Positions 1-64,000 of a DNA stretch of 64,000 bases are shown piece by piece; position 1 is the first letter of the stretch, and each line of letters begins with the position of its first letter. The stretch comes from Bacteroidales bacterium (GTDB lineage: Bacteria > Bacteroidota > Bacteroidia > Bacteroidales > UBA932). The translations under genes and the position numbers were made by a program. Under the pieces are notes generated by a model. It did no database searches, was not told the DNA's origin, and worked only from the letters and a program-made list of their open reading frames with translations. The stretch covers positions 146,968 to 210,967 of the forward strand of contig JAFRZX010000030.1 of the NCBI GenBank assembly GCA_017442315.1, given 5' to 3'.

Positions 1-1462
1 GTTTACCTGTGTTATTTGTGAACTTGCAACCAGTGAATGTAGCATTGAATGCCTTAGTCGCTGTGTTGATATCGATGGCGCCTCCACCATTACTATGCGT
101 GGTCTCCATACCTGTAAAAGTACAGTCTTTGAATGTGACAGTACCTGTGGTAGATGCATTAAAATAGAATGCTCCACCTCTGTCTGTAGCCGTGGTACCT
201 TCATTCATTGTAAATGTAATGCCATCCCATGTCCAGTTGTAAAGAGTAGAGCCATTTCCGGCAAACAGACGAGTACCACCGTCTTTAGTGATTATGGTAG
301 GATTCTGTGAAGGATCTCTGCCCTCAAGGGAAGTGCCTGAAAGATTGTCAGGATATCCACCGTATATTGCGGTCTTGTTGTTCACATTGATATAGAAACC
401 TATTGTTTCCGGTAATGTGTATTTTCCAGCAGCCAGATGAAGTTCTGCACCATAGAGTCTCCATCCATTGGTGTTTTTGTTGTAATTTACACCATCTGCA
501 ATTTCACTTCCTAGGAGTTTGATGAGAAGTGTTTCTCCACCAGCGTTTTCCCAACTTGATCCATCACCGTTTGCTCCGGACTTGAAGAACCAATGATCAC
601 GAATGGATTTATCAAGGTTAGGTATGAATGTAATCTCCGATCTGTTTGTCGTGACAGATGTGGTCGTAAGAGCACCTTCAGACCAGTTGGTCGTACCCCC
701 TGTCTTTGTTGCTTTGAATCCGAATCCATATGCCATATCAGTATCTGGACATAGACCGATGTAATATGTTCCGCCGGGTTTCAGATCGCCGACTTGCACT
801 ATCGCACTTTGCTCATAGGTTGTTTCTCCTATTTTTCCTGTTACCGGTTTACCCACTGTTACTGGATTTTTTGAATCAGCATTGAAAGATACAAGTGAAA
901 GTCCACCAGATGTCAGTTCGTTCGATGAGTTTGACATGAACTGGAATCCTTTGTGCTTGGCATCCTCACTTAGAGTAAATTTAAATATGTGAGTTAGGTT
1001 CTTGAATGCAAACACAGACTCTTCCTTTGTTGTCTTGGCTGCCATGATGTTGGCCTGTCCGAAAGAACCATCCTGAGTCTGGGGAATGACAATAGAGAGT
1101 TGCGCATCAGTCTCACCCGCAACGAGGCTATGGACAGTTTTTGCCGGATAGACTGCATAATAAGTCTCAACATCACCGACAGTTGCAGTTACAGTACCTT
1201 TATTGACAGTTGCAGTTGTGAATGCATCGTCTTCGGTTCCGTAGACAATCTTGATCTGGTCTCCATCTTCCCATGCGTGAGTCTCTCCGTCCCAAGTTGT
1301 CTTGGTCTCAAGCTCATCAAGGTTGAACGTCAATGTCGTCATCGGGCCGTCGTAGTGAGTACCCTTCTTTGTTGTTTCCATTTCAGGATTGGCTTCTTCC
1401 ATGCATGAAAAAGCCACGGTTGTTGCTGCAAGAGCAGCCATTAATCTAATAATCTTTTTCAT
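1..1462 (-). CDS. Fimbrillin-like/beta-helix surface lipoprotein (3' end beyond window)
   Basis: The frame is open from the ATG at 1462 to the left edge (about 487 residues), so the C-terminus is missing. Residues 1-20 form a lipoprotein signal ending in AFSC, with Cys20 as the expected lipidation site. Residues about 30-270 are beta-rich, with a pattern seen in fimbrillin/Mfa-like domains (T-rich strand, W-GD-I, then YYAVYPA). From about residue 300 the motif GANGDGSSWENA and repeated G-T-F-D-C strands mark a right-handed beta-helix. A role as an exported, surface-exposed adhesin or carbohydrate-binding protein is inference. It follows the 50-residue gene at 1474-1626 by 11 bases and is probably co-transcribed with it. 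Confidence 0.75.
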   Translation of the reverse strand, partial: MKKIIRLMAALAATTVAFSCMEEANPEMETTKKGTHYDGPMTTLTFNLDELETKTTWDGETHAWEDGDQIKIVYGTEDDAFTTATVNKGTVTATVGDVETYYAVYPAKTVHSLVAGETDAQLSIVIPQTQDGSFGQANIMAAKTTKEESVFAFKNLTHIFKFTLSEDAKHKGFQFMSNSSNELTSGGLSLVSFNADSKNPVTVGKPVTGKIGETTYEQSAIVQVGDLKPGGTYYIGLCPDTDMAYGFGFKATKTGGTTNWSEGALTTTSVTTNRSEITFIPNLDKSIRDHWFFKSGANGDGSSWENAGGETLLIKLLGSEIADGVNYNKNTNGWRLYGAELHLAAGKYTLPETIGFYINVNNKTAIYGGYPDNLSGTSLEGRDPSQNPTIITKDGGTRLFAGNGSTLYNWTWDGITFTMNEGTTATDRGGAFYFNASTTGTVTFKDCTFTGMETTHSNGGGAIDINTATKAFNATFTGCKFTNNTGK

Positions 1463-1473
1463 AGCTGTCGAAT

Positions 1474-1626
1474 TTACCAAGAGAATGTGTAATCGTTTTC
1501 TGTCATGTCTTCGAGATTCAGATTGAACCCCTTTTGATTGCTTGCGCACAGTACTGACTCCGGATGGATGTCAATCGCTGTGATTTCAGGAGCAAGATAC
1601 TCCTTTGAAATTTTTCCGATGTTCAT
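1474..1626 (-). CDS. Small 50-residue protein of unknown function
   Basis: An ATG at 1626 opens a 50-codon frame ending in TAA at 1474-1476. The product begins MNIGKISKEYLAPEITAIDI and has VLCASN in the middle and an acidic C-terminal half. It has no signal peptide or membrane segment. A perfect -7 element (TAAATTTG) lies 47 bases upstream, and the surface lipoprotein gene starts 11 bases downstream, so it looks like the first gene of that transcript. Short proteins with a YxxPEIxxIDI...LCAS pattern are, from general knowledge, common beside surface-protein genes in Bacteroidales; their function is not known to me. The main doubt is its size. Confidence 0.5.
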   Translation of the reverse strand: MNIGKISKEYLAPEITAIDIHPESVLCASNQKGFNLNLEDMTENDYTFSW

Positions 1627-1672
1627 AAAATATTGGTATTTGTTATTGGTTTTGATGCGGTTGTTGTTCCTG

Positions 1673-1680
1673 CAAATTTA
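1673..1680 (-). promoter_or_regulatory. -7 promoter element for the small ORF/fimbrillin-like genes
   Basis: The minus strand reads TAAATTTG, a full match to the Bacteroidales -7 consensus TAnnTTTG, 47 bases before the ATG at 1626. No clear TTTG is seen at -33. Confidence 0.5.
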
Positions 1681-1840
1681 TAAAGTATAAGATGTAATGG
1701 GAACGGCTGTGGGAATTATAAAGATTTCAAGATTGTTTAAAAATATAAAACATTGAATGGAGAGCTTTAAAGGCTGATTTTGGGGTGATTCGGGGGTATG
1801 TGAAATATAGATGATGACATGGGTGTTCTGCCCTGTTTTT

Positions 1841-1872
1841 CTTGGTCGGATGCAGAAAAAAAGGTATACTTG
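1841..1872 (+). promoter_or_regulatory. Probable promoter of the beta-galactosidase gene
   Basis: CTTG, 20 bases, then TATACTTG. Each element is one base from the Bacteroidales consensus (TTTG and TAnnTTTG). It ends 47 bases before the start at 1920. Confidence 0.4.
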
Positions 1873-1916
1873 CATATCTTATTTAATGGAATAATACATC
1901 TGTTTATAAAAAGTAA

Positions 1917-5174
<3,258 letters not shown>

Positions 5175-5185
5175 CAGGGTTTTGG

Positions 5186-5674
5186 TCATTCTGATGGCCT
5201 TTTTGCCAGAACACTGTCAAGAAACAGAAGCCCGGTATCTCCACTGTTTTTCATCTTGTCGACGATTCCAGAGAAAAGGGCTTCTTCTTCGACTTGTTCA
5301 TCTACGAATGTGCGGAAGAAATTTTCTGTGGCGAAATCTTGTTCTTCTATTGCATGAAGGACAATCTTGTCAATCATCTTTGACACCATTTTTTCCTGAT
5401 TGAGCGAGTGCTCGAATACCTCAGGGACCGACCCCCATCCTTCAGGAACGAGATTCACCATCTGGAGCTTTACCTGTCCTCCTCTGTCTGTCAGGTAATC
5501 CGCCATTCTTGTGGCATGTTCTCTCTCTTCGTCAGAATGCACCTTCATCCAATGGGCAAAGCCGTCCCATCCCTGATGCTTCAGGAAATAAGACATCTGG
5601 AGGTAAAGATTGGAAGACCAGAGTTCAGCAGTGATCTGATCGTTGATGATCTTTTGTAATTTACTTGTAATCAT
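5186..5674 (-). CDS. ftnA: Bacterial non-haem ferritin
   Basis: At 162 residues this is the usual length for FtnA. The iron ligands fall at the same numbers as in E. coli FtnA: Glu17, Glu50, His53 and Glu94, with Gln127 and Glu130 following. It should form a 24-subunit cytosolic shell that oxidises Fe(II) and stores Fe(III). It is monocistronic and converges on the beta-galactosidase gene with 11 bases between stop codons. No clear TAnnTTTG is visible upstream, but a near-palindrome sits 16-31 bases before the start. Confidence 0.95.
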   Translation of the reverse strand: MITSKLQKIINDQITAELWSSNLYLQMSYFLKHQGWDGFAHWMKVHSDEEREHATRMADYLTDRGGQVKLQMVNLVPEGWGSVPEVFEHSLNQEKMVSKMIDKIVLHAIEEQDFATENFFRTFVDEQVEEEALFSGIVDKMKNSGDTGLLFLDSVLAKRPSE

Positions 5675-5689
5675 ATCTGTATGTTTTTT

Positions 5690-5705
5690 AGTTCATCGAT
5701 GAGCT
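5690..5705. promoter_or_regulatory. Possible operator before ferritin gene
   Basis: AGTTCATCGATGAGCT is a 16-base near-perfect palindrome (one of eight pairs mismatched) just upstream of the ferritin start. A repressor or activator site is possible; the binding protein is unknown. Confidence 0.25.
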
Positions 5706-5842
5706 ATTGCAATACAGATGCCTTGGATGTTTATGATATTGGAAAATAAAAATCAATTCAATAAATTTGCATCCGATAAATGTGCATAGCCGATTCCGGC
5801 AAGTTCCCCCCTATGCGCTATATAGCTAAGTTTAAGTCCCCT

Positions 5843-5850
5843 GGGGGGGG
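5843..5850. repeat. G8 homopolymer in leader of lipoprotein pair
   Basis: Eight consecutive G residues end 20 bases before the ATG at 5871. A weak -7-like TAAGTTTA at 5827-5834 lies upstream, so the tract would fall in the untranslated leader. Such tracts are prone to slipped-strand length change. Confidence 0.6.
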
Positions 5851-5870
5851 ATTTTAAAAGTCCTTTTTAT

Positions 5871-7340
5871 ATGAAACGTTTGTTTTTTATTCTTGCTCTT
5901 GCAGGTGTGTTCGCTGTATCCTGTGAGAAAGTAGTGGAAGTTGAGAAGATCGTGGAGAAGGAATGCGACAAGCAGCATTATGAAGATGAAGAGTGTGATA
6001 GGGAACATCTTCCAGAGGTTGCTCCTAAATTGACATTGACAGCTGGGGCAGTTACGGTTGAAAGTGTTTCCTTTGTCCTTGCTCCGACAGATGCGGCAGC
6101 TGTCCGTTATTCTGTGGTTGAGGCTGGAACCTCCCTGCCGACAGCTGAAGATCTTTTCAATAAGGAATCAGAGTTCTATGGCGTACCTGCCGATGCAACT
6201 ATAGAAGCTGAATATCTTGTTTCTTCTTTGAGACTTGGAACAGAATATACTGTTGTAGCAGCAGCTAGAAACAATATTGGTTATTCTGAGGTTGTCACTC
6301 TTGCCATGACTACAGCAATTCCTGAAATGTCTCTCGGACTTTCCGTAGTGAAGATCAATTCAAGTTCAGTTGTGTTCAGCATTTCTCCAGTGAATGCAAG
6401 TAAGGTCGCATACAAGGTTCTTGCTGCCGGCGAAGAAGTTCCGGAGGCTACAGTAGTTCTCGAAAGTGGTGTTGAGGCGGATGCGACTGCAGCTGGAGAG
6501 TATGTTGCCAAAGGACTCGAGCCGGAAAGTGCATATGTCATAGTGGCTGCTGCTCTTGATCTTGCAGAAAAGAATGCAATGCTTTCAGATGCTGTAGAAG
6601 TAACTACAATAGCTGTTGTCCCTCCTGCAGTTGGTGACTATTATTATAGTGACGGTTCATGGAGCACGGAGTATGACGACACCAAGACACCTATCGGTGT
6701 TGTATTCTATCTTGGATGTGCTACTGAATTCAAGGATAATGTTGCATATTACAAGGTTAAGGACGGTTCTGCAGCTATGGAGGAATTCCACGGTTATGTG
6801 ATCGCTCTGAAGGATGCTTCTCCTGAGGATGGAGTATGGTGGAGTTTCTATGATTCATGGGGAGACCCTACCGGAGTTTCTGTCGAAACAAATGACTTCT
6901 TGGGTTATACCAACACTCTTGCCATAAGGACTGAAGCCGAGAGGCTTGGTGTGGGATTCTCAGCAGATAACACAAGTTATCCTGCTGCATATTATGCAAC
7001 AGATGCGTATGACGAAGTGTGTCCGGCTCCGGCTCAAAGTTCTGGATGGTTCCTTCCGTCTGCAGGTCAGCTTCAGTATATCTGGGATTCAGCTTATTTT
7101 AATCCTAATGGAAATCTCAAGGGATGGCTCGAAAACTCTTTCAGGAATCTTGGTGAACTTGCCGTTGAAATGCATGTGACGGATTCGGAGTATTGGTCTT
7201 CTACTGAGCAGGTAGACTCATATGGTACATCAGTACGTGCTTATTATGTCAACTTCGATTCTTCAAACTGGAATCCTGGCTTTACTTCATGGTATAATAA
7301 AGATGTCGATTTTCGTGTCCGTTCAGTTCTTGCGTTCTAA
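5871..7340 (+). CDS. Lipoprotein with Fn3-like domains and a C-terminal DUF1566/FISUMP-like domain
   Basis: This 489-residue protein starts with a lipoprotein signal (AVSC, Cys18). A short charged stretch rich in VEK and E follows (residues 19-45), possibly a coiled coil. Two Fn3-like beta-sandwich repeats follow at about 50-145 and 150-245, each with an 'S-VVFSISP...A--Y-V---G' pattern. Residues about 255-489 resemble the DUF1566/Fibrobacter-succinogenes-major-domain fold: WFLPSAGQL near 396, YWSSTE near 440, and FRVRSVLAF at the end. It is probably anchored in the outer membrane; function unknown. It is followed after 12 bases by a second Fn3-like lipoprotein gene. A G8 tract lies in its leader. 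Confidence 0.75.
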   Translation: MKRLFFILALAGVFAVSCEKVVEVEKIVEKECDKQHYEDEECDREHLPEVAPKLTLTAGAVTVESVSFVLAPTDAAAVRYSVVEAGTSLPTAEDLFNKESEFYGVPADATIEAEYLVSSLRLGTEYTVVAAARNNIGYSEVVTLAMTTAIPEMSLGLSVVKINSSSVVFSISPVNASKVAYKVLAAGEEVPEATVVLESGVEADATAAGEYVAKGLEPESAYVIVAAALDLAEKNAMLSDAVEVTTIAVVPPAVGDYYYSDGSWSTEYDDTKTPIGVVFYLGCATEFKDNVAYYKVKDGSAAMEEFHGYVIALKDASPEDGVWWSFYDSWGDPTGVSVETNDFLGYTNTLAIRTEAERLGVGFSADNTSYPAAYYATDAYDEVCPAPAQSSGWFLPSAGQLQYIWDSAYFNPNGNLKGWLENSFRNLGELAVEMHVTDSEYWSSTEQVDSYGTSVRAYYVNFDSSNWNPGFTSWYNKDVDFRVRSVLAF

Positions 7341-7352
7341 AATCATTTGAGG

Positions 7353-8990
7353 ATGAAACGATTTTTCAGATATGTTCTCGCTCTCACGATGCCGTTATTC
7401 ATGGCATCGTGTGAGGAGAAGCCAGTAGAACCAACTGTTCCTGAAGAAGAGGAAGGTAAGGAAGCCTTCCTTGTAATCAAGGATGCTCAGGATGTTGTCG
7501 GATTTGATTTTGGCGAGACCAGAACTTTTGCCATCGAACAGAGTGGTGTAAAGGAACTTTATGTCAGCAGTCCAGACGGATGGATCGCTTCTGTAGATGA
7601 TGATGAATTGATTGTTACGGCCCCCCTTGAGGATGCTGCACAGGAGTATTCTGAGGAAGGTCTGGTCGTCATAACATATTCCGGTACCGATGGAGTGGAA
7701 AAAAGTTCATCTGTTGGAGTTTTTGTTGATGAAGCGACTCTCCAGGATGAGGTTACCTTTGAACTCATCTATAGCAATGTTACGTCCACCTCTGCTCATC
7801 TTGAAGTGATACCGAGCAATAATGAAGCAAGATACTATTATGATGTCTGCACTATGGAGGATTATAATAGTGTCAACGGTGATGTCGGTGTTATCATCGG
7901 TCAGTATATTGACTATCTTCTTGCATACAATCCGTCTCTGACAATGGAAGATATGCTGAATATCATGTTGTCTCAAGGTCCTGATTCAGATACAGTATCT
8001 GGTCTTCCTCCGGGAACCGAGATGTGTTTCTATGCCATAGCTGTCAACGACGAGGGTGAGACATATTCCGAACCGGCTGTAGTGAGATTTACTACAGAAA
8101 AAGGTGGCAATCCAGCTGATTGCTCTTTTGAAATGACAGTTTCGGAGATTAAGGGCACTACTGTGTTCATAGAGATCACACCTTCCGATCCTTCGGTGCG
8201 CTACTGGTATGCTGTCACACCTCGCGATGGTTATCCGGGCGATATACCGTTGATGGTAGAAGTGAAGAATGAGGCTCAGGCTTATGCTGACGAGGTCGGT
8301 ATGACTCTGGAGGAAGTGATAAAAGGAGTCACAGTTGCCGGTCCGGTGGCAGAAAACTGGTATGATCTGGAAGTTGATACCGGATACTATCTGTATGCTT
8401 TTGCTATGGACGAGCAAGGCAATTCTGCCGGTCCTCTTTTCAAAGAGGCATTTACTACAGCTGAGACAGATATATCAGATGCTGATGTCGAATTGACATA
8501 TAGATATTTCGATGGCGATGCTTTGTATGCATCGGATCCAGCTGCCTTCCCGAATGCAGAGGGGCGTGTAATCGTTCAGATCTATGCGGAACCTAATTTC
8601 TATGCTTCCGATTGGGCTGTGGCATTAGGAATGGGAGATATGACGGATACCTATAGCTATCCTGACGATGCTACGATTAATGCTATACTTGCATCAGGAG
8701 CCGCTAAGTACAACCAGAGTGTTTCTACTTTTTATGCCACCTGGAGTGATTGCACAATCTTTGGATTTGCTGCAGACTACTATGGATATAATGGCGTATT
8801 GCACCGTATTCTTGTACAACCGGTGAAGGAGAATGCATCTCCTGTCTCTGATTTTGTTGCGACAGCCGCATCTGCAACTTCAGCTATGTCGATCAGTGTT
8901 CCTCAGACCGGGTGGTCAGACGCATCGATGTCTTTGAATCTGCGTGTAAAGGCTTGTAAGCCAGGATACAAGGATATTAATCTTAAATAA
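7353..8990 (+). CDS. Fn3-repeat lipoprotein of unknown function
   Basis: I chose the ATG at 7353, not the in-frame TTG at 7347, because it gives a clean signal peptide, MKRFFRYVLALTMPLFMASC, closely matching the upstream gene's start. The 545-residue product has a lipobox (MASC), an acidic linker, a BACON-like beta-sandwich (about 35-125) and two Fn3-like domains (about 130-250 and 250-370). Each of these ends in '...Y-YAFAMDE-GN' or similar, and a third beta-rich region follows (about 372-520). It is the second gene of a two-gene unit ending at the hairpin at 9022. The shared architecture suggests the two proteins form a surface complex; this is inference. Confidence 0.7.
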   Translation: MKRFFRYVLALTMPLFMASCEEKPVEPTVPEEEEGKEAFLVIKDAQDVVGFDFGETRTFAIEQSGVKELYVSSPDGWIASVDDDELIVTAPLEDAAQEYSEEGLVVITYSGTDGVEKSSSVGVFVDEATLQDEVTFELIYSNVTSTSAHLEVIPSNNEARYYYDVCTMEDYNSVNGDVGVIIGQYIDYLLAYNPSLTMEDMLNIMLSQGPDSDTVSGLPPGTEMCFYAIAVNDEGETYSEPAVVRFTTEKGGNPADCSFEMTVSEIKGTTVFIEITPSDPSVRYWYAVTPRDGYPGDIPLMVEVKNEAQAYADEVGMTLEEVIKGVTVAGPVAENWYDLEVDTGYYLYAFAMDEQGNSAGPLFKEAFTTAETDISDADVELTYRYFDGDALYASDPAAFPNAEGRVIVQIYAEPNFYASDWAVALGMGDMTDTYSYPDDATINAILASGAAKYNQSVSTFYATWSDCTIFGFAADYYGYNGVLHRILVQPVKENASPVSDFVATAASATSAMSISVPQTGWSDASMSLNLRVKACKPGYKDINLK

Positions 8991-9021
8991 GTTTTACATC
9001 AAGATTATTTCGCGAACAATG

Positions 9022-9056
9022 AATTCCCGTTAGAAAAGGCTCTAACGGGAATTTTG
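9022..9056 (+). terminator. Intrinsic terminator of the lipoprotein pair
   Basis: A 13-bp perfect stem (AATTCCCGTTAGA / TCTAACGGGAATT) with a 6-base loop is followed by TTGATT. It sits 31 bases after the stop at 8990 and faces the end of hutI, so it may serve both strands. Confidence 0.75.
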
Positions 9057-9123
9057 ATTATAACTGTGACTTGTCACCTTCGCTGCATCGGGAATACAAA
9101 AATGTGATATGGTATCTTTGCCG

Positions 9124-10374
9124 TTATCTGTGCAATATGACTTTTTCTATTACGGGTGTCTGATGGCTATACGGTATGAATGCAAGTGACGGAACTGGTT
9201 TAGTTATCAGTAAGTTGGCTTTTTTGCCGATTGTGACGGATCCGAGAATATCGCTTACTCCCATTGCATAAGCAGAGTTTATTGTGCATGCATTGAAAGA
9301 TTGTTCAGGGGTCAGGCGCATCTTGATGCATCCCAGAGCCATGACAAAACGCATGTTTCCGCTGGGACTCGACCCAGGATTATAGTCTGATGCCAGGGCA
9401 ACCGGCAATCCTGCTTTGATGTAGTCTTTTGCCCGTCCATATGGCAGTCCAAGGAAAAATGAACATCCGGGAAGCATTGTAGGCATGGTCAGACTGCCTC
9501 GCAGGGCTTCGATTTCGGAGTCGGTAGTCTTTTCCAGATGATCTACTGATAGGGCATTGCATTTCACGCCTACCTGCACTCCGCCGGAAACAGCCAGCTC
9601 GTTGGCATGTATCTTTGGTGTAATACCGTATTCTGCAGCCTTTTTCAGTATCTTTTCTGTTTCGTCGACAGTGAAGAATCCTTCATCACAGAAGACATCC
9701 ACATAATCTGCCAATCGTTCAGCTGCAACTTTCGGCAGCATTTCGTTGCATACCAGATCAACGTATTCGCTTTGTCGTCCCTTATAGGCCCGTCCTACGG
9801 CGTGAGCACCGAGAAATGTAGCCTTGACTGTTATCGGTGCGGTTTCCTTGATGCGTTTTATTACCCTCAGCATCTTCAGTTCGTCCTCCACAGTCAGTCC
9901 GTAACCGCTTTTGATCTCCACAGCACCTGTTCCCATGGCCATGATTTCATTTACACGTTCCATTGATTGGCGGTAAAGCTCATCATCAGAAGTCTTGTGC
10001 AGAAGGTCAGCCGAATTAAGGATGCCGCCTCCGCGTGCAGCAATCTCCTCATAGCTCAGTCCGGCAATCTTGTCCCTGAACTCACCGTCTCTGCAACCGG
10101 CATACACGATATGTGTATGGCTGTCGCAGAACGCCGGCATGACTAATCCTCCATGTGCATCTATGTGCTCGTCTGCATTACTGAGATAGGTTTCAGAGTC
10201 ATTGTCCCCACGGAAACAGCCTGCGGTTCCGAAATCAGTAATGATTCCGTCCTCAATTACCAGATATGCATCATTGATGCACTCCACATGATCCATCCGG
10301 GCACCTTCTAACTTTCTAGTCCCCTCAGGCAGAATCCCTGCCAACGTACCTATATTATAAATTACTGTCTTCAT
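9124..10374 (-). CDS. hutI: Imidazolonepropionase
   Basis: HutI hydrolyses 4-imidazolone-5-propionate to N-formimino-L-glutamate, the third step of histidine breakdown, in the cytosol. The 416-residue length is normal. The amidohydrolase metal site is visible as the HTH in CDSHTHIVYAG, with later conserved features KIHANELA and ALASDYNPGSSPSG. It is the last gene of the hut operon, starting one base after the hutH stop codon. Confidence 0.97.
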   Translation of the reverse strand: MKTVIYNIGTLAGILPEGTRKLEGARMDHVECINDAYLVIEDGIITDFGTAGCFRGDNDSETYLSNADEHIDAHGGLVMPAFCDSHTHIVYAGCRDGEFRDKIAGLSYEEIAARGGGILNSADLLHKTSDDELYRQSMERVNEIMAMGTGAVEIKSGYGLTVEDELKMLRVIKRIKETAPITVKATFLGAHAVGRAYKGRQSEYVDLVCNEMLPKVAAERLADYVDVFCDEGFFTVDETEKILKKAAEYGITPKIHANELAVSGGVQVGVKCNALSVDHLEKTTDSEIEALRGSLTMPTMLPGCSFFLGLPYGRAKDYIKAGLPVALASDYNPGSSPSGNMRFVMALGCIKMRLTPEQSFNACTINSAYAMGVSDILGSVTIGKKANLLITKPVPSLAFIPYSHQTPVIEKVILHR

Positions 10375-10375
10375 G

Positions 10376-11848
10376 CTATTTCAAGAACTCCACAGATTTC
10401 TCTATGAGAGGATGCATATATCTGTCATCTTCTATGAATGGTACAACTTTGCGGTAGCCTGCAAAAATCTTTTCTATTGTCCACGATGATCTTAAAGGGC
10501 GGCGGAACTCAAGGGCCTGTGCTGCATTGAATAGTTCGATGGCGAGGACGCGTTCTGTGTTTTCTACGACACGTACAAGTTTTGTTGCAGCGTTTGCTCC
10601 CATGCTGACGTGGTCTTCCTGGCCTTGTGATGATGGTATGGAGTCTGCCGATGCGGGCATGCATAGACCCTTGCTCTGGCTTACGATTGAGGCAGCCGTA
10701 TACTGAGGAATCATGAAGCCGCTGTTCAGACCTGGTTTTGCCACAAGGAAGTTCGGAAGACCTCTCTGGCCGGAAATCAGCTTATATATACGTCTCTCCG
10801 AAATGTTGGCTAGTTCTGATAGAGCGATTGTGAGCATATCCATAGGGATTGCTATAGGCTGTCCATGGAAATTTCCGGCAGAAATGATCAGATCTTCGTC
10901 TGGGAAGACAGTCGGGTTGTCCGTTGCACTGTTGATCTCAGTCTCTATTACAGATTTTACATAACGGATAGTGTCCTTTGATGCCCCGTGCACCTGAGGT
11001 ATGCAGCGGAATGAATAAGGGTCCTGAACGTGAACCTTCTTCTGCCTTATGATTTCACTGCCTTCGAGCAGCTCCCGGAAGCGTGCAGCGGTCTCGATCT
11101 GACCTTGATGGGCGCGCACCTCATGAACCTGTGGATAGAAAGGTTCTATTCTGCCATCGTATGCCTCAAGCGACATGGCTCCGATCTTGTCGGCCCAGTC
11201 TGAAAGCCTTTCAGCCTGGATGAGCGACCATACGGCGTGGGCACTCATGAACTGTGTACCGTTAAGCAGCGCAAGACCTTCCTTTGACTGAAGCTTTACA
11301 GGCTCCCAACCGAACTCTGTCCATACTTCTGCTGAAGAACGGACCTGACCTTTATAGTAAACTTCTCCCAGACCTATCAGAGGCAGACACATGTGTGCAA
11401 GGGGAGCAAGGTCACCGGATGCACCTAGAGATCCCTGCTGATATACTATCGGAAGGATGTCGTTGTTGAACATATCCATCAGACGTTGTACCGTGACAAG
11501 CTGCACACCTGAATATCCGTATGAGAGTGACTGGACTTTCAGGAGAAGCATCAGCTTCACTATTTCAGGACGGACTGTCTCACCAGTACCGCAGGCATGA
11601 GACATCACAAGGTTGTGCTGGAGCTGAGAGAGGTCTTCTGCAGGGATGGTGATGTTGCATAGAGAACCGAAGCCGGTTGTTACTCCGTACACCGGACGCC
11701 CGATGTCTTCCATCTTGCTGTCCAAGAACTTGCGGCATTTTACGATGGCAGCCTCGGATTCCTTGCTGAGTTCCAGCTTTTCACCTTTCCTTATTATTTC
11801 ATTGACCTTTTCGATGGTCAGTCGTTTATTGGAAATTATATGTGTCAT
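10376..11848 (-). CDS. hutH: Histidine ammonia-lyase
   Basis: HutH deaminates L-histidine to trans-urocanate. The prosthetic MIO group forms from Ala143-Ser144-Gly145 in GSLGASGDLAPLAH. I start it at the ATG at 11848 (MTHIISNKRL, 490 residues) rather than an upstream TTG at 11875. That choice matches usual family length (about 500) and leaves the tandem repeats outside the gene. The upstream neighbour is hutU, separated by 205 bases holding a repeat array; hutI follows after one base. Confidence 0.96.
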   Translation of the reverse strand: MTHIISNKRLTIEKVNEIIRKGEKLELSKESEAAIVKCRKFLDSKMEDIGRPVYGVTTGFGSLCNITIPAEDLSQLQHNLVMSHACGTGETVRPEIVKLMLLLKVQSLSYGYSGVQLVTVQRLMDMFNNDILPIVYQQGSLGASGDLAPLAHMCLPLIGLGEVYYKGQVRSSAEVWTEFGWEPVKLQSKEGLALLNGTQFMSAHAVWSLIQAERLSDWADKIGAMSLEAYDGRIEPFYPQVHEVRAHQGQIETAARFRELLEGSEIIRQKKVHVQDPYSFRCIPQVHGASKDTIRYVKSVIETEINSATDNPTVFPDEDLIISAGNFHGQPIAIPMDMLTIALSELANISERRIYKLISGQRGLPNFLVAKPGLNSGFMIPQYTAASIVSQSKGLCMPASADSIPSSQGQEDHVSMGANAATKLVRVVENTERVLAIELFNAAQALEFRRPLRSSWTIEKIFAGYRKVVPFIEDDRYMHPLIEKSVEFLK

Positions 11849-11878
11849 GATTGTTTCGTTTAGATTGCCGTTCAAAAC

Positions 11879-12032
11879 GGCAATGACGGTTTAAATGGTA
11901 ATGACATTTAAATAGGCAATGACGTTTAAATTGACAAAGTCGTATAATGGTAATGACATTTAAATAGGCAATGACGTTTAAATTGACAATGACGTTTAAA
12001 TTTACAAAATCGTTTAAATTGGCAAAGACGTC
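11879..12032. repeat. 17-18 bp tandem repeat array between hutU and hutH
   Basis: Eight full units and one partial unit of a degenerate 17-18 base repeat, consensus GGCAATGACGTTTAAAT, lie head to tail. Variants include GGTAATGACATTTAAAT (twice) and TGACAAAGTCGTATAAT. The array fills the hutU-hutH gap and contains no open frame I can support. It is not a CRISPR: the units abut and there are no spacers. Confidence 0.85.
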
Positions 12033-12053
12033 ATCCCCGACTTGATCGGGGAT
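12033..12053. repeat. REP-like palindrome after hutU
   Basis: An 8-bp perfect stem, ATCCCCGA / TCGGGGAT, with loop CTTGA lies directly against the hutU stop codon. There is no U-tract on the minus-strand transcript, so it is more like a repetitive extragenic palindrome or 3'-end stabiliser than a terminator. Confidence 0.6.
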
Positions 12054-14075
12054 CTATTTTAAACTATTACGTATCATCTCTTCATCTGCAATGTTCGGCA
12101 GTGTCACCTTCAGACCTGGAGTGCGCTCCATTTCGCGCCTGATAGCGTGAATCGCGCCTTCATTACGTGCCCAGCTGCGACGTGCTATGCCATTGTTGAC
12201 ATCCCATAGAAGCATTTCCCGGATGTGTCTGTCGGAATCCTCCGTTCCGTCGATCACCATCCCGAATCCTCCGTTCATTACTTCACCCCAACCGACTCCT
12301 CCGCCGTTATGAATGGATACCCATGTAGCCCCGCGGAAACCGTCTCCAATCACGTTGTGCACGGCCATGTCAGCACAGAACTGTGAGCCGTCATATATGT
12401 TGGAAGTCTCGCGGAACGGTGAGTCTGTTCCTGACACATCATGATGGTCACGTCCGAGAACTATCGGAGCTGTTATCTTACCATTGCGGATAGCCTCATT
12501 GAATGCAAGGGCTATCTTGGTGCGGCCTTCGCAGTCAGCATACAGGATGCGGGCCTGTGACCCAACTACGAGATTATTCTTTCCTGCCTCTTCAATCCAG
12601 CGGATGTTGTCCATCATCTGTCCTCGTATTTCTTCCGGGGCTTCTGCCATGATTTCTCGCAGGATACGTGCTGCAATGGCATCGGATTCTGCGAGATCTT
12701 CAGGTCTCTCCGACATGCATACCCATCTGAAAGGTCCGAATCCATAATCAAAGAAGAGTGGCCCCATGATGTCCTGTACATAGGAAGGATATCGGAATCG
12801 TCCGTCTTCGCGCAGAACATCTGCTCCTGCACGTGATGCCTCAAGAAGGAAGGCATTTCCGTAATCGAAGAAATACATTCCCTTTTCAGCAAGCTTGTTT
12901 ATTGCTGCTGCATGCCTGCGGAGCGATTGCTGTACGCATTCCTTGAATCTTTCAGGCTCTTCGGCCATCATCCTGTTGGATTCTTCATAAGAAAATCCGA
13001 CAGGGTAGTATCCTCCAGCCCATGGATTGTGGAGGGATGTCTGGTCAGAACCGAGGTCAACCAGAATATCCTCTTCTGCAAGTCTTTCCCACAGGTCGAC
13101 GACATTGCCCTGGTAAGCTATTGATACAACTTCCTTGTCAGTGACAGCCTTGCGTATGCGTGGAATAAGTTCGTCAAGGTCTGAATGTATTTCATCTACC
13201 CATCCCTGACTATGTCTCTTGTGTGCCGCGTGAGGATTGATTTCTGCGCACACACTTACAACACCGGAGATCACACCTGCCTTGGGTTGTGCACCAGACA
13301 TGCCGCCAAGACCGGCTGTCACGAAGAGCATACCTCTCATATTGTCTTCATTGTCATCTAAACCACGTGCCTTGAGTTGTTTACGTGCAGCATTCATCAC
13401 GGTGATGGTCGTTCCATGTACAATGCCTTGAGGCCCTATGTACATATATGAACCGGCGGTCATCTGACCATATTGTGAGACTCCAAGTGCATTGAACCTC
13501 TCCCAATGGTCAGGCTTTGAATAGTTAGGGATTACCATTCCGTTGGTTACTATCACTCTAGGAGCATCCTTGTGGCTTGGAAACAATCCTAGAGGATGTC
13601 CGGAGTACATTACAAGTGTCTGCTCGTCAGTCATTGTGGCGAGATATTGCATTACGAGACGGTACTGGGCCCAGTTCTGGAACACAGCACCATTTCCTCC
13701 GTAAGTTATCAGTTCATGAGGGTGCTGAGCCACCCGGTAGTCGAGATTGTTCTGTATCATAGCCATGATAGCGGCTGCCTGCTTTGATTTTGCAGGATAC
13801 TCGTCTATCGGGCGGGCATACATCTGATAATCGGGACGGAATCGGTACATATATATGCGTCCATAGTCCTTCAGCTCTTGAGCGAACTCCGGTGCAAGTG
13901 CGGCGTGGTTCTCTTCAGGGAAATATCTGAGAGCGTTCTTTATTGCCAGTACCTTCTCCTCTTTGCTTAGGATATCCTTACGTTTAGGTGCATGGCTGAC
14001 CGTCGTATCATATGGCTTAGGCTCCGGAAGCACAGCCGGAATACCTGCCAGTATTTCTTCATGGAATTTATTCAT
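12054..14075 (-). CDS. hutU: Urocanate hydratase
   Basis: HutU adds water to urocanate to give 4-imidazolone-5-propionate, using tightly bound NAD+. The protein is 673 residues, the longer form of the family. Recognisable stretches are YGGNGAVFQNWAQYRL, GPQGIVHGTT, the glycine-rich TAGLGGMSGAQ, and SIHNGGGVGWGE near the C-terminus. It lies between the FtcD-FchA fusion gene (112 bases upstream) and hutH (205 bases downstream). Confidence 0.97.
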   Translation of the reverse strand: MNKFHEEILAGIPAVLPEPKPYDTTVSHAPKRKDILSKEEKVLAIKNALRYFPEENHAALAPEFAQELKDYGRIYMYRFRPDYQMYARPIDEYPAKSKQAAAIMAMIQNNLDYRVAQHPHELITYGGNGAVFQNWAQYRLVMQYLATMTDEQTLVMYSGHPLGLFPSHKDAPRVIVTNGMVIPNYSKPDHWERFNALGVSQYGQMTAGSYMYIGPQGIVHGTTITVMNAARKQLKARGLDDNEDNMRGMLFVTAGLGGMSGAQPKAGVISGVVSVCAEINPHAAHKRHSQGWVDEIHSDLDELIPRIRKAVTDKEVVSIAYQGNVVDLWERLAEEDILVDLGSDQTSLHNPWAGGYYPVGFSYEESNRMMAEEPERFKECVQQSLRRHAAAINKLAEKGMYFFDYGNAFLLEASRAGADVLREDGRFRYPSYVQDIMGPLFFDYGFGPFRWVCMSERPEDLAESDAIAARILREIMAEAPEEIRGQMMDNIRWIEEAGKNNLVVGSQARILYADCEGRTKIALAFNEAIRNGKITAPIVLGRDHHDVSGTDSPFRETSNIYDGSQFCADMAVHNVIGDGFRGATWVSIHNGGGVGWGEVMNGGFGMVIDGTEDSDRHIREMLLWDVNNGIARRSWARNEGAIHAIRREMERTPGLKVTLPNIADEEMIRNSLK

Positions 14076-14187
14076 GTTTTCGGGTGTTATCTAATAATCT
14101 GATTATCAGTGTCTTGTGTTGTTCAACCTGCGCCCTTTCGGCAGCACGTTGTTATAGGGAAGGTGTTGGTAATCAGTGTTTTATGTG

Positions 14188-15894
14188 TCACGATATTTTG
14201 CCATTTACTATGGTGAGGATCTCTGCTTCGGCGGAGATTGCTTCCGCTGCTATTCCGGCAGCTTCTGCACAGAGACGCTCGGCAGCTTCACGGTCAGCAA
14301 GTCCGGCGGCATTGATGCGTACGTTGAGCTGTGCTCCAAGAACCGCACTACGGGCTGCAAGTGCACCTACTCCTGCATCCGAAACTGAAGCGGGATTACC
14401 CTCCATAGCCATGGCCCTTACTATAGGGAACACTTCCATAGCTGTCTTCATGGTCTTCAATGGAACTTCAGTGGCATATAGAGTTGCGGCTTCCATTGCT
14501 TCTGCGCGTGCCTTCTTCTCTTCTTCTGAACCCTTAGGCATGCCTATGGCCGTCATGATTCGGTCAAATGCCGCTGTGTCTTCATCTACAAGGGCAAGAA
14601 GCCTGCGCATTACATCCTGTCCTTTGTCAGCCCATCCGGAGAACTCCTTCCAGCGGTCATCCCATCCTGCCTTGTGTGAAGACAGGTTTGCCACCATAGT
14701 ACCCAAGGCAGCTCCCAGTGCACCCATATATGCGGATATTGAACCGCCTCCCGGTGCAGGGGATTCGGATGCAGTCTCTTCAGCAAATCCCTTGCATGTC
14801 ATGCGCACGAGCCTTTCCTTTGCCGCCATTTCCTTTTCATCCTCAATCAGGAACTCAACGACCTTCTCTTTAGGGTTGAACGGCTTGAGGTCGTCAAGTC
14901 CCATGGACTTCACGGCAATCTTCATGATCTCGTCTTCTGATATACCAGTCGAACGTTGCTGCTTTTCGAGAAAATATCGTCCTGCCTCAATGAGTGTGCG
15001 CTTAGGAACAAGGCCGACAATCTCGGTACCGGTTACGCGGAGGCCGCGGGCGGCAGCTGCTCTGCACACTTCGTCAAAAGCTACATGAAGCGGGGTCTTG
15101 TTGATGTCCGTTATGTTCATTGAGACCTGGGCGATTCCATATTCGTCAATGTACCATCCAATCGCCTTGCAGCCTTTCAGTGTGCCCGGAATCATTACTG
15201 TCTTTCCGTTCTCGTCCTTTACAATCTTTCCTGTGATAGGATTGCCCTCTCTTTTTGGACGTCCTTTCTCTCGTACATCGAATGCAATTGCATTTGCACG
15301 ACGTGTGGAAGTCGTGTTGAGGTTATAATTGACTGCGATGAGGAAGTCACGTGCGCCTACGTTGGTAGCACCTGCCTGTGCAGCGCGTTCTGTGTACATT
15401 CCTGGTCCGAAGTCCGGCTGGCGGTCAGGATCTTCCATTTTTTCCGGAAGAGCCTCGTATTCACCTGAACGGCATACTGCAAGGTTCTTTCTTTCAGGTT
15501 TCATGGCGGCAGCCTCATAGCAGTAGCAAGGAATTTCCAGTTCATTGAAAATGCGCTCAGCCAGCTTTCTTGCCAGTTCAGCGCATTCTTGCAGTGTAAT
15601 ACCGGAAATAGGAATAAGCGGGAGCACGTCAGTCGCTCCTGAGCGCGGGTGAGCACCATGATGATGTCGCATGTCTATGAGTTCACCGGCGCACTTTACG
15701 CCCTGGAATGCCGCCTCAAGTACGGCCTCAGGACTTCCTACGAATGTTACAACTGTGCGGTTGGTGGCTTCGCCCGGATCGACATCCAGAATCTTTACAC
15801 CACCTGCCCTTTCGATTGATGCTACAATCGAATTGATTACTTCCATATCGCGACCCTCGCTGAAATTAGGCACGCATTCGATAATTCTTTCCAT
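14188..15894 (-). CDS. ftcD: Bifunctional glutamate formimidoyltransferase / formimidoyl-THF cyclodeaminase
   Basis: This 568-residue fusion moves the formimino group of formiminoglutamate to tetrahydrofolate, releasing glutamate, then cyclises it to methenyl-THF with loss of ammonia. The FtcD part (about 1-330) begins IIECVPNFSEG and has the catalytic histidine at residue 82 (HHHGAHPRSG), the same number as in the mammalian enzyme. The cyclodeaminase part (about 360-568) has ESPAPGGGSISAY. As in animals and some Bacteroidota, both activities are on one chain. It is the promoter-proximal gene of the hut operon. I see no clear -7 element before it, and only 81 bases separate it from the upstream nucleotidase gene, so read-through is possible. 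Confidence 0.95.
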   Translation of the reverse strand: MERIIECVPNFSEGRDMEVINSIVASIERAGGVKILDVDPGEATNRTVVTFVGSPEAVLEAAFQGVKCAGELIDMRHHHGAHPRSGATDVLPLIPISGITLQECAELARKLAERIFNELEIPCYCYEAAAMKPERKNLAVCRSGEYEALPEKMEDPDRQPDFGPGMYTERAAQAGATNVGARDFLIAVNYNLNTTSTRRANAIAFDVREKGRPKREGNPITGKIVKDENGKTVMIPGTLKGCKAIGWYIDEYGIAQVSMNITDINKTPLHVAFDEVCRAAAARGLRVTGTEIVGLVPKRTLIEAGRYFLEKQQRSTGISEDEIMKIAVKSMGLDDLKPFNPKEKVVEFLIEDEKEMAAKERLVRMTCKGFAEETASESPAPGGGSISAYMGALGAALGTMVANLSSHKAGWDDRWKEFSGWADKGQDVMRRLLALVDEDTAAFDRIMTAIGMPKGSEEEKKARAEAMEAATLYATEVPLKTMKTAMEVFPIVRAMAMEGNPASVSDAGVGALAARSAVLGAQLNVRINAAGLADREAAERLCAEAAGIAAEAISAEAEILTIVNGKIS

Positions 15895-15975
15895 GACTGG
15901 CTTTATTTAATTGTTCTTTCAAGTTCTATGTTGCTGATGATTCGCCCGTTTTTGCAGTTTGATGAAGTCGGGTCA

Positions 15976-17577
15976 TCAGTTTATTATTATTCGTCCGTCG
16001 GTATAAGCCCTTATCTCGTTGTTCGGATCACGGTCTGCGAGATATCTGAAATATTCTCCGAAATAGTCCCTTATGATGTCCGGAGCATCATTCCTGCTCA
16101 TTGCCTTGTCCAGTCCGTATCTTCCGAGATTGGCCAGATAGTCTATTGTCGCTACAGTGTATGTCTGTTCTTCATCAACCGGCTGTCCGTTTATTGTGAG
16201 AGACTTCACTTTTCCGTTGCTGATAACTAGCTTCACCCCTTTGTTGACAGGCATTCCTCCGTTGGAAGCCACGTAATCAAACAGACTGTTCAGATCCCTT
16301 CCCTTGAGAGTCAGAAGAGTGAGGACGTTGTCGAACGGATATACTGAATATACGTCTCCAAGGGTGAGATAACCTTTGAATATATTGTTTCTTATACCTC
16401 CGCTGTTGTACAGACTCACATCGGCATCAATGTCATAGTATTCCCTTGCCATCCAGATGAGGCCGTCTGCCGTCAGATTGCCGAGCGGACTTTCTGGACT
16501 GCCCTTCAATATGTCCTGAGGACAATATCCGATGACTTCGTCCATCTGTTCTCTGACAGTAGCTGAATAAGTATCTATCATGTCTGAAAAGGCAATGTCT
16601 ACTTTGGCGTCAAGATGGTTCTTTACAGGAATGAGCTTGTATGTAAAAGTTGGCTTTCCTTCTTCGCTTACTTTGATCTTTGCATATCCTAGACATACTC
16701 CCTTGCTTCCTGTCTGTACTATCGGTACCTTGTCTCCGTCGACATTTATGACATAGTCGGGACTGTTCAGGAAAGTATGTGTGTGTCCTCCTATTATCAT
16801 GTCTATATGTCGCGTCCTCATGGCTATGCCTCTGTCGTAATAGAAAGCATCGCTGTTTCTCTGATATCCTAGGTGCGACAGGGCTATAACGATGTCAGCT
16901 CCCTGGCTGCGCAACTTCTCAGCCTCGTTGTCGGCAATATTTATTGCGTCCTGCCATTCGACACCCTCACATGCTGTTGGGTCCACCAGATTCTGTAGTC
17001 TTACGTTCAGGCCTATGAATCCGACCTTTATATTCCCGGCCTCAAGTATTATCGAACTTTTGATATAGCCTGAAACATTCGTCCTGCTGAAGTCATAATT
17101 GGTGGCCACTACAGGCACTCTGCTCATCGAAAGCATGTCGCCAAGGCCCGTCATCTTCTTGTCGAACTCATGGTTTCCTATCGTCCGCACGTCATAGTCC
17201 AGCTCATCAAGGATGATGGATTCGACCACTCCGTTCAGAAGACTGAAATAATATGTGCCCTGAACGAAATCACCTGCATCGGCCAGCAGGACCGCCGGCT
17301 CTGCCTTACGGACGCTGTCGACAAGCACCTTGATTCTCTTGATGCCGCCTCTGTCCGCATTATATGAGGCATTCATGTCTATCGGGTCGATCTGACTGTG
17401 GAAGTCGTTTGTGAAGAGGATCACGAATTCACCACCTTTCTGCTCCGGTGTGTTTTCCGGGGCTGTGTTTTCTGTTATGTTTGTGTCGTAAGTCCTGTCC
17501 GGATTCTCGCATGATGGTACGGAAAACAGGACCGTAATCAGGAAAATGATGGAATATATCCTTTCTAATCGTAGCAT
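15976..17577 (-). CDS. 5'-nucleotidase/UshA-family metallophosphatase lipoprotein
   Basis: This 533-residue protein has a lipobox (VPSC, Cys23) after one hydrophobic segment, so it is membrane-anchored outside the cytosol. The N-terminal metallophosphoesterase domain shows the dinuclear metal motifs TNDFHSQ, GDFVQG, GNHEFD and GGHTHTF. The C-terminal 5'-nucleotidase domain (about 340-530) binds substrate and has YNSGGIRNN. It probably dephosphorylates extracellular nucleotides. Some Bacteroidota carry the two domains on separate genes; here they are joined. Confidence 0.88.
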   Translation of the reverse strand: MLRLERIYSIIFLITVLFSVPSCENPDRTYDTNITENTAPENTPEQKGGEFVILFTNDFHSQIDPIDMNASYNADRGGIKRIKVLVDSVRKAEPAVLLADAGDFVQGTYYFSLLNGVVESIILDELDYDVRTIGNHEFDKKMTGLGDMLSMSRVPVVATNYDFSRTNVSGYIKSSIILEAGNIKVGFIGLNVRLQNLVDPTACEGVEWQDAINIADNEAEKLRSQGADIVIALSHLGYQRNSDAFYYDRGIAMRTRHIDMIIGGHTHTFLNSPDYVINVDGDKVPIVQTGSKGVCLGYAKIKVSEEGKPTFTYKLIPVKNHLDAKVDIAFSDMIDTYSATVREQMDEVIGYCPQDILKGSPESPLGNLTADGLIWMAREYYDIDADVSLYNSGGIRNNIFKGYLTLGDVYSVYPFDNVLTLLTLKGRDLNSLFDYVASNGGMPVNKGVKLVISNGKVKSLTINGQPVDEEQTYTVATIDYLANLGRYGLDKAMSRNDAPDIIRDYFGEYFRYLADRDPNNEIRAYTDGRIIIN

Positions 17578-17624
17578 CAGATATGGTTGTGTTGTGTTAG
17601 TCTTGCAAAGATGCGAAAAGTTTA

Positions 17625-17993
17625 TCAGAATTTCTTTTCAAAACGGAGGGTATATGAATAACAATAACGTCCGAACCAGAAACTGTCTTTGCGTAAAGGG
17701 TTGTCGAAGGTGATGTCAAACTCCTCACTGTTGCTCGAATACATGAATGACGACTTGAGTCTGAGACCATTCTCATAGACTTCTACGACCTTAAAGTTGA
17801 AATCGGGAAACTCCGGATGGCCCCATCTGTCTTTAATGGGAGAGAAAAGGGTCACACCCGGCTTCAGATTCCTTATATCATCGAGATTGCACTCAAATGT
17901 GTTTTCGATATCAATATCTTCACCTGTCACTTCATTCTCAGATGACGCACATGTCCAGAGGACAAATTTGTAAAAATCCTTATTCATTGCCAT
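17625..17993 (-). CDS. Hypothetical protein, 122 residues
   Basis: I do not recognise this protein. It is acidic in its N-terminal half (EVTGEDIDIENTFE) and aromatic-rich toward the end (FWFGRYCYSYTLRF). It has no signal peptide or membrane segment. A perfect TATATTTG lies 15 bases upstream, giving a very short leader if the ATG at 17993 is used; a second in-frame ATG is at 17987. It ends 47 bases before the nucleotidase gene on the same strand. Confidence 0.65.
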   Translation of the reverse strand: MAMNKDFYKFVLWTCASSENEVTGEDIDIENTFECNLDDIRNLKPGVTLFSPIKDRWGHPEFPDFNFKVVEVYENGLRLKSSFMYSSNSEEFDITFDNPLRKDSFWFGRYCYSYTLRFEKKF

Positions 17994-18007
17994 ATGTTAA
18001 AATTTCT

Positions 18008-18015
18008 CAAATATA
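18008..18015 (-). promoter_or_regulatory. -7 element for the 122-residue hypothetical gene
   Basis: The minus strand reads TATATTTG, a perfect TAnnTTTG, just before the start at 17993. Confidence 0.5.
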
Positions 18016-18054
18016 ATCATTGGACGGAAGAAAAACAATTAATTTTCATAAGGG

Positions 18055-18085
18055 TTTGTTTTCTTGGTTTTTATGCTTATCTTTG
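18055..18085 (+). promoter_or_regulatory. rpsO promoter
   Basis: TTTG, 19 bases, TATCTTTG: a full match to the Bacteroidales vegetative promoter in both elements and spacing. It ends 69 bases before the rpsO start. Confidence 0.8.
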
Positions 18086-18154
18086 CGCCCGCTTTGGGTC
18101 AACCTGACAGTTACCCGTAAAGTTTTGATGTTTAACCCTTAATCTTTTAAAGCT

Positions 18155-18430
18155 ATGGCAGAATACCTTATGCCTGAGAAGAAACAGGAGCTTTTCGCGA
18201 AGTACGGAAAGTCTAATACTGACACAGGTTCTCCAGAGAGCCAGGTGGCATTATTTTCCTACCGTATCGCTCACCTTACCGAGCATCTTAAGAGCAACAA
18301 GAAGGACTACGCAACACGTCGTTCTCTTCTTAAGCTTGTTGGTAAGCGTCGTCGTGTACTTGATTATCTCAAGTCTGTAGACATCGAGAGATACAGAGCT
18401 ATTGTCAAGGAGCTTGGTCTCCGTCGATAA
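18155..18430 (+). CDS. rpsO: 30S ribosomal protein S15
   Basis: This 91-residue protein has the family signature across its length ([19 protein letters not shown], then KRRRVLDYL). S15 binds 16S rRNA early in small-subunit assembly. It has its own strong promoter and a strong terminator before pnp, the classic rpsO-pnp pairing. Confidence 0.98.
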
Positions 18431-18454
18431 GCTACATCATAGTAGGAACCGACG

Positions 18455-18491
18455 AAGGGGGAATGCCCACAGATGGGACTCCCCCTTTTTT
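18455..18491 (+). terminator. rpsO terminator
   Basis: An AAGGGGGA / TCCCCCTT type stem with an inner CCC/GGG pairing is followed by TTTTTT, 25 bases after the rpsO stop codon. Confidence 0.85.
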
Positions 18492-18681
18492 ACGCAAAGA
18501 AGTCTGAGGATGCAGACAACAACCTGCGGCATCCGAAGAGTGATATATATATAATCAGATCAGGTACAATGGTCTGCTGGTTTCTTCACTGTCTTCGTCA
18601 GGTCGAAGTTTCAGTGGTAACCTTTGATGAAACAGAATATTAATCCACTCCCATAGGGGGAGGCAGGTTGAACAAGAAGTA

Positions 18682-21024
18682 ATGAATATCGTAAAAAAGA
18701 CAATCGAATTATCCGACGGAAGGATAATTGAAATCGAGACCGGAAAGCTCGCTAAACAGGCTGACGGTTCTGTGGTAGTCAAGATGGGGGGCACAATGCT
18801 TCTGGCTACCGTTACATGCGCAAAAGATGCAAAAGAGGATGTGGACTTCATGCCGCTTCAGGTGGACTATAAAGAAAAATATGCCTCTGCAGGCCGTTTT
18901 CCTGGCGGTTTCATGAAGAGGGAAGGAAAGGCTTCTGATTATGAGATCCTTATAGCTCGTCTAGTGGACCGCGCTCTCAGGCCTCTTTTCCCGGAAGATT
19001 TCCATGCGGAAGTGTTCGTGAACGTAAATCTCATATCTGCAGAGAAAGATATCCAGCCGGATGCACTTGCAGGTCTTGCAGCATCCTCGGCTCTGGCTGT
19101 CAGCGACATCCCTTTTGAGGGACCTATATCAGAGGTACGTGTAGCACGCATCGGAGGTGAACTTAAGATCAACCCTGGCTTCAGCGAAATGGCTGATGCA
19201 GATATCGACCTGATTGTTGCCGCTACATATGATAACATAATGATGGTTGAGGGTGAGATGAACGAGGTAAGCGAGCATGATATGCTTGAGGCCATCAAGT
19301 TCGCTCATGAAGAAATAAAGAAGCACTGCAAGGTGCAGATGGAACTCATGGAGGCTGTGGGCAAGACAGAGAAAAGGACTTACTGCCATGAGGAAAATGA
19401 CGAGGATCTTCGCAAGGCGATCCAGGAGTTCTGTTATGACAGATGCTATGCAATTGCTAAATCCGGTTCTGCAAAGCATGAGAGATCCGATGCCTTCGAT
19501 GCTCTCAAGGAGGAATTCTATCAGACCCTTCCTGAGGAGGAGCGCGAAGAGAAGCATATGATGGTAGAGAGATACTATCATGCTGTCGAGAAGGCTGCTA
19601 TGAGAAACATGATTCTCGATGAGGGTGTTCGTCTTGACGGACGTGATACGACGACTGTACGTCCGATCTGGTGTGAGACTGACTATCTGCCTTGCGCACA
19701 TGGATCAGCTATCTTCACACGTGGCGAGACTCAGTCACTCTCGACTGTAACCCTCGGAACAAAGCTCGACATGAAGGAACGTGATGAGGTTCTTATCCAG
19801 GACACAGACCAGTTTGTGCTTCATTATAACTTCCCTCCGTTCTCTACCGGTGAGGCTCGTCCTCAGCGCGGTGTAGGCCGTCGTGAGATCGGACATGGAA
19901 ATCTTGCATACAGAGCCCTCAAGCCTATGATACCTATGGCTCCGGAGAATCCGTACGCAGTCCGCGTGGTCTCCGATATCCTTGAGTCTAACGGTTCTTC
20001 GTCAATGGCTACGGTCTGTGCTGGCTGTCTTGCACTCATGGATGCAGGAGTGAAGATAAAGAAACCGGTTGCAGGTGTTGCAATGGGTCTTATTACGGAC
20101 AAGGACAATCCTAATGAAAGATATGCCATCCTTACCGATATCCTCGGTGATGAGGACCACCTCGGAGATATGGACTTCAAGGTGACCGGTACAAAGGACG
20201 GTATCACGGCTACTCAGATGGATATCAAGGTTGACGGTCTTTCATATGATGTTCTGGAGAGGGCGCTTGAGCAGGCTCGTCAGGGACGCCTCCATATCAT
20301 GGGCGAGATGATGAAGACCATCAGCGAGCCACGTGCAGAGTACAAGGAGTTCGTTCCTCGTATGGTTCAGGTCCGTGTTGCCGGTGAGTTCATCGGAGCT
20401 ATCATCGGAAAGGGAGGAGAGACAATACAGAAGATTCAGCGCGAGACAGGAACTACAATCACTATCACAGAGGAGAACAACAATGGTGTATCTGAAGGTG
20501 TAGTCGATATATTCGGCCAGGATAAGGAAGCTATGGATAAGGCTCTCAACTGGATCAACGGCATCTGCGCAGTTCCGGAAGTAGGTACGGTATACCACGG
20601 CAAGATTGTCTCTATCCTTGAGTTCGGTGCGTTTGTGGAGATTCTTCCTGGCAAGGAAGGTCTGCTTCATGTGTCGGAAATTGCATGGGAGAAGACTGAC
20701 AAGGTAGAGGATGTGCTCAGTGTCGGTGATGAGGTTGATGTGAAACTCCTCGAAATCGATGAGAAGACAGGTAAGATGAGACTTTCACGCAAGGTTCTTC
20801 TTGACAAGCCGGAAGGCTATGTTGAGCCGGAGCGCAAGCCTCGTGGAGACCGTGGACCGCGTCGTGATGACCGTCAGGGTGGCCCTCGTCGTGATGACCG
20901 TCGTCCTGGTGGAGACCGTGGTCCCCGTCGTGATGACAGAGGTCCTAGAGGCCCTCGTCGTGACCGTCGCAGCGATGCACAGGTTGAGAACAATGAACAG
21001 AACAATGAACCGGAAATGTTCTAG
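18682..21024 (+). CDS. pnp: Polyribonucleotide nucleotidyltransferase (PNPase)
   Basis: PNPase degrades RNA 3' to 5' using phosphate. Domain order over 780 residues: first RNase PH core (about 10-225), helical linker, second RNase PH core (about 320-550) with [13 protein letters not shown] domain (about 555-620, IIGKGG), and S1 domain (about 625-695, [19 protein letters not shown]). The last 65 residues are an unusual Arg/Gly/Asp-rich tail with repeated RRDDR and GDRGPRR, then an Asn/Glu-rich end. The 190-base leader after the rpsO terminator contains possible hairpins, as expected for an autoregulated pnp. Confidence 0.97.
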
Positions 21025-21048
21025 GCTGGTTCTGACATTATTATATCG

Positions 21049-21083
21049 GCGGTCTTCATCATTGATGGAGACCGCTGTGTTTA
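21049..21083 (+). terminator. Hairpin after pnp
   Basis: A 12-bp stem (GCGGTCTTCATC / GATGGAGACCGC, one G-T pair) with a 3-base loop lies 25 bases after the pnp stop. The following U-tract is weak (TGTGTTT). Confidence 0.6.
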
Positions 21084-21097
21084 AAGAGTAAACTGTG

Positions 21098-21865
21098 ATG
21101 AAGATAAAAACATTTGTTAAAGACTGTCGTCTGATATCTGTATTGTTGATATTTGCCGTTATCTCATGCTGCAGGCCGGCGTATTCAAGCTATACTGATA
21201 CGATAGAGATTAACGGTATATCCCTGTTTTATGCCGCAGAGGGCTGCGGGAAACCTGTGATTCTGCTCCATGGCAATGGAGGAAGCCATAATGACCTGGA
21301 AACCACGACACGACAGCTGGCACAATCAGGCTATATGGTATATGCTCTGGACTCAAGAGGGCAAGGTGCGAATGCCCCTTTAAATGAATACCACTACAAG
21401 GATATGGCTGCTGATGTCTATGCCTTCATAAAGGCCAAAGGACTTGAGAAGCCGGCAGTGTTCGGCTTCAGTGACGGAGGTATAATAGCGCTTCAGCTGG
21501 AAGTCATGTATCCGGGTACTCTTGGAGCCATTGTTACGGGAGGGGCCAATATATTTGTAGAGGGGGCTCTGGTTCCATCTTTTGAACAGGAGTTTCTATC
21601 TCAGAAGAATCCTTCACCTCTTACTCTTATGATGATGCATGAGCCGGCGATGACTCCAGAGGACATGGCGGGCATATCTGCGCCGGCACTTATAATGGCA
21701 GGAGAAAATGATCTTATCAGGCGTGAGCACACATTCCTTATAGGAGAAAGCATCCCCGGTGCTGTAGTTAAGATCATACCAGGTGAGGATCATGGTTCGT
21801 ACATATGCAACAGCCCTCTTCTCGGAGGACTGATTCTGGATTTCTTTCAATCAATAGGTTATTGA
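21098..21865 (+). CDS. Alpha/beta hydrolase, probable lipoprotein
   Basis: The ATG at 21098 is preferred to a GTG at 21095. An N-terminal hydrophobic segment ends in VISC, suggesting a lipoprotein. The 255-residue product has a full alpha/beta-hydrolase set: oxyanion HGNGGS, nucleophile elbow GFSDGG with Ser125, acid in AGENDLI, and His in GEDHGSY. Substrate is unknown; an esterase is the broad expectation. A YgjP-like metallopeptidase gene follows after 18 bases. Confidence 0.85.
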   Translation: MKIKTFVKDCRLISVLLIFAVISCCRPAYSSYTDTIEINGISLFYAAEGCGKPVILLHGNGGSHNDLETTTRQLAQSGYMVYALDSRGQGANAPLNEYHYKDMAADVYAFIKAKGLEKPAVFGFSDGGIIALQLEVMYPGTLGAIVTGGANIFVEGALVPSFEQEFLSQKNPSPLTLMMMHEPAMTPEDMAGISAPALIMAGENDLIRREHTFLIGESIPGAVVKIIPGEDHGSYICNSPLLGGLILDFFQSIGY

Positions 21866-21883
21866 TTATAATGTGGTTGTAAG

Positions 21884-22531
21884 ATGACGGGCAAGACAAT
21901 AACGGATCCTCAGTTGGGTGATATAGTGTTGCGTAAGAGCCGCAGGTGCAGAAGGCTCAGCATCCGCGTGCATCCTGTAAATGGAATAAGTGTCACGATG
22001 CCTTATGTCGTTCCATATGCGGTGGGTATAGCCTTTCTTCAAAGCAAAAGGGATTGGGTAATATCGTCTGTGGCAAGGAATCAGGAGAAGCTGGCAAAGA
22101 CTGTACGTCCTGCTCCTGAGGAGATCGATTCTTTACGTACAAGAGCCAAGACCGAACTTCCCCGACGTCTGGAAGAGCTGGCAGCAAGATATGGCTTTAT
22201 ATATAATAAGGTTACGATAAAGCATAATGCCACCAATTGGGGAAGCTGTTCCTCAAAAGGAAATATCAATCTTAACCTGAGTATCATGATGCTGCCGGAG
22301 ATTCTCAGAGATTATGTTCTTCTGCATGAACTCTGCCATCTGCGTCATCATGATCATGGTCCGGCATTTCATCTTCTTCTTGAACATGTCTGTACAGACC
22401 GCCTTCTTGAGGCCATCGGACAAGGTGACAAGGATGCAGTCATGCTGTCCCGGAAGATAGCATGTTCAAAGGCAAGATATCCGGTTGATCATGTCTTGAC
22501 AAAAGAAATACGGAATTACAGGACAATGTAA
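21884..22531 (+). CDS. YgjP/SprT-like (DUF45) metallopeptidase
   Basis: This 215-residue protein has the zincin motif HELCH at residues 148-152 followed by a His at 158 (HHDHGPAFH), the order seen in YgjP-family proteins. The earlier TNWGSCSSKGNINLNL is the typical core before it. There is no signal peptide, so it is probably cytosolic. Family function is poorly defined. It ends a short unit with the hydrolase gene; the following 177 bases hold the promoter of the next locus. Confidence 0.85.
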   Translation: MTGKTITDPQLGDIVLRKSRRCRRLSIRVHPVNGISVTMPYVVPYAVGIAFLQSKRDWVISSVARNQEKLAKTVRPAPEEIDSLRTRAKTELPRRLEELAARYGFIYNKVTIKHNATNWGSCSSKGNINLNLSIMMLPEILRDYVLLHELCHLRHHDHGPAFHLLLEHVCTDRLLEAIGQGDKDAVMLSRKIACSKARYPVDHVLTKEIRNYRTM

Positions 22532-22646
22532 ATCATGTCTTTGGTTCAAAATTGTTTCATTGATTTGAATGTATTGGTATTTGTGTTCGTGATTCTTGTC
22601 ATTTTAACTTTATTTTATTAGATTTGTGCTGTTTTGAGTCCCATGA

Positions 22647-22679
22647 CTTGTGTTTTTAATGGGGGGGGGATTATATTTG
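22647..22679 (+). promoter_or_regulatory. Promoter of the CsgG-like/C25 locus, with G9 in its spacer
   Basis: CTTG at 22647-22650 and a perfect TATATTTG at 22672-22679 are 21 bases apart, 29 bases before the ATG at 22709. Nine consecutive G residues lie inside the spacer, so changes in their number would change promoter spacing. Confidence 0.65.
22661..22669. repeat. G9 homopolymer in promoter spacer
   Basis: Nine G residues run uninterrupted, ending two bases before the TATATTTG element. A tract of this length is expected to slip during replication. Confidence 0.85.
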
Positions 22680-22708
22680 CACTGAAATAACAACTAAATA
22701 ACTCAATT

Positions 22709-23581
22709 ATGAAAAAGATCCTTTTTACTTTGATGCTTGCTTTTGCTTGCATGAGTGCCTATGCGCAGAAACCTGTAGTTCTTGTAGATTGGTTTTATGC
22801 GGCTGATGGTGTGGCAGAAGCCCATGAGGAAGCTCTTAGGGGTGCTGTCATCGCAAACATTGACCGTATAGGTCGTCTTCAGCTTGTTGATGTGGAGTCT
22901 CAGTACACTATGGACAGAGAGGCTCAGCGCCGTGCAACCGAAGCTGCTATGGCCGACCCGACTGCAAGGGCTGGTGAGATGAAGACAACAGGTGCTCAGT
23001 ACCTTCTCACAGGAAACATTTCCAAGATGGATGCTGTCTACAAGGTGCCTACTGATGGAACTTCTCCTTATTGGGCAGGTGCTATAGTGTACTCTCTTAC
23101 TCTCATCAATGCGGCTGACGGTACGACAGTAGGAACAAAGAGCTATACATATGAGGGTCTTACCGGAAATACCGGCTCTACAAAAGATGAGGCAATCGTG
23201 TCTACAATCAAGAAGACAAAGCAGAGCATGGACGATTTCGTTAACGAGTTCTTCCCTCTCAAGGGTGCCATCGTTGAGCTTGGCGAAGGAAAAGGTGCAA
23301 AGGTAAAGACCTGCTACATCAATCTGGGTACAGATCATGGTATCACTGCAAAGCAGAAGCTTGATGTGTTCCAGGTGAAGTCTATCGCCGGACGTGAGAC
23401 TGAGAATGCTATCGCAGTCCTCACAGTGGCCGAGGTTGTTGCTCCTGACCTTGCGCTCTGCAATGTTACATCCGGCGCAAAAGAAGTTTATGAAGCATTT
23501 CAGGCTGGTGCTGAGATGCGTGTGAAGACTAAGAAGGATTCGGCTGTAGGCTCTGCTCTCAAGGGATTCTTTGCAATGTAA
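22709..23581 (+). CDS. CsgG/FlgT-like exported protein
   Basis: This 290-residue protein has a signal peptide cleaved near AYAQ (residues 1-19). Residues about 20-190 follow the CsgG/TolB-like pattern: VVLVDWF strand, RGAVIANIDRIGRLQLVD, then QYLLTGNISKMD. The C-terminal part (about 190-275) has CYINLGTDHGI...LDVFQVKS, like the FlgT C-terminal domain. It is therefore probably periplasmic or outer-membrane. It is the first gene of the seven-gene locus and is followed by a hairpin (23608-23645), so its expression may exceed that of the genes after it. The exact role is unknown; the sequence is too divergent to call a secretion channel. Confidence 0.65.
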   Translation: MKKILFTLMLAFACMSAYAQKPVVLVDWFYAADGVAEAHEEALRGAVIANIDRIGRLQLVDVESQYTMDREAQRRATEAAMADPTARAGEMKTTGAQYLLTGNISKMDAVYKVPTDGTSPYWAGAIVYSLTLINAADGTTVGTKSYTYEGLTGNTGSTKDEAIVSTIKKTKQSMDDFVNEFFPLKGAIVELGEGKGAKVKTCYINLGTDHGITAKQKLDVFQVKSIAGRETENAIAVLTVAEVVAPDLALCNVTSGAKEVYEAFQAGAEMRVKTKKDSAVGSALKGFFAM

Positions 23582-23607
23582 TTTCAGACTATTTCTGAAG
23601 ATTTTCG

Positions 23608-23645
23608 TGTCAAGTTGCAGGAATGTAACTTGACATGCCATTTTT
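23608..23645 (+). terminator. Hairpin between the first two genes of the locus (possible attenuator)
   Basis: A 9-bp perfect stem (TGTCAAGTT / AACTTGACA) with a 10-base loop is followed by TGCCATTTTT. It is a weak intrinsic terminator or an RNA-processing site within the transcript. Confidence 0.5.
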
Positions 23646-23657
23646 AACGAACCAATT

Positions 23658-24929
23658 ATGAACAGACTTTCAAAAATCTTTTTTGCGGTTGCACTGACGT
23701 TGGTCTCTTATGAGGCAGCGGCTCAGAATTATCCGCAGGTAGTCTCCTATGAGTCAACGGAAGGAGTACAAGCTGTCTTCACGTCCGTAGGTATATCCGA
23801 TAAGGTCAAGGATGTGCAGGATAATGCCATCCGTTCCCTCTTTTATACGCTCTTCCATACAGGTGTGGAAGGGGTGAATGACGGACAGCCTTTGGTTTCT
23901 ACTCCTAATCGTGGATTTGAGGATTCCTTTTTCGCATCGAGAATGCCGCTGTTCGTGCGTTCTTGCGTCGAGGTGAAGAAGCCGGAGAAGAACTATGCCA
24001 AGATGTTTGAGGGGACATATCGGATCACCGTAGTGTATGGCAATCTGCTCAAGGATCTTGAGAGAAACAGGATGTATACAGCTCCGAAGCCGAAAATGGA
24101 ATATGCAAATGTCGAAAATGAGCCTTCAATGGTGCTGCCTACCATCATGGTTGTTCCATATAAGCGCGATGGCGAGACTTATGCTTCGGTTCTGTCAAAT
24201 GATTATGACAGACGAGTTGCAGTCAGCAAGGTGCAGGATGGCTTTGAATCCCGCGATATCACTACAGTCGATGTGGAGGCAAAACTGAATGCTGTCCTGA
24301 GGAATGCGCAGTTCGGTGCCAACGATGCTGATTCCAACGACAAGCAGCTCCTTATGAATTCAGGCGCGGATGTGTACGTTGTGGTGGACCTTCATAAGGA
24401 TGTGACATCTGCCGGTTCCAGGGTCTCGCTTATCATGAAGGCTTATGAAACCGCCAGCGGAAGCATTCTGGCGTCAAAAGATGCGATGACAAACAGATTC
24501 GCCACTGCATCTACAGATATGCTGTGTTCATATGCCATTCAGGATAATCTTTCTGCATTCCTGGATGATATATGCAAGAATTTCTCCAAGCAGGCGAATA
24601 ATGGAAAGAGAGTCACTCTTCAGTTTGCTATTGATGGCAATTCGGCAGCAACGATGAGCGACAGGGTAGGAGCCAGCGGATATCCTCTTTCCTCTCAGAT
24701 ACATCAGTGGGTACGTAAGAATTCCCACAACGGAAAGTATCATCTTCAGGGTATTGTGGATGAAAGCGTAATCTTCGATTATGTGATGATACCTCCGAAG
24801 GACAAGGACGGTTATGCTATGGATGCGGCTCAGTTCGGCTTTGCAATCGAGGCATGGATGCTTGATGAACTGGGAGTTGCCTGCTCAAGCCGTTTCGACG
24901 GATCTACCATATACATTACAATTTATTAA
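23658..24929 (+). CDS. DUF6175-like exported protein
   Basis: This 423-residue protein has a signal peptide ending near YEAAAQ (residue 23). Residues about 155-300 match my memory of DUF6175 proteins of Bacteroidota: PTIMVVPYKRDGE, then DRRVAVSKVQDGFESR, then NSGADVYVVVDL. This half reads like a CsgG-type TolB fold. Function unknown. It follows the hairpin at 23608 and precedes the LPP20-like gene by 11 bases, so it is co-transcribed with it. Confidence 0.65.
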   Translation: MNRLSKIFFAVALTLVSYEAAAQNYPQVVSYESTEGVQAVFTSVGISDKVKDVQDNAIRSLFYTLFHTGVEGVNDGQPLVSTPNRGFEDSFFASRMPLFVRSCVEVKKPEKNYAKMFEGTYRITVVYGNLLKDLERNRMYTAPKPKMEYANVENEPSMVLPTIMVVPYKRDGETYASVLSNDYDRRVAVSKVQDGFESRDITTVDVEAKLNAVLRNAQFGANDADSNDKQLLMNSGADVYVVVDLHKDVTSAGSRVSLIMKAYETASGSILASKDAMTNRFATASTDMLCSYAIQDNLSAFLDDICKNFSKQANNGKRVTLQFAIDGNSAATMSDRVGASGYPLSSQIHQWVRKNSHNGKYHLQGIVDESVIFDYVMIPPKDKDGYAMDAAQFGFAIEAWMLDELGVACSSRFDGSTIYITIY

Positions 24930-24940
24930 AAACTGAGGAT

Positions 24941-26281
24941 ATGAAGAAGATATTGATGACCATTTGTCTGATGGCTTGTGCTGCAGCAGCATATGCTCAG
25001 GCAGTTCCGGGATGGGTAAGCGTAAGGCCTGTCTCGGAAGACAAGTATGTCGGCATCGGTATGGCTCCTGTTTCCGATCCGGATTTCCAGAAGAAGGCTA
25101 CAGCCAATGCTATGCTTGAGATTGCAGCCCAGATAAGCATCAATGTGGAAAGTCAGTCTTTCATGCATACTGTTGATGTTGACGGCAAGTCAAAGGAATT
25201 GTTTGAGGAGAAGGTCAATGAAAGCGTAGCTGCAAACCTTGAAGGTCAGGTACTTAAGGGATCATATAGATCCAGTGACCGTTATTACGTGTACTATGAA
25301 CTTGACAAGAAGCAGTATGCAAAGCATCGCAAGGCTCAGAGGCAGCGCGGTGTTTCTTTGGGACTGGACTGGTATACCAAAGGAAAGGCAGCCGAAGATA
25401 TGCACAATTATGTGACTGCAATCCAGACTTATGCCAAGGGACTTGAGGCAATAGAGCCTTATCTGTATCTTGATCTGACCACTGAGTATGCCGGACGTGA
25501 CTTCGATGTGGCAAGCGAACTGTATCATGCTTATGTCAATGTGTTCTCCGGTTTTGAACTTGTCCAGAATGTTACAGAGGTTGGTGCTGAGGCGTTCAAG
25601 CCTTGTGGCGACCCTCTTGCTGTATGTCTGAGTAAGAACGGTACGGTTGTTCCGAATGTTTTGCTCAAAGCCCGTTTTGTTAACGGTGACGGAGAATTGA
25701 CGGCTCCTGCGAAGACGGATTATGAAGGAACTGCAGTGTTCTATATCACTAACGTGACATCCAAGCAGAGCATCCAGAATGTCGAGGTAAGCATAGATGA
25801 TTCATTCCGTTCTTCGCTGCCGGCTTCATACAGGCAGATCATCAGTGCGGATAACTGGCCTGTCGCCCGCTTTACCGTGGTCCTGATGAATCTGAACTAT
25901 ACTGCTTACATGATGATAGAAAGAAATGATCTGGAGGCATGTGAAAAGCAGGTCAGAAGCATTCTTGCCAACAATTATTTCGAATTTACAGAAGATACTG
26001 CGGCAAATCTCTTTGTCACACTTTCCACTGTTCTTGAGGTCGGCTCTGCTGTAAAAGGCGAACTCTATGATATGAATGAATGCTTCGCCTCAATGAATCT
26101 CAAGATATTTGATAATATAAAGCAGACACAGCTTCTGGATTATAATGTTTCTCCGGTCAGAGTCCTGGTTCCTGCAGACAAATCAGAACAGCAGACCTAT
26201 GCAATGTGTACCAGAGAACTTATGAAAAGGGTGAGGGTTGATCTTCCTCGTGAATTGAAAAAGTTGAACATAAATTTATAA
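24941..26281 (+). CDS. LPP20-like exported protein, 446 residues
   Basis: A signal peptide (1-19, ending AYAQ) is followed by an LPP20-type domain (about 22-130): PGWVSVRP, YVGIGMA, and ATANAMLEIAAQI. Residues about 140-210 look like a tetratricopeptide-type helical pair (YTKGKAAEDMHNYVTAIQTYAKGL). Residues about 220-300 are beta-rich and Ig-like (NVLLKARFVNGDG). The rest is mixed. It has no lipobox, so it is expected in the periplasm. The LPP20 domain is shared with the next gene, four bases downstream, suggesting the two products interact. Confidence 0.65.
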   Translation: MKKILMTICLMACAAAAYAQAVPGWVSVRPVSEDKYVGIGMAPVSDPDFQKKATANAMLEIAAQISINVESQSFMHTVDVDGKSKELFEEKVNESVAANLEGQVLKGSYRSSDRYYVYYELDKKQYAKHRKAQRQRGVSLGLDWYTKGKAAEDMHNYVTAIQTYAKGLEAIEPYLYLDLTTEYAGRDFDVASELYHAYVNVFSGFELVQNVTEVGAEAFKPCGDPLAVCLSKNGTVVPNVLLKARFVNGDGELTAPAKTDYEGTAVFYITNVTSKQSIQNVEVSIDDSFRSSLPASYRQIISADNWPVARFTVVLMNLNYTAYMMIERNDLEACEKQVRSILANNYFEFTEDTAANLFVTLSTVLEVGSAVKGELYDMNECFASMNLKIFDNIKQTQLLDYNVSPVRVLVPADKSEQQTYAMCTRELMKRVRVDLPRELKKLNINL

Positions 26282-26285
26282 TGCT

Positions 26286-26852
26286 ATGAAAATCGTAAAT
26301 CTGACAATCGTATTAATGGCGTCTTTGGCGCTTGTTTCATGCGGAGCAAAAAAGGCTGCTCAGGAGACTGTTGTGCAGCAGAAACCGGTTGTAACTTATG
26401 TGCAGCCAGGTTCGGATCTGCTCAATGCAGAAAATGTGCTCAGGTCTTGGGCTGTGGGCGTGTCTGATTCGGAAATGACAGCAAAGAAGAAGGCAGTAGC
26501 TTCTGCTTCATCTCAGCTTGCACAGATGCTTGAAAAGGCTGTAAGTACAACAATAGAAGAGTATTGTGTGTCTCTTGGAGAAAGCGAAGTGGCTAAGTCA
26601 AAGGAGTTCCTCAGCGAGAAGACAAAGATTGTTTCCGAGCAGGTACTCAGCGGAGCGCGTCCTATATTTGACCAGTGGGAGCCTAAGGATGAGAAGGGTA
26701 TGTATCGCAATTATGTGGTACTGGAGCTTACCGGCAGTGATTTCATCAAGAAACTCATAGAATCGATGAATGAGGCTCAGTCTGCCAATGTGAAGATTGA
26801 TGAGAATCTTTTGAACGAACTTTTCCTGAAGGCTATAAATTCGGAAAAATAA
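26286..26852 (+). CDS. LPP20-family lipoprotein
   Basis: This 188-residue protein has a lipobox (LVSC, Cys19), then an LPP20-type domain: LRSWAVGVSDSE, KKAVASASSQLAQML, and a C-terminal strand (YRNYVVLELTGSDFIKKL). It is probably anchored in a membrane and faces the periplasm. It lies four bases after the longer LPP20-like gene and 15 bases before the C25 peptidase gene, linking the exported and cytosolic halves of the locus. Confidence 0.7.
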   Translation: MKIVNLTIVLMASLALVSCGAKKAAQETVVQQKPVVTYVQPGSDLLNAENVLRSWAVGVSDSEMTAKKKAVASASSQLAQMLEKAVSTTIEEYCVSLGESEVAKSKEFLSEKTKIVSEQVLSGARPIFDQWEPKDEKGMYRNYVVLELTGSDFIKKLIESMNEAQSANVKIDENLLNELFLKAINSEK

Positions 26853-26867
26853 CAAGGGAGGTTCCCG

Positions 26868-28604
26868 GTGAAATTCTGTTACAGTTGCGGAAACAAGCTT
26901 TCCGGTACGGAAAAATTCTGCCCTAAGTGTGGTCAGCGGCTGGAGCATGCGGTACAACCGCAGGCTCCAGCCGTTTCGCCTGTTCCTGAGACTCCGGCTG
27001 TATCTCAGGTGGAGGAATCGGTGCAGAAAGGTAGAAACTGCTCAAGACATGGTGTCATATTTACGGACATAAAGGTACTGTCTGAACTGCTGGGAGCCAG
27101 TCGTGATGTCATATTGAAGCTTTTCGGGCAATATACCGATGCAATGGCAGATGCAGATATCGATTACAGGCTTGTAGATGTCTCCGATTATAAGTTTGTC
27201 TCCAAAGGAGCTGGTCGCAAAGGAGAAAGACCTTCTTTTTACGAAGACAGTCCTTGGTGGGATTATCAGCATGTCCTATATGATATAATATGCCATGAGA
27301 AGGAGAAGTCATTGCCGGAGTCCAATTATCTGTTCATTGTGGGAGGACATGAGGTCATTCCGGTACCTTCGATCAATCATTATGTAAAGGATGATCCACG
27401 TCTTCCTGACAAAGACATCGAGACCGATCTGCTGTATGCCTATCCATATGGTCCGCACACTCAGTATGCCTTGGAGTCTACGGAGCTTTATACGCAGGAG
27501 ATGTACTTCTTTACAGGCCGTCTTCCTATTCCAGCAGGAGCCGGTCTGGACTATCTGGTTAATTATCTTCAGAACGCATTGAATGTACGTCACGGGTTCC
27601 CGGTAAGAAAAATATATGCACAGTGCGACCCTCATTGGAAGGAACTTACTGCTTATCTTATGTCTCCATACAATAAGGTAGGAATGCTGCCGGACAGAAG
27701 TCACATTTCAGGACATTACAGTTATGGAAATGTCATGCTGGGACCGGATATCACTCATCAGTACATTGCGGCAATGATGGAAAAGGATACGGATATGATC
27801 TTCCTCAACCTGCATGGCAGCGATGATCCGGATGATCCTGATTATTCCGGTCAGTATCCGCCTCAGCAGGAAAGGTTTGCAACAATATTCCCTGTATCGG
27901 CGATGTCTATTCCTGAAGGATATAATGTCTTTGTGACGGAAGCTTGTTTCGGTGGCCGTTTCATAGGATATGATGTCATGCATTCGATGATTCAGGCAGG
28001 ACTTGCCCATAAGACTGTAATAGGAGTGGCATCATCAAGGGTGGCATTCGGAGGATCGCATCCTCCGGGAGGCAATGCAGATACACTTTGTGGAATGTTT
28101 GCAGCATATCTTCTAAGCGGTTATCCTGCAGGAGATGCCATGGTCATGGCTAGAAGCTCGTTCTTTGGAGAAGACGGAATGCTGTCTCCTCATAATGCAG
28201 CTACATTGGCTGAATTCAATCTTTTCGGTGATCCATGTCTGCGCGCGATAGGGGTATATGAGAAAGATTCAAAGATGAAGGCTCCGGTCAGCCGCAATGT
28301 CGCTCCGAAAGATTTTCCATGTGGTTATGAGGAACAGTCCATAAAGAGTGCTGCCAAGGAACGCTCTCTTCTGGATATGGTGCGTGGGGCAGTGGATGCC
28401 AATGTCAAGGCCATCAGTGACAGCATCGGGAAGGAACTTTATTCCAAGTACGGACTTCCTCCTCGTGAGCCTGAGACTATAAAGAAACTCAGATACAGGA
28501 ACGGAAAGGAACGTATGGTATTTACATACAACACAAAGAGTGCTTCTTGGGTTGTGACTGCAACTCCGGACGGAAAAATAGAATCAGTAATGTCATCAAA
28601 ATAA
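26868..28604 (+). CDS. Zinc-ribbon C25 (gingipain/caspase-fold) cysteine peptidase
   Basis: Translation starts at a GTG, supported by a strong Shine-Dalgarno AAGGGAGG seven bases before it, unusual in this phylum. The 578-residue protein begins with a zinc ribbon (Cys4, Cys7, Cys18, Cys21), then a Pro/Gln-rich linker (28-52). Residues about 60-465 form a C25-type domain: YLFIVGGHEVIPVP, FFTGRLPIPAG, the catalytic pair His316 (LNLHGSDD) and Cys360 (VTEACFGG), and the family signature FNLFGDPCLRA. Gingipains are secreted, but this protein has no signal peptide, so it should act in the cytosol. The C-terminal 110 residues are unassigned. Target unknown; the neighbouring ribbon proteins are candidate partners or substrates. 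Confidence 0.8.
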   Translation: MKFCYSCGNKLSGTEKFCPKCGQRLEHAVQPQAPAVSPVPETPAVSQVEESVQKGRNCSRHGVIFTDIKVLSELLGASRDVILKLFGQYTDAMADADIDYRLVDVSDYKFVSKGAGRKGERPSFYEDSPWWDYQHVLYDIICHEKEKSLPESNYLFIVGGHEVIPVPSINHYVKDDPRLPDKDIETDLLYAYPYGPHTQYALESTELYTQEMYFFTGRLPIPAGAGLDYLVNYLQNALNVRHGFPVRKIYAQCDPHWKELTAYLMSPYNKVGMLPDRSHISGHYSYGNVMLGPDITHQYIAAMMEKDTDMIFLNLHGSDDPDDPDYSGQYPPQQERFATIFPVSAMSIPEGYNVFVTEACFGGRFIGYDVMHSMIQAGLAHKTVIGVASSRVAFGGSHPPGGNADTLCGMFAAYLLSGYPAGDAMVMARSSFFGEDGMLSPHNAATLAEFNLFGDPCLRAIGVYEKDSKMKAPVSRNVAPKDFPCGYEEQSIKSAAKERSLLDMVRGAVDANVKAISDSIGKELYSKYGLPPREPETIKKLRYRNGKERMVFTYNTKSASWVVTATPDGKIESVMSSK

Positions 28605-28610
28605 CACACA

Positions 28611-30416
28611 ATGAATACTTGTCCAAATTGCAATGCACCGGTAGAACCTGATCACAGGTTCTGTATGGAGTGCGGGTATAAGATAGAGACTGCTCCTGAA
28701 CTTCCTCAGGAGCCTCAGCAGCTTCCTCAGGAACCGGAACCTGCAGTGGAAGAAATGGTCTCTGTGGAGAATCATATTATGTGGAACATGCAGCCTGGCC
28801 AGGTTGCCAGATTGATCAATGAGAAGGAATTCGCTCAGTACAGTGATGCTGCCGGACTGATTGTCAATGAAGGAGCCCGTGTCCTGATCAGAAAGAATGC
28901 AGAGGAACTTACTATGCTTTCAAGTGGAGTGTATCAATTCCCGAAGCGACCTGTTCCGGAAGGGTCTTCAAGAGGATTCATGACAGGTCTTCTCAGGACA
29001 GCTGCGGTAAAGGATGCTGAGAATGTCCCTCTTGAACTCTTCTCTATCCTTCTAGTAAGGGATGGGGATTTCCCAGTCATATTCGGTGGCGCTGACAGTA
29101 CGGGAGATGATTTCCGTCCGATGGTGATACCGGCAAAGAATCTTGAGGTTGAGGTAGGTGTGAGTGCTATGCTCAGGATAAGCAGCATGCAGGTGTTTGC
29201 CTCTAAGTATATGTCTGACCGTTCACGTCTGAATGTGCCAGAACTGGTGAAGATGCTTTCTCCGAAAGTTGAGAGGGTGCTTCGTGATGTGCTGGCAGAT
29301 GTGTTTGTATCGGAAGGAGGCATACCGGAAGTCGTCCAGGTGGAGATAAAGGACAGACTTGCTGCACTTTCTGCAGAACTCGGAGGTGTATCGATCTCTA
29401 ATGTAGAGGAAATCCGCGTAGGACATGAGGCATTGGAAAGGTTCAGGGCTCTGAATTCTGAACTGTACCTCACAGGGCGTGAACTTGAATATCTTGAGCG
29501 CACGAATGAATTCAGAAACCGTCTTGCTGCAGCTCAGAATGCACAGCAGGTGAACGAAGCTGCATCCGAACTGGAACTCTATAGAAGACTTCAGGAAATC
29601 AATAAGGATAAGGTTCTTGCAGATGATGAACTTGAGAGATTCTATACTGTGCTCTCCCGTGAAAAGAGGATACGTGAGGCTCAGAGCGAAGATCAGGTGG
29701 CGGCAGCTCTTGCAGATATCGAGAGGACAGGCTTGATCCGCAGTGAGGACCTCAATGCGTTGAAAGACGATATACGTGCAAATGAGCATCGAAGAGGTCA
29801 TGCATTCAGAATGATGCAGAAGAAAGATGAACTTGAACTTGAGTCACTTCAGAGAGAGTATGAGAAGAGGGTGCGGGATGAGGATTATGAGTTCGAGAAG
29901 CGTAAGAAAGATGATGAGTTTGACCGCTTCAAGGAATTGGAGAGAATGAGAAGCGAGAAAGAGGCGGCTGAACATGACAGGAATATGGAGGCTCTTCGTG
30001 AGATGCAGAGGGCAAAGCTTGAAAAACTTAAGCTGTCCAAGGAACTTACACCGGAACAGTTGCTTGCACTTGCTGCGAATGAAAATCTTTCACCGGAGGC
30101 TGCTGCCAAACTTGCCGAGTCTTTAGGCAAAGGCAGGGAAGTTGAGGCAGAAAGAGCACGCATGGAAGAAATCCAACGTCTGACTCAGGCCCGTATTGAA
30201 GACATGAAGGAAATGTCAAGGATGAGTCAGGAGACAGTCAGGGAGTTCATGCATGCATCTTCTCCACATCCTTATCCAGTCCAGCCTCAGGCTCCGGTCC
30301 AGCAGGCAGCTCCGGCTCAGCAGCCGGGAGCCGGACATAAGTTCTGTACGGCATGCGGATATAAGAATGCTCCGGAAGCACGTTTCTGTATGTCATGCGG
30401 CAATCCTATGAATTAA
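28611..30416 (+). CDS. SPFH-like coiled-coil protein with N- and C-terminal zinc ribbons
   Basis: The 601 residues start with a zinc ribbon (Cys4, Cys7, Cys18, Cys21) and end with another (Cys579, Cys582, Cys593, Cys596). Between them lies a P/E-rich linker (28-48), then an SPFH/band-7-like region (about 55-290) with GLIVNEGARVLIRKN, SSGVYQFP and a central EVEVGVSAMLRIS. A long highly charged helical stretch follows (about 290-520, rich in E, R, K and repeated 'DEL-LE'), then a P/Q-rich linker. The layout recalls YdjI-type SPFH-zinc-ribbon proteins, which associate with membrane-stress machinery. It has no signal peptide. It probably oligomerises on the inner face of the membrane. Its gene lies six bases after the peptidase gene. 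Confidence 0.7.
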   Translation: MNTCPNCNAPVEPDHRFCMECGYKIETAPELPQEPQQLPQEPEPAVEEMVSVENHIMWNMQPGQVARLINEKEFAQYSDAAGLIVNEGARVLIRKNAEELTMLSSGVYQFPKRPVPEGSSRGFMTGLLRTAAVKDAENVPLELFSILLVRDGDFPVIFGGADSTGDDFRPMVIPAKNLEVEVGVSAMLRISSMQVFASKYMSDRSRLNVPELVKMLSPKVERVLRDVLADVFVSEGGIPEVVQVEIKDRLAALSAELGGVSISNVEEIRVGHEALERFRALNSELYLTGRELEYLERTNEFRNRLAAAQNAQQVNEAASELELYRRLQEINKDKVLADDELERFYTVLSREKRIREAQSEDQVAAALADIERTGLIRSEDLNALKDDIRANEHRRGHAFRMMQKKDELELESLQREYEKRVRDEDYEFEKRKKDDEFDRFKELERMRSEKEAAEHDRNMEALREMQRAKLEKLKLSKELTPEQLLALAANENLSPEAAAKLAESLGKGREVEAERARMEEIQRLTQARIEDMKEMSRMSQETVREFMHASSPHPYPVQPQAPVQQAAPAQQPGAGHKFCTACGYKNAPEARFCMSCGNPMN

Positions 30417-30432
30417 TAACAATACGGTGAAT

Positions 30433-32394
30433 ATGATAAGATGTACATCATGCGGAAAGGATGTCAATCCTGAGGCATTCGGCGGAAAAATATTCTGCCC
30501 CCAGTGTGGAAAAGAGATAATTGAAGCTGCTCCTGCATCAAAGCCGGAACCTGTCAGGCAGGCATCAAAGCCAGCTTCTGGCGGTCAGCCTTTGACAGGT
30601 GATGAGGTTTCTATCAAGGATGGTATGGGAATCATAGAACAGGCCCGTACGAAAGTGGGTGCAGTGGAGTCATTCAGTGACAACAGTGTCACAAACAACA
30701 CTACAAATCATATTTCCAACATCACAAAGGTTGAAGATGACACCAAGAAGAGCGTTGTATGTGAGATATCCGGTAAGAAGGTTCTGGTCACATCAAGTGT
30801 TCAGTGCCCGGTGTGTGGAAAGACTGTTGCAGATCAGTATTATGATGAGGAGAAACTCCGTTGCATGGCTTGTGAGAAGAGGGCTTTGGCTGATTACGAA
30901 AGATTCTATAAGGAGTTGACCGAAGGAGCCAGGACCATCGATAAAGAGATGAGGAGTGTATTGGATGATAAGGCTAAGTCCTATAAGCTGACAGCTGCCC
31001 AGGTTAAAGAGATCGAACTCAAGCTCAAGAAAGCCGGTTCAGGCAAGACTGTTTTGAGCGACATCAAGCGTAAGGACTTCAATAGGACTGTCAATCAGTT
31101 GCTTGCCGGTAATATTGATGTCAAGACTTGTCTGGGTAAGGTTTCTGCGTATGCTAAGATCACGGACGATGATGAGGTCCAGTGCTGGTATCATCTTCTG
31201 TGGGCAGTCTCATCTCCGAAGGAATACCGTACTGCTCTCAATGAGGCGACTGTTGACGAGTACTGGCAGATATATTGGGCTTTTGCAGCTGCTGTGAAGG
31301 TGAATGAGATGGCAGAAGCTGTAAATGCTGTAGATGTGGCCAAGGAGAAGTATCCGGAGAAGATAAATGACGTTACGCTTTCTCAGGTCTTTCTTGAGCT
31401 GTGTCAGTGCCTGGTGACTAAAGATACTTCATATCTTTCTGATGCTCAGAATGATCTGTATACGTTGTATGAGACTGAAAGTCCATGTCTGGAAGTTCTG
31501 AAGAAGGTATGTTTCAATCCGGCCTTTATCGAGGGCATGTTCTTCAAGGGTGTATTGCCGAAACAGCAGGAACAGAAGCCTCAGGAACAGACTGCTCCAT
31601 CAAAGCCTGTCTCCCAGCCGGTAAAACCTGTTTCCCAGCCAGTCTCACAGCCTCAGAAGCCTCAGCAGAATACTGCAACGGTGAAGCCTGTCATGTCTCA
31701 GGCTCAGCCACAGAATTCGGCTTCCAAGGGAGTTGTCATCAATAATTCGGCAGGTGGTCCTCTCAATCCTGGAGAAGTGTCCTTCCAGACTGCTCAGAAA
31801 TCATCGAAGAAAGGTGGAACAGTCATTTGGGTTCTTGTCCTTCTTCTGGCATTGGCTGCAGGTGCTTATTTCTTCATGGGAGGAAAATCTGACGTTCCGG
31901 AAGTTGCGGAGCAGCAGAATGTCGAGGAACCTGTAGCACAGCCTGCTTCAGTTCCTGCAGTGTCTCAGGAGGAAGAACCGGCACAGGCTGTAGTTCCTGC
32001 AGTGGCTCAGGAGGAAGAACCGGCACAGGCTGTCGTTCCTGCTGCTCCTGCTACATTGGCGGAAAAGAAGGTCGCTCAGAAGGTTCAGGAGACTGCTGCT
32101 GCCAAAGCAGAGGCTGAAGCTGCTGCTAAGGAGGCTGCTGATAAGCCTGCTCCTGCTGCGGATGTATGTGCGGAAGCAAAGGCTGCTTATGATGCAGGTG
32201 ATTTTCGGACTGCCCATGATCTTTATAAGAAAGCCGGCAATGCCGGTAATCCGGAAGCATGCTATCAGCTGGGCCTGATGCTTTCCACTGGCAAGGGATC
32301 GATAGCTAAGAATGCTCTTCAGGCAAAGATGTGGATGAAGAAGGCCGCAGGCCTTGGTCATAAGGAGGCGGAAGCGGCTTTGGCTGCCATGTAG
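30433..32394 (+). CDS. Zinc-ribbon, single-TM, Sel1-repeat protein
   Basis: I start at the ATG at 30433 (MIRCTSCGK); an in-frame GTG lies at 30427. The 653-residue protein has a zinc ribbon at Cys4, Cys7, Cys22 and Cys25. A second cysteine-pair module follows at about 110-150 (CEISGKK, CPVCGKT, CMACEKR), then an alpha-helical region (about 150-370). Next come a Pro/Gln/Ser-rich linker, one transmembrane helix at about 463-482, a Pro/Ala/Glu-rich repeat stretch, and Sel1-like repeats at about 580-653 (AYDAGDFRTAHDLYKKAG). With ribbons cytosolic, the Sel1 part would lie in the periplasm. That topology would connect the cytosolic peptidase/SPFH pair to the exported proteins. It is the last gene of the locus. 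Confidence 0.75.
   Translation: MIRCTSCGKDVNPEAFGGKIFCPQCGKEIIEAAPASKPEPVRQASKPASGGQPLTGDEVSIKDGMGIIEQARTKVGAVESFSDNSVTNNTTNHISNITKVEDDTKKSVVCEISGKKVLVTSSVQCPVCGKTVADQYYDEEKLRCMACEKRALADYERFYKELTEGARTIDKEMRSVLDDKAKSYKLTAAQVKEIELKLKKAGSGKTVLSDIKRKDFNRTVNQLLAGNIDVKTCLGKVSAYAKITDDDEVQCWYHLLWAVSSPKEYRTALNEATVDEYWQIYWAFAAAVKVNEMAEAVNAVDVAKEKYPEKINDVTLSQVFLELCQCLVTKDTSYLSDAQNDLYTLYETESPCLEVLKKVCFNPAFIEGMFFKGVLPKQQEQKPQEQTAPSKPVSQPVKPVSQPVSQPQKPQQNTATVKPVMSQAQPQNSASKGVVINNSAGGPLNPGEVSFQTAQKSSKKGGTVIWVLVLLLALAAGAYFFMGGKSDVPEVAEQQNVEEPVAQPASVPAVSQEEEPAQAVVPAVAQEEEPAQAVVPAAPATLAEKKVAQKVQETAAAKAEAEAAAKEAADKPAPAADVCAEAKAAYDAGDFRTAHDLYKKAGNAGNPEACYQLGLMLSTGKGSIAKNALQAKMWMKKAAGLGHKEAEAALAAM
31951..32034. 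repeat. 42-bp direct repeat inside the Sel1 gene
   Basis: Two adjacent 42-base copies (differing at two positions) encode VPAVSQEEEPAQAV and VPAVAQEEEPAQAV after the transmembrane helix. Copy number could vary between strains. Confidence 0.8.
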
Positions 32395-32420
32395 TGCCGA
32401 CACCATACGTACAAATAATT

Positions 32421-32454
32421 ACAGGCCTGCTGTCTTCAAAAACAGCAGGCCTGT
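32421..32454. terminator. Bidirectional terminator between convergent units
   Basis: A 13-bp perfect stem (ACAGGCCTGCTGT / ACAGCAGGCCTGT) with an 8-base loop lies between the stops at 32394 and 32499. The U-tract is poor on both sides. Confidence 0.65.
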
Positions 32455-32498
32455 CGCTGATTCTATCCACGTGAGACTTGCCTGGAACTTTGGCTGTT

Positions 32499-33875
32499 CT
32501 ACTTCTTGTATTTCTCCATCTTTGAGGTGACTTTCTGTATATAGTCCTGCGTTTCCGCATGAGGCAGGGCCCTTTTGAGATGGCTGAACAACTGACTGTA
32601 GGTCATGGTGTTGATGGTCGGAATTGCCTTTGAGATATTGGTGGTTCCGTTTATGGCTCTGCTTACATTGCCGGCTCCGGTATTGTATGCAGCTATGGCG
32701 CACAGCATGCGGCATTGTGGGTCTGTCACTTTCGAGAATGTGGTTGACATGAGCAGCTTCAGGTATCCTGTTCCAAGCTCGATATTGTTATCCGGGTCAA
32801 ACAGGAAGTTTGCTGACGGTATCTTGTCTTCCTTGTGTACATACCGGTATGCATCTCTTCCTCCGGATTTCGGAACAAGCTGCATCAGTCCGTATGCCGG
32901 AACCCAAGATTGGGCAGCCGGGTTGAATGCAGACTCCTGTTCCATTATAGCATAGATCAGAGGCTCGTCAACTGTGAATTTCTTTGAGTGTCTGCTGATC
33001 ATTCCCTTGAACTGCTCGGCTCTTTTTGGTATATGGTCTTCTACAAGTTCCATGGTGATGGTGACCACATTCTTTTTACCTTCATTTGTCTGTACTGTCT
33101 GTACTGTCGGTTTTTCAGTAGCTACGATAACCTGTGCCAGTGATTTTGCATTGATTGCTCTGTCTGCCATCGTTCCTCCTGATGTCTTTTTAGCAGGAGC
33201 AGGGGCTGGTCTTGCCGGAGCCGGAGCTGGAGCAGTTCTGTTGCTTACGGAAGAGTGTCTTGACAGGTTCAGGCTTGAGTTTCTGCCCGGCTTGGGAGCA
33301 GTTCCTGAATTTCCTCCCATTGTTGGTCCAGGTGCTGTATGACCGCTTTCATATCTGCTCAGGTTCAGTTGACCGTCAAGAAGCGGCTTGTCTGAGAGAG
33401 AATGCTGTGGAAGGACTTTCGAGTCGAAGTCGCATGTCTTTCCTCTGCTGGTCAGAAGACCGTTTACGGCATTTTCCAGTTTTGCCCTTATGTCTGCTTC
33501 CGTGTCGGACGGGTCCGTAAGCACTTCGATGGCGACCTTGCCAGTCTCGAAATCCACCATGGTCCTGCTGGATTTGTCTGCTCCATATTCAACCCATTCC
33601 TTGCGGGTGCTTTCCACAACTTCGTTGTCTCCCCAAATGCCCATCACTTCTTTCTTGAATGCTTCATATTCTTCTCTGAGCTGTCGTTCTGTCTCCAGAT
33701 ATGCCTCAAGGGCTGCGTCGGCTTCAGCTTCAAAATCAGCAACAGCACTGTCCATATCTATCTGGGCTTCCTTGCGGATACGCTCCATATCTTCTTTTGT
33801 CGTCTGGCCTGAAACGATGAACGGAATAATTGCAGCAATGGCGGTGATAATATGTTTTTTCATATGTGTTCTCAT
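32499..33875 (-). CDS. MltC-like lytic transglycosylase
   Basis: This 458-residue protein has a signal peptide; ATGs at 33875 and 33863 both give one. Residues about 30-290 contain a charged helical start (many E/A/D), then a region like the N-terminal domain of MltC (KVAIEVLTDP, ADIRAKLENAV), then a Pro/Ala-rich linker. Residues about 295-450 are the lytic transglycosylase domain: catalytic Glu314 in MEQESAFNP, then YGLMQLVPKSGG and AYNTGAGNV. It cleaves peptidoglycan glycan strands, forming 1,6-anhydro ends. It has no lipobox, unlike E. coli MltC. It converges on the C25 locus and has its own promoter. Confidence 0.88.
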   Translation of the reverse strand: MRTHMKKHIITAIAAIIPFIVSGQTTKEDMERIRKEAQIDMDSAVADFEAEADAALEAYLETERQLREEYEAFKKEVMGIWGDNEVVESTRKEWVEYGADKSSRTMVDFETGKVAIEVLTDPSDTEADIRAKLENAVNGLLTSRGKTCDFDSKVLPQHSLSDKPLLDGQLNLSRYESGHTAPGPTMGGNSGTAPKPGRNSSLNLSRHSSVSNRTAPAPAPARPAPAPAKKTSGGTMADRAINAKSLAQVIVATEKPTVQTVQTNEGKKNVVTITMELVEDHIPKRAEQFKGMISRHSKKFTVDEPLIYAIMEQESAFNPAAQSWVPAYGLMQLVPKSGGRDAYRYVHKEDKIPSANFLFDPDNNIELGTGYLKLLMSTTFSKVTDPQCRMLCAIAAYNTGAGNVSRAINGTTNISKAIPTINTMTYSQLFSHLKRALPHAETQDYIQKVTSKMEKYKK

Positions 33876-33901
33876 ATGGCATTCATGATTTGTTATGGAT
33901 G

Positions 33902-33932
33902 CAAATTTAAGTAAAAGTGCTTATAAATCAAA
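33902..33932 (-). promoter_or_regulatory. Promoter of the MltC-like gene
   Basis: On the minus strand TTTG, 19 bases, TAAATTTG: full consensus in both elements. Its upstream end overlaps the last bases of the MATE gene. Confidence 0.75.
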
Positions 33933-35268
33933 GGATTCTGTTTTTCCATCTGCCACTTTTCATGAACCGCCAGCTGAATAGGAGCAGAATTCCGGCATAT
34001 ACATGCTCTGCGGTCCAGCAGACCGCTACATCAGCCCGTATGACATGGATGACCAATGTGCAGTAGCCCATGTATATGATCAATGCTGCAAGTTCGAGCT
34101 TGAATGCAGTCCTTGTGCTTCCTGTTCCGGATACTGCATTGAAGAATATCTGGGCACCCGTATTGATGAAATATGATGTGCACATGACTATCATTGCAGG
34201 TACGGATGCCCTGGCCAGGTCAGGGATATCTGTGTATATCCTTGCTATTGCTTGCGGGAAAATGCAGAAGGCAACTATCATCAGGGTTGCAGCTCCATAT
34301 GATATCTTCAGTATCCTTTTTATCAGAGACATGACTTTCTCCTGATGTCCTTCTCCTATTATATTGCTTACAAGTGTACTGCAGGTTGCTGCAAATGCCT
34401 GTACCACTACCCATATCAGGCCTGAAACACTTCTTGTTATGTTGGATATTGCCAGTGACCTTTCTCCGAGATGCTCTATGTAGAGGAAGAAGATGAACCA
34501 TGTGGATACGGATACCACATTCTGCACCATGGTCCAGCAGCAGACAGGCATCATCTCTTTAAGTCTGCGGAAGTCAAGGTTGCCGAACTTGTCCAGGCCG
34601 TATTTTTCCCTGTCACATCTGATATATGTGTATATGATGAAGAACAGAAGCGATACGAGTTCTGCCAGACTTGATCCGATGGCAGCTCCAGTGATGCCTA
34701 ATGCAGGAAAACCGAGATGTCCGAATATCAGTATCCAATTGAATGCAATGTTGGACAGAACCATCACAATGGAGTTCAGGGTCAATGTCTTTGTCTGTGT
34801 GGTTCCTACGTAGAATGCTCTGAACATGGCCGTCATGAATGCGAACATCATTCCCGGAAGTCTCCATCTGACATAGCTCAAGGCAGCCTCATAGACCTGC
34901 ATGGATGATATCATGGCCATCATCAGCCGTGGTGAGAATATTTCTGACAGCAAGATTATTACTCCGGAAAGGGCCAGCACGAAATACAGACCTGTCCAGA
35001 AAATCTTTCCCGTTTCCTTGAAGCATCCTTCTCCGTTTCTGCGTCCTATGATGATCTGTGCGCCTATACTGAAGCCGAATCCTGTCATGAACAGCACCAT
35101 GTAGTATACTATCGCAATTGCAGATGCTCCCAGTTCGATTTCTCCGACTCTACCCAAAAAGGCTGTGTCCGTCAGTCCGATCATCTGCTCCATGATCAGA
35201 CTTATCAGAATAGGGTACGCAACCCTCCAGATGTTGCTGTATGAGTATGTTCTGCGGCTGTCGGGCAT
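33928..35268 (-). CDS. MATE-family efflux transporter
   Basis: The 446-residue protein has about twelve hydrophobic segments and the MATE pattern near the start (PILISLIMEQMIGLTDTAFLG) with a related second half. It exports drugs or metabolites using Na+ or H+ flow; the substrate cannot be read from sequence. It starts at the base after the truB stop codon, so it is probably co-translated with it at the end of the gltX-rpiB-truB unit. Confidence 0.9.
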   Translation of the reverse strand: MPDSRRTYSYSNIWRVAYPILISLIMEQMIGLTDTAFLGRVGEIELGASAIAIVYYMVLFMTGFGFSIGAQIIIGRRNGEGCFKETGKIFWTGLYFVLALSGVIILLSEIFSPRLMMAMISSMQVYEAALSYVRWRLPGMMFAFMTAMFRAFYVGTTQTKTLTLNSIVMVLSNIAFNWILIFGHLGFPALGITGAAIGSSLAELVSLLFFIIYTYIRCDREKYGLDKFGNLDFRRLKEMMPVCCWTMVQNVVSVSTWFIFFLYIEHLGERSLAISNITRSVSGLIWVVVQAFAATCSTLVSNIIGEGHQEKVMSLIKRILKISYGAATLMIVAFCIFPQAIARIYTDIPDLARASVPAMIVMCTSYFINTGAQIFFNAVSGTGSTRTAFKLELAALIIYMGYCTLVIHVIRADVAVCWTAEHVYAGILLLFSWRFMKSGRWKNRIL

Positions 35269-36153
35269 TTAATCGTTTCTGTTGGAATACAATAGAGATG
35301 TGGCTTGTTCTACTGTAATGCTGTCTTCAATCCGGAAAATGCCGCTTCTGCTGCGTTGAAGCGAATCAAGATGAGCACCGCTGCTCATACTTTCTCCAAG
35401 GTCGCGGGCAAATGCCCTGACGTATGTGCCTTTGCTGCAGGACATGCGTATGACCGCCCTTGGAAGACCGAGCGATGAGTTGTCTGTGACGTTTATTCTG
35501 GCCGATGCCTTTGACAGTCCCGTTTCCTGCTCAAAGGAATCAGACTCGCTGAAGGTCTGAATTCCATCAGAGGCGGCTGTGAACTCCAGCAGTTCCAGTG
35601 ATGTGATGTTGATGCGGGACACCCTGATAAGCTCCTGTGCCGCTTCGTCTAGAGTTTTTCCTTCCTTGTGAAGTTTACGGGCTAGTTCATATGCACGTAC
35701 TCCGTCAACGGATTTTGCTGAGAAAAGCGGAGCTGTCTGATCCTGTTCCCCTATGAACATCGGAAGAATATCCGAGACAAGGCTTTCTGTGATATGTCCG
35801 TATGGGAAGAATCTGTCAATATCCTTCTCAAGGTCGTAAGAGGGGGTTGTTGCCCCGAATGTTATCCCCGCTATGTATTCCTTGTCGTGAGATTGAAGTT
35901 TTTCTGCAAGTTTTGTCGCCTTGCCTATGCATACAAGCAGTACGCCGGTAGCAAGCGGATCAAGGGTTCCAGCATGTCCTACCTTCAGGTTCTTTTTGCC
36001 GAAATGACGGATAGCGGCGGATTTGATTTTTCTGATCACATCCGCCGATGTCCATCTGTATGGTTTGTTTATAGGAATGATGATTCCTTCAGGGTAGTCC
36101 TCAATGTTTCTTGAAAGTTTCGAGGACTCCGGACCGAGTATGAATGCTTCCAA
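35269..36153 (-). CDS. truB: tRNA pseudouridine-55 synthase
   Basis: TruB isomerises U55 in the T-loop of tRNAs. The catalytic Asp65 is in HAGTLDPLATG; KEYIAGITFG and GTYVRAFARDLGE are further family motifs. The 294 residues include about 40 extra, Ser/Thr/Glu-rich residues (about 190-235) before the strand leading to SKGTYVRA. The gene lies six bases after rpiB. Confidence 0.95.
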   Translation of the reverse strand: MEAFILGPESSKLSRNIEDYPEGIIIPINKPYRWTSADVIRKIKSAAIRHFGKKNLKVGHAGTLDPLATGVLLVCIGKATKLAEKLQSHDKEYIAGITFGATTPSYDLEKDIDRFFPYGHITESLVSDILPMFIGEQDQTAPLFSAKSVDGVRAYELARKLHKEGKTLDEAAQELIRVSRINITSLELLEFTAASDGIQTFSESDSFEQETGLSKASARINVTDNSSLGLPRAVIRMSCSKGTYVRAFARDLGESMSSGAHLDSLQRSRSGIFRIEDSITVEQATSLLYSNRND

Positions 36154-36159
36154 AATATA

Positions 36160-36591
36160 TTATCTGCAAGGTATCTTGTCTATCCGGTTCTGATGACGTC
36201 CGCCTTCAAATTCTTCTGATAGCCATGCATCTGTGATTTCAAGCACAGTTTCAAATGGGATGAATCGTGCCGGCATCACAAGGACGTTCGCATTGTTGTG
36301 CTGCTTGATAAGTTTCCCTATTTCCGCAGACCAGCAGAGGCCTGCACGGATTCCTGCATGCTTGTTCAGAGCCATTGCCATGCCGTTGCCGGTCCCGCAG
36401 AACGCAATGCCAAGCTGGACTTCACCGTTTTCTACTGCATTTGCAAGCGGATGAGCCACGTCAGGAAAGTCCATGCTTTCCGTTGTATCTGTGCCAAAGT
36501 TCACGATTTCGTAGCCTTTCCCTTTCAGATATTCTGCAAGCTGGTTCTTATATTCTACTCCAGCATGGTCATTACATAATCCTATTCTCAT
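36160..36591 (-). CDS. rpiB: Ribose-5-phosphate isomerase B
   Basis: I start it at the ATG at 36591, giving MRIGLCNDHAG, the family's usual N-terminus, and 143 residues; the longer frame upstream is inside gltX. It interconverts ribose-5-phosphate and ribulose-5-phosphate. Motifs seen are NDHAGVEYK, DFPDVAHPLA and the catalytic-site AFCGTGNGMAMA. It begins four bases after gltX ends and six bases before truB. Confidence 0.95.
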   Translation of the reverse strand: MRIGLCNDHAGVEYKNQLAEYLKGKGYEIVNFGTDTTESMDFPDVAHPLANAVENGEVQLGIAFCGTGNGMAMALNKHAGIRAGLCWSAEIGKLIKQHNNANVLVMPARFIPFETVLEITDAWLSEEFEGGRHQNRIDKIPCR

Positions 36592-36595
36592 GATT

Positions 36596-38227
36596 TTATA
36601 GCGTTGCTTTGATGAATTCAATACGTTTTGCAAATTCCTTCTTGCCGATAAGTGTAACGATGTCTGCGATTCCAAGACCGCTTGATGCACCTACCAGTGC
36701 AAGACGAAGACAGTTCATGACCTTGCCCATAGGCCATTCATTGCTTCTGATGTATTCCTCAAGTGGTCCTTCAAGTGATGTCTTTGTGAATTCTCCATCA
36801 AAGTTCAATATGAAATCAGCAACCTTAAGTGCAAGGGTGTAGTTCTCCTCTTTCCAGAACTTTGCCGCATCCTTTTCAGCAAATGATGAAGGTGCTATGA
36901 AAAGGTAGGATGCGATGTCCCAGAAATCGGCAACAAATGTCGCTCTTTCCTGGATAAGCGCAACAATGCGCTCAACGTATTGACGTGAAAATATCCTGTT
37001 CTCGAAATCAGCACCGTTGACATTCATGTCCGAACCTGCCGTGAGGGCGCATGCCGGGCAATCTACTATCTGCATGCCTTTTGATTCAAGCAATGGTATG
37101 TACAATGAAGTCAGTTCTTCCACACTTTTGGTACGAAGGTATTCCTTATTGTACCATTTAGCCTTTTCTGCATTGAATCTGGCTCCGGATTTAACTACTC
37201 TTTCCAAAGAGAATGCAGCTGCAAGTTCTTCCAGGGTGAACAGTTCCTGTTCCGTTCCAGGGTTCCATCCGAGCATTGCAAGGAGATTTACAAATGCTTC
37301 AGGGAAGTATCCGTCTTCGCGATAGCCGCGTGATACTTCTCCTTCTGCATTCACCCATTGGAGAGGGAATACCGGGAATCCGAGCCTGTCTCCGTCGCGT
37401 TTGCTGAGTTTGCCTTTCCCGTCAGGTTTGAGCAGGAGCGAGAGATGAGCGAAGCGAGGTTGTGTCTCTGTCCATCCGAATGCTTCGTACAGAAGATAGT
37501 GCAGAGGCAGTGACGGCAGCCACTCTTCTCCACGGATGACTTCGGTTATTTCCATCAGGTGGTCGTCCACTATGTTGGCAAGATGGTATGTAGGCAGTTC
37601 GTCTGCCCTTTTCCAGAGAACCTTGTCGTCAAGAGTGTCAGTGTTGACTTCTACATGTCCTCTGATGAGGTCATCCATCTTCACTATCCTGTTGTTAGGC
37701 ATCTTGAAGCGTATGGTCCAGTCTGTGCGGGTTTCAAGCAGTTCTTTCCATTCTGATTCAGGAAGTGACAGGGAATTGCGCAATCCCATGCGTGTGCTCT
37801 GGTTATAAATGAATGTCTCTCCAGCAGCCTCCATTCCTGCTCTTTTGGCTCCAAGTTCCTCCGCAGTGTCGAATGCATAATACGCAAAGCCGTCTGAAAC
37901 AAGCTGTTCCGCATACTGGCGGTAGATCGCTTTGCGTTGACTTTGCCGGTATGGTGCATGAGGATGTCTCTCCGATGCGGTCTCTACAATGTTTCCTGCT
38001 GCATCCACTCCTTCATCCGGAATGATGCCGCACCAGTTCAGTGCTTCAATTATATACTTTTCGGCTCCGGGAACGAATCTCTGGGAGTCGGTATCCTCGA
38101 TCCTTATGATGAAGTCACCTCCGTGCTGTTTAGCAAACAGGTAGTTGTAAAGTGCTGTTCTGACACCTCCCATGTGGAGAGGACCTGTCGGTGAAGGTGC
38201 AAACCTTACTCTTGTCTTTCTGGTCAT
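36596..38227 (-). CDS. gltX: Glutamyl-tRNA synthetase
   Basis: The 543-residue class I synthetase charges tRNA-Glu. The HIGH-type motif is PSPTGPLHMGG near residue 11, and the KMSKS-type motif is KLSKR near residue 272. Length is slightly above the usual 470-510, with extra sequence in the anticodon-binding half, where PACALTAGSDMN is unlike most homologues. It follows ftsZ by 67 bases and has a possible promoter of its own. Confidence 0.95.
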   Translation of the reverse strand: MTRKTRVRFAPSPTGPLHMGGVRTALYNYLFAKQHGGDFIIRIEDTDSQRFVPGAEKYIIEALNWCGIIPDEGVDAAGNIVETASERHPHAPYRQSQRKAIYRQYAEQLVSDGFAYYAFDTAEELGAKRAGMEAAGETFIYNQSTRMGLRNSLSLPESEWKELLETRTDWTIRFKMPNNRIVKMDDLIRGHVEVNTDTLDDKVLWKRADELPTYHLANIVDDHLMEITEVIRGEEWLPSLPLHYLLYEAFGWTETQPRFAHLSLLLKPDGKGKLSKRDGDRLGFPVFPLQWVNAEGEVSRGYREDGYFPEAFVNLLAMLGWNPGTEQELFTLEELAAAFSLERVVKSGARFNAEKAKWYNKEYLRTKSVEELTSLYIPLLESKGMQIVDCPACALTAGSDMNVNGADFENRIFSRQYVERIVALIQERATFVADFWDIASYLFIAPSSFAEKDAAKFWKEENYTLALKVADFILNFDGEFTKTSLEGPLEEYIRSNEWPMGKVMNCLRLALVGASSGLGIADIVTLIGKKEFAKRIEFIKATL

Positions 38228-38276
38228 ATATCGTGTGTTTTTTTATGAAAACAGATTCAAAATGGTTTCCAAACTG

Positions 38277-38284
38277 CAAAAATA
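38277..38284 (-). promoter_or_regulatory. Possible -7 element for gltX
   Basis: The minus strand reads TATTTTTG (perfect TAnnTTTG) 50 bases before the gltX start; no -33 TTTG is evident. Confidence 0.4.
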
Positions 38285-38294
38285 GCAAAAAATC

Positions 38295-39569
38295 CTATTC
38301 ATCTGCCTTTGCAGTATGCTGTGTCTTTCTTCTTATAGCGGCTGTCTCTTCCAGATCTGTAATACTCTGACCTACCTCAACAAGAAGTACAGGCTTTGTG
38401 CCGGTTGCAAAGAGGTTCTTCTTCCTGACGGCTGCATTGTTGTAGCCTATCTTCTGACTTCTTACTTCAGGAAGTTCGATTCCTTCATCTGCTGAAGCGG
38501 CTTGCTTGTCATATACAAAGTCAGCTTCTATCCATATGCTGCTGCCAGGATTGCCGCATGTGATCTCGCTGATCATACTCATCTTGAATCCGGTTGCTAT
38601 GACTGTTATGTTGACCTTGTCTCCGAAATCCGGGTCACCGTTCAGGACAATTCCACTCTTGAAGTTGTTTGCATTTCCGGTGTATTCATTGACCAGCCTG
38701 TTTATTTCTTCCAGCTGCTTCATCTGCAGACCTTGCTCATTGTCTCCAACGGTTATGTTGATCAGCACATTCTTGGCTGTCTTGAGGTCGAAGTCGTTGA
38801 GCAGAGGTGATTCGAGTGCATTCTTTACGGCATCTTCGAGTCTGTGTTCTCCAGTACCTATGCCACATCCCATAAGGGCCATGCCACTGTTCTTCATCAT
38901 TGTCTTGACATCCTTGAAGTCGACGTTTATATGTCCTCTGGTCTTGATGATGTCGGTTATGCCTCGGACAGCAGTCGCAAGCACCTCATCTGCTTTCGGG
39001 AAAGCATCCTGGATAAGCAGGTTGCCATAGAAGTCATACAGCTTTTCGTTGTTTATGATAAGAAGGCTGTCTACGTTCTTCTCAAGTTCGTTTATTCCGT
39101 CTATAGCTTTGGACATGGACTCATTCCCTTCACTTTTGAAAGGTATGGTCACGACTCCCACAGTAAGTATGCCTTTCTTCTTTGCCATTGAAGCTATCAC
39201 AGGAGCAGCTCCGGTTCCGGTGCCGCCTCCCATACCTGCTGTTATGAAAAGCATTTCCGTACCGTTGTCAAGCACCTTTTCGGAAATCTCATCCTGGGAG
39301 TTCAATGCGGCATTGCGCCCTTCTGTAGGATTGCATCCGGCTCCAAGGCCTTCTCCAAGCTGTATCTTTACGGGAACATCACAGCTGTTCAGGGCTTGTG
39401 CATCAGTATTGCATACTATGAAGGTGCACCCTTCGATATGTTGCCTGTACATATAATTGACTGCATTGCAGCCTCCTCCTCCTACACCGAGAACCTTTAT
39501 AATCGAATTTTCAGGAATCCAGTCTGCCGGAGTTATGTCCAATGTATTGCTGTCTGTCATGTCCATCAT
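38295..39569 (-). CDS. ftsZ: Cell division protein FtsZ
   Basis: FtsZ is the tubulin-like GTPase of the division ring. At 424 residues it has the GTP-binding GMGGGTGTGAAP and the catalytic T7 loop NVDFKDV. The C-terminal end after about residue 385 is ITDLEETAAIRRKTQ followed by a short Lys/Asp/Glu tail; the hydrophobic end seen in many FtsZ proteins (FtsA-binding) is not obvious. It overlaps the ftsA stop by four bases (ATGA), implying translational coupling. A second ATG at 39566 is in frame. Confidence 0.96.
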   Translation of the reverse strand: MMDMTDSNTLDITPADWIPENSIIKVLGVGGGGCNAVNYMYRQHIEGCTFIVCNTDAQALNSCDVPVKIQLGEGLGAGCNPTEGRNAALNSQDEISEKVLDNGTEMLFITAGMGGGTGTGAAPVIASMAKKKGILTVGVVTIPFKSEGNESMSKAIDGINELEKNVDSLLIINNEKLYDFYGNLLIQDAFPKADEVLATAVRGITDIIKTRGHINVDFKDVKTMMKNSGMALMGCGIGTGEHRLEDAVKNALESPLLNDFDLKTAKNVLINITVGDNEQGLQMKQLEEINRLVNEYTGNANNFKSGIVLNGDPDFGDKVNITVIATGFKMSMISEITCGNPGSSIWIEADFVYDKQAASADEGIELPEVRSQKIGYNNAAVRKKNLFATGTKPVLLVEVGQSITDLEETAAIRRKTQHTAKADE

Positions 39570-40981
39570 ATTTTTTCATTGCTTACGTTATCGTAGAGGG
39601 TTCCCCAGAACTTTGTGATCTTTTCACTGAATGTCAGGTTGTTTTCCTCCCTCTTCTTTCTCTTTACTTTTTCAAAGTCGGCCTTGCCCATTTCCTCTTC
39701 GGTAAACAGTGTTGTCCTCACTTCCTCCTGCAAAGGTACCTCCAGTGAGACCGGGACTGTTATCGAGTCTGAAGGAATCCGGATTCCCGGCTGGGTACAG
39801 TTGATCTCCGGTTCTTTTGATGCCATCATGATCAGACCCAGTGAAGTTGCGGCAGATGTTTCGTTGACCCCTTCGCATCCCTGGCACGAGAAAAGACGCC
39901 TAGGATATCCTGTCCTGACCCTGTATCCTGAAAGGTCATATATGAAATTGCCGAGATTAGCAATCTGTGCGCTGCCTCCGGTTATGACAAGTCCGCTGCG
40001 GAGCATGTCTGCAAATCCGCTTGTATGTATTTCATAAAGGATAGCCATCATTATCTCTTCCACGCGTGCAGTGATTATCTCTGACAGGTATTTGACAGGA
40101 AGCTGTTTGTCAGGCTCAGATCCGTTTCCTCTTATATGTATGGTCTTTTCGCTCAGGTTCTGAAGTTTTTCCGGCATGCATGCACCAAATGCAAGCTTTA
40201 TGTTCTCAGCAAGTCTTTCGGAAATCTGGCACTCTGTCTTTATGTCGTTTGTTATGTTCTTTCCTCCAAACGGAACAGATGCATAATGTCTCATTATGCT
40301 GCCATGATATATCGATACCGATGTGCACCCCGCACCGAAATCTATGAGGGCAACTCCATTCTCCATTTCTGCGTTGGTGAGGACGGATTTAGCTGTAGAG
40401 TCGGCAGTGAAATATTTTCTTATGGCACTGATTCCGGCTTTGTTCATGACAGTATCTATTTTCTTGAGGTCTGTCTTTTTGCCTATGAATATCTTGAAAT
40501 GCCCTTCCAGAGTATCGCTTGTCATGCCTATTATGTCATTCTCTATGATCTGGAAGTTCTCTCCATCGGAGAATGATTGTGCCACAGCTCCGTAGATCGC
40601 TTCTTTGGCTTCATCCTGCAGAGGATAAAGATTCTCTGCGAAATTCTTTAGCTCGGCAATGTTTTCTGCCGTGATATCCGTATCTTCACCCCGGTCCGCA
40701 ATCTTGCCTGTACTGCTTTCCTGACGGATAGGGTATTTCGGCATTCCTACTATGGCCTGGGTGATCTTTATGCCAAGCTCGTCTTCTGCAATTCTCAAAG
40801 CCTCTACCAGCTGGCTGTTTACCTGGGACGGATTATAGACACTGCTGTATCTTATTCCAGACGATGGTGTCTCTCTGTAATATATGATCTGGACATCTTC
40901 ACCGTTGACTTTGGCTACGGTGACAGCTATCTTAGAGGTGCCCAGATCGATAGCAACGATGTGTTTGTCTGTCATATTCAT
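39566..40981 (-). CDS. ftsA: Cell division protein FtsA
   Basis: I start at the ATG at 40981 (MNMTDKHIVAIDLGTSK), 471 residues; another ATG is at 40975. An upstream non-ATG start would overlap ftsQ. FtsA is actin-like and tethers FtsZ to the membrane. Phosphate-binding loops appear as IDLGTSK and LIDFGAGCTS, with the 1C-domain between. The long tail (about 400-471) is rich in charged residues before the ending, where a membrane-targeting helix is expected. Confidence 0.94.
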   Translation of the reverse strand: MNMTDKHIVAIDLGTSKIAVTVAKVNGEDVQIIYYRETPSSGIRYSSVYNPSQVNSQLVEALRIAEDELGIKITQAIVGMPKYPIRQESSTGKIADRGEDTDITAENIAELKNFAENLYPLQDEAKEAIYGAVAQSFSDGENFQIIENDIIGMTSDTLEGHFKIFIGKKTDLKKIDTVMNKAGISAIRKYFTADSTAKSVLTNAEMENGVALIDFGAGCTSVSIYHGSIMRHYASVPFGGKNITNDIKTECQISERLAENIKLAFGACMPEKLQNLSEKTIHIRGNGSEPDKQLPVKYLSEIITARVEEIMMAILYEIHTSGFADMLRSGLVITGGSAQIANLGNFIYDLSGYRVRTGYPRRLFSCQGCEGVNETSAATSLGLIMMASKEPEINCTQPGIRIPSDSITVPVSLEVPLQEEVRTTLFTEEEMGKADFEKVKRKKREENNLTFSEKITKFWGTLYDNVSNEKI

Positions 40982-40997
40982 GATGTAAGTAACTTTA

Positions 40998-41780
40998 TCA
41001 TTGTTGGCTGCAGACAATCTGCCCTTCAAACCTGAGGTCGACTGTCTTGTAATAATCTTTTCCCTTTTCCGGAATGATGGCTGAATAATATTTTTCCAGC
41101 TTGTCCAGTTTGTCCTGGATATCCGTAGGGTGTCCGAACAGTATTTTTTCTTTTCCTGCCCTTGGTACCAGAATCAGTTCATGGTTCTTCTGTACATATA
41201 TCTGTACGAATTTGTTTTTCCATGTGCGGCTGCCGTCGATATGGTTCACAAGATTGAGAATCGATTCAAACCATTCTTTATCTGAGTCGGATATGACGCC
41301 TTTGTGTCCGCTTGAAGCAGATAACGGGATATATCCGTCTATAACCTGCACATGTGCCGTATGATTCTTCTGAAGAGGGAAGATGTAGCCTTCGGCATCG
41401 GCATAGAAGCCTCCTTCCTTTTTCTGGAAGCGGACAGCCGGCTTTCTCTGGGTTACGGTCACATGCAGCATCCCGTCTCTTGTAACATAGACCTGGCTCT
41501 TCTGCACTGCGCTCTTGCTGTCTACGATATTTTCTATTGCAGTCAGGTCCAGACTGTCTATGTGGATGCCTTTATATGCACCATACTCCTTTTCTATATG
41601 TCTTCTTATATCGTCCCCTGACAGGAAGCTGTTGCTTGTACTGTCTGTTACCGTCACTTCAAGGCCTTTGCACATCAGGTCTGTGCGTATTTCTTTTCCT
41701 GCAAGGTATGCGAGTACCATGCAGGCCAGAAGGACTGTTACGGACAAGCCTGATATAATGAGTCTCAAGATGCGGTTCAT
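40998..41780 (-). CDS. ftsQ: Cell division protein FtsQ
   Basis: A 260-residue single-pass protein: TM helix at about 7-27, then a periplasmic POTRA-like region (about 40-120; LSGDDIRRHIEKEYG) and a beta domain with TVTQRKPAVRF and YADAEGYIFPL. It links cytosolic and periplasmic parts of the divisome. It is divergent, but placement between murC (six bases) and ftsA supports the call. Confidence 0.88.
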   Translation of the reverse strand: MNRILRLIISGLSVTVLLACMVLAYLAGKEIRTDLMCKGLEVTVTDSTSNSFLSGDDIRRHIEKEYGAYKGIHIDSLDLTAIENIVDSKSAVQKSQVYVTRDGMLHVTVTQRKPAVRFQKKEGGFYADAEGYIFPLQKNHTAHVQVIDGYIPLSASSGHKGVISDSDKEWFESILNLVNHIDGSRTWKNKFVQIYVQKNHELILVPRAGKEKILFGHPTDIQDKLDKLEKYYSAIIPEKGKDYYKTVDLRFEGQIVCSQQ

Positions 41781-41786
41781 TGTCTT

Positions 41787-43127
41787 TTATCTGTTGTTAA
41801 GCATTTCTGAAACAGGTTCTACGAATCTGTCGATATCTCCAGCCCCTAAGGTGACAAGAAGTTCCACAGGTTCCTTTTCAAGATAAGACATAAGTTCATC
41901 TCGTCTTATAAGTACTTTTTCTTTTGCTGTCACATCCTTGAATATGATTTCTGAAGTAACCCCAGGAATCGGTTCTTCTCTTGCAGGATAAATGTCCAGC
42001 AGAATCAGTTTGTCAGCCATGCTCAGAGCTTTTGCAAATTCCGATGCGAAGTCTCTGGTCCTTGTATAAAGGTGCGGCTGGAATACGGCTGTACATTTCA
42101 TTCGAGGGTATCTTTCGCGTATTGAACTCAATGCAGCTGAAATCTCTTCAGGATGGTGTGCATAGTCATCGATATATACGCATCCTGGCTTGCAGACCTT
42201 CATGTCGAAACGTCTTTTTACGCCTTTGAACGAAGCCAGGGCATGACGTATGTCTGTTGGGTCAAGCCCGTATGATAGTCCTATTGCGGCTGCAGCAGTG
42301 GCGTTTTCTACATTGACCCAGCCTGGTATGCCTACCACACAGTCTTCGATGATACCATCAGGGTGATGCAGATTGAAATGACCATCTTCAAGAGGTTCAG
42401 CATAATAATCTGCATCTGGATTTCCGAATGAATAGGTCATTATGCGTGCTTCTGTATCCTCTTTGGTTATGTCGAGTCCGTATTTCTTAATGACTGTTCC
42501 GCTGACCTGTGATGCAAAAGCCTTGAATGCTTCCCTTATATGTGCTTCATCTCCGTAGATGTCCAGATGATCAGCATCCATGGATGTTATGACAGCCATT
42601 TCCGGAAACAGCTGCAGGAATGATCTGTCAAACTCATCCGCTTCTGCCACTATGACATCATTACCGCTGATGAGAAGGTTGCTGTCGTAGTTCTTTGAAA
42701 TCCCTCCTAGAAATGCTGAACATCCTTCCCCGCAGGCAGTGAAGATATGACTCAGGAGTGTACTTGTAGTCGTCTTTCCGTGAGTGCCTGCAACCGCCAT
42801 GCAACGTTGTCCTTTTGTTATTTCTCCCAGCATCTGCGACCTCTTTATGGTGCGGTAGCCATGAGTGAGGACGAATTTCAGTTCTTCAAGGTCTTTAGGT
42901 ATGGCCGGTGTATAGACCACCAATGTGTCTTCTGGAGTATTGGGAATATACGATATGTCATCAGTGTAGTGGATTTCTATCCCTTCGTCTTCGAGAGCAT
43001 GTGTCAGGGGAGAAGGCGTCTTGTCATATCCGCTTACCTTGAAGCCCTTGGCATTATAATATCTGGCTATGGCACTCATTCCGATGCCCCCGATTCCTAT
43101 GAAATATATGTTTTTGCAGCTGTTCAT
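41787..43127 (-). CDS. murC: UDP-N-acetylmuramate--L-alanine ligase
   Basis: MurC joins L-Ala to UDP-MurNAc using ATP. The 446 residues open with an NAD-like fold (FIGIGGIGMSAIARY), then the P-loop GTHGKTTTSTLL and the Mur ligase central and C-terminal domains (DDYAHHPEEI). It overlaps the murG stop by four bases. Confidence 0.96.
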   Translation of the reverse strand: MNSCKNIYFIGIGGIGMSAIARYYNAKGFKVSGYDKTPSPLTHALEDEGIEIHYTDDISYIPNTPEDTLVVYTPAIPKDLEELKFVLTHGYRTIKRSQMLGEITKGQRCMAVAGTHGKTTTSTLLSHIFTACGEGCSAFLGGISKNYDSNLLISGNDVIVAEADEFDRSFLQLFPEMAVITSMDADHLDIYGDEAHIREAFKAFASQVSGTVIKKYGLDITKEDTEARIMTYSFGNPDADYYAEPLEDGHFNLHHPDGIIEDCVVGIPGWVNVENATAAAAIGLSYGLDPTDIRHALASFKGVKRRFDMKVCKPGCVYIDDYAHHPEEISAALSSIRERYPRMKCTAVFQPHLYTRTRDFASEFAKALSMADKLILLDIYPAREEPIPGVTSEIIFKDVTAKEKVLIRRDELMSYLEKEPVELLVTLGAGDIDRFVEPVSEMLNNR

Positions 43128-44272
43128 TTTCTTGTGCTTTCAGTGATTCTGTAGACTTCTTCTGCTATTGTTGCCGCTGCTTCTGTTCTCGCAAGTGCAG
43201 CTATGTTCTTTTCCAGCAATGCAATCTGTTCCGTATCGTGTGTCAGGCTGCATGCCTTCTTCATCAGTTTTTCAGTTGCTTCGCAGTCTTTGACAATCAA
43301 TGCCGCCTCCTTGTTTACGAGGGCCATCGCATTGTGGGTCTGATGATCTTCAGCTACATTAGGGGACGGAACAAATATCACCGCCTTGTGTGCTGCGCAT
43401 AATTCAGATACTGAACTGGCTCCGGACCGTGATACGACCACATCTGATGCTCCATAGGCGAGGTCCATCCTTTTGATGAAGTCATAGTGCCGTATCGTAT
43501 CAAGATTGTGTCCGGCTGCTTTCATTGCATTCATGAATTCGTCAACCATAGGTTTGTAGAATTTTCCGCACTGCCAGATCACCTCAATGTCTTCTCCTCC
43601 CGGACATCCGTCTTCAATCCACTTCATCATGGCCTCATTCAGTGTCCTGCAGCCAAGGCTGCCACCCACCACAAACAAGTGCTTCTTCCTGGGATGCAGC
43701 TTGTAATATTCATATGCTTCCTCCTTCATCTTTGTCCCTGCCGGAACAATCTCCTTTCTGATGGGATTCCCGCTGAAGACCAGTCTTTCAGCAGGAAAGA
43801 AGCGTTCCATCCCGTCATATGCCACACAGATGCTTTCCGCCTTTCTTCCTACTATCCTGTTGGTCAGTCCGGCAAAACTGTTCTGTTCTTGTATGAGTGT
43901 CGGGATACCCATCCTTCCTGCTGCCCATAGAAGAGGTGCGCTAGCATATCCTCCGACACCTATGGCAATGTCCGGCTTGAATTCCCGGATCATCTTCTTC
44001 GCCAGCCTTATGCTCTTCAGCACCTTGTATGGCAGAGTCAGATTGGACAATGTCAATCTTCTGGCCAGTCCTGCTACAGGAAGCCCCTTAATCCTGTATC
44101 CTGCTGCGGGGACCTTTTCCATCTCCATCCTTCCTTCTGCTCCTACGAACAGTATCTCGCTTTCCGGATTCAGCTCTTTCAGTTTGTCTGCTATAGATAA
44201 AGCCGGGAAGATGTGACCACCGGTTCCGCCTCCGCTTATGATGACTCTCAGTTTTCGGTATTTCATACTCAT
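43124..44272 (-). CDS. murG: Lipid II-forming N-acetylglucosaminyltransferase
   Basis: MurG adds GlcNAc to lipid I on the cytosolic face of the membrane. The 382-residue GT28 enzyme has the N-terminal glycine-rich GGGTGGHIFPAL, GVGGYASAP, and the donor-site region SRSGASSVSELCA. It lies 17 bases after ftsW and overlaps murC by four bases. Confidence 0.96.
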   Translation of the reverse strand: MSMKYRKLRVIISGGGTGGHIFPALSIADKLKELNPESEILFVGAEGRMEMEKVPAAGYRIKGLPVAGLARRLTLSNLTLPYKVLKSIRLAKKMIREFKPDIAIGVGGYASAPLLWAAGRMGIPTLIQEQNSFAGLTNRIVGRKAESICVAYDGMERFFPAERLVFSGNPIRKEIVPAGTKMKEEAYEYYKLHPRKKHLFVVGGSLGCRTLNEAMMKWIEDGCPGGEDIEVIWQCGKFYKPMVDEFMNAMKAAGHNLDTIRHYDFIKRMDLAYGASDVVVSRSGASSVSELCAAHKAVIFVPSPNVAEDHQTHNAMALVNKEAALIVKDCEATEKLMKKACSLTHDTEQIALLEKNIAALARTEAAATIAEEVYRITESTRK

Positions 44273-44289
44273 GTTATGTTCTAGACTGT

Positions 44290-45684
44290 TTATGCCTGCT
44301 GGCTGTCGCTTTCATACAGAGGAGCTGCAGCTTCTTCCTCCTCCCGGATCTGTTCACGCGCCATTCTGCTTATCGACAATATTATACCGAAGGCGATGCA
44401 GAATGTCAGATAAGCAAATCGTCCGTCGCTCAGCAGCGGCAGTGTCTGGCCTGTCATAGGGCCGATTCCCACATTTACGAAAATATGCATGAACGCCTGA
44501 GCCGTAATCAGGAACGACAATCCTCCCACAGCTATCTTTGCAAATTCGTTTGTGCATGAACGGGCTATCATAGAGCCTCGTGCCAGCAGACTTACATATA
44601 GGATTATGACCAGGATTCCTCCGAGCAGCCCGTATTCCTCCACGATGAAACTGTACATGTAGTCTGAGTAGATGTGTGTCACCACGTGCTTCTGTGTGCT
44701 GTTTCCACTTCCTTTGCCAAGAAGTTTTCCCTCATGTATAGCTATGCGGCCTGAATATGGCTGACTGATCCTGCTGCGCTCGGCATACCAATCAGGAGAA
44801 TATTTTCCCAAGGTCTTGTCATTTTCGATTTCTATGAGTCTCTCTGTATCGTATTTTGCGTTTATCCTGCTCCACGCTGTCTCTACCGTGGTGAACACTG
44901 TCCTGCCGCTTATGAAATAGATCGCCACAGCCATGATGATTACAGCCAGAACTCCCATTATTGCGACTCCGATCTCTTTTGCGGGAAGCCCCCCTATCAG
45001 GAGAGTTGCAAGCATGATACCTCCTATGAATATACCGCTGGAGTTGCTTCCCATCATAACCAGCCCGCATGTGCTGAGCATCGGTATGTAGATGTAAAGA
45101 ACCCTTTTCCAGAATGGCTGTGCCATGAATGCGAACCTTTTCCTGCGTCCTAGACTGTTGGCTATGCTGAAGGTTGAACTTTTCCCGTTCCTGCGTATTT
45201 CTTCCTCATCCTGCTTGTATGCATTGATGGCCCATGCCAGATACATCACCATTGCAACCTTGACGATTTCAAAGACATGGATCTGCTGATTGCCCACTAC
45301 GATGACGCGCCATGCTACGTCATTGAGCTTTGCGGCACGTATGAATCCGAGATTTACCTGGAATGTCAGAAACAGCAGCATAATCAATGATATAATGTAG
45401 CCGAATTGTGACAGTACCCGGAACCATCCTATTTTTCTGACCTTATATATAAGGAATATGAGGACATATCCGATCAGAATGAACAGTGAGTGCTTTCTGA
45501 TCAGGTCTATCCTGTTTACAGAGTCTCCTGTAAGTTGTGATGTGGACGAAAAAATCGCCAGTGCGGATATCATGGTAAGTATGAACACAATGATCCATAC
45601 GACCTTGTCTCCCTGGATGGTGTCGATGAAATTCCAGAAGGCATTTCCCTGCTTTCCAGTGTATGTCAGCCTTTCTTTATTCAT
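44290..45684 (-). CDS. ftsW: Lipid II polymerase/flippase-family FtsW
   Basis: A 464-residue multi-pass SEDS protein. Features include GNQQIHVFEIVKVAMVMYLA (the SEDS core), GLLGGILVIILY, and NVGIGPMTGQTLPLLSDG, the classic C-terminal SEDS signature. It polymerises glycan strands at the septum with its cognate PBP. Its start overlaps the murD stop by one base. The cytosolic tail is acidic (EEEEAAAP). Confidence 0.95.
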   Translation of the reverse strand: MNKERLTYTGKQGNAFWNFIDTIQGDKVVWIIVFILTMISALAIFSSTSQLTGDSVNRIDLIRKHSLFILIGYVLIFLIYKVRKIGWFRVLSQFGYIISLIMLLFLTFQVNLGFIRAAKLNDVAWRVIVVGNQQIHVFEIVKVAMVMYLAWAINAYKQDEEEIRRNGKSSTFSIANSLGRRKRFAFMAQPFWKRVLYIYIPMLSTCGLVMMGSNSSGIFIGGIMLATLLIGGLPAKEIGVAIMGVLAVIIMAVAIYFISGRTVFTTVETAWSRINAKYDTERLIEIENDKTLGKYSPDWYAERSRISQPYSGRIAIHEGKLLGKGSGNSTQKHVVTHIYSDYMYSFIVEEYGLLGGILVIILYVSLLARGSMIARSCTNEFAKIAVGGLSFLITAQAFMHIFVNVGIGPMTGQTLPLLSDGRFAYLTFCIAFGIILSISRMAREQIREEEEAAAPLYESDSQQA

Positions 45685-47018
45685 TACAGATTCCTCACTG
45701 CTTCCTTGAATTGTCTTCCTCTATCTTCGTAGTTCTTGAACAGGTCGAAACTTGCACAGCAAGGTGACAGCAGCACTACGTCGCCTGATGATGCAAGACT
45801 GTCAGCCAGTTTCACTGCCTCCTGAGCTGAAGTCACATCATGCATCTGAGAAACAAGATCTCCGAACGCATCGTGGATCTTCTTATTGTCCAGTCCAAGG
45901 CATATGATGCCCTTTACCTTTTCCTTCACCAGCGGAATCAGACTTGAGTAGTCATTTCCTTTGTCAGTGCCTCCCACAATCCATATGACTGGTCTGGTCT
46001 GGCATTCCAAAGCATACCATGACGCATCTACATTTGTGGCCTTTGAGTCGTTGATATACAGCACATCCTTGATGCTCAGCACCTTTTCTAGCCTGTGCTC
46101 TACGGCCTGAAAAGTAGCAAGCCCCTCGCGGATCGCATCATTATCGATATCCATGACTTTGGCTGCAAGGGCTGCTGCCATTGAATTGTAAACATTATGC
46201 CTTCCACCGAGTGCCAGTTCCTGAAGGTACATGTCGCATTCTTCTTCCTTGTAGCGGACAATCATCCTGTCTTCTTTGACGAATGCTCCCTGCACGACTT
46301 CGGTCTTCTGTGTGAACGGAAGTTTCTGCGCCTTTACCACTATCTTGTTGAGGTGGTTGACTGTAATGTCATCGTCTGAACAGAAAATGAAACAATCCTC
46401 CTTTGACATGTTTCTGGTGATTCGGAATTTAGCTTTCACATAATTCTCCATATCATGTCCGTACCTGTCAAGGTGGTCTGGTGTGATGTTGGTTATGATT
46501 GCTATGTCTGCTTTGAAATCATATACATTATCAAGCTGGAAACTGCTGAGTTCCAGTACATATATGTCATGGGTTTCAGTTGCTACCTGGTAAGCATAGC
46601 TTTTTCCGATGTTACCTCCCAGTCCTACGTTCATTCCGGCCTGCTTAAGCAGGTGATATATCAGGGAAGTGGTCGTAGTCTTTCCGTTGCTGCCTGTAAT
46701 GCATATCTTCTTTGCAGTGTCGTACCTGCCGGCAAACTCTATTTCAGAGATGATGCCGATTCCCTTTTCTGCAATCTTGCGTACCATGCAGGCTGTGTCC
46801 GGAATACCCGGACTTTTTATGACCTCATCTGCATTGAGAATCATTTCCTCGGAATGCATGCCTTGTTCAAAAGGAATGTTCCATTTGTTGAGAGTGGCAA
46901 CATAATCCTCGGAAATGCATCCTGCATCCGAAAGAAATACATCGAAGCCTTTCACTTTTGCGAGAACAGCGGACCCTACTCCGCTTTCGCCTCCTCCTAA
47001 TACTACTATTCTTGACAT
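45684..47018 (-). CDS. murD: UDP-N-acetylmuramoylalanine--D-glutamate ligase
   Basis: MurD adds D-Glu to UDP-MurNAc-L-Ala. The 444 residues include the N-terminal VLGGGESGVGSA, the P-loop ITGSNGKTTTTSL, and the C-terminal DSKATNVDA. It lies 15 bases after mraY and overlaps ftsW by one base. Confidence 0.96.
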   Translation of the reverse strand: MSRIVVLGGGESGVGSAVLAKVKGFDVFLSDAGCISEDYVATLNKWNIPFEQGMHSEEMILNADEVIKSPGIPDTACMVRKIAEKGIGIISEIEFAGRYDTAKKICITGSNGKTTTTSLIYHLLKQAGMNVGLGGNIGKSYAYQVATETHDIYVLELSSFQLDNVYDFKADIAIITNITPDHLDRYGHDMENYVKAKFRITRNMSKEDCFIFCSDDDITVNHLNKIVVKAQKLPFTQKTEVVQGAFVKEDRMIVRYKEEECDMYLQELALGGRHNVYNSMAAALAAKVMDIDNDAIREGLATFQAVEHRLEKVLSIKDVLYINDSKATNVDASWYALECQTRPVIWIVGGTDKGNDYSSLIPLVKEKVKGIICLGLDNKKIHDAFGDLVSQMHDVTSAQEAVKLADSLASSGDVVLLSPCCASFDLFKNYEDRGRQFKEAVRNL

Positions 47019-47033
47019 ATATATATTACGTTC

Positions 47034-48326
47034 CTATCTTATTTTCAACAATGCTATTGTAATTACCGCGAGTATCATTCCGATTATCCAGAACCTTGTC
47101 ACTATCTTGGCTTCCGGCAGAGCTTTGGCCGGTTTGCTGATAAGTGCAGCTATCCCTTCTTTCTGGTAGTGGTGATGTAGCGGAGCCATCTTGAATATCC
47201 TTCGTCCTTCTCCGTATTTCTTTCTGGTGTATTTGAAATACGTCCGTTGCATAAGCACGGATACGCTTTCAGCGAAGAATACTCCGCAGAGTACAGGAAT
47301 CAGCAGTTCTTTCCTGATAAGCACGGCAGTCACTCCTATGATTCCTCCAAGCATAAGGCTTCCGGTGTCTCCCATAAAGACCTGGGCTGGATAGGTGTTG
47401 TACCAGAGGAATCCGATCAGCGCGCCTACCAGTGCTGACATGAAGACTGCCACTTCGCCGCTGCCGGGGATATACATGATGTTGAGGTAGTCCGCGTTTA
47501 CGATATTTCCGCCGAGCCATGCGAAGATGCCGAGTACCACTCCCACAATGGCTGAAGTACCAGCAGCCAGCCCGTCCATCCCGTCAGTGAGGTTCACTCC
47601 GTTTGAACATGCTGTGATTACGATGACAATCATAGCTACATATATGGCCCATTTGCAGTACCAGCCCCAGGTGCCTTTCAGTGGAGAAAGCCATTTGTAG
47701 TCGAATTCATGTCCTTTAACAAAAGGTATGGTGGTCTTGGTGCTTTTTATCACATCTATCTTTTCGACATCTGGGAATACCATATCAGGATCGACGGAGA
47801 GACTGTCTTCTGTAGCAGCAAGTGTAATGTTGTCACTTATGCTGACATTCTCTCTTATCACAATATCATCACTGAAGCATACCGCCAGTCCCACGGCAAG
47901 AGCCATAGCCCCTTGAGCAATAAGCTTCCCTTTTTCGCTCATTCCTTCCTTGTTCTTTCTGAATACTTTTATGTAGTCGTCGGCAAAGCCTATGAGGAAG
48001 AACCATACTGTGCTGATGATCAACAGTATTGTGTATATGTTGGTCAGGTCTGAGAAAAGGAGTACCGGTATCATTATGGATATGAATATGATGATACCTC
48101 CCATCGTAGGGGTTCCTTTCTTAGACATCTGTCCTTCCAGTCCAAGATCTCTTATTGTCTCTCCGATCTGCTTCTTCTGTAGCCATCCGATGATGCTCTT
48201 GCCTGCAAAGATTGAGATCAGAAGGGCCGTAGTGAAGGATATTATCGCCCTGAAGGACAGATATTGGAACAAACCCTGCCCAGGGATGTCAAGATCCTTT
48301 ATATATTCAAATAGATGGTAAATCAT
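47034..48326 (-). CDS. mraY: Phospho-N-acetylmuramoyl-pentapeptide transferase
   Basis: MraY transfers phospho-MurNAc-pentapeptide to undecaprenyl phosphate to make lipid I. The 430-residue multi-pass protein has FADDYIKV, NLTDGMDGLA and MAPLHHHYQKEG, all active-site motifs. It is longer than the proteobacterial 360 residues because of an extra polar loop (about 155-225, DDIVIREN...GHEFDYKW), known in Bacteroidota MraY. Confidence 0.96.
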   Translation of the reverse strand: MIYHLFEYIKDLDIPGQGLFQYLSFRAIISFTTALLISIFAGKSIIGWLQKKQIGETIRDLGLEGQMSKKGTPTMGGIIIFISIMIPVLLFSDLTNIYTILLIISTVWFFLIGFADDYIKVFRKNKEGMSEKGKLIAQGAMALAVGLAVCFSDDIVIRENVSISDNITLAATEDSLSVDPDMVFPDVEKIDVIKSTKTTIPFVKGHEFDYKWLSPLKGTWGWYCKWAIYVAMIVIVITACSNGVNLTDGMDGLAAGTSAIVGVVLGIFAWLGGNIVNADYLNIMYIPGSGEVAVFMSALVGALIGFLWYNTYPAQVFMGDTGSLMLGGIIGVTAVLIRKELLIPVLCGVFFAESVSVLMQRTYFKYTRKKYGEGRRIFKMAPLHHHYQKEGIAALISKPAKALPEAKIVTRFWIIGMILAVITIALLKIR

Positions 48327-48329
48327 TGC

Positions 48330-49805
48330 TTATCCTAATGTGTTGAAGTATTCAGTTACTATTTCCCTTTCGTCAAAATGCACCTTTTCCGTACCTGTAA
48401 TCTGGTAGGTCTCATGTCCTTTGCCTGCAAGCAGGACTGTTGCTCCAGGTCCGGCAAGCATCAGAGCCGTCCTTATCGCCTCCGCCCTGTCTTCGATGAA
48501 AAGTGACTTTGCTCTGCCTGCTGTGTCCATTCCTCCCTTGATATCGGCCATGATATCGGCAGTCCTTTCTGTGCGGCTATTGTCTGATGTGACTATTATC
48601 CTGTCTGCAGATTTCTGGGCGATCTTTGCCATTTCCGGACGCTTTGTCCTGTCTCTGTCGCCTCCGCATCCGAATAAGCAGATAATTTCTCTATCAGGAG
48701 CTATCTCACGTAGAGTCTTCAGAACATTTTCCAGAGCATCAGGAGTGTGGGCATAGTCGATTATGACCGAAATATCCTTGGGACCTTTAATGTTTTCAAA
48801 TCTTCCTGGAGCCGGGGTCATCCGGCTGAGGGCTATCAGCGTCTCTTCTTTGTCTGCTCCAAGAACGATGGCTGTGGTGTAGATGGCAAGCAGATTATAG
48901 GCATTGTGCTGACCTATGAGGCAGCTCCAGCTGTCTGTTCCGTCAATCCTCAGCAGCATTCCGTCAAAACTCTGTTCTATGATGCGGCATGTATGGTCGG
49001 CAATTCCCTTCATGGAGAAGGTCACAACTTTGGCTTTTGTGTTCTGCACCATCACCATACCGTTGCGGTCATCAGTGTTGGTGATGGCAAAAGCATCTTC
49101 AGGCAATTTGTCAAAGAACATTTTCTTACATCTCAGATACTCGGCGAATGTCTTGTGGTAATCAAGATGATCATGAGTGAGGTTTGAGAATATTCCTACC
49201 TTGAATTCGAGCCCCTCAATCCTTTCCTGCTCCACTCCTATGGAACTTACCTCCATGAAGCAATATCCGCATCCGGACTGCACCATTTCATCAAGAAGTG
49301 AATTGATGGTTATAGGGTCAGATGTGGTATTCACGGCCTCGTATCTTTTTGTGCCTACGTAATTGGCTATTGTGGAAAGCATGCCGCAACTGTATCCAAG
49401 CTGGGTAAACATCCTGTAAAGGAGGGTTACGGTAGTGGTCTTGCCGTTGGTTCCTGTGATTCCGACAAGTGTCAGTTTTCCGGACGGGTTGTCATAGAAA
49501 TTGGCCGCCATTATTGCGAGGGCATGTCTGGCGGATCCGGTCTTCACGAATGCTATCCCTTCTGTGTCCATGTTGCGCGTTTGCTGCTCAAGCATCTGCT
49601 GGTCTTCATATGCAATGACACGTGCACCTTTCCCGATGGCAGTTGCTATGTATGCGTGACCGTCTCCGGCGTGGCCTTTGACAGCCACGAAAAGTGCTCC
49701 GCGTGTCACCTTCCTTGAATCGTTGCAGATGGCATCGACTTCTATTCGTCCATGCCCTTTTATTATTGCAGCTCCACTGCCTTCTATGATTCTGTCCAGT
49801 CTCAT
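48330..49805 (-). CDS. murE: UDP-MurNAc-tripeptide synthetase (MurE)
   Basis: MurE adds the third amino acid of the stem peptide. The 491 residues show the P-loop GITGTNGKTTTVT and the carbamylated-lysine region. The substrate-selecting motif reads DNSR at residues 408-411, where meso-diaminopimelate enzymes normally have DNPR. The retained Arg still points to meso-DAP. It lies 11 bases after the PBP gene and three before mraY. Confidence 0.95.
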   Translation of the reverse strand: MRLDRIIEGSGAAIIKGHGRIEVDAICNDSRKVTRGALFVAVKGHAGDGHAYIATAIGKGARVIAYEDQQMLEQQTRNMDTEGIAFVKTGSARHALAIMAANFYDNPSGKLTLVGITGTNGKTTTVTLLYRMFTQLGYSCGMLSTIANYVGTKRYEAVNTTSDPITINSLLDEMVQSGCGYCFMEVSSIGVEQERIEGLEFKVGIFSNLTHDHLDYHKTFAEYLRCKKMFFDKLPEDAFAITNTDDRNGMVMVQNTKAKVVTFSMKGIADHTCRIIEQSFDGMLLRIDGTDSWSCLIGQHNAYNLLAIYTTAIVLGADKEETLIALSRMTPAPGRFENIKGPKDISVIIDYAHTPDALENVLKTLREIAPDREIICLFGCGGDRDRTKRPEMAKIAQKSADRIIVTSDNSRTERTADIMADIKGGMDTAGRAKSLFIEDRAEAIRTALMLAGPGATVLLAGKGHETYQITGTEKVHFDEREIVTEYFNTLG

Positions 49806-49816
49806 CTTCCTTTATT

Positions 49817-51970
49817 TTATTTCAGAATGAGTTCTATTGTCTGCCCTTTGGTATATGATGTGCCGGCTTCCGGTTTCTGGCTTGCCACATGTCCGACTCC
49901 TTCATATACGCATCTGTAGCCGTTGTTCTCTATTGCGTATATTGCATCCTGCAGACCCATTCCGTTTACATCCGGCACGGGACCGCCTCCTTTGCGTGTC
50001 CCTATGTGTCTTGCCTTCATTTCAGGAACGGATGCCCTGTCTTTCAGAGCTCTGCCCCAATGACAGTCCAGAGCCCAGACATTGTCTACAATTTCCCTGA
50101 ATGCCCGTGCCGGATGATTTCCTCCAGCGTATTCGTTACTTTTTGTCAAGCCGGTGTAGATTGTCACTATCGTAGTATATTCAGGATCATCTGCAGGGAA
50201 GAAACCTACAAATGTGGCCTGATATTTCCTTAACCCGTCAACTGACAGATATTTGTCTTCCTTTGTGGGCTTTTCATGTCTTGCGAGTCTGACGCGGGCT
50301 GTACCAGTCTTTCCGGCGACTTCACACTTGGCATCCTTCAGCCTATGTCCGGTACCTTCAGCGGTAACGAGCTTGAGAACGCTGGTCAATGTGTCTGCCG
50401 TTGCCATTGAGCAGATGGCTCCGTTGAGTATTTCAGGCTCAAATCTTTTGCATATCTTGCCATCCTTTTCATATGCCTCTATGAGATAAGGCTTCATCAT
50501 CTTTCCCTTGTTGGCGATGGCATTATAGAAGTTTACCATGTTGAGAGGCGTTTCCAGTACACTGTATCCGATTGCGCAAGAGTATAGGCTTGCCACAGAC
50601 CAATATTTGCCGTCAGGGTCGGGAAGTGATGATTTTGAATAACCTCTTACATCAAGGTCAAATCTGTAGGAGTCATTAAGCTTATAGCTGTACAAATTGT
50701 TTATGAATTCTTCAGGACAATTCCTGTAGTGATCCAGAACCAGTCGTCTGAATACGTTATTCGACGACATCTTGAAACCTTCACGTACACTTATGGTGTT
50801 CTTCTTTGTCCTGTCTTCATATCGGATAAGGCTCTGGTCTGGTGTCAGTTTTGGAAATCCCTCAAGCTTTCCGCGATTTGTCGCAACCTCTGTATCAAGA
50901 GATACCTTTCCGTCTTCCAGCAGTGACATCAGTGTGGCTGTCTTGAATACAGAACCGGGCTCTCCGGCGCGTCCGACTGCCATGTTCAAGCTTTCAGTAA
51001 GATTGCCGTGGCGGTTCCGTCTCAGGTTGACCATTGCTCTTATTGCCCCTGTCTTTACGTCCATCACTACAGCGCATCCACCCTCAAGACTGTTGTCGTC
51101 CGTCAGTACATTTCTTATCGCCCTATCTGCAATATCTTGAATATCAATATCCAGGGTAGTTCTGATATCCATTCCATGCTCTACTTCTACCACAGTGCTG
51201 TCAGGGTCGAGGATGACACCATAGTCCATCTCCTTGGTCCACTGCTTTCCTTCCGTCCCGTGCAGAATATAGTCATACTGGCCTTCAATTCCTGAATAGA
51301 CGCTGCTGTCAGGGTTCTCCTTGTTGATCCAGACCCTTCCTATCACTTGTCCTGCAAGTGTGCCATAGGGATATTGTCTGGTGGCGTTGGTATCCACCTT
51401 CATTCCGCTTCTGTATTTTCCCTCTTTCAGAAGGGGAAGCTGTTCAAGTTTCTTTAATGTGGAATAATCTATGTTTTTTGCGATAAGCAGATTGCGCCTG
51501 CCTTTTTTCTTGTTGGATTCGCGGTTGACTATTATCGAATCGTAGTATGATTCAGCCGTCCTGTCACCTCCCAGCACTTCAGGAAGCTGCTGACATGCGT
51601 CCCATGCCAGTTTTCTCCATCCGGCTTCATCAACAGTATCCTTGTTAATCCGTACAACTCCGGCTGCCAGTTCGTTTTTCAGAATGTGACTGTCCATCCT
51701 TATTGTATAGGAAGGTGTGGAAATTGCCAGAAGTTTTCCGTTGTGGTCGAGAATGGATCCTCGTTCCGGTTCTATGGCAACTTCAATCTTATCTGATTGG
51801 AATTCCTTGGCGGTCTGTGTGTCTGGACTCCAGAGGTATTGTATGTATATGATCTTTCCTATTATTACCAAGGATGCTATAAGAAACAGACAATAAAGTG
51901 ACCATAGGACCTTGCTGATCCTATACCTGTCTTCCTGCTGAATGTCATTCCTTTGCATCTTTCTTTTCAA
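49817..51970 (-). CDS. ftsI: Division transpeptidase (class B PBP) with PASTA domain
   Basis: A 717-residue membrane-anchored class B penicillin-binding protein. TM helix at about 25-48; dimerisation domain (about 60-270); transpeptidase domain with Ser340-x-x-Lys343 (GSVFKT), SSN (KMSSNNVF) and KTG (AGKTGTAR). A single PASTA domain closes the protein (about 665-717, GLQDAIYAIENNGY). It crosslinks septal peptidoglycan with FtsW. It starts by overlapping the previous gene by four bases. Confidence 0.95.
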   Translation of the reverse strand: MKRKMQRNDIQQEDRYRISKVLWSLYCLFLIASLVIIGKIIYIQYLWSPDTQTAKEFQSDKIEVAIEPERGSILDHNGKLLAISTPSYTIRMDSHILKNELAAGVVRINKDTVDEAGWRKLAWDACQQLPEVLGGDRTAESYYDSIIVNRESNKKKGRRNLLIAKNIDYSTLKKLEQLPLLKEGKYRSGMKVDTNATRQYPYGTLAGQVIGRVWINKENPDSSVYSGIEGQYDYILHGTEGKQWTKEMDYGVILDPDSTVVEVEHGMDIRTTLDIDIQDIADRAIRNVLTDDNSLEGGCAVVMDVKTGAIRAMVNLRRNRHGNLTESLNMAVGRAGEPGSVFKTATLMSLLEDGKVSLDTEVATNRGKLEGFPKLTPDQSLIRYEDRTKKNTISVREGFKMSSNNVFRRLVLDHYRNCPEEFINNLYSYKLNDSYRFDLDVRGYSKSSLPDPDGKYWSVASLYSCAIGYSVLETPLNMVNFYNAIANKGKMMKPYLIEAYEKDGKICKRFEPEILNGAICSMATADTLTSVLKLVTAEGTGHRLKDAKCEVAGKTGTARVRLARHEKPTKEDKYLSVDGLRKYQATFVGFFPADDPEYTTIVTIYTGLTKSNEYAGGNHPARAFREIVDNVWALDCHWGRALKDRASVPEMKARHIGTRKGGGPVPDVNGMGLQDAIYAIENNGYRCVYEGVGHVASQKPEAGTSYTKGQTIELILK

Positions 51971-52329
51971 TCTACAAGTCTGTCTGCCGGTTTTTCCGGT
52001 GCCTTCACTTCCGATCCGCTTTCCTTAAGCAAACTTTCTATCGTACTTATGCGGGAGAGCCCGGCAATGTCACAAGTCTTCTTGGCATACGATATCTTAA
52101 GTTCCTTTATTCTTTCCTTATTCTGTTCAGCTTTGAGCATGGTCTGGTCGCTTTTATATGTGAGCCATATGCTTACCCATGCCAATGCGAATGTGTACAG
52201 GATGAAAGGGAACAGTTTATCCACTCTCATCCTCAGCAATATGTCTCCACGCCCAATGGACCTGAAAGTCTCAATGATGGCGCCGGATACAGCCTTCCAA
52301 TCGATATCCTTTAATCTGAATTCCATCAT
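51967..52329 (-). CDS. FtsL-like divisome protein
   Basis: A 120-residue protein with one transmembrane helix at about 38-58 (FPFILYTFALAWVSIWL) and a following helix predicted to form a coiled coil (KAEQNKERIKELKISYAKK). Size, topology and position between rsmH and the PBP gene (both overlaps of four bases) match FtsL, although sequence conservation is too low to name it without context. Confidence 0.75.
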   Translation of the reverse strand: MMEFRLKDIDWKAVSGAIIETFRSIGRGDILLRMRVDKLFPFILYTFALAWVSIWLTYKSDQTMLKAEQNKERIKELKISYAKKTCDIAGLSRISTIESLLKESGSEVKAPEKPADRLVD

Positions 52330-53237
52330 TCTGCTGTCTTTTCCGCTATTCTGAGCTTCGCACTTCGGGCTCTAGTGTTTACGGCTATTTCACATTCCTG
52401 AGGAAGGATCGGCTTTCTGTTCACAGCTCTCAAAGGGGATGAGACATTGCCGTAGAAATCTTTTATGATCCTTCCTTCAATGTTGCCTGCTTTGATGAAG
52501 TTCTTTACCATCCTGTCTTCGAGGGAGTGATAAGTGATTACCACAAGCCTTCCTCCTGCCTTCAGTGACTGCGTTGCACCGATGAGAAACTTTTCCAGGG
52601 ATCTCATCTCCTGATTGACTTCAATCCTCAGGGCCTGGTAAACCTTTGCCAGAAACTTATGCTCTGCAAATTTCGGCAGAGCGCTTTCGATGGCTCTTCC
52701 CAGATCCGTAGTGCTTTTTATTTCAGATGTCTCTCTGGCCTTGCAGATAAGCTGCGCTATCCGGCGGCTGTTGTCAACCTCGCCGTAAAGTCTGAATATC
52801 CTTTCCAGCTGCTCATATTCATACCCGTTTATTATATCGGCAGCAGTCGTTGCCCCTTCCTGATTCATCCTCATGTCCAGAGGTGCCTCGTAGCGGAATG
52901 AGAAACCTCTTTCTGCTGTATCAAACTGATGTGAGGATACTCCCAGATCAGCAAGTATGCCATCTATTCCTTCAGTATAGCCATGGTTGAGAAGATGGTT
53001 GTGTATCCATCGGAAATCGCTTCTTACCAATGTGAGGCGAGAGTCGTCCGGTTTGTTGGCCAGTGCATCGCTGTCGCGGTCAAAAGACACTACATGACCC
53101 TCCTTGGAAATTCTTTTAAGAATCTCACATGTGTGTCCTCCACCTCCGAAGGTGGCATCTGCGTATATTCCTGATGGAGAGCTGATTAAAGCAGAAACGC
53201 TTTCATCAAGCAAGACTGGGGTGTGGTATCCGGACAT
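52326..53237 (-). CDS. rsmH: 16S rRNA m4C1402 methyltransferase
   Basis: I start it at the ATG at 53237 (MSGYHTPVLLDESV), 303 residues; the longer frame runs back into mraZ. RsmH (MraW) methylates N4 of C1402 in 16S rRNA using S-adenosylmethionine. Motifs: YADATFGGGGHT for SAM binding, GILADLGVSSHQFD, and the C-terminal ITYHSLEDRMVKNF. It lies 16 bases after mraZ. Confidence 0.96.
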   Translation of the reverse strand: MSGYHTPVLLDESVSALISSPSGIYADATFGGGGHTCEILKRISKEGHVVSFDRDSDALANKPDDSRLTLVRSDFRWIHNHLLNHGYTEGIDGILADLGVSSHQFDTAERGFSFRYEAPLDMRMNQEGATTAADIINGYEYEQLERIFRLYGEVDNSRRIAQLICKARETSEIKSTTDLGRAIESALPKFAEHKFLAKVYQALRIEVNQEMRSLEKFLIGATQSLKAGGRLVVITYHSLEDRMVKNFIKAGNIEGRIIKDFYGNVSSPLRAVNRKPILPQECEIAVNTRARSAKLRIAEKTAE

Positions 53238-53253
53238 GTTCAGGCCTCCTGTA

Positions 53254-53706
53254 TTATAAACGTCCGGATATTTTCCTGCCCATCGAACGGAACTCCTCCG
53301 AAGAAAGTTTCCCGTTTTCAATTTCTTCTTTAGCCCAGATTTCGACCTTGTAGTCGACACCGAGGAAAACGACTTCCTTTGCGATGCCGGCCTTGTCAAG
53401 AATCTCTTTCGGAATGGTTATTCTACCTAGCTTTGCGTCAGGGACAACAGTCACTGTGTCGCTCATGTAGGTCCTCCAATATTTCATGTGGTCCTCATCA
53501 AAGGCAAGGTCAAGCTTTGCTCTTACAGCCTGAGACATGTTTGCCCATTCCTGCCAGGTATACATCTCCAGACAATTGGAATACATGTCTTTTCTGATCA
53601 CGAAAGGCATCTGGTCGGCAGGAACGGCGCTCTTGATGGCAGAAGGAATCACAATTCTTCCCTTGTCATCTATCTTAGCACTATGTCTGCCGAAAAAGCC
53701 AGTCAT
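53254..53706 (-). CDS. mraZ: Transcriptional regulator MraZ
   Basis: I start at the ATG at 53706 (MTGFFGRHSAKIDDKGR), the conserved MraZ N-terminus, giving 150 residues; an upstream frame start at 53763 would overlap the operator. MraZ forms a ring and binds direct repeats upstream of its own operon. Two AbrB-like SpoVT folds are seen: the first near DDKGRIVIPSAIK and the second near AKLGRITIPKEI. It heads the division and cell-wall cluster. Confidence 0.95.
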   Translation of the reverse strand: MTGFFGRHSAKIDDKGRIVIPSAIKSAVPADQMPFVIRKDMYSNCLEMYTWQEWANMSQAVRAKLDLAFDEDHMKYWRTYMSDTVTVVPDAKLGRITIPKEILDKAGIAKEVVFLGVDYKVEIWAKEEIENGKLSSEEFRSMGRKISGRL

Positions 53707-53730
53707 TTGAACACATTTTTTAGAGTGATG

Positions 53731-53738
53731 CAAAGTTA
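53731..53738 (-). promoter_or_regulatory. -7 element of the mraZ operon promoter
   Basis: The minus strand reads TAACTTTG, a perfect TAnnTTTG, 25 bases before the mraZ ATG. There is no TTTG at -33; MraZ repeats occupy that region. Confidence 0.65.
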
Positions 53739-53742
53739 TAAT

Positions 53743-53782
53743 CTTTTTTCCACTTTCTCCCATAATTTTCCAAATTTTTCCA
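53743..53782 (-). promoter_or_regulatory. Probable MraZ operator (four 10-bp repeats)
   Basis: On the minus strand four head-to-tail 10-base units begin with TGGAAAAATT, TGGAAAATTA, TGGGAGAAAG and TGGAAAAAAG. Repeats of TGGRN about 10 bases apart match the known MraZ recognition pattern. They start five bases upstream of the -7 element, so binding should compete with polymerase. Confidence 0.7.
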
Positions 53783-53804
53783 CAATTTTTTCAACAGAGT
53801 TTTA

Positions 53805-53812
53805 TAATTTTG
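53805..53812 (+). promoter_or_regulatory. -7 element for the M23 peptidase gene
   Basis: TAATTTTG is a perfect TAnnTTTG, 22 bases before the ATG at 53835. It faces away from the mraZ promoter and shares the same short region. Confidence 0.5.
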
Positions 53813-53834
53813 CAGACAGTTGAAATGAAGTAAC

Positions 53835-55100
53835 ATGAAGAAGATTTTAAATATCTGTGCTACAGTGTTTTATATGGCTGCATTGTGTGTTGCGGCAGTG
53901 TCATGTAGAAGCATAGACGAAGAATGTCGGGATGAAGAAACCGAGACGGTTCTTGAAGCGTCTGATGCCTTTTGCCCTGACAGTTTGTTTTGTGTGGATG
54001 GCAAGGTGGGCAAAGGCCAGTTTTTTGCCTCTTTGCTGGGAGATTTGGGAATGTCGGCTCAGGAGGCGTATGACCTGACGGAGGCATGTGACAGTGTGTT
54101 CGATGTGAAGACTTTACGGGTAGGACATTCATATCAGGCATATTATTCCGGTGAGGGGGATGCCAGAGAACTGAAATATCTGGTTTATGACAGAGACCGG
54201 GGCAGCAGAATAATATTCAGCTGTATCCCTCCGTATGAGGCTGTAGTCGAATTCAAGCCTGTGGAAGTAGTGCGGCGATATGCTGATGTCACAATTTCCT
54301 CCTCATTGTGGAATGACATGCTGGATGCCGGTGTCTCTCCGCTGCTGATACTCAGTCTTTCCGATATTTATGCCTGGACTGTGGACTTCTTTGGATTGCA
54401 GAAGGGAGACCGTTTCAAGGTTCTTTATGACGAGAAGGTGTGCGAAGGGGAAACTATAGCGGTGGATACTGTTTATTATGCTGAATTTCAGCATGGTAAG
54501 GATGTGTTTCCGATGGTCATGTTTGATCAGAAGGATGGCGGGAACATCTGGTGGAATGAAAAGGGGGAGAGCATGCGCAAGGCGTTCCTCAAGGCTCCTC
54601 TGAAATATTCGCGCATCAGTTCCGGGTTTTCATACGCCCGCCGTCATCCGGTGACCAGAAAGGTGCAGCCGCATACAGGAGTCGATTATGCTGCACCGGC
54701 AGGAACACCGGTTGTGACCATAGGTGACGGTACGGTGACAAGTGTGAAATATGAAGGAGCCGGGGGAAAAGTCGTTCGTATCAGGCATAACTCGGTCTAT
54801 ACTACGGCATATCTGCATCTTTCCAAGTATGCCAAAGGACTGACGGCAGGCAAGCGGGTACGTCAAGGCGAGGTTATCGGATATGTGGGTTCCACAGGAC
54901 GTTCTACCGGACCTCATCTTGATTTCCGTGTATGGAAGAACGGGTCGCCTATCAACCCTCTTAAAATGGATTCACCTCCTGCAGAGCCGCTGAAGGGAGA
55001 AAATTACAAATCTTTTGAAGAGGCCAAAAGGTTATATGTCTCCAGGGTCGATTCTTTGGTTGCATATGATATGGTGAAGCTTCTGGTTGACAAGCTGTAG
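53835..55100 (+). CDS. M23-family peptidase lipoprotein
   Basis: The 421-residue protein has a lipobox (AVSC, Cys24) and an N-terminal region with OapA/LysM-like fold features (GQFFASLLGDLGMS, then DKTLRVGHSY-type). Residues about 250-375 form an M23 domain: SGFSYARRHPV, the HTGVD metal motif, then TGPHLDFRVW. The last motif has HxD where most M23 enzymes have HxH; Bacteroidota proteins often vary here. It probably cuts stem-peptide crosslinks in the periplasm or activates an amidase. It diverges from mraZ with only 128 bases between starts. Confidence 0.82.
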   Translation: MKKILNICATVFYMAALCVAAVSCRSIDEECRDEETETVLEASDAFCPDSLFCVDGKVGKGQFFASLLGDLGMSAQEAYDLTEACDSVFDVKTLRVGHSYQAYYSGEGDARELKYLVYDRDRGSRIIFSCIPPYEAVVEFKPVEVVRRYADVTISSSLWNDMLDAGVSPLLILSLSDIYAWTVDFFGLQKGDRFKVLYDEKVCEGETIAVDTVYYAEFQHGKDVFPMVMFDQKDGGNIWWNEKGESMRKAFLKAPLKYSRISSGFSYARRHPVTRKVQPHTGVDYAAPAGTPVVTIGDGTVTSVKYEGAGGKVVRIRHNSVYTTAYLHLSKYAKGLTAGKRVRQGEVIGYVGSTGRSTGPHLDFRVWKNGSPINPLKMDSPPAEPLKGENYKSFEEAKRLYVSRVDSLVAYDMVKLLVDKL

Positions 55101-55102
55101 AT

Positions 55103-56533
55103 TTATAGTAGAGGTGCGAACAGACGCAGGACGGACTGTATGAACTTGTGATACCATGCCCGTTGCTGCCATTCTTCGAGGTTTATTTCATGACAGTGTC
55201 TGAGGTCTTCAAGGAAAATATCCCTGTTCTCTCTGGCAATTTCTGCATTGTAGATATATGCGTTGATTTCATGACTCAGTTCAAGACTTCTGCAGTCCAT
55301 ATTGGCTGAGCCAATGATGGACAGGTAGTTGTCGGATACCAATGTCTTGGCGTGGATGAATTTCCCTTTGCGCTCGAATATCCGGATGCCGGCTTCAAGA
55401 CATTCCTTATAGAAGGACTTGTTGGCCGGGTCCATGAAGAACAGGTCTGCTTTTTCAGGCAGCATCAGTCTCACATCACATCCTTTCAATGCTGCGGACT
55501 TCAAAGCGAGCATAAGAGGCTCAGGAGGTACGAAGTATGGAGTCTGAATGTACAGATAGTCCCTTGAGTGCTGTGCTGTCCATACTGCACCCATGTGCAG
55601 CATAGGCCATTGTCTGTCCGGTTCGTCCGGAATTATCTGTACAAGCTTGTCGTCATGTGCCTTTCTGTCCAGGGGGAAAAACTCATCGAAGCTTTCCTGG
55701 ATCTTTCCGCCGGATGTTATCCAGGAATTCAGGAAACAGTACTGGAGTGCGGCCACAGCATTCCCTGTCAGTCTCATATGGGTGTCTCTCCAGCGGAAGA
55801 AATAGTCATCTCCGATATTCATGCCTCCGGTGTATCCTATCTTTCCGTCAATGATTACAATCTTGCGGTGGTCCCTGTAATTGAATTTTGAAAGCAGGAA
55901 TGTGTCCGGATTGGTAAATTTCACGATTTCGACTCCGGCTTTCTTCATTTCGTTGTAATATCCGGGCCAGATTGAGATGTTGGCTATGTTCTCATGTATG
56001 AACCTGACCTTTACTCCCTCTCTGGCCTTCTGCATCAGTAGGTTCTTGATCTTTCTGCTTCCGTCATCCTTGAGAAAATAGAAGTATTCAAAGTGTATGT
56101 GATGCTTGGCGGACAGGATGTCGTTGACCAAAGCTTCAAGCTTTCTCCCTCCTGAAGTGATTATCTCAATCTCATTGTTATCACTGACAGTAAGTCCGCT
56201 GTCACTCTTGAGCAGACGGCTCAGTTCCCGGAATTCAGGCTTTATACGCTCTTCATGCTGTGTCCCGAACAGAAGATGTCTTGTACTGGCGCTTGCCTTT
56301 TCTTCAAAGATGTTCAGGAAATCCTTGTTCCGCAGCTGGAATATACCAGGCTTTCTGAAATTGAGGCCGAATATGATGTAAAGCAGGATGCCTATGACGG
56401 GAAGGATGGCAATGATAAGTATCCATGCGACTTTTCTTCCAGAGTCCTGGTTATCATTAAGAATGACCAGTACAGTACCGATGACTATACATAGGAAGAA
56501 TGCGTAAGTCAATATGGAGATGAAATCCTGCAT
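55103..56533 (-). CDS. cls: Cardiolipin synthase
   Basis: Two N-terminal TM helices (about 5-25 and 33-53) precede two phospholipase D motifs: HRKIVIID followed by GYTGGMNIGDDY, and HAKTLVSD with the paired IIGSANMDCRSLELSHE. The 476 residues are normal length. It makes cardiolipin from phosphatidylglycerol in the inner membrane. It converges on the M23 gene with two bases between stops and follows miaB by 17 bases. Confidence 0.93.
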   Translation of the reverse strand: MQDFISILTYAFFLCIVIGTVLVILNDNQDSGRKVAWILIIAILPVIGILLYIIFGLNFRKPGIFQLRNKDFLNIFEEKASASTRHLLFGTQHEERIKPEFRELSRLLKSDSGLTVSDNNEIEIITSGGRKLEALVNDILSAKHHIHFEYFYFLKDDGSRKIKNLLMQKAREGVKVRFIHENIANISIWPGYYNEMKKAGVEIVKFTNPDTFLLSKFNYRDHRKIVIIDGKIGYTGGMNIGDDYFFRWRDTHMRLTGNAVAALQYCFLNSWITSGGKIQESFDEFFPLDRKAHDDKLVQIIPDEPDRQWPMLHMGAVWTAQHSRDYLYIQTPYFVPPEPLMLALKSAALKGCDVRLMLPEKADLFFMDPANKSFYKECLEAGIRIFERKGKFIHAKTLVSDNYLSIIGSANMDCRSLELSHEINAYIYNAEIARENRDIFLEDLRHCHEINLEEWQQRAWYHKFIQSVLRLFAPLL

Positions 56534-56550
56534 GTCTTTCAGATCATATG

Positions 56551-57906
56551 TCAGTCTTTTCTGCTACAGATCAGAGTCGCTGAAGTTACTGAGTCAACGA
56601 TCACCTCGCAGTAGTCGCCCGCTTTCTCACCGCGTGAAGGAAATACGCACATCTTGTTGTTGCTTGCTCTTCCGCACAATTCTTCGTGATTCTTTTTTGA
56701 CGGGCCTTCCACAAGCACTTTCAGAGTCTTTCCTATCTCCTTCTCATTGCTCTTAAGACTCATGCGTCCCTGCAGAGTTATGATTTCGTTGAGTCTTGCT
56801 GTCTTTGTCTCATAAGGGATGTCATCCGGATATTTCTTTGATGCCAGGGTTCCGGGACGTTCGGAGTATGCAAACATGAATGCGGAATCGAATACCACTT
56901 CCTCCATGAGTGTCAGCGTGTCCAGATGGTCCTGCTGAGTCTCTCCGCAGAATCCTGCTATCACGTCAGTCGTTATGCCGCAATCCGGAATTACGCTACG
57001 TATCTTGGCTACTCTCTCAAGGTACCATTCCCTGTTGTATTTCCTTCTCATCTTCTCCAGCATGATGCTGCTTCCAGACTGTACCGGAAGATGGATATGC
57101 TTGCATATGTTTTCGTATTTGGCCATAGTATAGATAACCTCGTCGCTGATGTCTTTAGGATGTGATGTAGAGAATCTTACGCGCATCTGCGGACTGACAA
57201 GTGCAACCTTTTCCAGCAGCTGGGGAAAGTTTACCGACCTGCCGTCTTCTGCCTTCCAGTCATATGAATCTACATTCTGTCCCAGAAGGGTAACTTCCTT
57301 GTATCCGGCTTCATGCAGTTCCCTGGCTTCACGCAGGATTGACTCAGGGTCTCTGCTTCTCTCTGCTCCGCGGGTATATGGTACAACGCAATAAGAACAT
57401 ACATTGTTGCATCCTCTCATTATGGAAATGAAGGCAGACACACCTTTCTTGTCCATCCTTACCGGCGAAATGTCTGCATAGGTCTCTTCGTGTGACAGCA
57501 GGACGTCTATCTGCGGATTGTCAGGTGTTAGGGCCTTGAGCATCTCCGGCAGATTGCGATATGCATCCGGTCCTGCTACAATGTCCACTTCATGGCCGTC
57601 AAGGAGCTTGTCCTTAAGCCTTTCCGCCATGCATCCCACTATTCCGATGACGACTCCGCTGCGCCTTCGCTTCTGAAGTCTGAACTGGTCCAGTCTTCCC
57701 CATATTCTCTGCTCTGCGTTGTCCCTGATGGAACAGGTGTTCGCCAGGATAAGGTCAGCCTGATCGATATCTTCTGTCAGTGAATATCCTTCGTCCTGCA
57801 GTATGGACAATATGACTTCACTGTCGTTTACATTCATCTGGCAGCCATATGTCTCTATGTAGACTTTCGGCCTTGAGTCATCTGTTGTATGTATAATGTT
57901 CTGCAT
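56551..57906 (-). CDS. miaB: tRNA-2-methylthio-N6-dimethylallyladenosine synthase
   Basis: MiaB methylthiolates i6A37 of tRNA. The 451 residues show the N-terminal cluster cysteines (YGCQMN, NTCSIR, VGCMAE), the radical-SAM CxxxCxxC in RGCNNVCSYCVVP, and a C-terminal TRAM domain. A -7 element lies 26 bases before the start. Confidence 0.95.
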   Translation of the reverse strand: MQNIIHTTDDSRPKVYIETYGCQMNVNDSEVILSILQDEGYSLTEDIDQADLILANTCSIRDNAEQRIWGRLDQFRLQKRRRSGVVIGIVGCMAERLKDKLLDGHEVDIVAGPDAYRNLPEMLKALTPDNPQIDVLLSHEETYADISPVRMDKKGVSAFISIMRGCNNVCSYCVVPYTRGAERSRDPESILREARELHEAGYKEVTLLGQNVDSYDWKAEDGRSVNFPQLLEKVALVSPQMRVRFSTSHPKDISDEVIYTMAKYENICKHIHLPVQSGSSIMLEKMRRKYNREWYLERVAKIRSVIPDCGITTDVIAGFCGETQQDHLDTLTLMEEVVFDSAFMFAYSERPGTLASKKYPDDIPYETKTARLNEIITLQGRMSLKSNEKEIGKTLKVLVEGPSKKNHEELCGRASNNKMCVFPSRGEKAGDYCEVIVDSVTSATLICSRKD

Positions 57907-57931
57907 GTTGTTCTTAATCTTTCAAATTGCA

Positions 57932-57939
57932 CAAAGATA
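57932..57939 (-). promoter_or_regulatory. -7 element for miaB
   Basis: The minus strand reads TATCTTTG, a perfect TAnnTTTG. No clear -33 TTTG. Confidence 0.5.
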
Positions 57940-58111
57940 CAATTATTTGTTGAATATGGGAGCATCATGATCGCAGGAGAAATGATTGAACCTGTGTCTC
58001 AGACAAGGGCCTTGTTTTTTTGACGGAAAAATATTAAATTGCACCAACCGTCTGTGGGGCCTCTTTTATACCTCAGGTGGTATTGGTTATTTATAAAAAA
58101 CGGTTACAATT

Positions 58112-59134
58112 ATGAAAACAAAAGTCTTTATCTTCTTTGCTCTCGTATTTGCAGCTGTATCATGCAATTACGAAGAATCTCATCCTGTCGGTAAAACTCC
58201 GGCTGCTGATCAGAATCAGCCTGTTGCATATAATGAGGCTTATGCTGCGATGCAGCTGCTTATAGGACAGGGTTACGGATATGATATAATGGATGTAGAG
58301 ACATTGATTGCCGGGAAAGAAGGATATTGGCAGCTTGATGCTGTATTGGGATATGATTCTGATTTTAAGAATGTAATGTCTGTGTACCGTGATTTTGATG
58401 CAGCGGCAGGTCAGGATTATGAAGAGCCGATATTTGCCTTCGGAGGTCAGAATATTATGTTCTGTTACGATATAAGTCCGGATGATGGCCGTATTGCAGA
58501 GCAGTCGGGTACCTGGAGTTTCGATCCCCGTACCTTGAAACTTGCTGTATCCGTGCCCGGATTCAGCGGGAATGAAGCTGTTGAATCAGAGTTCACATTG
58601 CTGTCGCTCAGCGAAGAAGCAATTGTATTGGAATGGACAGCTGATGGCGGTGAGGCTATGCGTGCCTCGTTGCGCCCGGCGTCATTGAATTGTATGAAAG
58701 TCAAGGGAATAAATATCGCCGTAGATAAGTTCATGACAGAATGTAGTGGTTTCAGTTCAGAAGATATGGAGCGAGGTCTGCCAGGTGGTTGGGTGATGGA
58801 TTCTTATCTTGTTTACGATGAAAACTGGCAAAAGGTTGTAAAGCCATATATGGTTATGGGAGAATCTTATGCTGAAGGAACGTCATATTTCAGTTATGCT
58901 TTTGCTGATGATGGCACTGGGATGGTGTATCTGAAACATAATGATCCTTCAGAGAGTTCTGAAACGTTCGGATTTCACTGGAACTATGATTCGGAAAAGA
59001 TTAAGTTGGTATTAAGCGGAGAACAGTTCAATGTGAAGTATGCGGTATCCGGATACTGTGGGGAGTATGTAGTCCTGGATAATGTCTCTATGGATGAAAA
59101 CATTCGTTTGATATTTAGGCGTAAGACTGAGTAA
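58112..59134 (+). CDS. Lipoprotein of unknown function, 340 residues
   Basis: The product has a lipobox (AVSC, Cys18) and then acidic, Gly/Tyr-rich sequence without a recognised domain. Two related halves can be seen: about 70-195 and 215-340 each end in a strand with a V-L-W/-L-N pattern (EAIVLEWTADGGEAMRA; EYVVLDNVSMDENIRL). They may be repeated beta-barrel-like lipocalin or META-like folds, but this is a guess. Its transcript appears to end at the terminator at 59168. Confidence 0.65.
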   Translation: MKTKVFIFFALVFAAVSCNYEESHPVGKTPAADQNQPVAYNEAYAAMQLLIGQGYGYDIMDVETLIAGKEGYWQLDAVLGYDSDFKNVMSVYRDFDAAAGQDYEEPIFAFGGQNIMFCYDISPDDGRIAEQSGTWSFDPRTLKLAVSVPGFSGNEAVESEFTLLSLSEEAIVLEWTADGGEAMRASLRPASLNCMKVKGINIAVDKFMTECSGFSSEDMERGLPGGWVMDSYLVYDENWQKVVKPYMVMGESYAEGTSYFSYAFADDGTGMVYLKHNDPSESSETFGFHWNYDSEKIKLVLSGEQFNVKYAVSGYCGEYVVLDNVSMDENIRLIFRRKTE

Positions 59135-59167
59135 AACTTTCAATTCTTAAACGGATTTACTATTTTT

Positions 59168-59197
59168 GTCTCTACAATCCTTTGTGGAGACTTTTTT
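59168..59197 (+). terminator. Terminator abutting the next start codon
   Basis: A 10-bp stem (GTCTCTACAA / TTGTGGAGAC, one T-G pair) with a 4-base loop is followed by TTTTTT at 59192-59197. The ATG of the next gene begins at 59198. A perfect -7 element TATTTTTG occupies 59161-59168, just before the stem. Confidence 0.75.
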
Positions 59198-59686
59198 ATG
59201 TGGAATGCTAAAATCAGTTCAATAGTGAAGATCAGATCAGGAATTCTTGTGGTGTTGATGGCGGCAGTAATGCTTGGCCTGACCGGATGTAACAAACTCA
59301 AGCAGATCCGTGTCACATCGTGCAATATAGAGGCGATCAGTCCCCAGGGGCTGCGTTCGCTGAATGTTTTTCTTGCCGTAGGGGTAGACAACCCGGCTTT
59401 TCAGATTGGTCTTTCAGAAATTGAGGGGACTCTCAAGCATTCTGGCAAGATTATTGGTAAGCTGGCGATGGATCCGTTCACACTGCAGGCTAAATCGGCA
59501 GAAATATATCATCTCAGGGCGCTTGTGAGTCTTGCAGAGGGGGCCGGCCTGAGAGACCTTGCGGTGTTGATGGATGAAGAAGCTTTGAATGAATGTCTGG
59601 TGGATATTACGGTCCGTCCATCTTTGAAAAGCGGACTGGCAAAGACTATAACATTGAAGAATATACCTCTGAAAAAACTTCTGTAA
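59198..59686 (+). CDS. Lipoprotein with LEA/WHy-like domain
   Basis: The ATG at 59198 directly follows a terminator T-tract; the in-frame GTG at 59225 gives an equally clean lipoprotein signal (MKIRSGILVVLMAAVMLGLTGC) and could be the true start. After Cys31 (LTGC) residues about 38-160 form a beta-rich domain with LNVFLAVGVDNPAFQIGLSEIEGTL, split by family motif 'NP', as in LEA_2/WHy proteins. Function unknown; it is followed by a SPOR-protein gene after 10 bases. Confidence 0.65.
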   Translation: MWNAKISSIVKIRSGILVVLMAAVMLGLTGCNKLKQIRVTSCNIEAISPQGLRSLNVFLAVGVDNPAFQIGLSEIEGTLKHSGKIIGKLAMDPFTLQAKSAEIYHLRALVSLAEGAGLRDLAVLMDEEALNECLVDITVRPSLKSGLAKTITLKNIPLKKLL

Positions 59687-59696
59687 AGTGCAGGCA

Positions 59697-60284
59697 ATGA
59701 AAAAAAATGATATTCTGATACTTCTGATGCTGATTTTCAGTATCTTTCCAATGGTGGCATCAGCCCAGCAGAATGAGACATCTGCAGGATATGTATATGT
59801 TGATTCAGTTGTGTTCCGTCCTACGGCAGGAGTGGATTCCTCTCTGGTGGGGAAGAACATCTTCCAGGTCCTGTCTGCAGAAGGGGGCAGGGTTGCCATT
59901 TCGCAGACACCGGAGGTGGAGGGATCGATGAAGAAGCATATCGTGAGCAATGGAGGCAGGACGCTTCCCGGTTATCGTGTAAGGATATTCTTTGATAACA
60001 GGCAGTCTGCACGTGTTGCGTCTGAAGAAGCAGTCATGAAGTTCCAGAATATTTATCATGGGGTAAGCGTATACCGGACATATGTCAATCCGTATTTCAA
60101 GGTTACGGTAGGAGATTTCAGGACACGTTCTGAAGCGATGGCCCTCCTGACTCGTATAAAAAGGGAATTTCCCAGCGCGTTTGTCGTGAAGGAAGGCATT
60201 AACTATCCGATAGTTGACAAGGATAACGCCTATGTCGTGGATACGGTCAAGGTATGTCGCCCTGTTAGTGTTGTGCAGCATTAA
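59697..60284 (+). CDS. SPOR-domain exported protein
   Basis: The ATG at 59697 is preferred to a GTG at 59688 and gives a good signal peptide (1-24, ending ASAQ). The 195-residue product carries a SPOR-like domain in its C-terminal half: PGYRVRIFFDNRQSARV, then YVNPYFKVTVGDFRTRSEAMALLTRI in family order. SPOR domains bind denuded septal peptidoglycan. It is transcribed with rpoN, 16 bases downstream. Confidence 0.82.
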   Translation: MKKNDILILLMLIFSIFPMVASAQQNETSAGYVYVDSVVFRPTAGVDSSLVGKNIFQVLSAEGGRVAISQTPEVEGSMKKHIVSNGGRTLPGYRVRIFFDNRQSARVASEEAVMKFQNIYHGVSVYRTYVNPYFKVTVGDFRTRSEAMALLTRIKREFPSAFVVKEGINYPIVDKDNAYVVDTVKVCRPVSVVQH

Positions 60285-60300
60285 GTTAATGTCAGTGGTT

Positions 60301-61713
60301 ATGTTGAAGCAAAGTTTAGAACTTAAGCAGACTCAGAAACTTTCTCCTCTGCAGATCCAGACCATAAAGCTGATCGAGCTTCCTATTCAGGAACTTGAAC
60401 AGAGGATCCGCAAGGAAATGGAAGAGAATCCTGTTCTGGATGAAGATGTACCAAATGAAAAGGAGGAGGAAGAAGCTCCAAGGGAAGTGTCTTTATCTGA
60501 GTATAAGGAAGATGATGCCATTCCAAGTTATCGTCTCAGATCGGATAATTACAATACTAAGGATGAACGTCCTCAGTATAGTACCTTTTCAGTGAAGGAG
60601 AGTTTTACGCAAAGCCTTCAGGAACAGCTCGGATACCGTAGCCTCAGTGAGCGTCAGTATGCAGTGGCGTCGTTCATTATCGGAAGTCTTGATGATGACG
60701 GTTATCTTCGCCGCAGCATAGACAGTCTGGTTGATGATATTTCCTTTAGGGCGAATATTGAGACTGATGAGGATGAGGTTCTGGAAATGCTGAAGGTGGT
60801 CCAGGAGTTTGAACCGGCAGGAGTCGGGGCACGTGATCTTAGAGAATGTCTTCTCCTGCAGATCAGGCATTGCAGAAAGACCCCGGAGGTGGAGAATGCC
60901 ACAAAGATTCTGACTCATCATTTCCATGAGTTTACAAGCAAGCATTTCCAGAAGATAATGTCACGTATGAACCTGACCGAGGTGGAACTCAAGGCAGCTA
61001 TGGCCAAGATACTGAAGCTGAACCCTTCTCCAGGAGGTCAGATAGATGATACGTATACAGATCAGGCCCAGCAGATCGTTCCGGATTTTCTTCTTGAGTA
61101 TAGGGATGGCGAACTGAAGCTCTCAATGCCACGCTTTTCTATACCTGAACTCAGAGTCAACAGGAAATATGCCGATATCCTGATGGATGCGGCCAACTCT
61201 TCCGAAAGGGAAAAGAAAGAGGCTGCGGCATTTGTAAAGAAGAAGCTGGATTCAGCCAAATGGTTTGTCGAGGCTGTAAAACAGCGCCATAATACTCTTT
61301 CCAGCACAATGCAGGCAATCGTGGACTATCAGCACGACTACTTTGTGGATGGTGATGAGACACATCTCAAACCAATGGTTCTTAAGGATATCGCAGAGAA
61401 GACTGGTTATGATATCTCTACCATATCAAGAGTTGTCAACAGCAAATATATAGAGACCCATTTCGGTATCTATTCACTTAAGTATTTCTTCTCTGAAGGA
61501 TTGGAAAACCAGGATGGTGAAGAGGTATCCACAAGGGAACTGAAGAAGGCTCTTCAGGAATGCGTGGACAACGAGAACAAGCGTAAGCCTCTTACAGATG
61601 ACGAACTTGTGGACAGAATGACAGAGAAAGGTTATAAAGTTGCGAGACGTACTATTGCAAAATATCGTGATCAGCTGGGAATACCAAAGGCGCGTTTGAG
61701 AAAGGAATTGTAA
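60301..61713 (+). CDS. rpoN: RNA polymerase sigma-54 factor
   Basis: The ATG at 60301 (MLKQSLELKQTQKLSPLQIQ) gives the usual N-terminus and 470 residues. Region I is Gln/Leu-rich with LIELPIQELEQRI. Residues about 110-310 are the core-binding domain (FEPAGVGARDLRECLLLQI), then the helix-turn-helix (KDIAEKTGYDISTISRVVNSK) and the RpoN box ARRTIAKYR. No -24/-12 dependent enhancer-binding protein gene is in the window. Confidence 0.96.
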   Translation: MLKQSLELKQTQKLSPLQIQTIKLIELPIQELEQRIRKEMEENPVLDEDVPNEKEEEEAPREVSLSEYKEDDAIPSYRLRSDNYNTKDERPQYSTFSVKESFTQSLQEQLGYRSLSERQYAVASFIIGSLDDDGYLRRSIDSLVDDISFRANIETDEDEVLEMLKVVQEFEPAGVGARDLRECLLLQIRHCRKTPEVENATKILTHHFHEFTSKHFQKIMSRMNLTEVELKAAMAKILKLNPSPGGQIDDTYTDQAQQIVPDFLLEYRDGELKLSMPRFSIPELRVNRKYADILMDAANSSEREKKEAAAFVKKKLDSAKWFVEAVKQRHNTLSSTMQAIVDYQHDYFVDGDETHLKPMVLKDIAEKTGYDISTISRVVNSKYIETHFGIYSLKYFFSEGLENQDGEEVSTRELKKALQECVDNENKRKPLTDDELVDRMTEKGYKVARRTIAKYRDQLGIPKARLRKEL

Positions 61714-61744
61714 GAGGATGGCCCAAAGCCATTCTTATAGATAG

Positions 61745-61784
61745 AGAATCCCCGTCAGAATAACTCTGACGGGGATTCTTTTTT
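61745..61784 (+). terminator. rpoN terminator
   Basis: A 15-bp perfect stem (AGAATCCCCGTCAGA / TCTGACGGGGATTCT) with a 5-base loop is followed by TTTTT. It lies between the convergent rpoN and upp genes and could act on both. Confidence 0.9.
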
Positions 61785-61822
61785 CAATGCAGAGGCTTTC
61801 GAGTTGTCTCTTCAAGTATGCT

Positions 61823-62476
61823 TTATTTTTTCTCTCCGTATGCCAGATCTCCGGCATCTCCTAAACCGGGTACAATGTATGAATGGCTTGTGAGTTCTTC
61901 ATCAATGGCTGCCACCCAAAGGGTCACCTTGTCGTGAGGAAGGCGTTTCTGAAGGTATTCCACAGCATAGGCACTGGAAATAGGACATACCAGATGTGTG
62001 TGAGCCGGTTCACCTTCTTCACACAATCTCTTGTATGCAATTTCGAGTGAAGCACCGGTTGCCAGCATTGTGTCTGCAAGAATAAGTGTCTTTCCTGTCA
62101 GGTCTGGTGTGCTGGCATATTCGATGTTGATGTGGAAATCCTCTCCTTTGTCGTATTTTCTGTAAGCTGCGACAAAGGCATTCTGAGCATTGTCAAAATA
62201 GTTTAGAATGCCTTGATGAAGCGGTAATCCGGCTCTGAGAATTGTTGCCACAACCACCTTGTCGTCATACGTAGGAATGCTTGCGATACCTAGAGGAGTT
62301 ACAACGGATTTTGTTGAATACTCCATTGTCTGGCTTATCTCGTATGCAAAGATTTCACCGAGTCTTTCCAGATTCCGTCGGAATCTCATGCTGTCTTTCT
62401 GAATGTTCTTGTCACGCATCTGCGCCACGAAACAGTTGAGGATGGAGTTCTTTTCACCCAGATTGATGACTTTCAT
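61823..62476 (-). CDS. upp: Uracil phosphoribosyltransferase
   Basis: I start at the ATG at 62476 (MKVINLGEKNSILNCFV), 217 residues, because the longer frame would begin upstream of the promoter. UPRTase makes UMP from uracil and PRPP. Features: LRAGLPLHQGILNYF, the PRPP-loop-like LADTMLATGAS, and the C-terminal YIVPGLGDAGDLAYGE uracil-binding signature. Confidence 0.96.
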   Translation of the reverse strand: MKVINLGEKNSILNCFVAQMRDKNIQKDSMRFRRNLERLGEIFAYEISQTMEYSTKSVVTPLGIASIPTYDDKVVVATILRAGLPLHQGILNYFDNAQNAFVAAYRKYDKGEDFHINIEYASTPDLTGKTLILADTMLATGASLEIAYKRLCEEGEPAHTHLVCPISSAYAVEYLQKRLPHDKVTLWVAAIDEELTSHSYIVPGLGDAGDLAYGEKK

Positions 62477-62500
62477 TTGATTTGTGTTTTTTTTGTTCCG

Positions 62501-62531
62501 CAAATATATTCCTATTTTTATCGAACTCAAA
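62501..62531 (-). promoter_or_regulatory. upp promoter
   Basis: On the minus strand TTTG, 19 bases, TATATTTG: full consensus. The -33 element overlaps the radC stop codon region. Confidence 0.8.
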
Positions 62532-63219
62532 ATTTTTCACTCATAAGCTTTTCGTCAGCGAAACTGTAATAGTTGTCTTCTGCTATGATTACATGATCAA
62601 TCATCTGAATCTCACAGGTAGCAAGGGCTTTTCTCAGTATATCGGTCTGTCTTATGTCCGCTTGTCCGGGCCGTGCATTTCCTGAAGGATGATTATGGAT
62701 GAGTATGATTCCGGCTGCCTTCTTTTCAATAGCCCTGTGCAATATGGCTTTGGTGTCTACTATTGTAGCACTGAATCCTCCGGAACTCATCTTTTCCTTT
62801 CCAAGGATATAGTTTGCCCTGTTCAAGAACAAAACCCAGCATTCTTCATGGTCCAGTCCCCGAAGCAATGGCATCATGGTCCTGAATACGGCTCTAGGAG
62901 AAGATATCGGTACTTTCTCCGGGATTATATGTTCAGAGGCAGTCCTTCTTCCAAGTTCGAAAGCAGCAGTTATGGCTGTAGCCTTACCTGGGCCAATGCC
63001 TTCTATTCTGCATAATGCTTCCAGTGACATTGCTGCTATTCCATTCAATTTCCCTTCAGCCGACTTCAGCAGCTCGTGTCCGACTTCAACGGCGTTCATC
63101 TTTCCTGTTCCGGTGCGTAGCAGTATGGCAAGAAGTTCGGCGTGACTGAGTGATCCGACTCCCTTGTCGATCATTTTCTCTCTGGGCCGTTCATCTGCAT
63201 ACAGGTCTTTCATCTTCAT
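62527..63219 (-). CDS. radC: RadC/JAB-domain protein
   Basis: The 230-residue protein has a helix-hairpin-helix pair (about 60-85, IEGIGPGKATAI) and a C-terminal JAB metalloenzyme fold with IHNHPSGNARPGQAD, a zinc motif HxHPSG...D. RadC was named for DNA repair but its real role is unresolved. ATGs at 63219 and 63213 are both plausible. Confidence 0.93.
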   Translation of the reverse strand: MKMKDLYADERPREKMIDKGVGSLSHAELLAILLRTGTGKMNAVEVGHELLKSAEGKLNGIAAMSLEALCRIEGIGPGKATAITAAFELGRRTASEHIIPEKVPISSPRAVFRTMMPLLRGLDHEECWVLFLNRANYILGKEKMSSGGFSATIVDTKAILHRAIEKKAAGIILIHNHPSGNARPGQADIRQTDILRKALATCEIQMIDHVIIAEDNYYSFADEKLMSEKF

Positions 63220-63239
63220 GCTCTCAAATCTGTTTTCAG

Positions 63240-63247
63240 CAAATATA
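63240..63247 (-). promoter_or_regulatory. -7 element for radC
   Basis: The minus strand reads TATATTTG, a perfect TAnnTTTG, 21 bases before the ATG at 63219. Confidence 0.5.
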
Positions 63248-63307
63248 TGATGAAGCCTTGTCTTTTGAGTTGTTTTTTATCCCGTTCAGGTTAGAAATTT
63301 CTTTTTT

Positions 63308-63530
63308 TTATAGGTTTTCAATCTTTTTTACATCTAACTTATTATCCTCTCCAAGAATTTGCCCAGGCTGGCGTCCTTCCACTGCTGCAGAAGAATAGCA
63401 CGACCTTATCATAGTGTTATCTCCGGCCATTATATAGCCAACAATACCTCCTATATAATGGCCATATTCTTTTTCGCCTTGATAGTCATCAAGGTTAGCC
63501 AATGAGCGACAGGCGATAAAAGATCCTGTT
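63308..63530 (-). pseudogene. Remnant of a GLUG-repeat surface protein gene
   Basis: The minus-strand frame ending at 63308 carries YIGGIVGYIMAGDNTMIRSC and then YSSAAVEG, one GLUG-type repeat, preceded by FIACRSLANL. Its upstream part, as read here, is in IS sequence, so only about 74 C-terminal codons are native. The 5' part of the gene, if retained, would be beyond the right edge, past the insertion. GLUG repeats occur in large secreted adhesins. Confidence 0.6.
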
Positions 63531-64000
63531 TCAGGTGATTCCGAATTCAAAGGGATCAGTCGCAAAAGTATGTGTCTAAGCATAGATCTTTGCAAGTCTG
63601 AACAGAAAGTATTTAACATCTGATACACCTCTCAGTTGCATTCTGAAAGCTTTGATTTTAGAGTTAAGTGATTCCGCAGAAGCGTTAGTGGATCTATTGT
63701 TGAAGAAGTTCAGGATGTTTGAGTAATGAGTCTGTATCGTTTCTGCTACAGTCTTGAACTCTTTGAAGTTTGTTTTCTGAACATCATTGTACCATAGTGC
63801 AAGTTTAGGTAATGCCCCACCTTTGGTTTTGGTGTGTGCATATATCATCCTGAGACGAAGAACAAGTGAATATGCTTCCTTGATATCCGGGTATTCTTCA
63901 AAGAGGATTGCGGCTCTCGTTTTCTGAGACTTGCTCCATTTTTCAGGAGACTTGAACAGTAGATGTCGGCTACGAGCCAGCAACTGCTTTCTTGTATCAC
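63520..64000 (-). mobile_element. ISL3/ISAon1-type insertion sequence, left end
   Basis: The transposase frame at 63576 to the edge and the break in the GLUG gene place one end of the element at about 63520-63545. The probable terminal sequence, read on the minus strand, includes TTTGAATTCGGAATCACC. The other end and the inverted repeat partner are outside the window. Confidence 0.6.
63576..64000 (-). CDS. ISAon1/ISL3-family transposase, C-terminal part
   Basis: The frame is open to the right edge; no start is in the window. The last 141 residues contain QLLARSRHLLFKSPEKW, KGGALPKLALWYNDV and the conserved end NRSTNASAESLNSKIKAFR. The latter carries the last acidic residue of the DDE catalytic triad (the Glu in SAESLNSK). 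Stop at 63576. Confidence 0.85.
   Translation of the reverse strand, partial: DTRKQLLARSRHLLFKSPEKWSKSQKTRAAILFEEYPDIKEAYSLVLRLRMIYAHTKTKGGALPKLALWYNDVQKTNFKEFKTVAETIQTHYSNILNFFNNRSTNASAESLNSKIKAFRMQLRGVSDVKYFLFRLAKIYA

Follow-up and report, generated by a model that had tools for sequence, protein, structure and literature searches.

A conserved Bacteroidales gene set that combines a C25 peptidase and an SPFH-type protein with exported FlgT-like and LPP20 proteins

A 64,000-nt stretch of a Bacteroidales bacterium genome (UBA932; GCA_017442315.1, contig JAFRZX010000030.1, positions 146,968–210,967, forward strand), hereafter the window, contains genes for exported proteins directly followed by genes for a cytosolic peptidase and its apparent companions. 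Do these genes form one system, how far does it extend, and what may it do? The first-pass annotation had described seven co-directional genes, with gaps of 4–16 bases after a hairpin at 23608. All seven open reading frames, A to G, were found in place and on the same strand, with spacers of 76, 11, 4, 15, 6 and 10 bases, and the hairpin has a perfect 9-bp stem in which 23608–23616 pairs with 23627–23635. The unit is larger than seven genes: a convergent gene, H, recurs with the set, and most relatives have a ninth, small gene, I. Both had been overlooked, as had the existence of the exported half without the inner half.

22648..22679, + strand: promoter-like site TTG-N21-TATATTTG, 29 bases upstream of the A start codon
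22709..23581, + strand: A, exported two-domain FlgT/LpoB-type protein, 290 aa
23608..23635, + strand: perfect 9-bp inverted repeat between A and B, then a short T run (from sequence)
23658..24929, + strand: B, exported DUF6175 protein, 423 aa (Pfam)
24941..26281, + strand: C, exported LPP20-domain protein, 446 aa (Pfam)
26286..26852, + strand: D, small lipoprotein with weak LPP20 match, 188 aa (Pfam, alignment)
26868..28604, + strand: E, cytosolic zinc ribbon and C25 (caspase-fold) cysteine peptidase, 578 aa, His316/Cys360
28611..30416, + strand: F, SPFH-type protein with zinc ribbons at both ends, 601 aa
30427..32394, + strand: G, ribbon, second ribbon, one TM helix and Sel1, 655 aa
32499..33875, − strand: H, MltC-type lytic transglycosylase, 458 aa, convergent in the window (Pfam)

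The site upstream of A follows what we take to be the promoter consensus. A second site lies at 22596, and the next match on the + strand after the A site is found only at 43525; the whole window has 5 matches on the + strand and 4 on the − strand, with 2.2 expected per strand. A mobile element was considered and rejected, since the GC content of the module (0.472) is close to that of its flanks (0.468 and 0.461), F had no plasmid match and E matched only five distant Rhizobium plasmid sequences.

Conservation of the gene set

Relatives whose proteins are mostly 30–50% identical in sequence carry the set with almost the same gene order, which is more than chance would give. The commonest order, H-E-F-I-G-A-B-C-D, was found in 21 of 51 loci, with a median intergenic gap of 17 bases in the relatives' loci. 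Among the 34 relatives with enough flanking sequence, E, F and G were present in all, B stood beside E-F-G in 32, and all eight genes A–H occurred together in 24; co-occurrence is thus far from rare. The first-pass annotation knew of no named system with these genes, and no published account was found in the literature searched. We conclude that this set of eight or nine genes is conserved and, as far as searched, undescribed; that part of the earlier interpretation stands, and its phage-defence proposal and CsgG label for A are not supported (see below). Few genomes carry the module (3 of 294 in the order, 2 of 394 in a phylum sample). It is spread over several Bacteroidales families, and one Treponema has its inner part.

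The genes are inherited jointly, to differing degrees. Distance correlations, in which species-tree kinship was not factored in, were 0.85 for E-F, 0.87 for E-C and 0.82 for E-H, and 0.60 for A-E, 0.59 for B-E and 0.84 for A-B. The exported (outer) cassette stands alone in two loci (L103, L104), F and G are both missing from all 14 contexts that lack an adjacent E, and the inner part occurs without a recognised outer cassette in two others (L049, L057). In five loci (L024, L032, L043, L054, L055) A, C, D and H were not recognised, yet E-F-I-G adjoins a diverged DUF6175 cassette. Apart from A–I, the neighbour clusters listed as common to at least three loci were a MATE transporter, the diverged cassette proteins of the L024 group and ordinary genes.

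Such a pattern could also come from two neighbouring units that make no contact and are linked by a common transcript or regulatory requirement: an inner SPFH-C25-ribbon group and an exported cassette of FlgT, LPP20 and DUF6175 proteins. The stand-alone and diverged cassettes, the loci with the inner part only, the lack of F and G in the 14 contexts without an adjacent E, the somewhat separate evolution of A and B, and the hairpin between them all agree with this. We nevertheless consider it unlikely given the tight, recurrent nine-gene arrangement and the almost constant position of B beside E-F-G.

Inner proteins and the small gene I

The C25 assignment of E holds (Pfam Peptidase_C25, 28.5 bits against a cut-off of 23), and E has an N-terminal ribbon of cytosolic type and no signal peptide. 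H316 and C360, which we take from gingipain motifs to be the catalytic dyad, are invariant in 57 of 57 sequences. The N-terminal CxxC..CxxC ribbon noted earlier is conserved as well: all 50 F proteins have it, and so do 50 of 52 E and 50 of 55 G proteins. G has, besides Pfam ribbon matches, a Sel1 match (32.8 bits, cut-off 30.7) and, as predicted, a single strongly hydrophobic segment, which starts at residue 466 and averages 2.5 over 19 residues. A role of G as a ribbon-TM bridge, and control of the peptidase at the membrane, are plausible.

The best sign of an SPFH character in F comes from the Treponema protein, in which Band_7 scores 24.7 bits against a cut-off of 23.6. In the window's F, Pfam ribbons were found at both ends and Band_7 was not matched; across the family, Band_7 fell below E 0.01 in 2 of 33 members, and under a loose limit nothing was found in 9 of 10 members scanned. 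By hhalign F matched neither E. coli YqiK nor QmcA, the same outcome as for the negative control HflX, and a search of the PDB returned ribbons only, bar one short match at E 0.27. A hydrophobic stretch is present in 29 of 50 F proteins, the window's own F lacking one, and F may therefore bind the membrane by itself.

Gene I, which has a Lys-Ser motif, lies between F and G in 39 of 51 relatives. It was not found in the window, and a search of the window's own genome (88.6% complete) gave nothing at E up to 1. In five of five distant loci that have ribbon-less C25 relatives, I is directly downstream of the peptidase gene; judging from this arrangement, I is probably a dedicated partner of the C25 protease. 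A caspase-family gene is found close to the Rhizobium C25-I pairs (e.g. L117, L126).

Phage defence was one of the functions first suggested for the locus. In a conflict system E would be an effector held by I and an SPFH/ribbon sensor, and breach of the envelope would kill or arrest the cell. The rare and patchy distribution of the module and the Rhizobium neighbourhoods agree with this, and peptidases of the caspase superfamily are frequent in known conflict systems (PMC7159879). The searches did not support it: with PADLOC six of the proteins A–G had no match and G matched LmuB/PbeC weakly (E 0.0007–0.02), so that no known anti-phage system could be assigned. Among 122 flanking proteins no PADLOC family matched more than one, the single matches including PDC-S27, PDC-S01, WYL, E1-E2, ZorB and ShosT, and E matched none of 50,697 phage records. 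It is, moreover, unusual for a conflict or defence system to include four exported proteins and a transglycosylase. The phage-defence proposal was accordingly given up, and we regard a conflict role as improbable.

Exported proteins and the transglycosylase

A had been annotated as a CsgG protein. No Pfam CsgG match was obtained with the window protein at E up to 1, and the genome's only CsgG match sits on another contig. The Pfam matches of A were LpoB (partial, 53 residues), FlgT_C and FlgT_M, all below cut-off; in the family, CsgG was matched in 4 of 36 members (E up to 0.01) and LpoB in 22 of 36. In profile searches (E 0.006–0.047) and by superposition (11.7 Å rmsd over two domains) A resembles the middle and C-terminal domains of FlgT. 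The alignment begins at FlgT residue 98 or 121, where mature A begins, the N-terminal domain of FlgT being absent. The CsgG pore label was dropped on profile evidence: the fold of A is common to CsgG, PelC and FlgT, yet alignments of at least 200 residues were obtained with FlgT only. Judged by these profiles, A is FlgT-like rather than CsgG-like.

The assignment of B to DUF6175 was borne out (Pfam, 200.8 bits against a cut-off of 23); its best PDB match had E 1.2, and no paper on DUF6175 was found in the literature searched. Of the two proteins called LPP20, C passes the cut-off (39.8 bits, cut-off 25.9) and D, with 17.2 bits, falls below it. LPP20 was matched in 5 of 29 members of the D family at E up to 0.01, and in the PDB D found LPP20 at E 0.82 only, weaker than chance matches; its lipoprotein Cys19 is invariant in 29 of 29 aligned sequences. 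Ten proteins of exported cassettes, all but one diverged, were compared with Pfam: only C of L103 exceeded the LPP20 cut-off, and "LPP20-like" for the others is therefore our own reading. As described in PMC12222027, the LPP20 fold is common to disk-forming FlgP and to FlgT, and a beta-hairpin insert in the SHS2 fold accompanies ring formation in FlgP-like proteins.

H has MltC_N and SLT domains, both over the Pfam cut-off, and matches solved MltC chains (E 1.4e-61 and 1.7e-58); E312 and E314 are invariant in 23 of 23 aligned sequences. It directly precedes E in most relatives and is absent from 10 of the 34 well-flanked loci. The window's module is 6 kb away from ftsZ and the mur genes, and the stand-alone A–D cassettes of L103 and L104 are likewise near ftsZ and murC. 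A link to the division cluster was tried and rejected: ftsA, ftsZ and murC were matched, besides the window, only in these two of 68 loci.

Two further readings of the exported half were weighed. The cassette could activate or position peptidoglycan enzymes in cell-wall or division-site remodelling, with A acting like LpoB, H like MltC, and E-F-G regulating from inside. The LpoB matches in the A family, the MltC type of H and the division genes nearby speak for this, and we hold it to be quite unlikely, as the LpoB match is partial and below cut-off in the window protein, the division genes recur in so few loci and H is missing from 10 of the 34 well-flanked loci. Alternatively, A–D could be an outer-membrane channel or the base of a surface structure, for which H clears the wall and E processes cargo or the machine itself. 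Such an export or assembly machine would suit both the CsgG and PelC fold of A and an MltC-type enzyme, which fits a wall-crossing apparatus; it appears distinctly unlikely, since no conserved substrate-like gene was found among the listed neighbour clusters shared by at least three loci, and E has a cytosolic-type ribbon in place of a signal peptide.

A working model and its relation to known systems

We tentatively favour, at somewhat less than an even chance, an SPFH-organised membrane protease that is connected through the envelope with a cassette of FlgT/LPP20 type and serves envelope quality control or repair. F would assemble into a ring or dome at the inner membrane, on its cytosolic side, and the zinc ribbons of E, F and G would hold the three proteins together. 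G would span the membrane with its Sel1 domain facing the periplasm, and E would be catalytically active as a cysteine peptidase, held at the SPFH assembly and, in most relatives, probably restrained or gated by I. Outside, A, C and D, with B, could form a ring or disk close to the outer membrane, and H may open the peptidoglycan so that the two halves meet. If the outer half or G sensed damage to the envelope, E would then be released or fed.

This quality-control reading is favoured because of the joint occurrence and tight spacing of the genes, the correlated distances of E with F, C and H, the invariant dyad and the conserved ribbons. The Band_7 match of the Treponema F, the C25-I pairs of all five distant loci, the resemblance of A to both FlgT domains together with the LPP20 fold of disk-forming FlgP (PMC12222027), and the diverged DUF6175 cassettes adjoining E-F-I-G also argue for it, as do known SPFH-protease and SPFH/ribbon-TM pairs (PMC2636767, PMC13220708, PMC8581546, PMC9239133). 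Counted against it are the missing Band_7 match in the window's F, the negative YqiK/QmcA comparison and the possibility that F binds membrane itself; the weaker correlation of A and B with E than with each other; the stand-alone outer and inner parts and the absence of I from the window; and the modest E-values and large rmsd of the FlgT comparison.

A bolder form of the same idea, which we consider somewhat unlikely, is a trans-envelope proteolytic machine made of an SPFH dome, a caspase-fold peptidase with I, one ribbon-TM-Sel1 link and a FlgT/FlgP-like ring, in which outer injury would be converted into cytosolic cysteine proteolysis. Here I would be an inhibitor or pseudosubstrate with an invariant Lys-Ser, G would join the inner dome to the ring through the MltC-opened wall, and the ring would sense envelope damage in non-flagellated bacteria.

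If the favoured reading is true, some Bacteroidales police their envelope with an SPFH scaffold and a caspase-fold protease, a pairing of which no account was found in the literature searched, and flagellar-disk-type proteins are used outside flagella. The module would also be the first context for DUF6175 and for a small gene that trails C25 peptidases across phyla. Cultured carriers exist (Butyricimonas synergistica DSM 23225, Muribaculum sp. An289, Mediterranea massiliensis and Bacteroides caecigallinarum ET21), and the module is therefore open to experiment.

Several parts of the module resemble known proteins or systems and differ from them. H shares the domains of MltC, but it is encoded inside the module in most relatives and its inter-domain region is longer and variable. 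E shares with gingipains the C25 domain and the invariant His/Cys dyad; unlike them it has no signal peptide, carries an N-terminal ribbon and is very distant (PDB gingipain R, E 0.066). A and C recall the FlgT/FlgP rings and disks of Vibrio and Campylobacter, A through the FlgT middle and C-terminal domains and C through LPP20, but A aligns to the later part of FlgT only and the LPP20 domains of the module are on separate proteins. FlgI was found in none of the 8 carrier genomes searched (control positive in 3 of 14), which speaks against a flagellum in these hosts.

PspA-YdjGHI of Bacillus subtilis likewise combines an SPFH-type protein with a zinc-ribbon membrane protein and is linked to membrane stress and wall synthesis (PMC8581546, PMC9239133). 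The likeness of F and G to YdjI and YdjG is one of domain make-up only, and the module adds a C25 peptidase, its partner I, a transglycosylase and the exported cassette. PspA (PF04012) was absent from 8 of 8 carrier genomes searched, with the control positive in 9 of 14, B. subtilis included, and was rejected as a partner. SPFH-type proteins encoded with a protease are known from HflK/C-FtsH and from SPFH-NfeD with a ClpP-type protease (PMC2636767, PMC13220708). The module has no AAA+ protease among its genes: its protease is a caspase-fold cysteine enzyme rather than an AAA+ metalloprotease or a ClpP-type serine protease, its parts would be joined by ribbons, and an exported cassette is attached.

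Gene set and promoter-like sites of the locus

The seven open reading frames A to G listed in the first-pass annotation were found as described on the forward strand, separated in order by 76, 11, 4, 15, 6 and 10 bases. Their Pfam assignments are given below with the promoter-like sites, which were located by matching to a consensus.

Features of the module
22709–32394, forward: genes A to G
A, FlgT/LpoB-type exported protein: LpoB, FlgT_C and FlgT_M, each below its own cut-off
B: DUF6175
C: LPP20
D: LPP20, below cut-off
E: Peptidase_C25 and an N-terminal ribbon
F: ribbons at the N- and C-terminal ends
G: ribbons and Sel1
32499–33875, reverse: gene H, MltC-type lytic transglycosylase
start 22596, forward: promoter-like site
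end 29 bases upstream of A, forward: promoter-like site TTG-N21-TATATTTG
33931, reverse: promoter-like site upstream of H

A had been labelled CsgG, a label we withdraw: Pfam gives it no CsgG match. The single CsgG match of the whole genome is sited on a different contig from the module. With this consensus the window contains five sites on the forward and four on the reverse strand (2.2 expected per strand), and the next forward match after the two sites listed is at 43525. The pattern is compatible with, and does not prove, a single A–G transcript.

About 6 kb from the module lies a division and cell-wall cluster (38295–53399, reverse strand), read from translations as ftsZ, ftsA, murC, murG, ftsW, murD, mraY, murE, ftsI and mraW. 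Genes named from translations as gltX, truB and a MATE transporter stand in between.

Extent, order and recurrence of the module

The unit exceeds seven genes. Three of 149 genomes from the order carry the peptidase E, the genome of the window among them, and in both E-positive relatives a transglycosylase gene homologous to the convergent H of the window is located directly upstream of E. The gene order is D-H-E-F-G-A-B-C in the contig locus L005, where D was identified by profile on the same contig under the handle L053, and H-E-F-G-A-B-C-D in L006. Scanning genome contigs with an alignment of three E sequences yielded 51 loci (L039 being the contig of L006 and L053 that of L005), 50 from Bacteroidota and one from Treponema. 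Their tree labels include Bacteroidaceae, Muribaculaceae, Odoribacteraceae, Paludibacteraceae, Prevotellaceae and Rikenellaceae.

Across these loci, many of them truncated by contig edges, E was counted in 51, F in 49, G in 48, B in 42, A, C and D in 37 each and H in 32; a short ORF of at least 74 aa between F and G in most loci, gene I, was counted in 39. In the 34 well-flanked loci (>2 kb upstream of E, >8.5 kb downstream) E, F and G are always present, with B in 32, D in 28, A and C in 27 each and H in 24. All eight genes A–H are found in 24 of these 34, contrary to the first-pass condition for refutation that the genes rarely co-occur. The ten incomplete loci hold E, F, G and B (L024, L032, L054, L055), the same with D (L043), everything except H (L033, L041, L051) or only E, F and G (L049, L057). 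The order H-E-F-I-G-A-B-C-D was observed in 21 of 51 loci, and the 328 intergenic gaps have a median of 17 bases. The clade of the window (L007–L011, E 63–65% identical) has A-B-C-D-E-F-G to the extent of its contigs, with H downstream of G in L007 (convergent) and L011.

A variant is seen in L024, L032, L043, L054 and L055, where the genes after E-F-I-G encode other exported proteins and a diverged DUF6175 protein; A and C are not recognised in these loci, and none has a clear H. In L049 (6418–13586, a Prevotellaceae MAG) three successive G-like ribbon proteins, one of 1673 aa, follow E and F.

Damage response or phage defence had been proposed as the function. Up to two non-overlapping neighbours of 150–1100 aa per side were collected, 122 proteins of the 51 loci, a few of them diverged exported proteins of variant loci. 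PADLOC (E-value up to 1e-10) revealed no family with more than one match among them; 30 families had a single match, the matches listed including PDC-S27, PDC-S01, WYL, E1-E2, ZorB and ShosT. The best 25 of 167 flanking Pfam families have no more than three members apiece and belong mostly to metabolism, transport and housekeeping. E had no match in phage records, and PspA was detected in none of eight genomes.

Linkage of the outer cassette and the inner part

Among 294 genomes evenly drawn across the order, E is present in 3 and B in 72. Eight hold an H-type enzyme, and the top three of these H-type matches come from the three E-positive genomes. Fourteen contexts were inspected, nine at B matches (one being an extra copy of B in the E-positive genome G111) and all five E-negative H matches. 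Neither E nor F nor G was seen in any of the 14, a hand-chosen, non-random set; of the 69 genomes that have B but lack E, its B contexts cover 8. A stands alongside B in six of the nine B contexts, and A-B-C-D is complete, with E–H all absent, in L103 (8277–12490) and L104 (7072–11245), two genomes of one genus. According to this survey the outer cassette A–D is widespread without the inner part E–G, whereas the inner part adjoins B in 32 of 34 well-flanked loci. The standalone cassettes of L103 and L104 lie near ftsA, ftsZ and murC. In many genomes of the order the DUF6175 protein is split over two adjacent genes (e.g. L115, 9098–10601), with N- and C-terminal pieces of ~140 and ~270 profile positions.

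Distance correlations, which ignore the species tree and therefore indicate joint inheritance and not interaction, were calculated for 28 complete eight-gene sets, from 27 loci plus the window. The values with E were 0.87 for C, 0.85 for F, 0.82 for H, 0.78 for G, 0.66 for D, 0.60 for A and 0.59 for B; A and B correlated at 0.84. On permutation of six E pairs (A, B, C, D, F, H) the observed value was reached in 0 of 999 trials.

The peptidase, its likely partners and precedents

Residues N314, H316, G317, C360 and G362 of E are invariant in all 57 sequences (window, 51 loci and five distant relatives), and 50 of 52 E proteins have the ribbon pattern within the first 80 residues. Gingipain R is a weak PDB profile match (E-value 0.066).

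In the alignment of 28 I sequences G6, K18, S19, G21 and G61 (first-row numbering) are invariant, the KS[EQD] motif is present in 39 of 39, and DUF5818 is a weak match in 5 of 28. Neither the window nor the rest of its genome yielded a match to I, and none was found in L007–L011, L035, L039, L048, L049 and L056; the contigs of L009, L026 and L046 end before or at its position and are not informative on its absence. Five distant C25 relatives were examined: L117, L118, L125 and L126, four of the five Rhizobium plasmid matches to E, and genome G551 (L124). In all five a homologue of I (25.6–36.5 bits) adjoins the peptidase gene, its start ranging from 4 bases before the end of that gene to 11 bases past it; the peptidase lacks an N-terminal ribbon, and the fetched stretch contains neither an F nor a G match. 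The C25–I pair therefore exists outside the module, which makes I a likely dedicated partner of the peptidase. It may be an inhibitor, a gate or a substrate of E. The I–E distance correlation is 0.70 (39 loci). On Rhizobium plasmids L117 (2359–9549) and L126 (4224–10429) the pair lies near caspase-family, chitosanase, L,D-transpeptidase and DUF3616 genes; transposases adjoin the region in L126 and L125.

F of the window has no Pfam Band_7 match; 2 of 33 F members have one at E-values up to 0.01. A loose-limit scan of ten members detected Band_7 only in Treponema F (24.7 vs cut-off 23.6, residues 150–383), which scores 536 bits against an F profile iterated on these same loci. Comparison of F with E. 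coli YqiK and QmcA by hhalign was negative, same as the non-SPFH control. F is likely, though not certainly, an SPFH protein. A hydrophobic stretch is found in 29 of 50 F proteins and is absent from that of the window.

The gene set, its order, its joint inheritance and the catalytic residues of E are established by the data above; as to assembly, gating and purpose of the module, we infer the following. By analogy, F, tied to G via ribbon contacts, would organise E at the inner membrane, and I, where present, would restrain or gate it. H would open the wall, letting the Sel1 domain of G, assumed periplasmic, meet the FlgT/LPP20 cassette.

No account of this gene set was found in the open-access papers searched; the component families are known, and their combination is, to the extent of that search, undescribed. 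Precedents come from published accounts. B. subtilis YdjI depends on the membrane proteins YdjG/H and is needed for membrane recruitment of PspA, and YdjG/H knock-out mislocalises wall synthesis (PMC8581546); YdjG carries a zinc ribbon (PMC9239133). SPFH1 and SPFH5 pair with NfeD proteins, some bearing a ClpP domain (PMC2636767), and the SPFH proteins HflK/C are paired with the protease FtsH (PMC13220708). We count the module with this SPFH–protease kind, because a wholly new kind would require both halves to be proven one machine.
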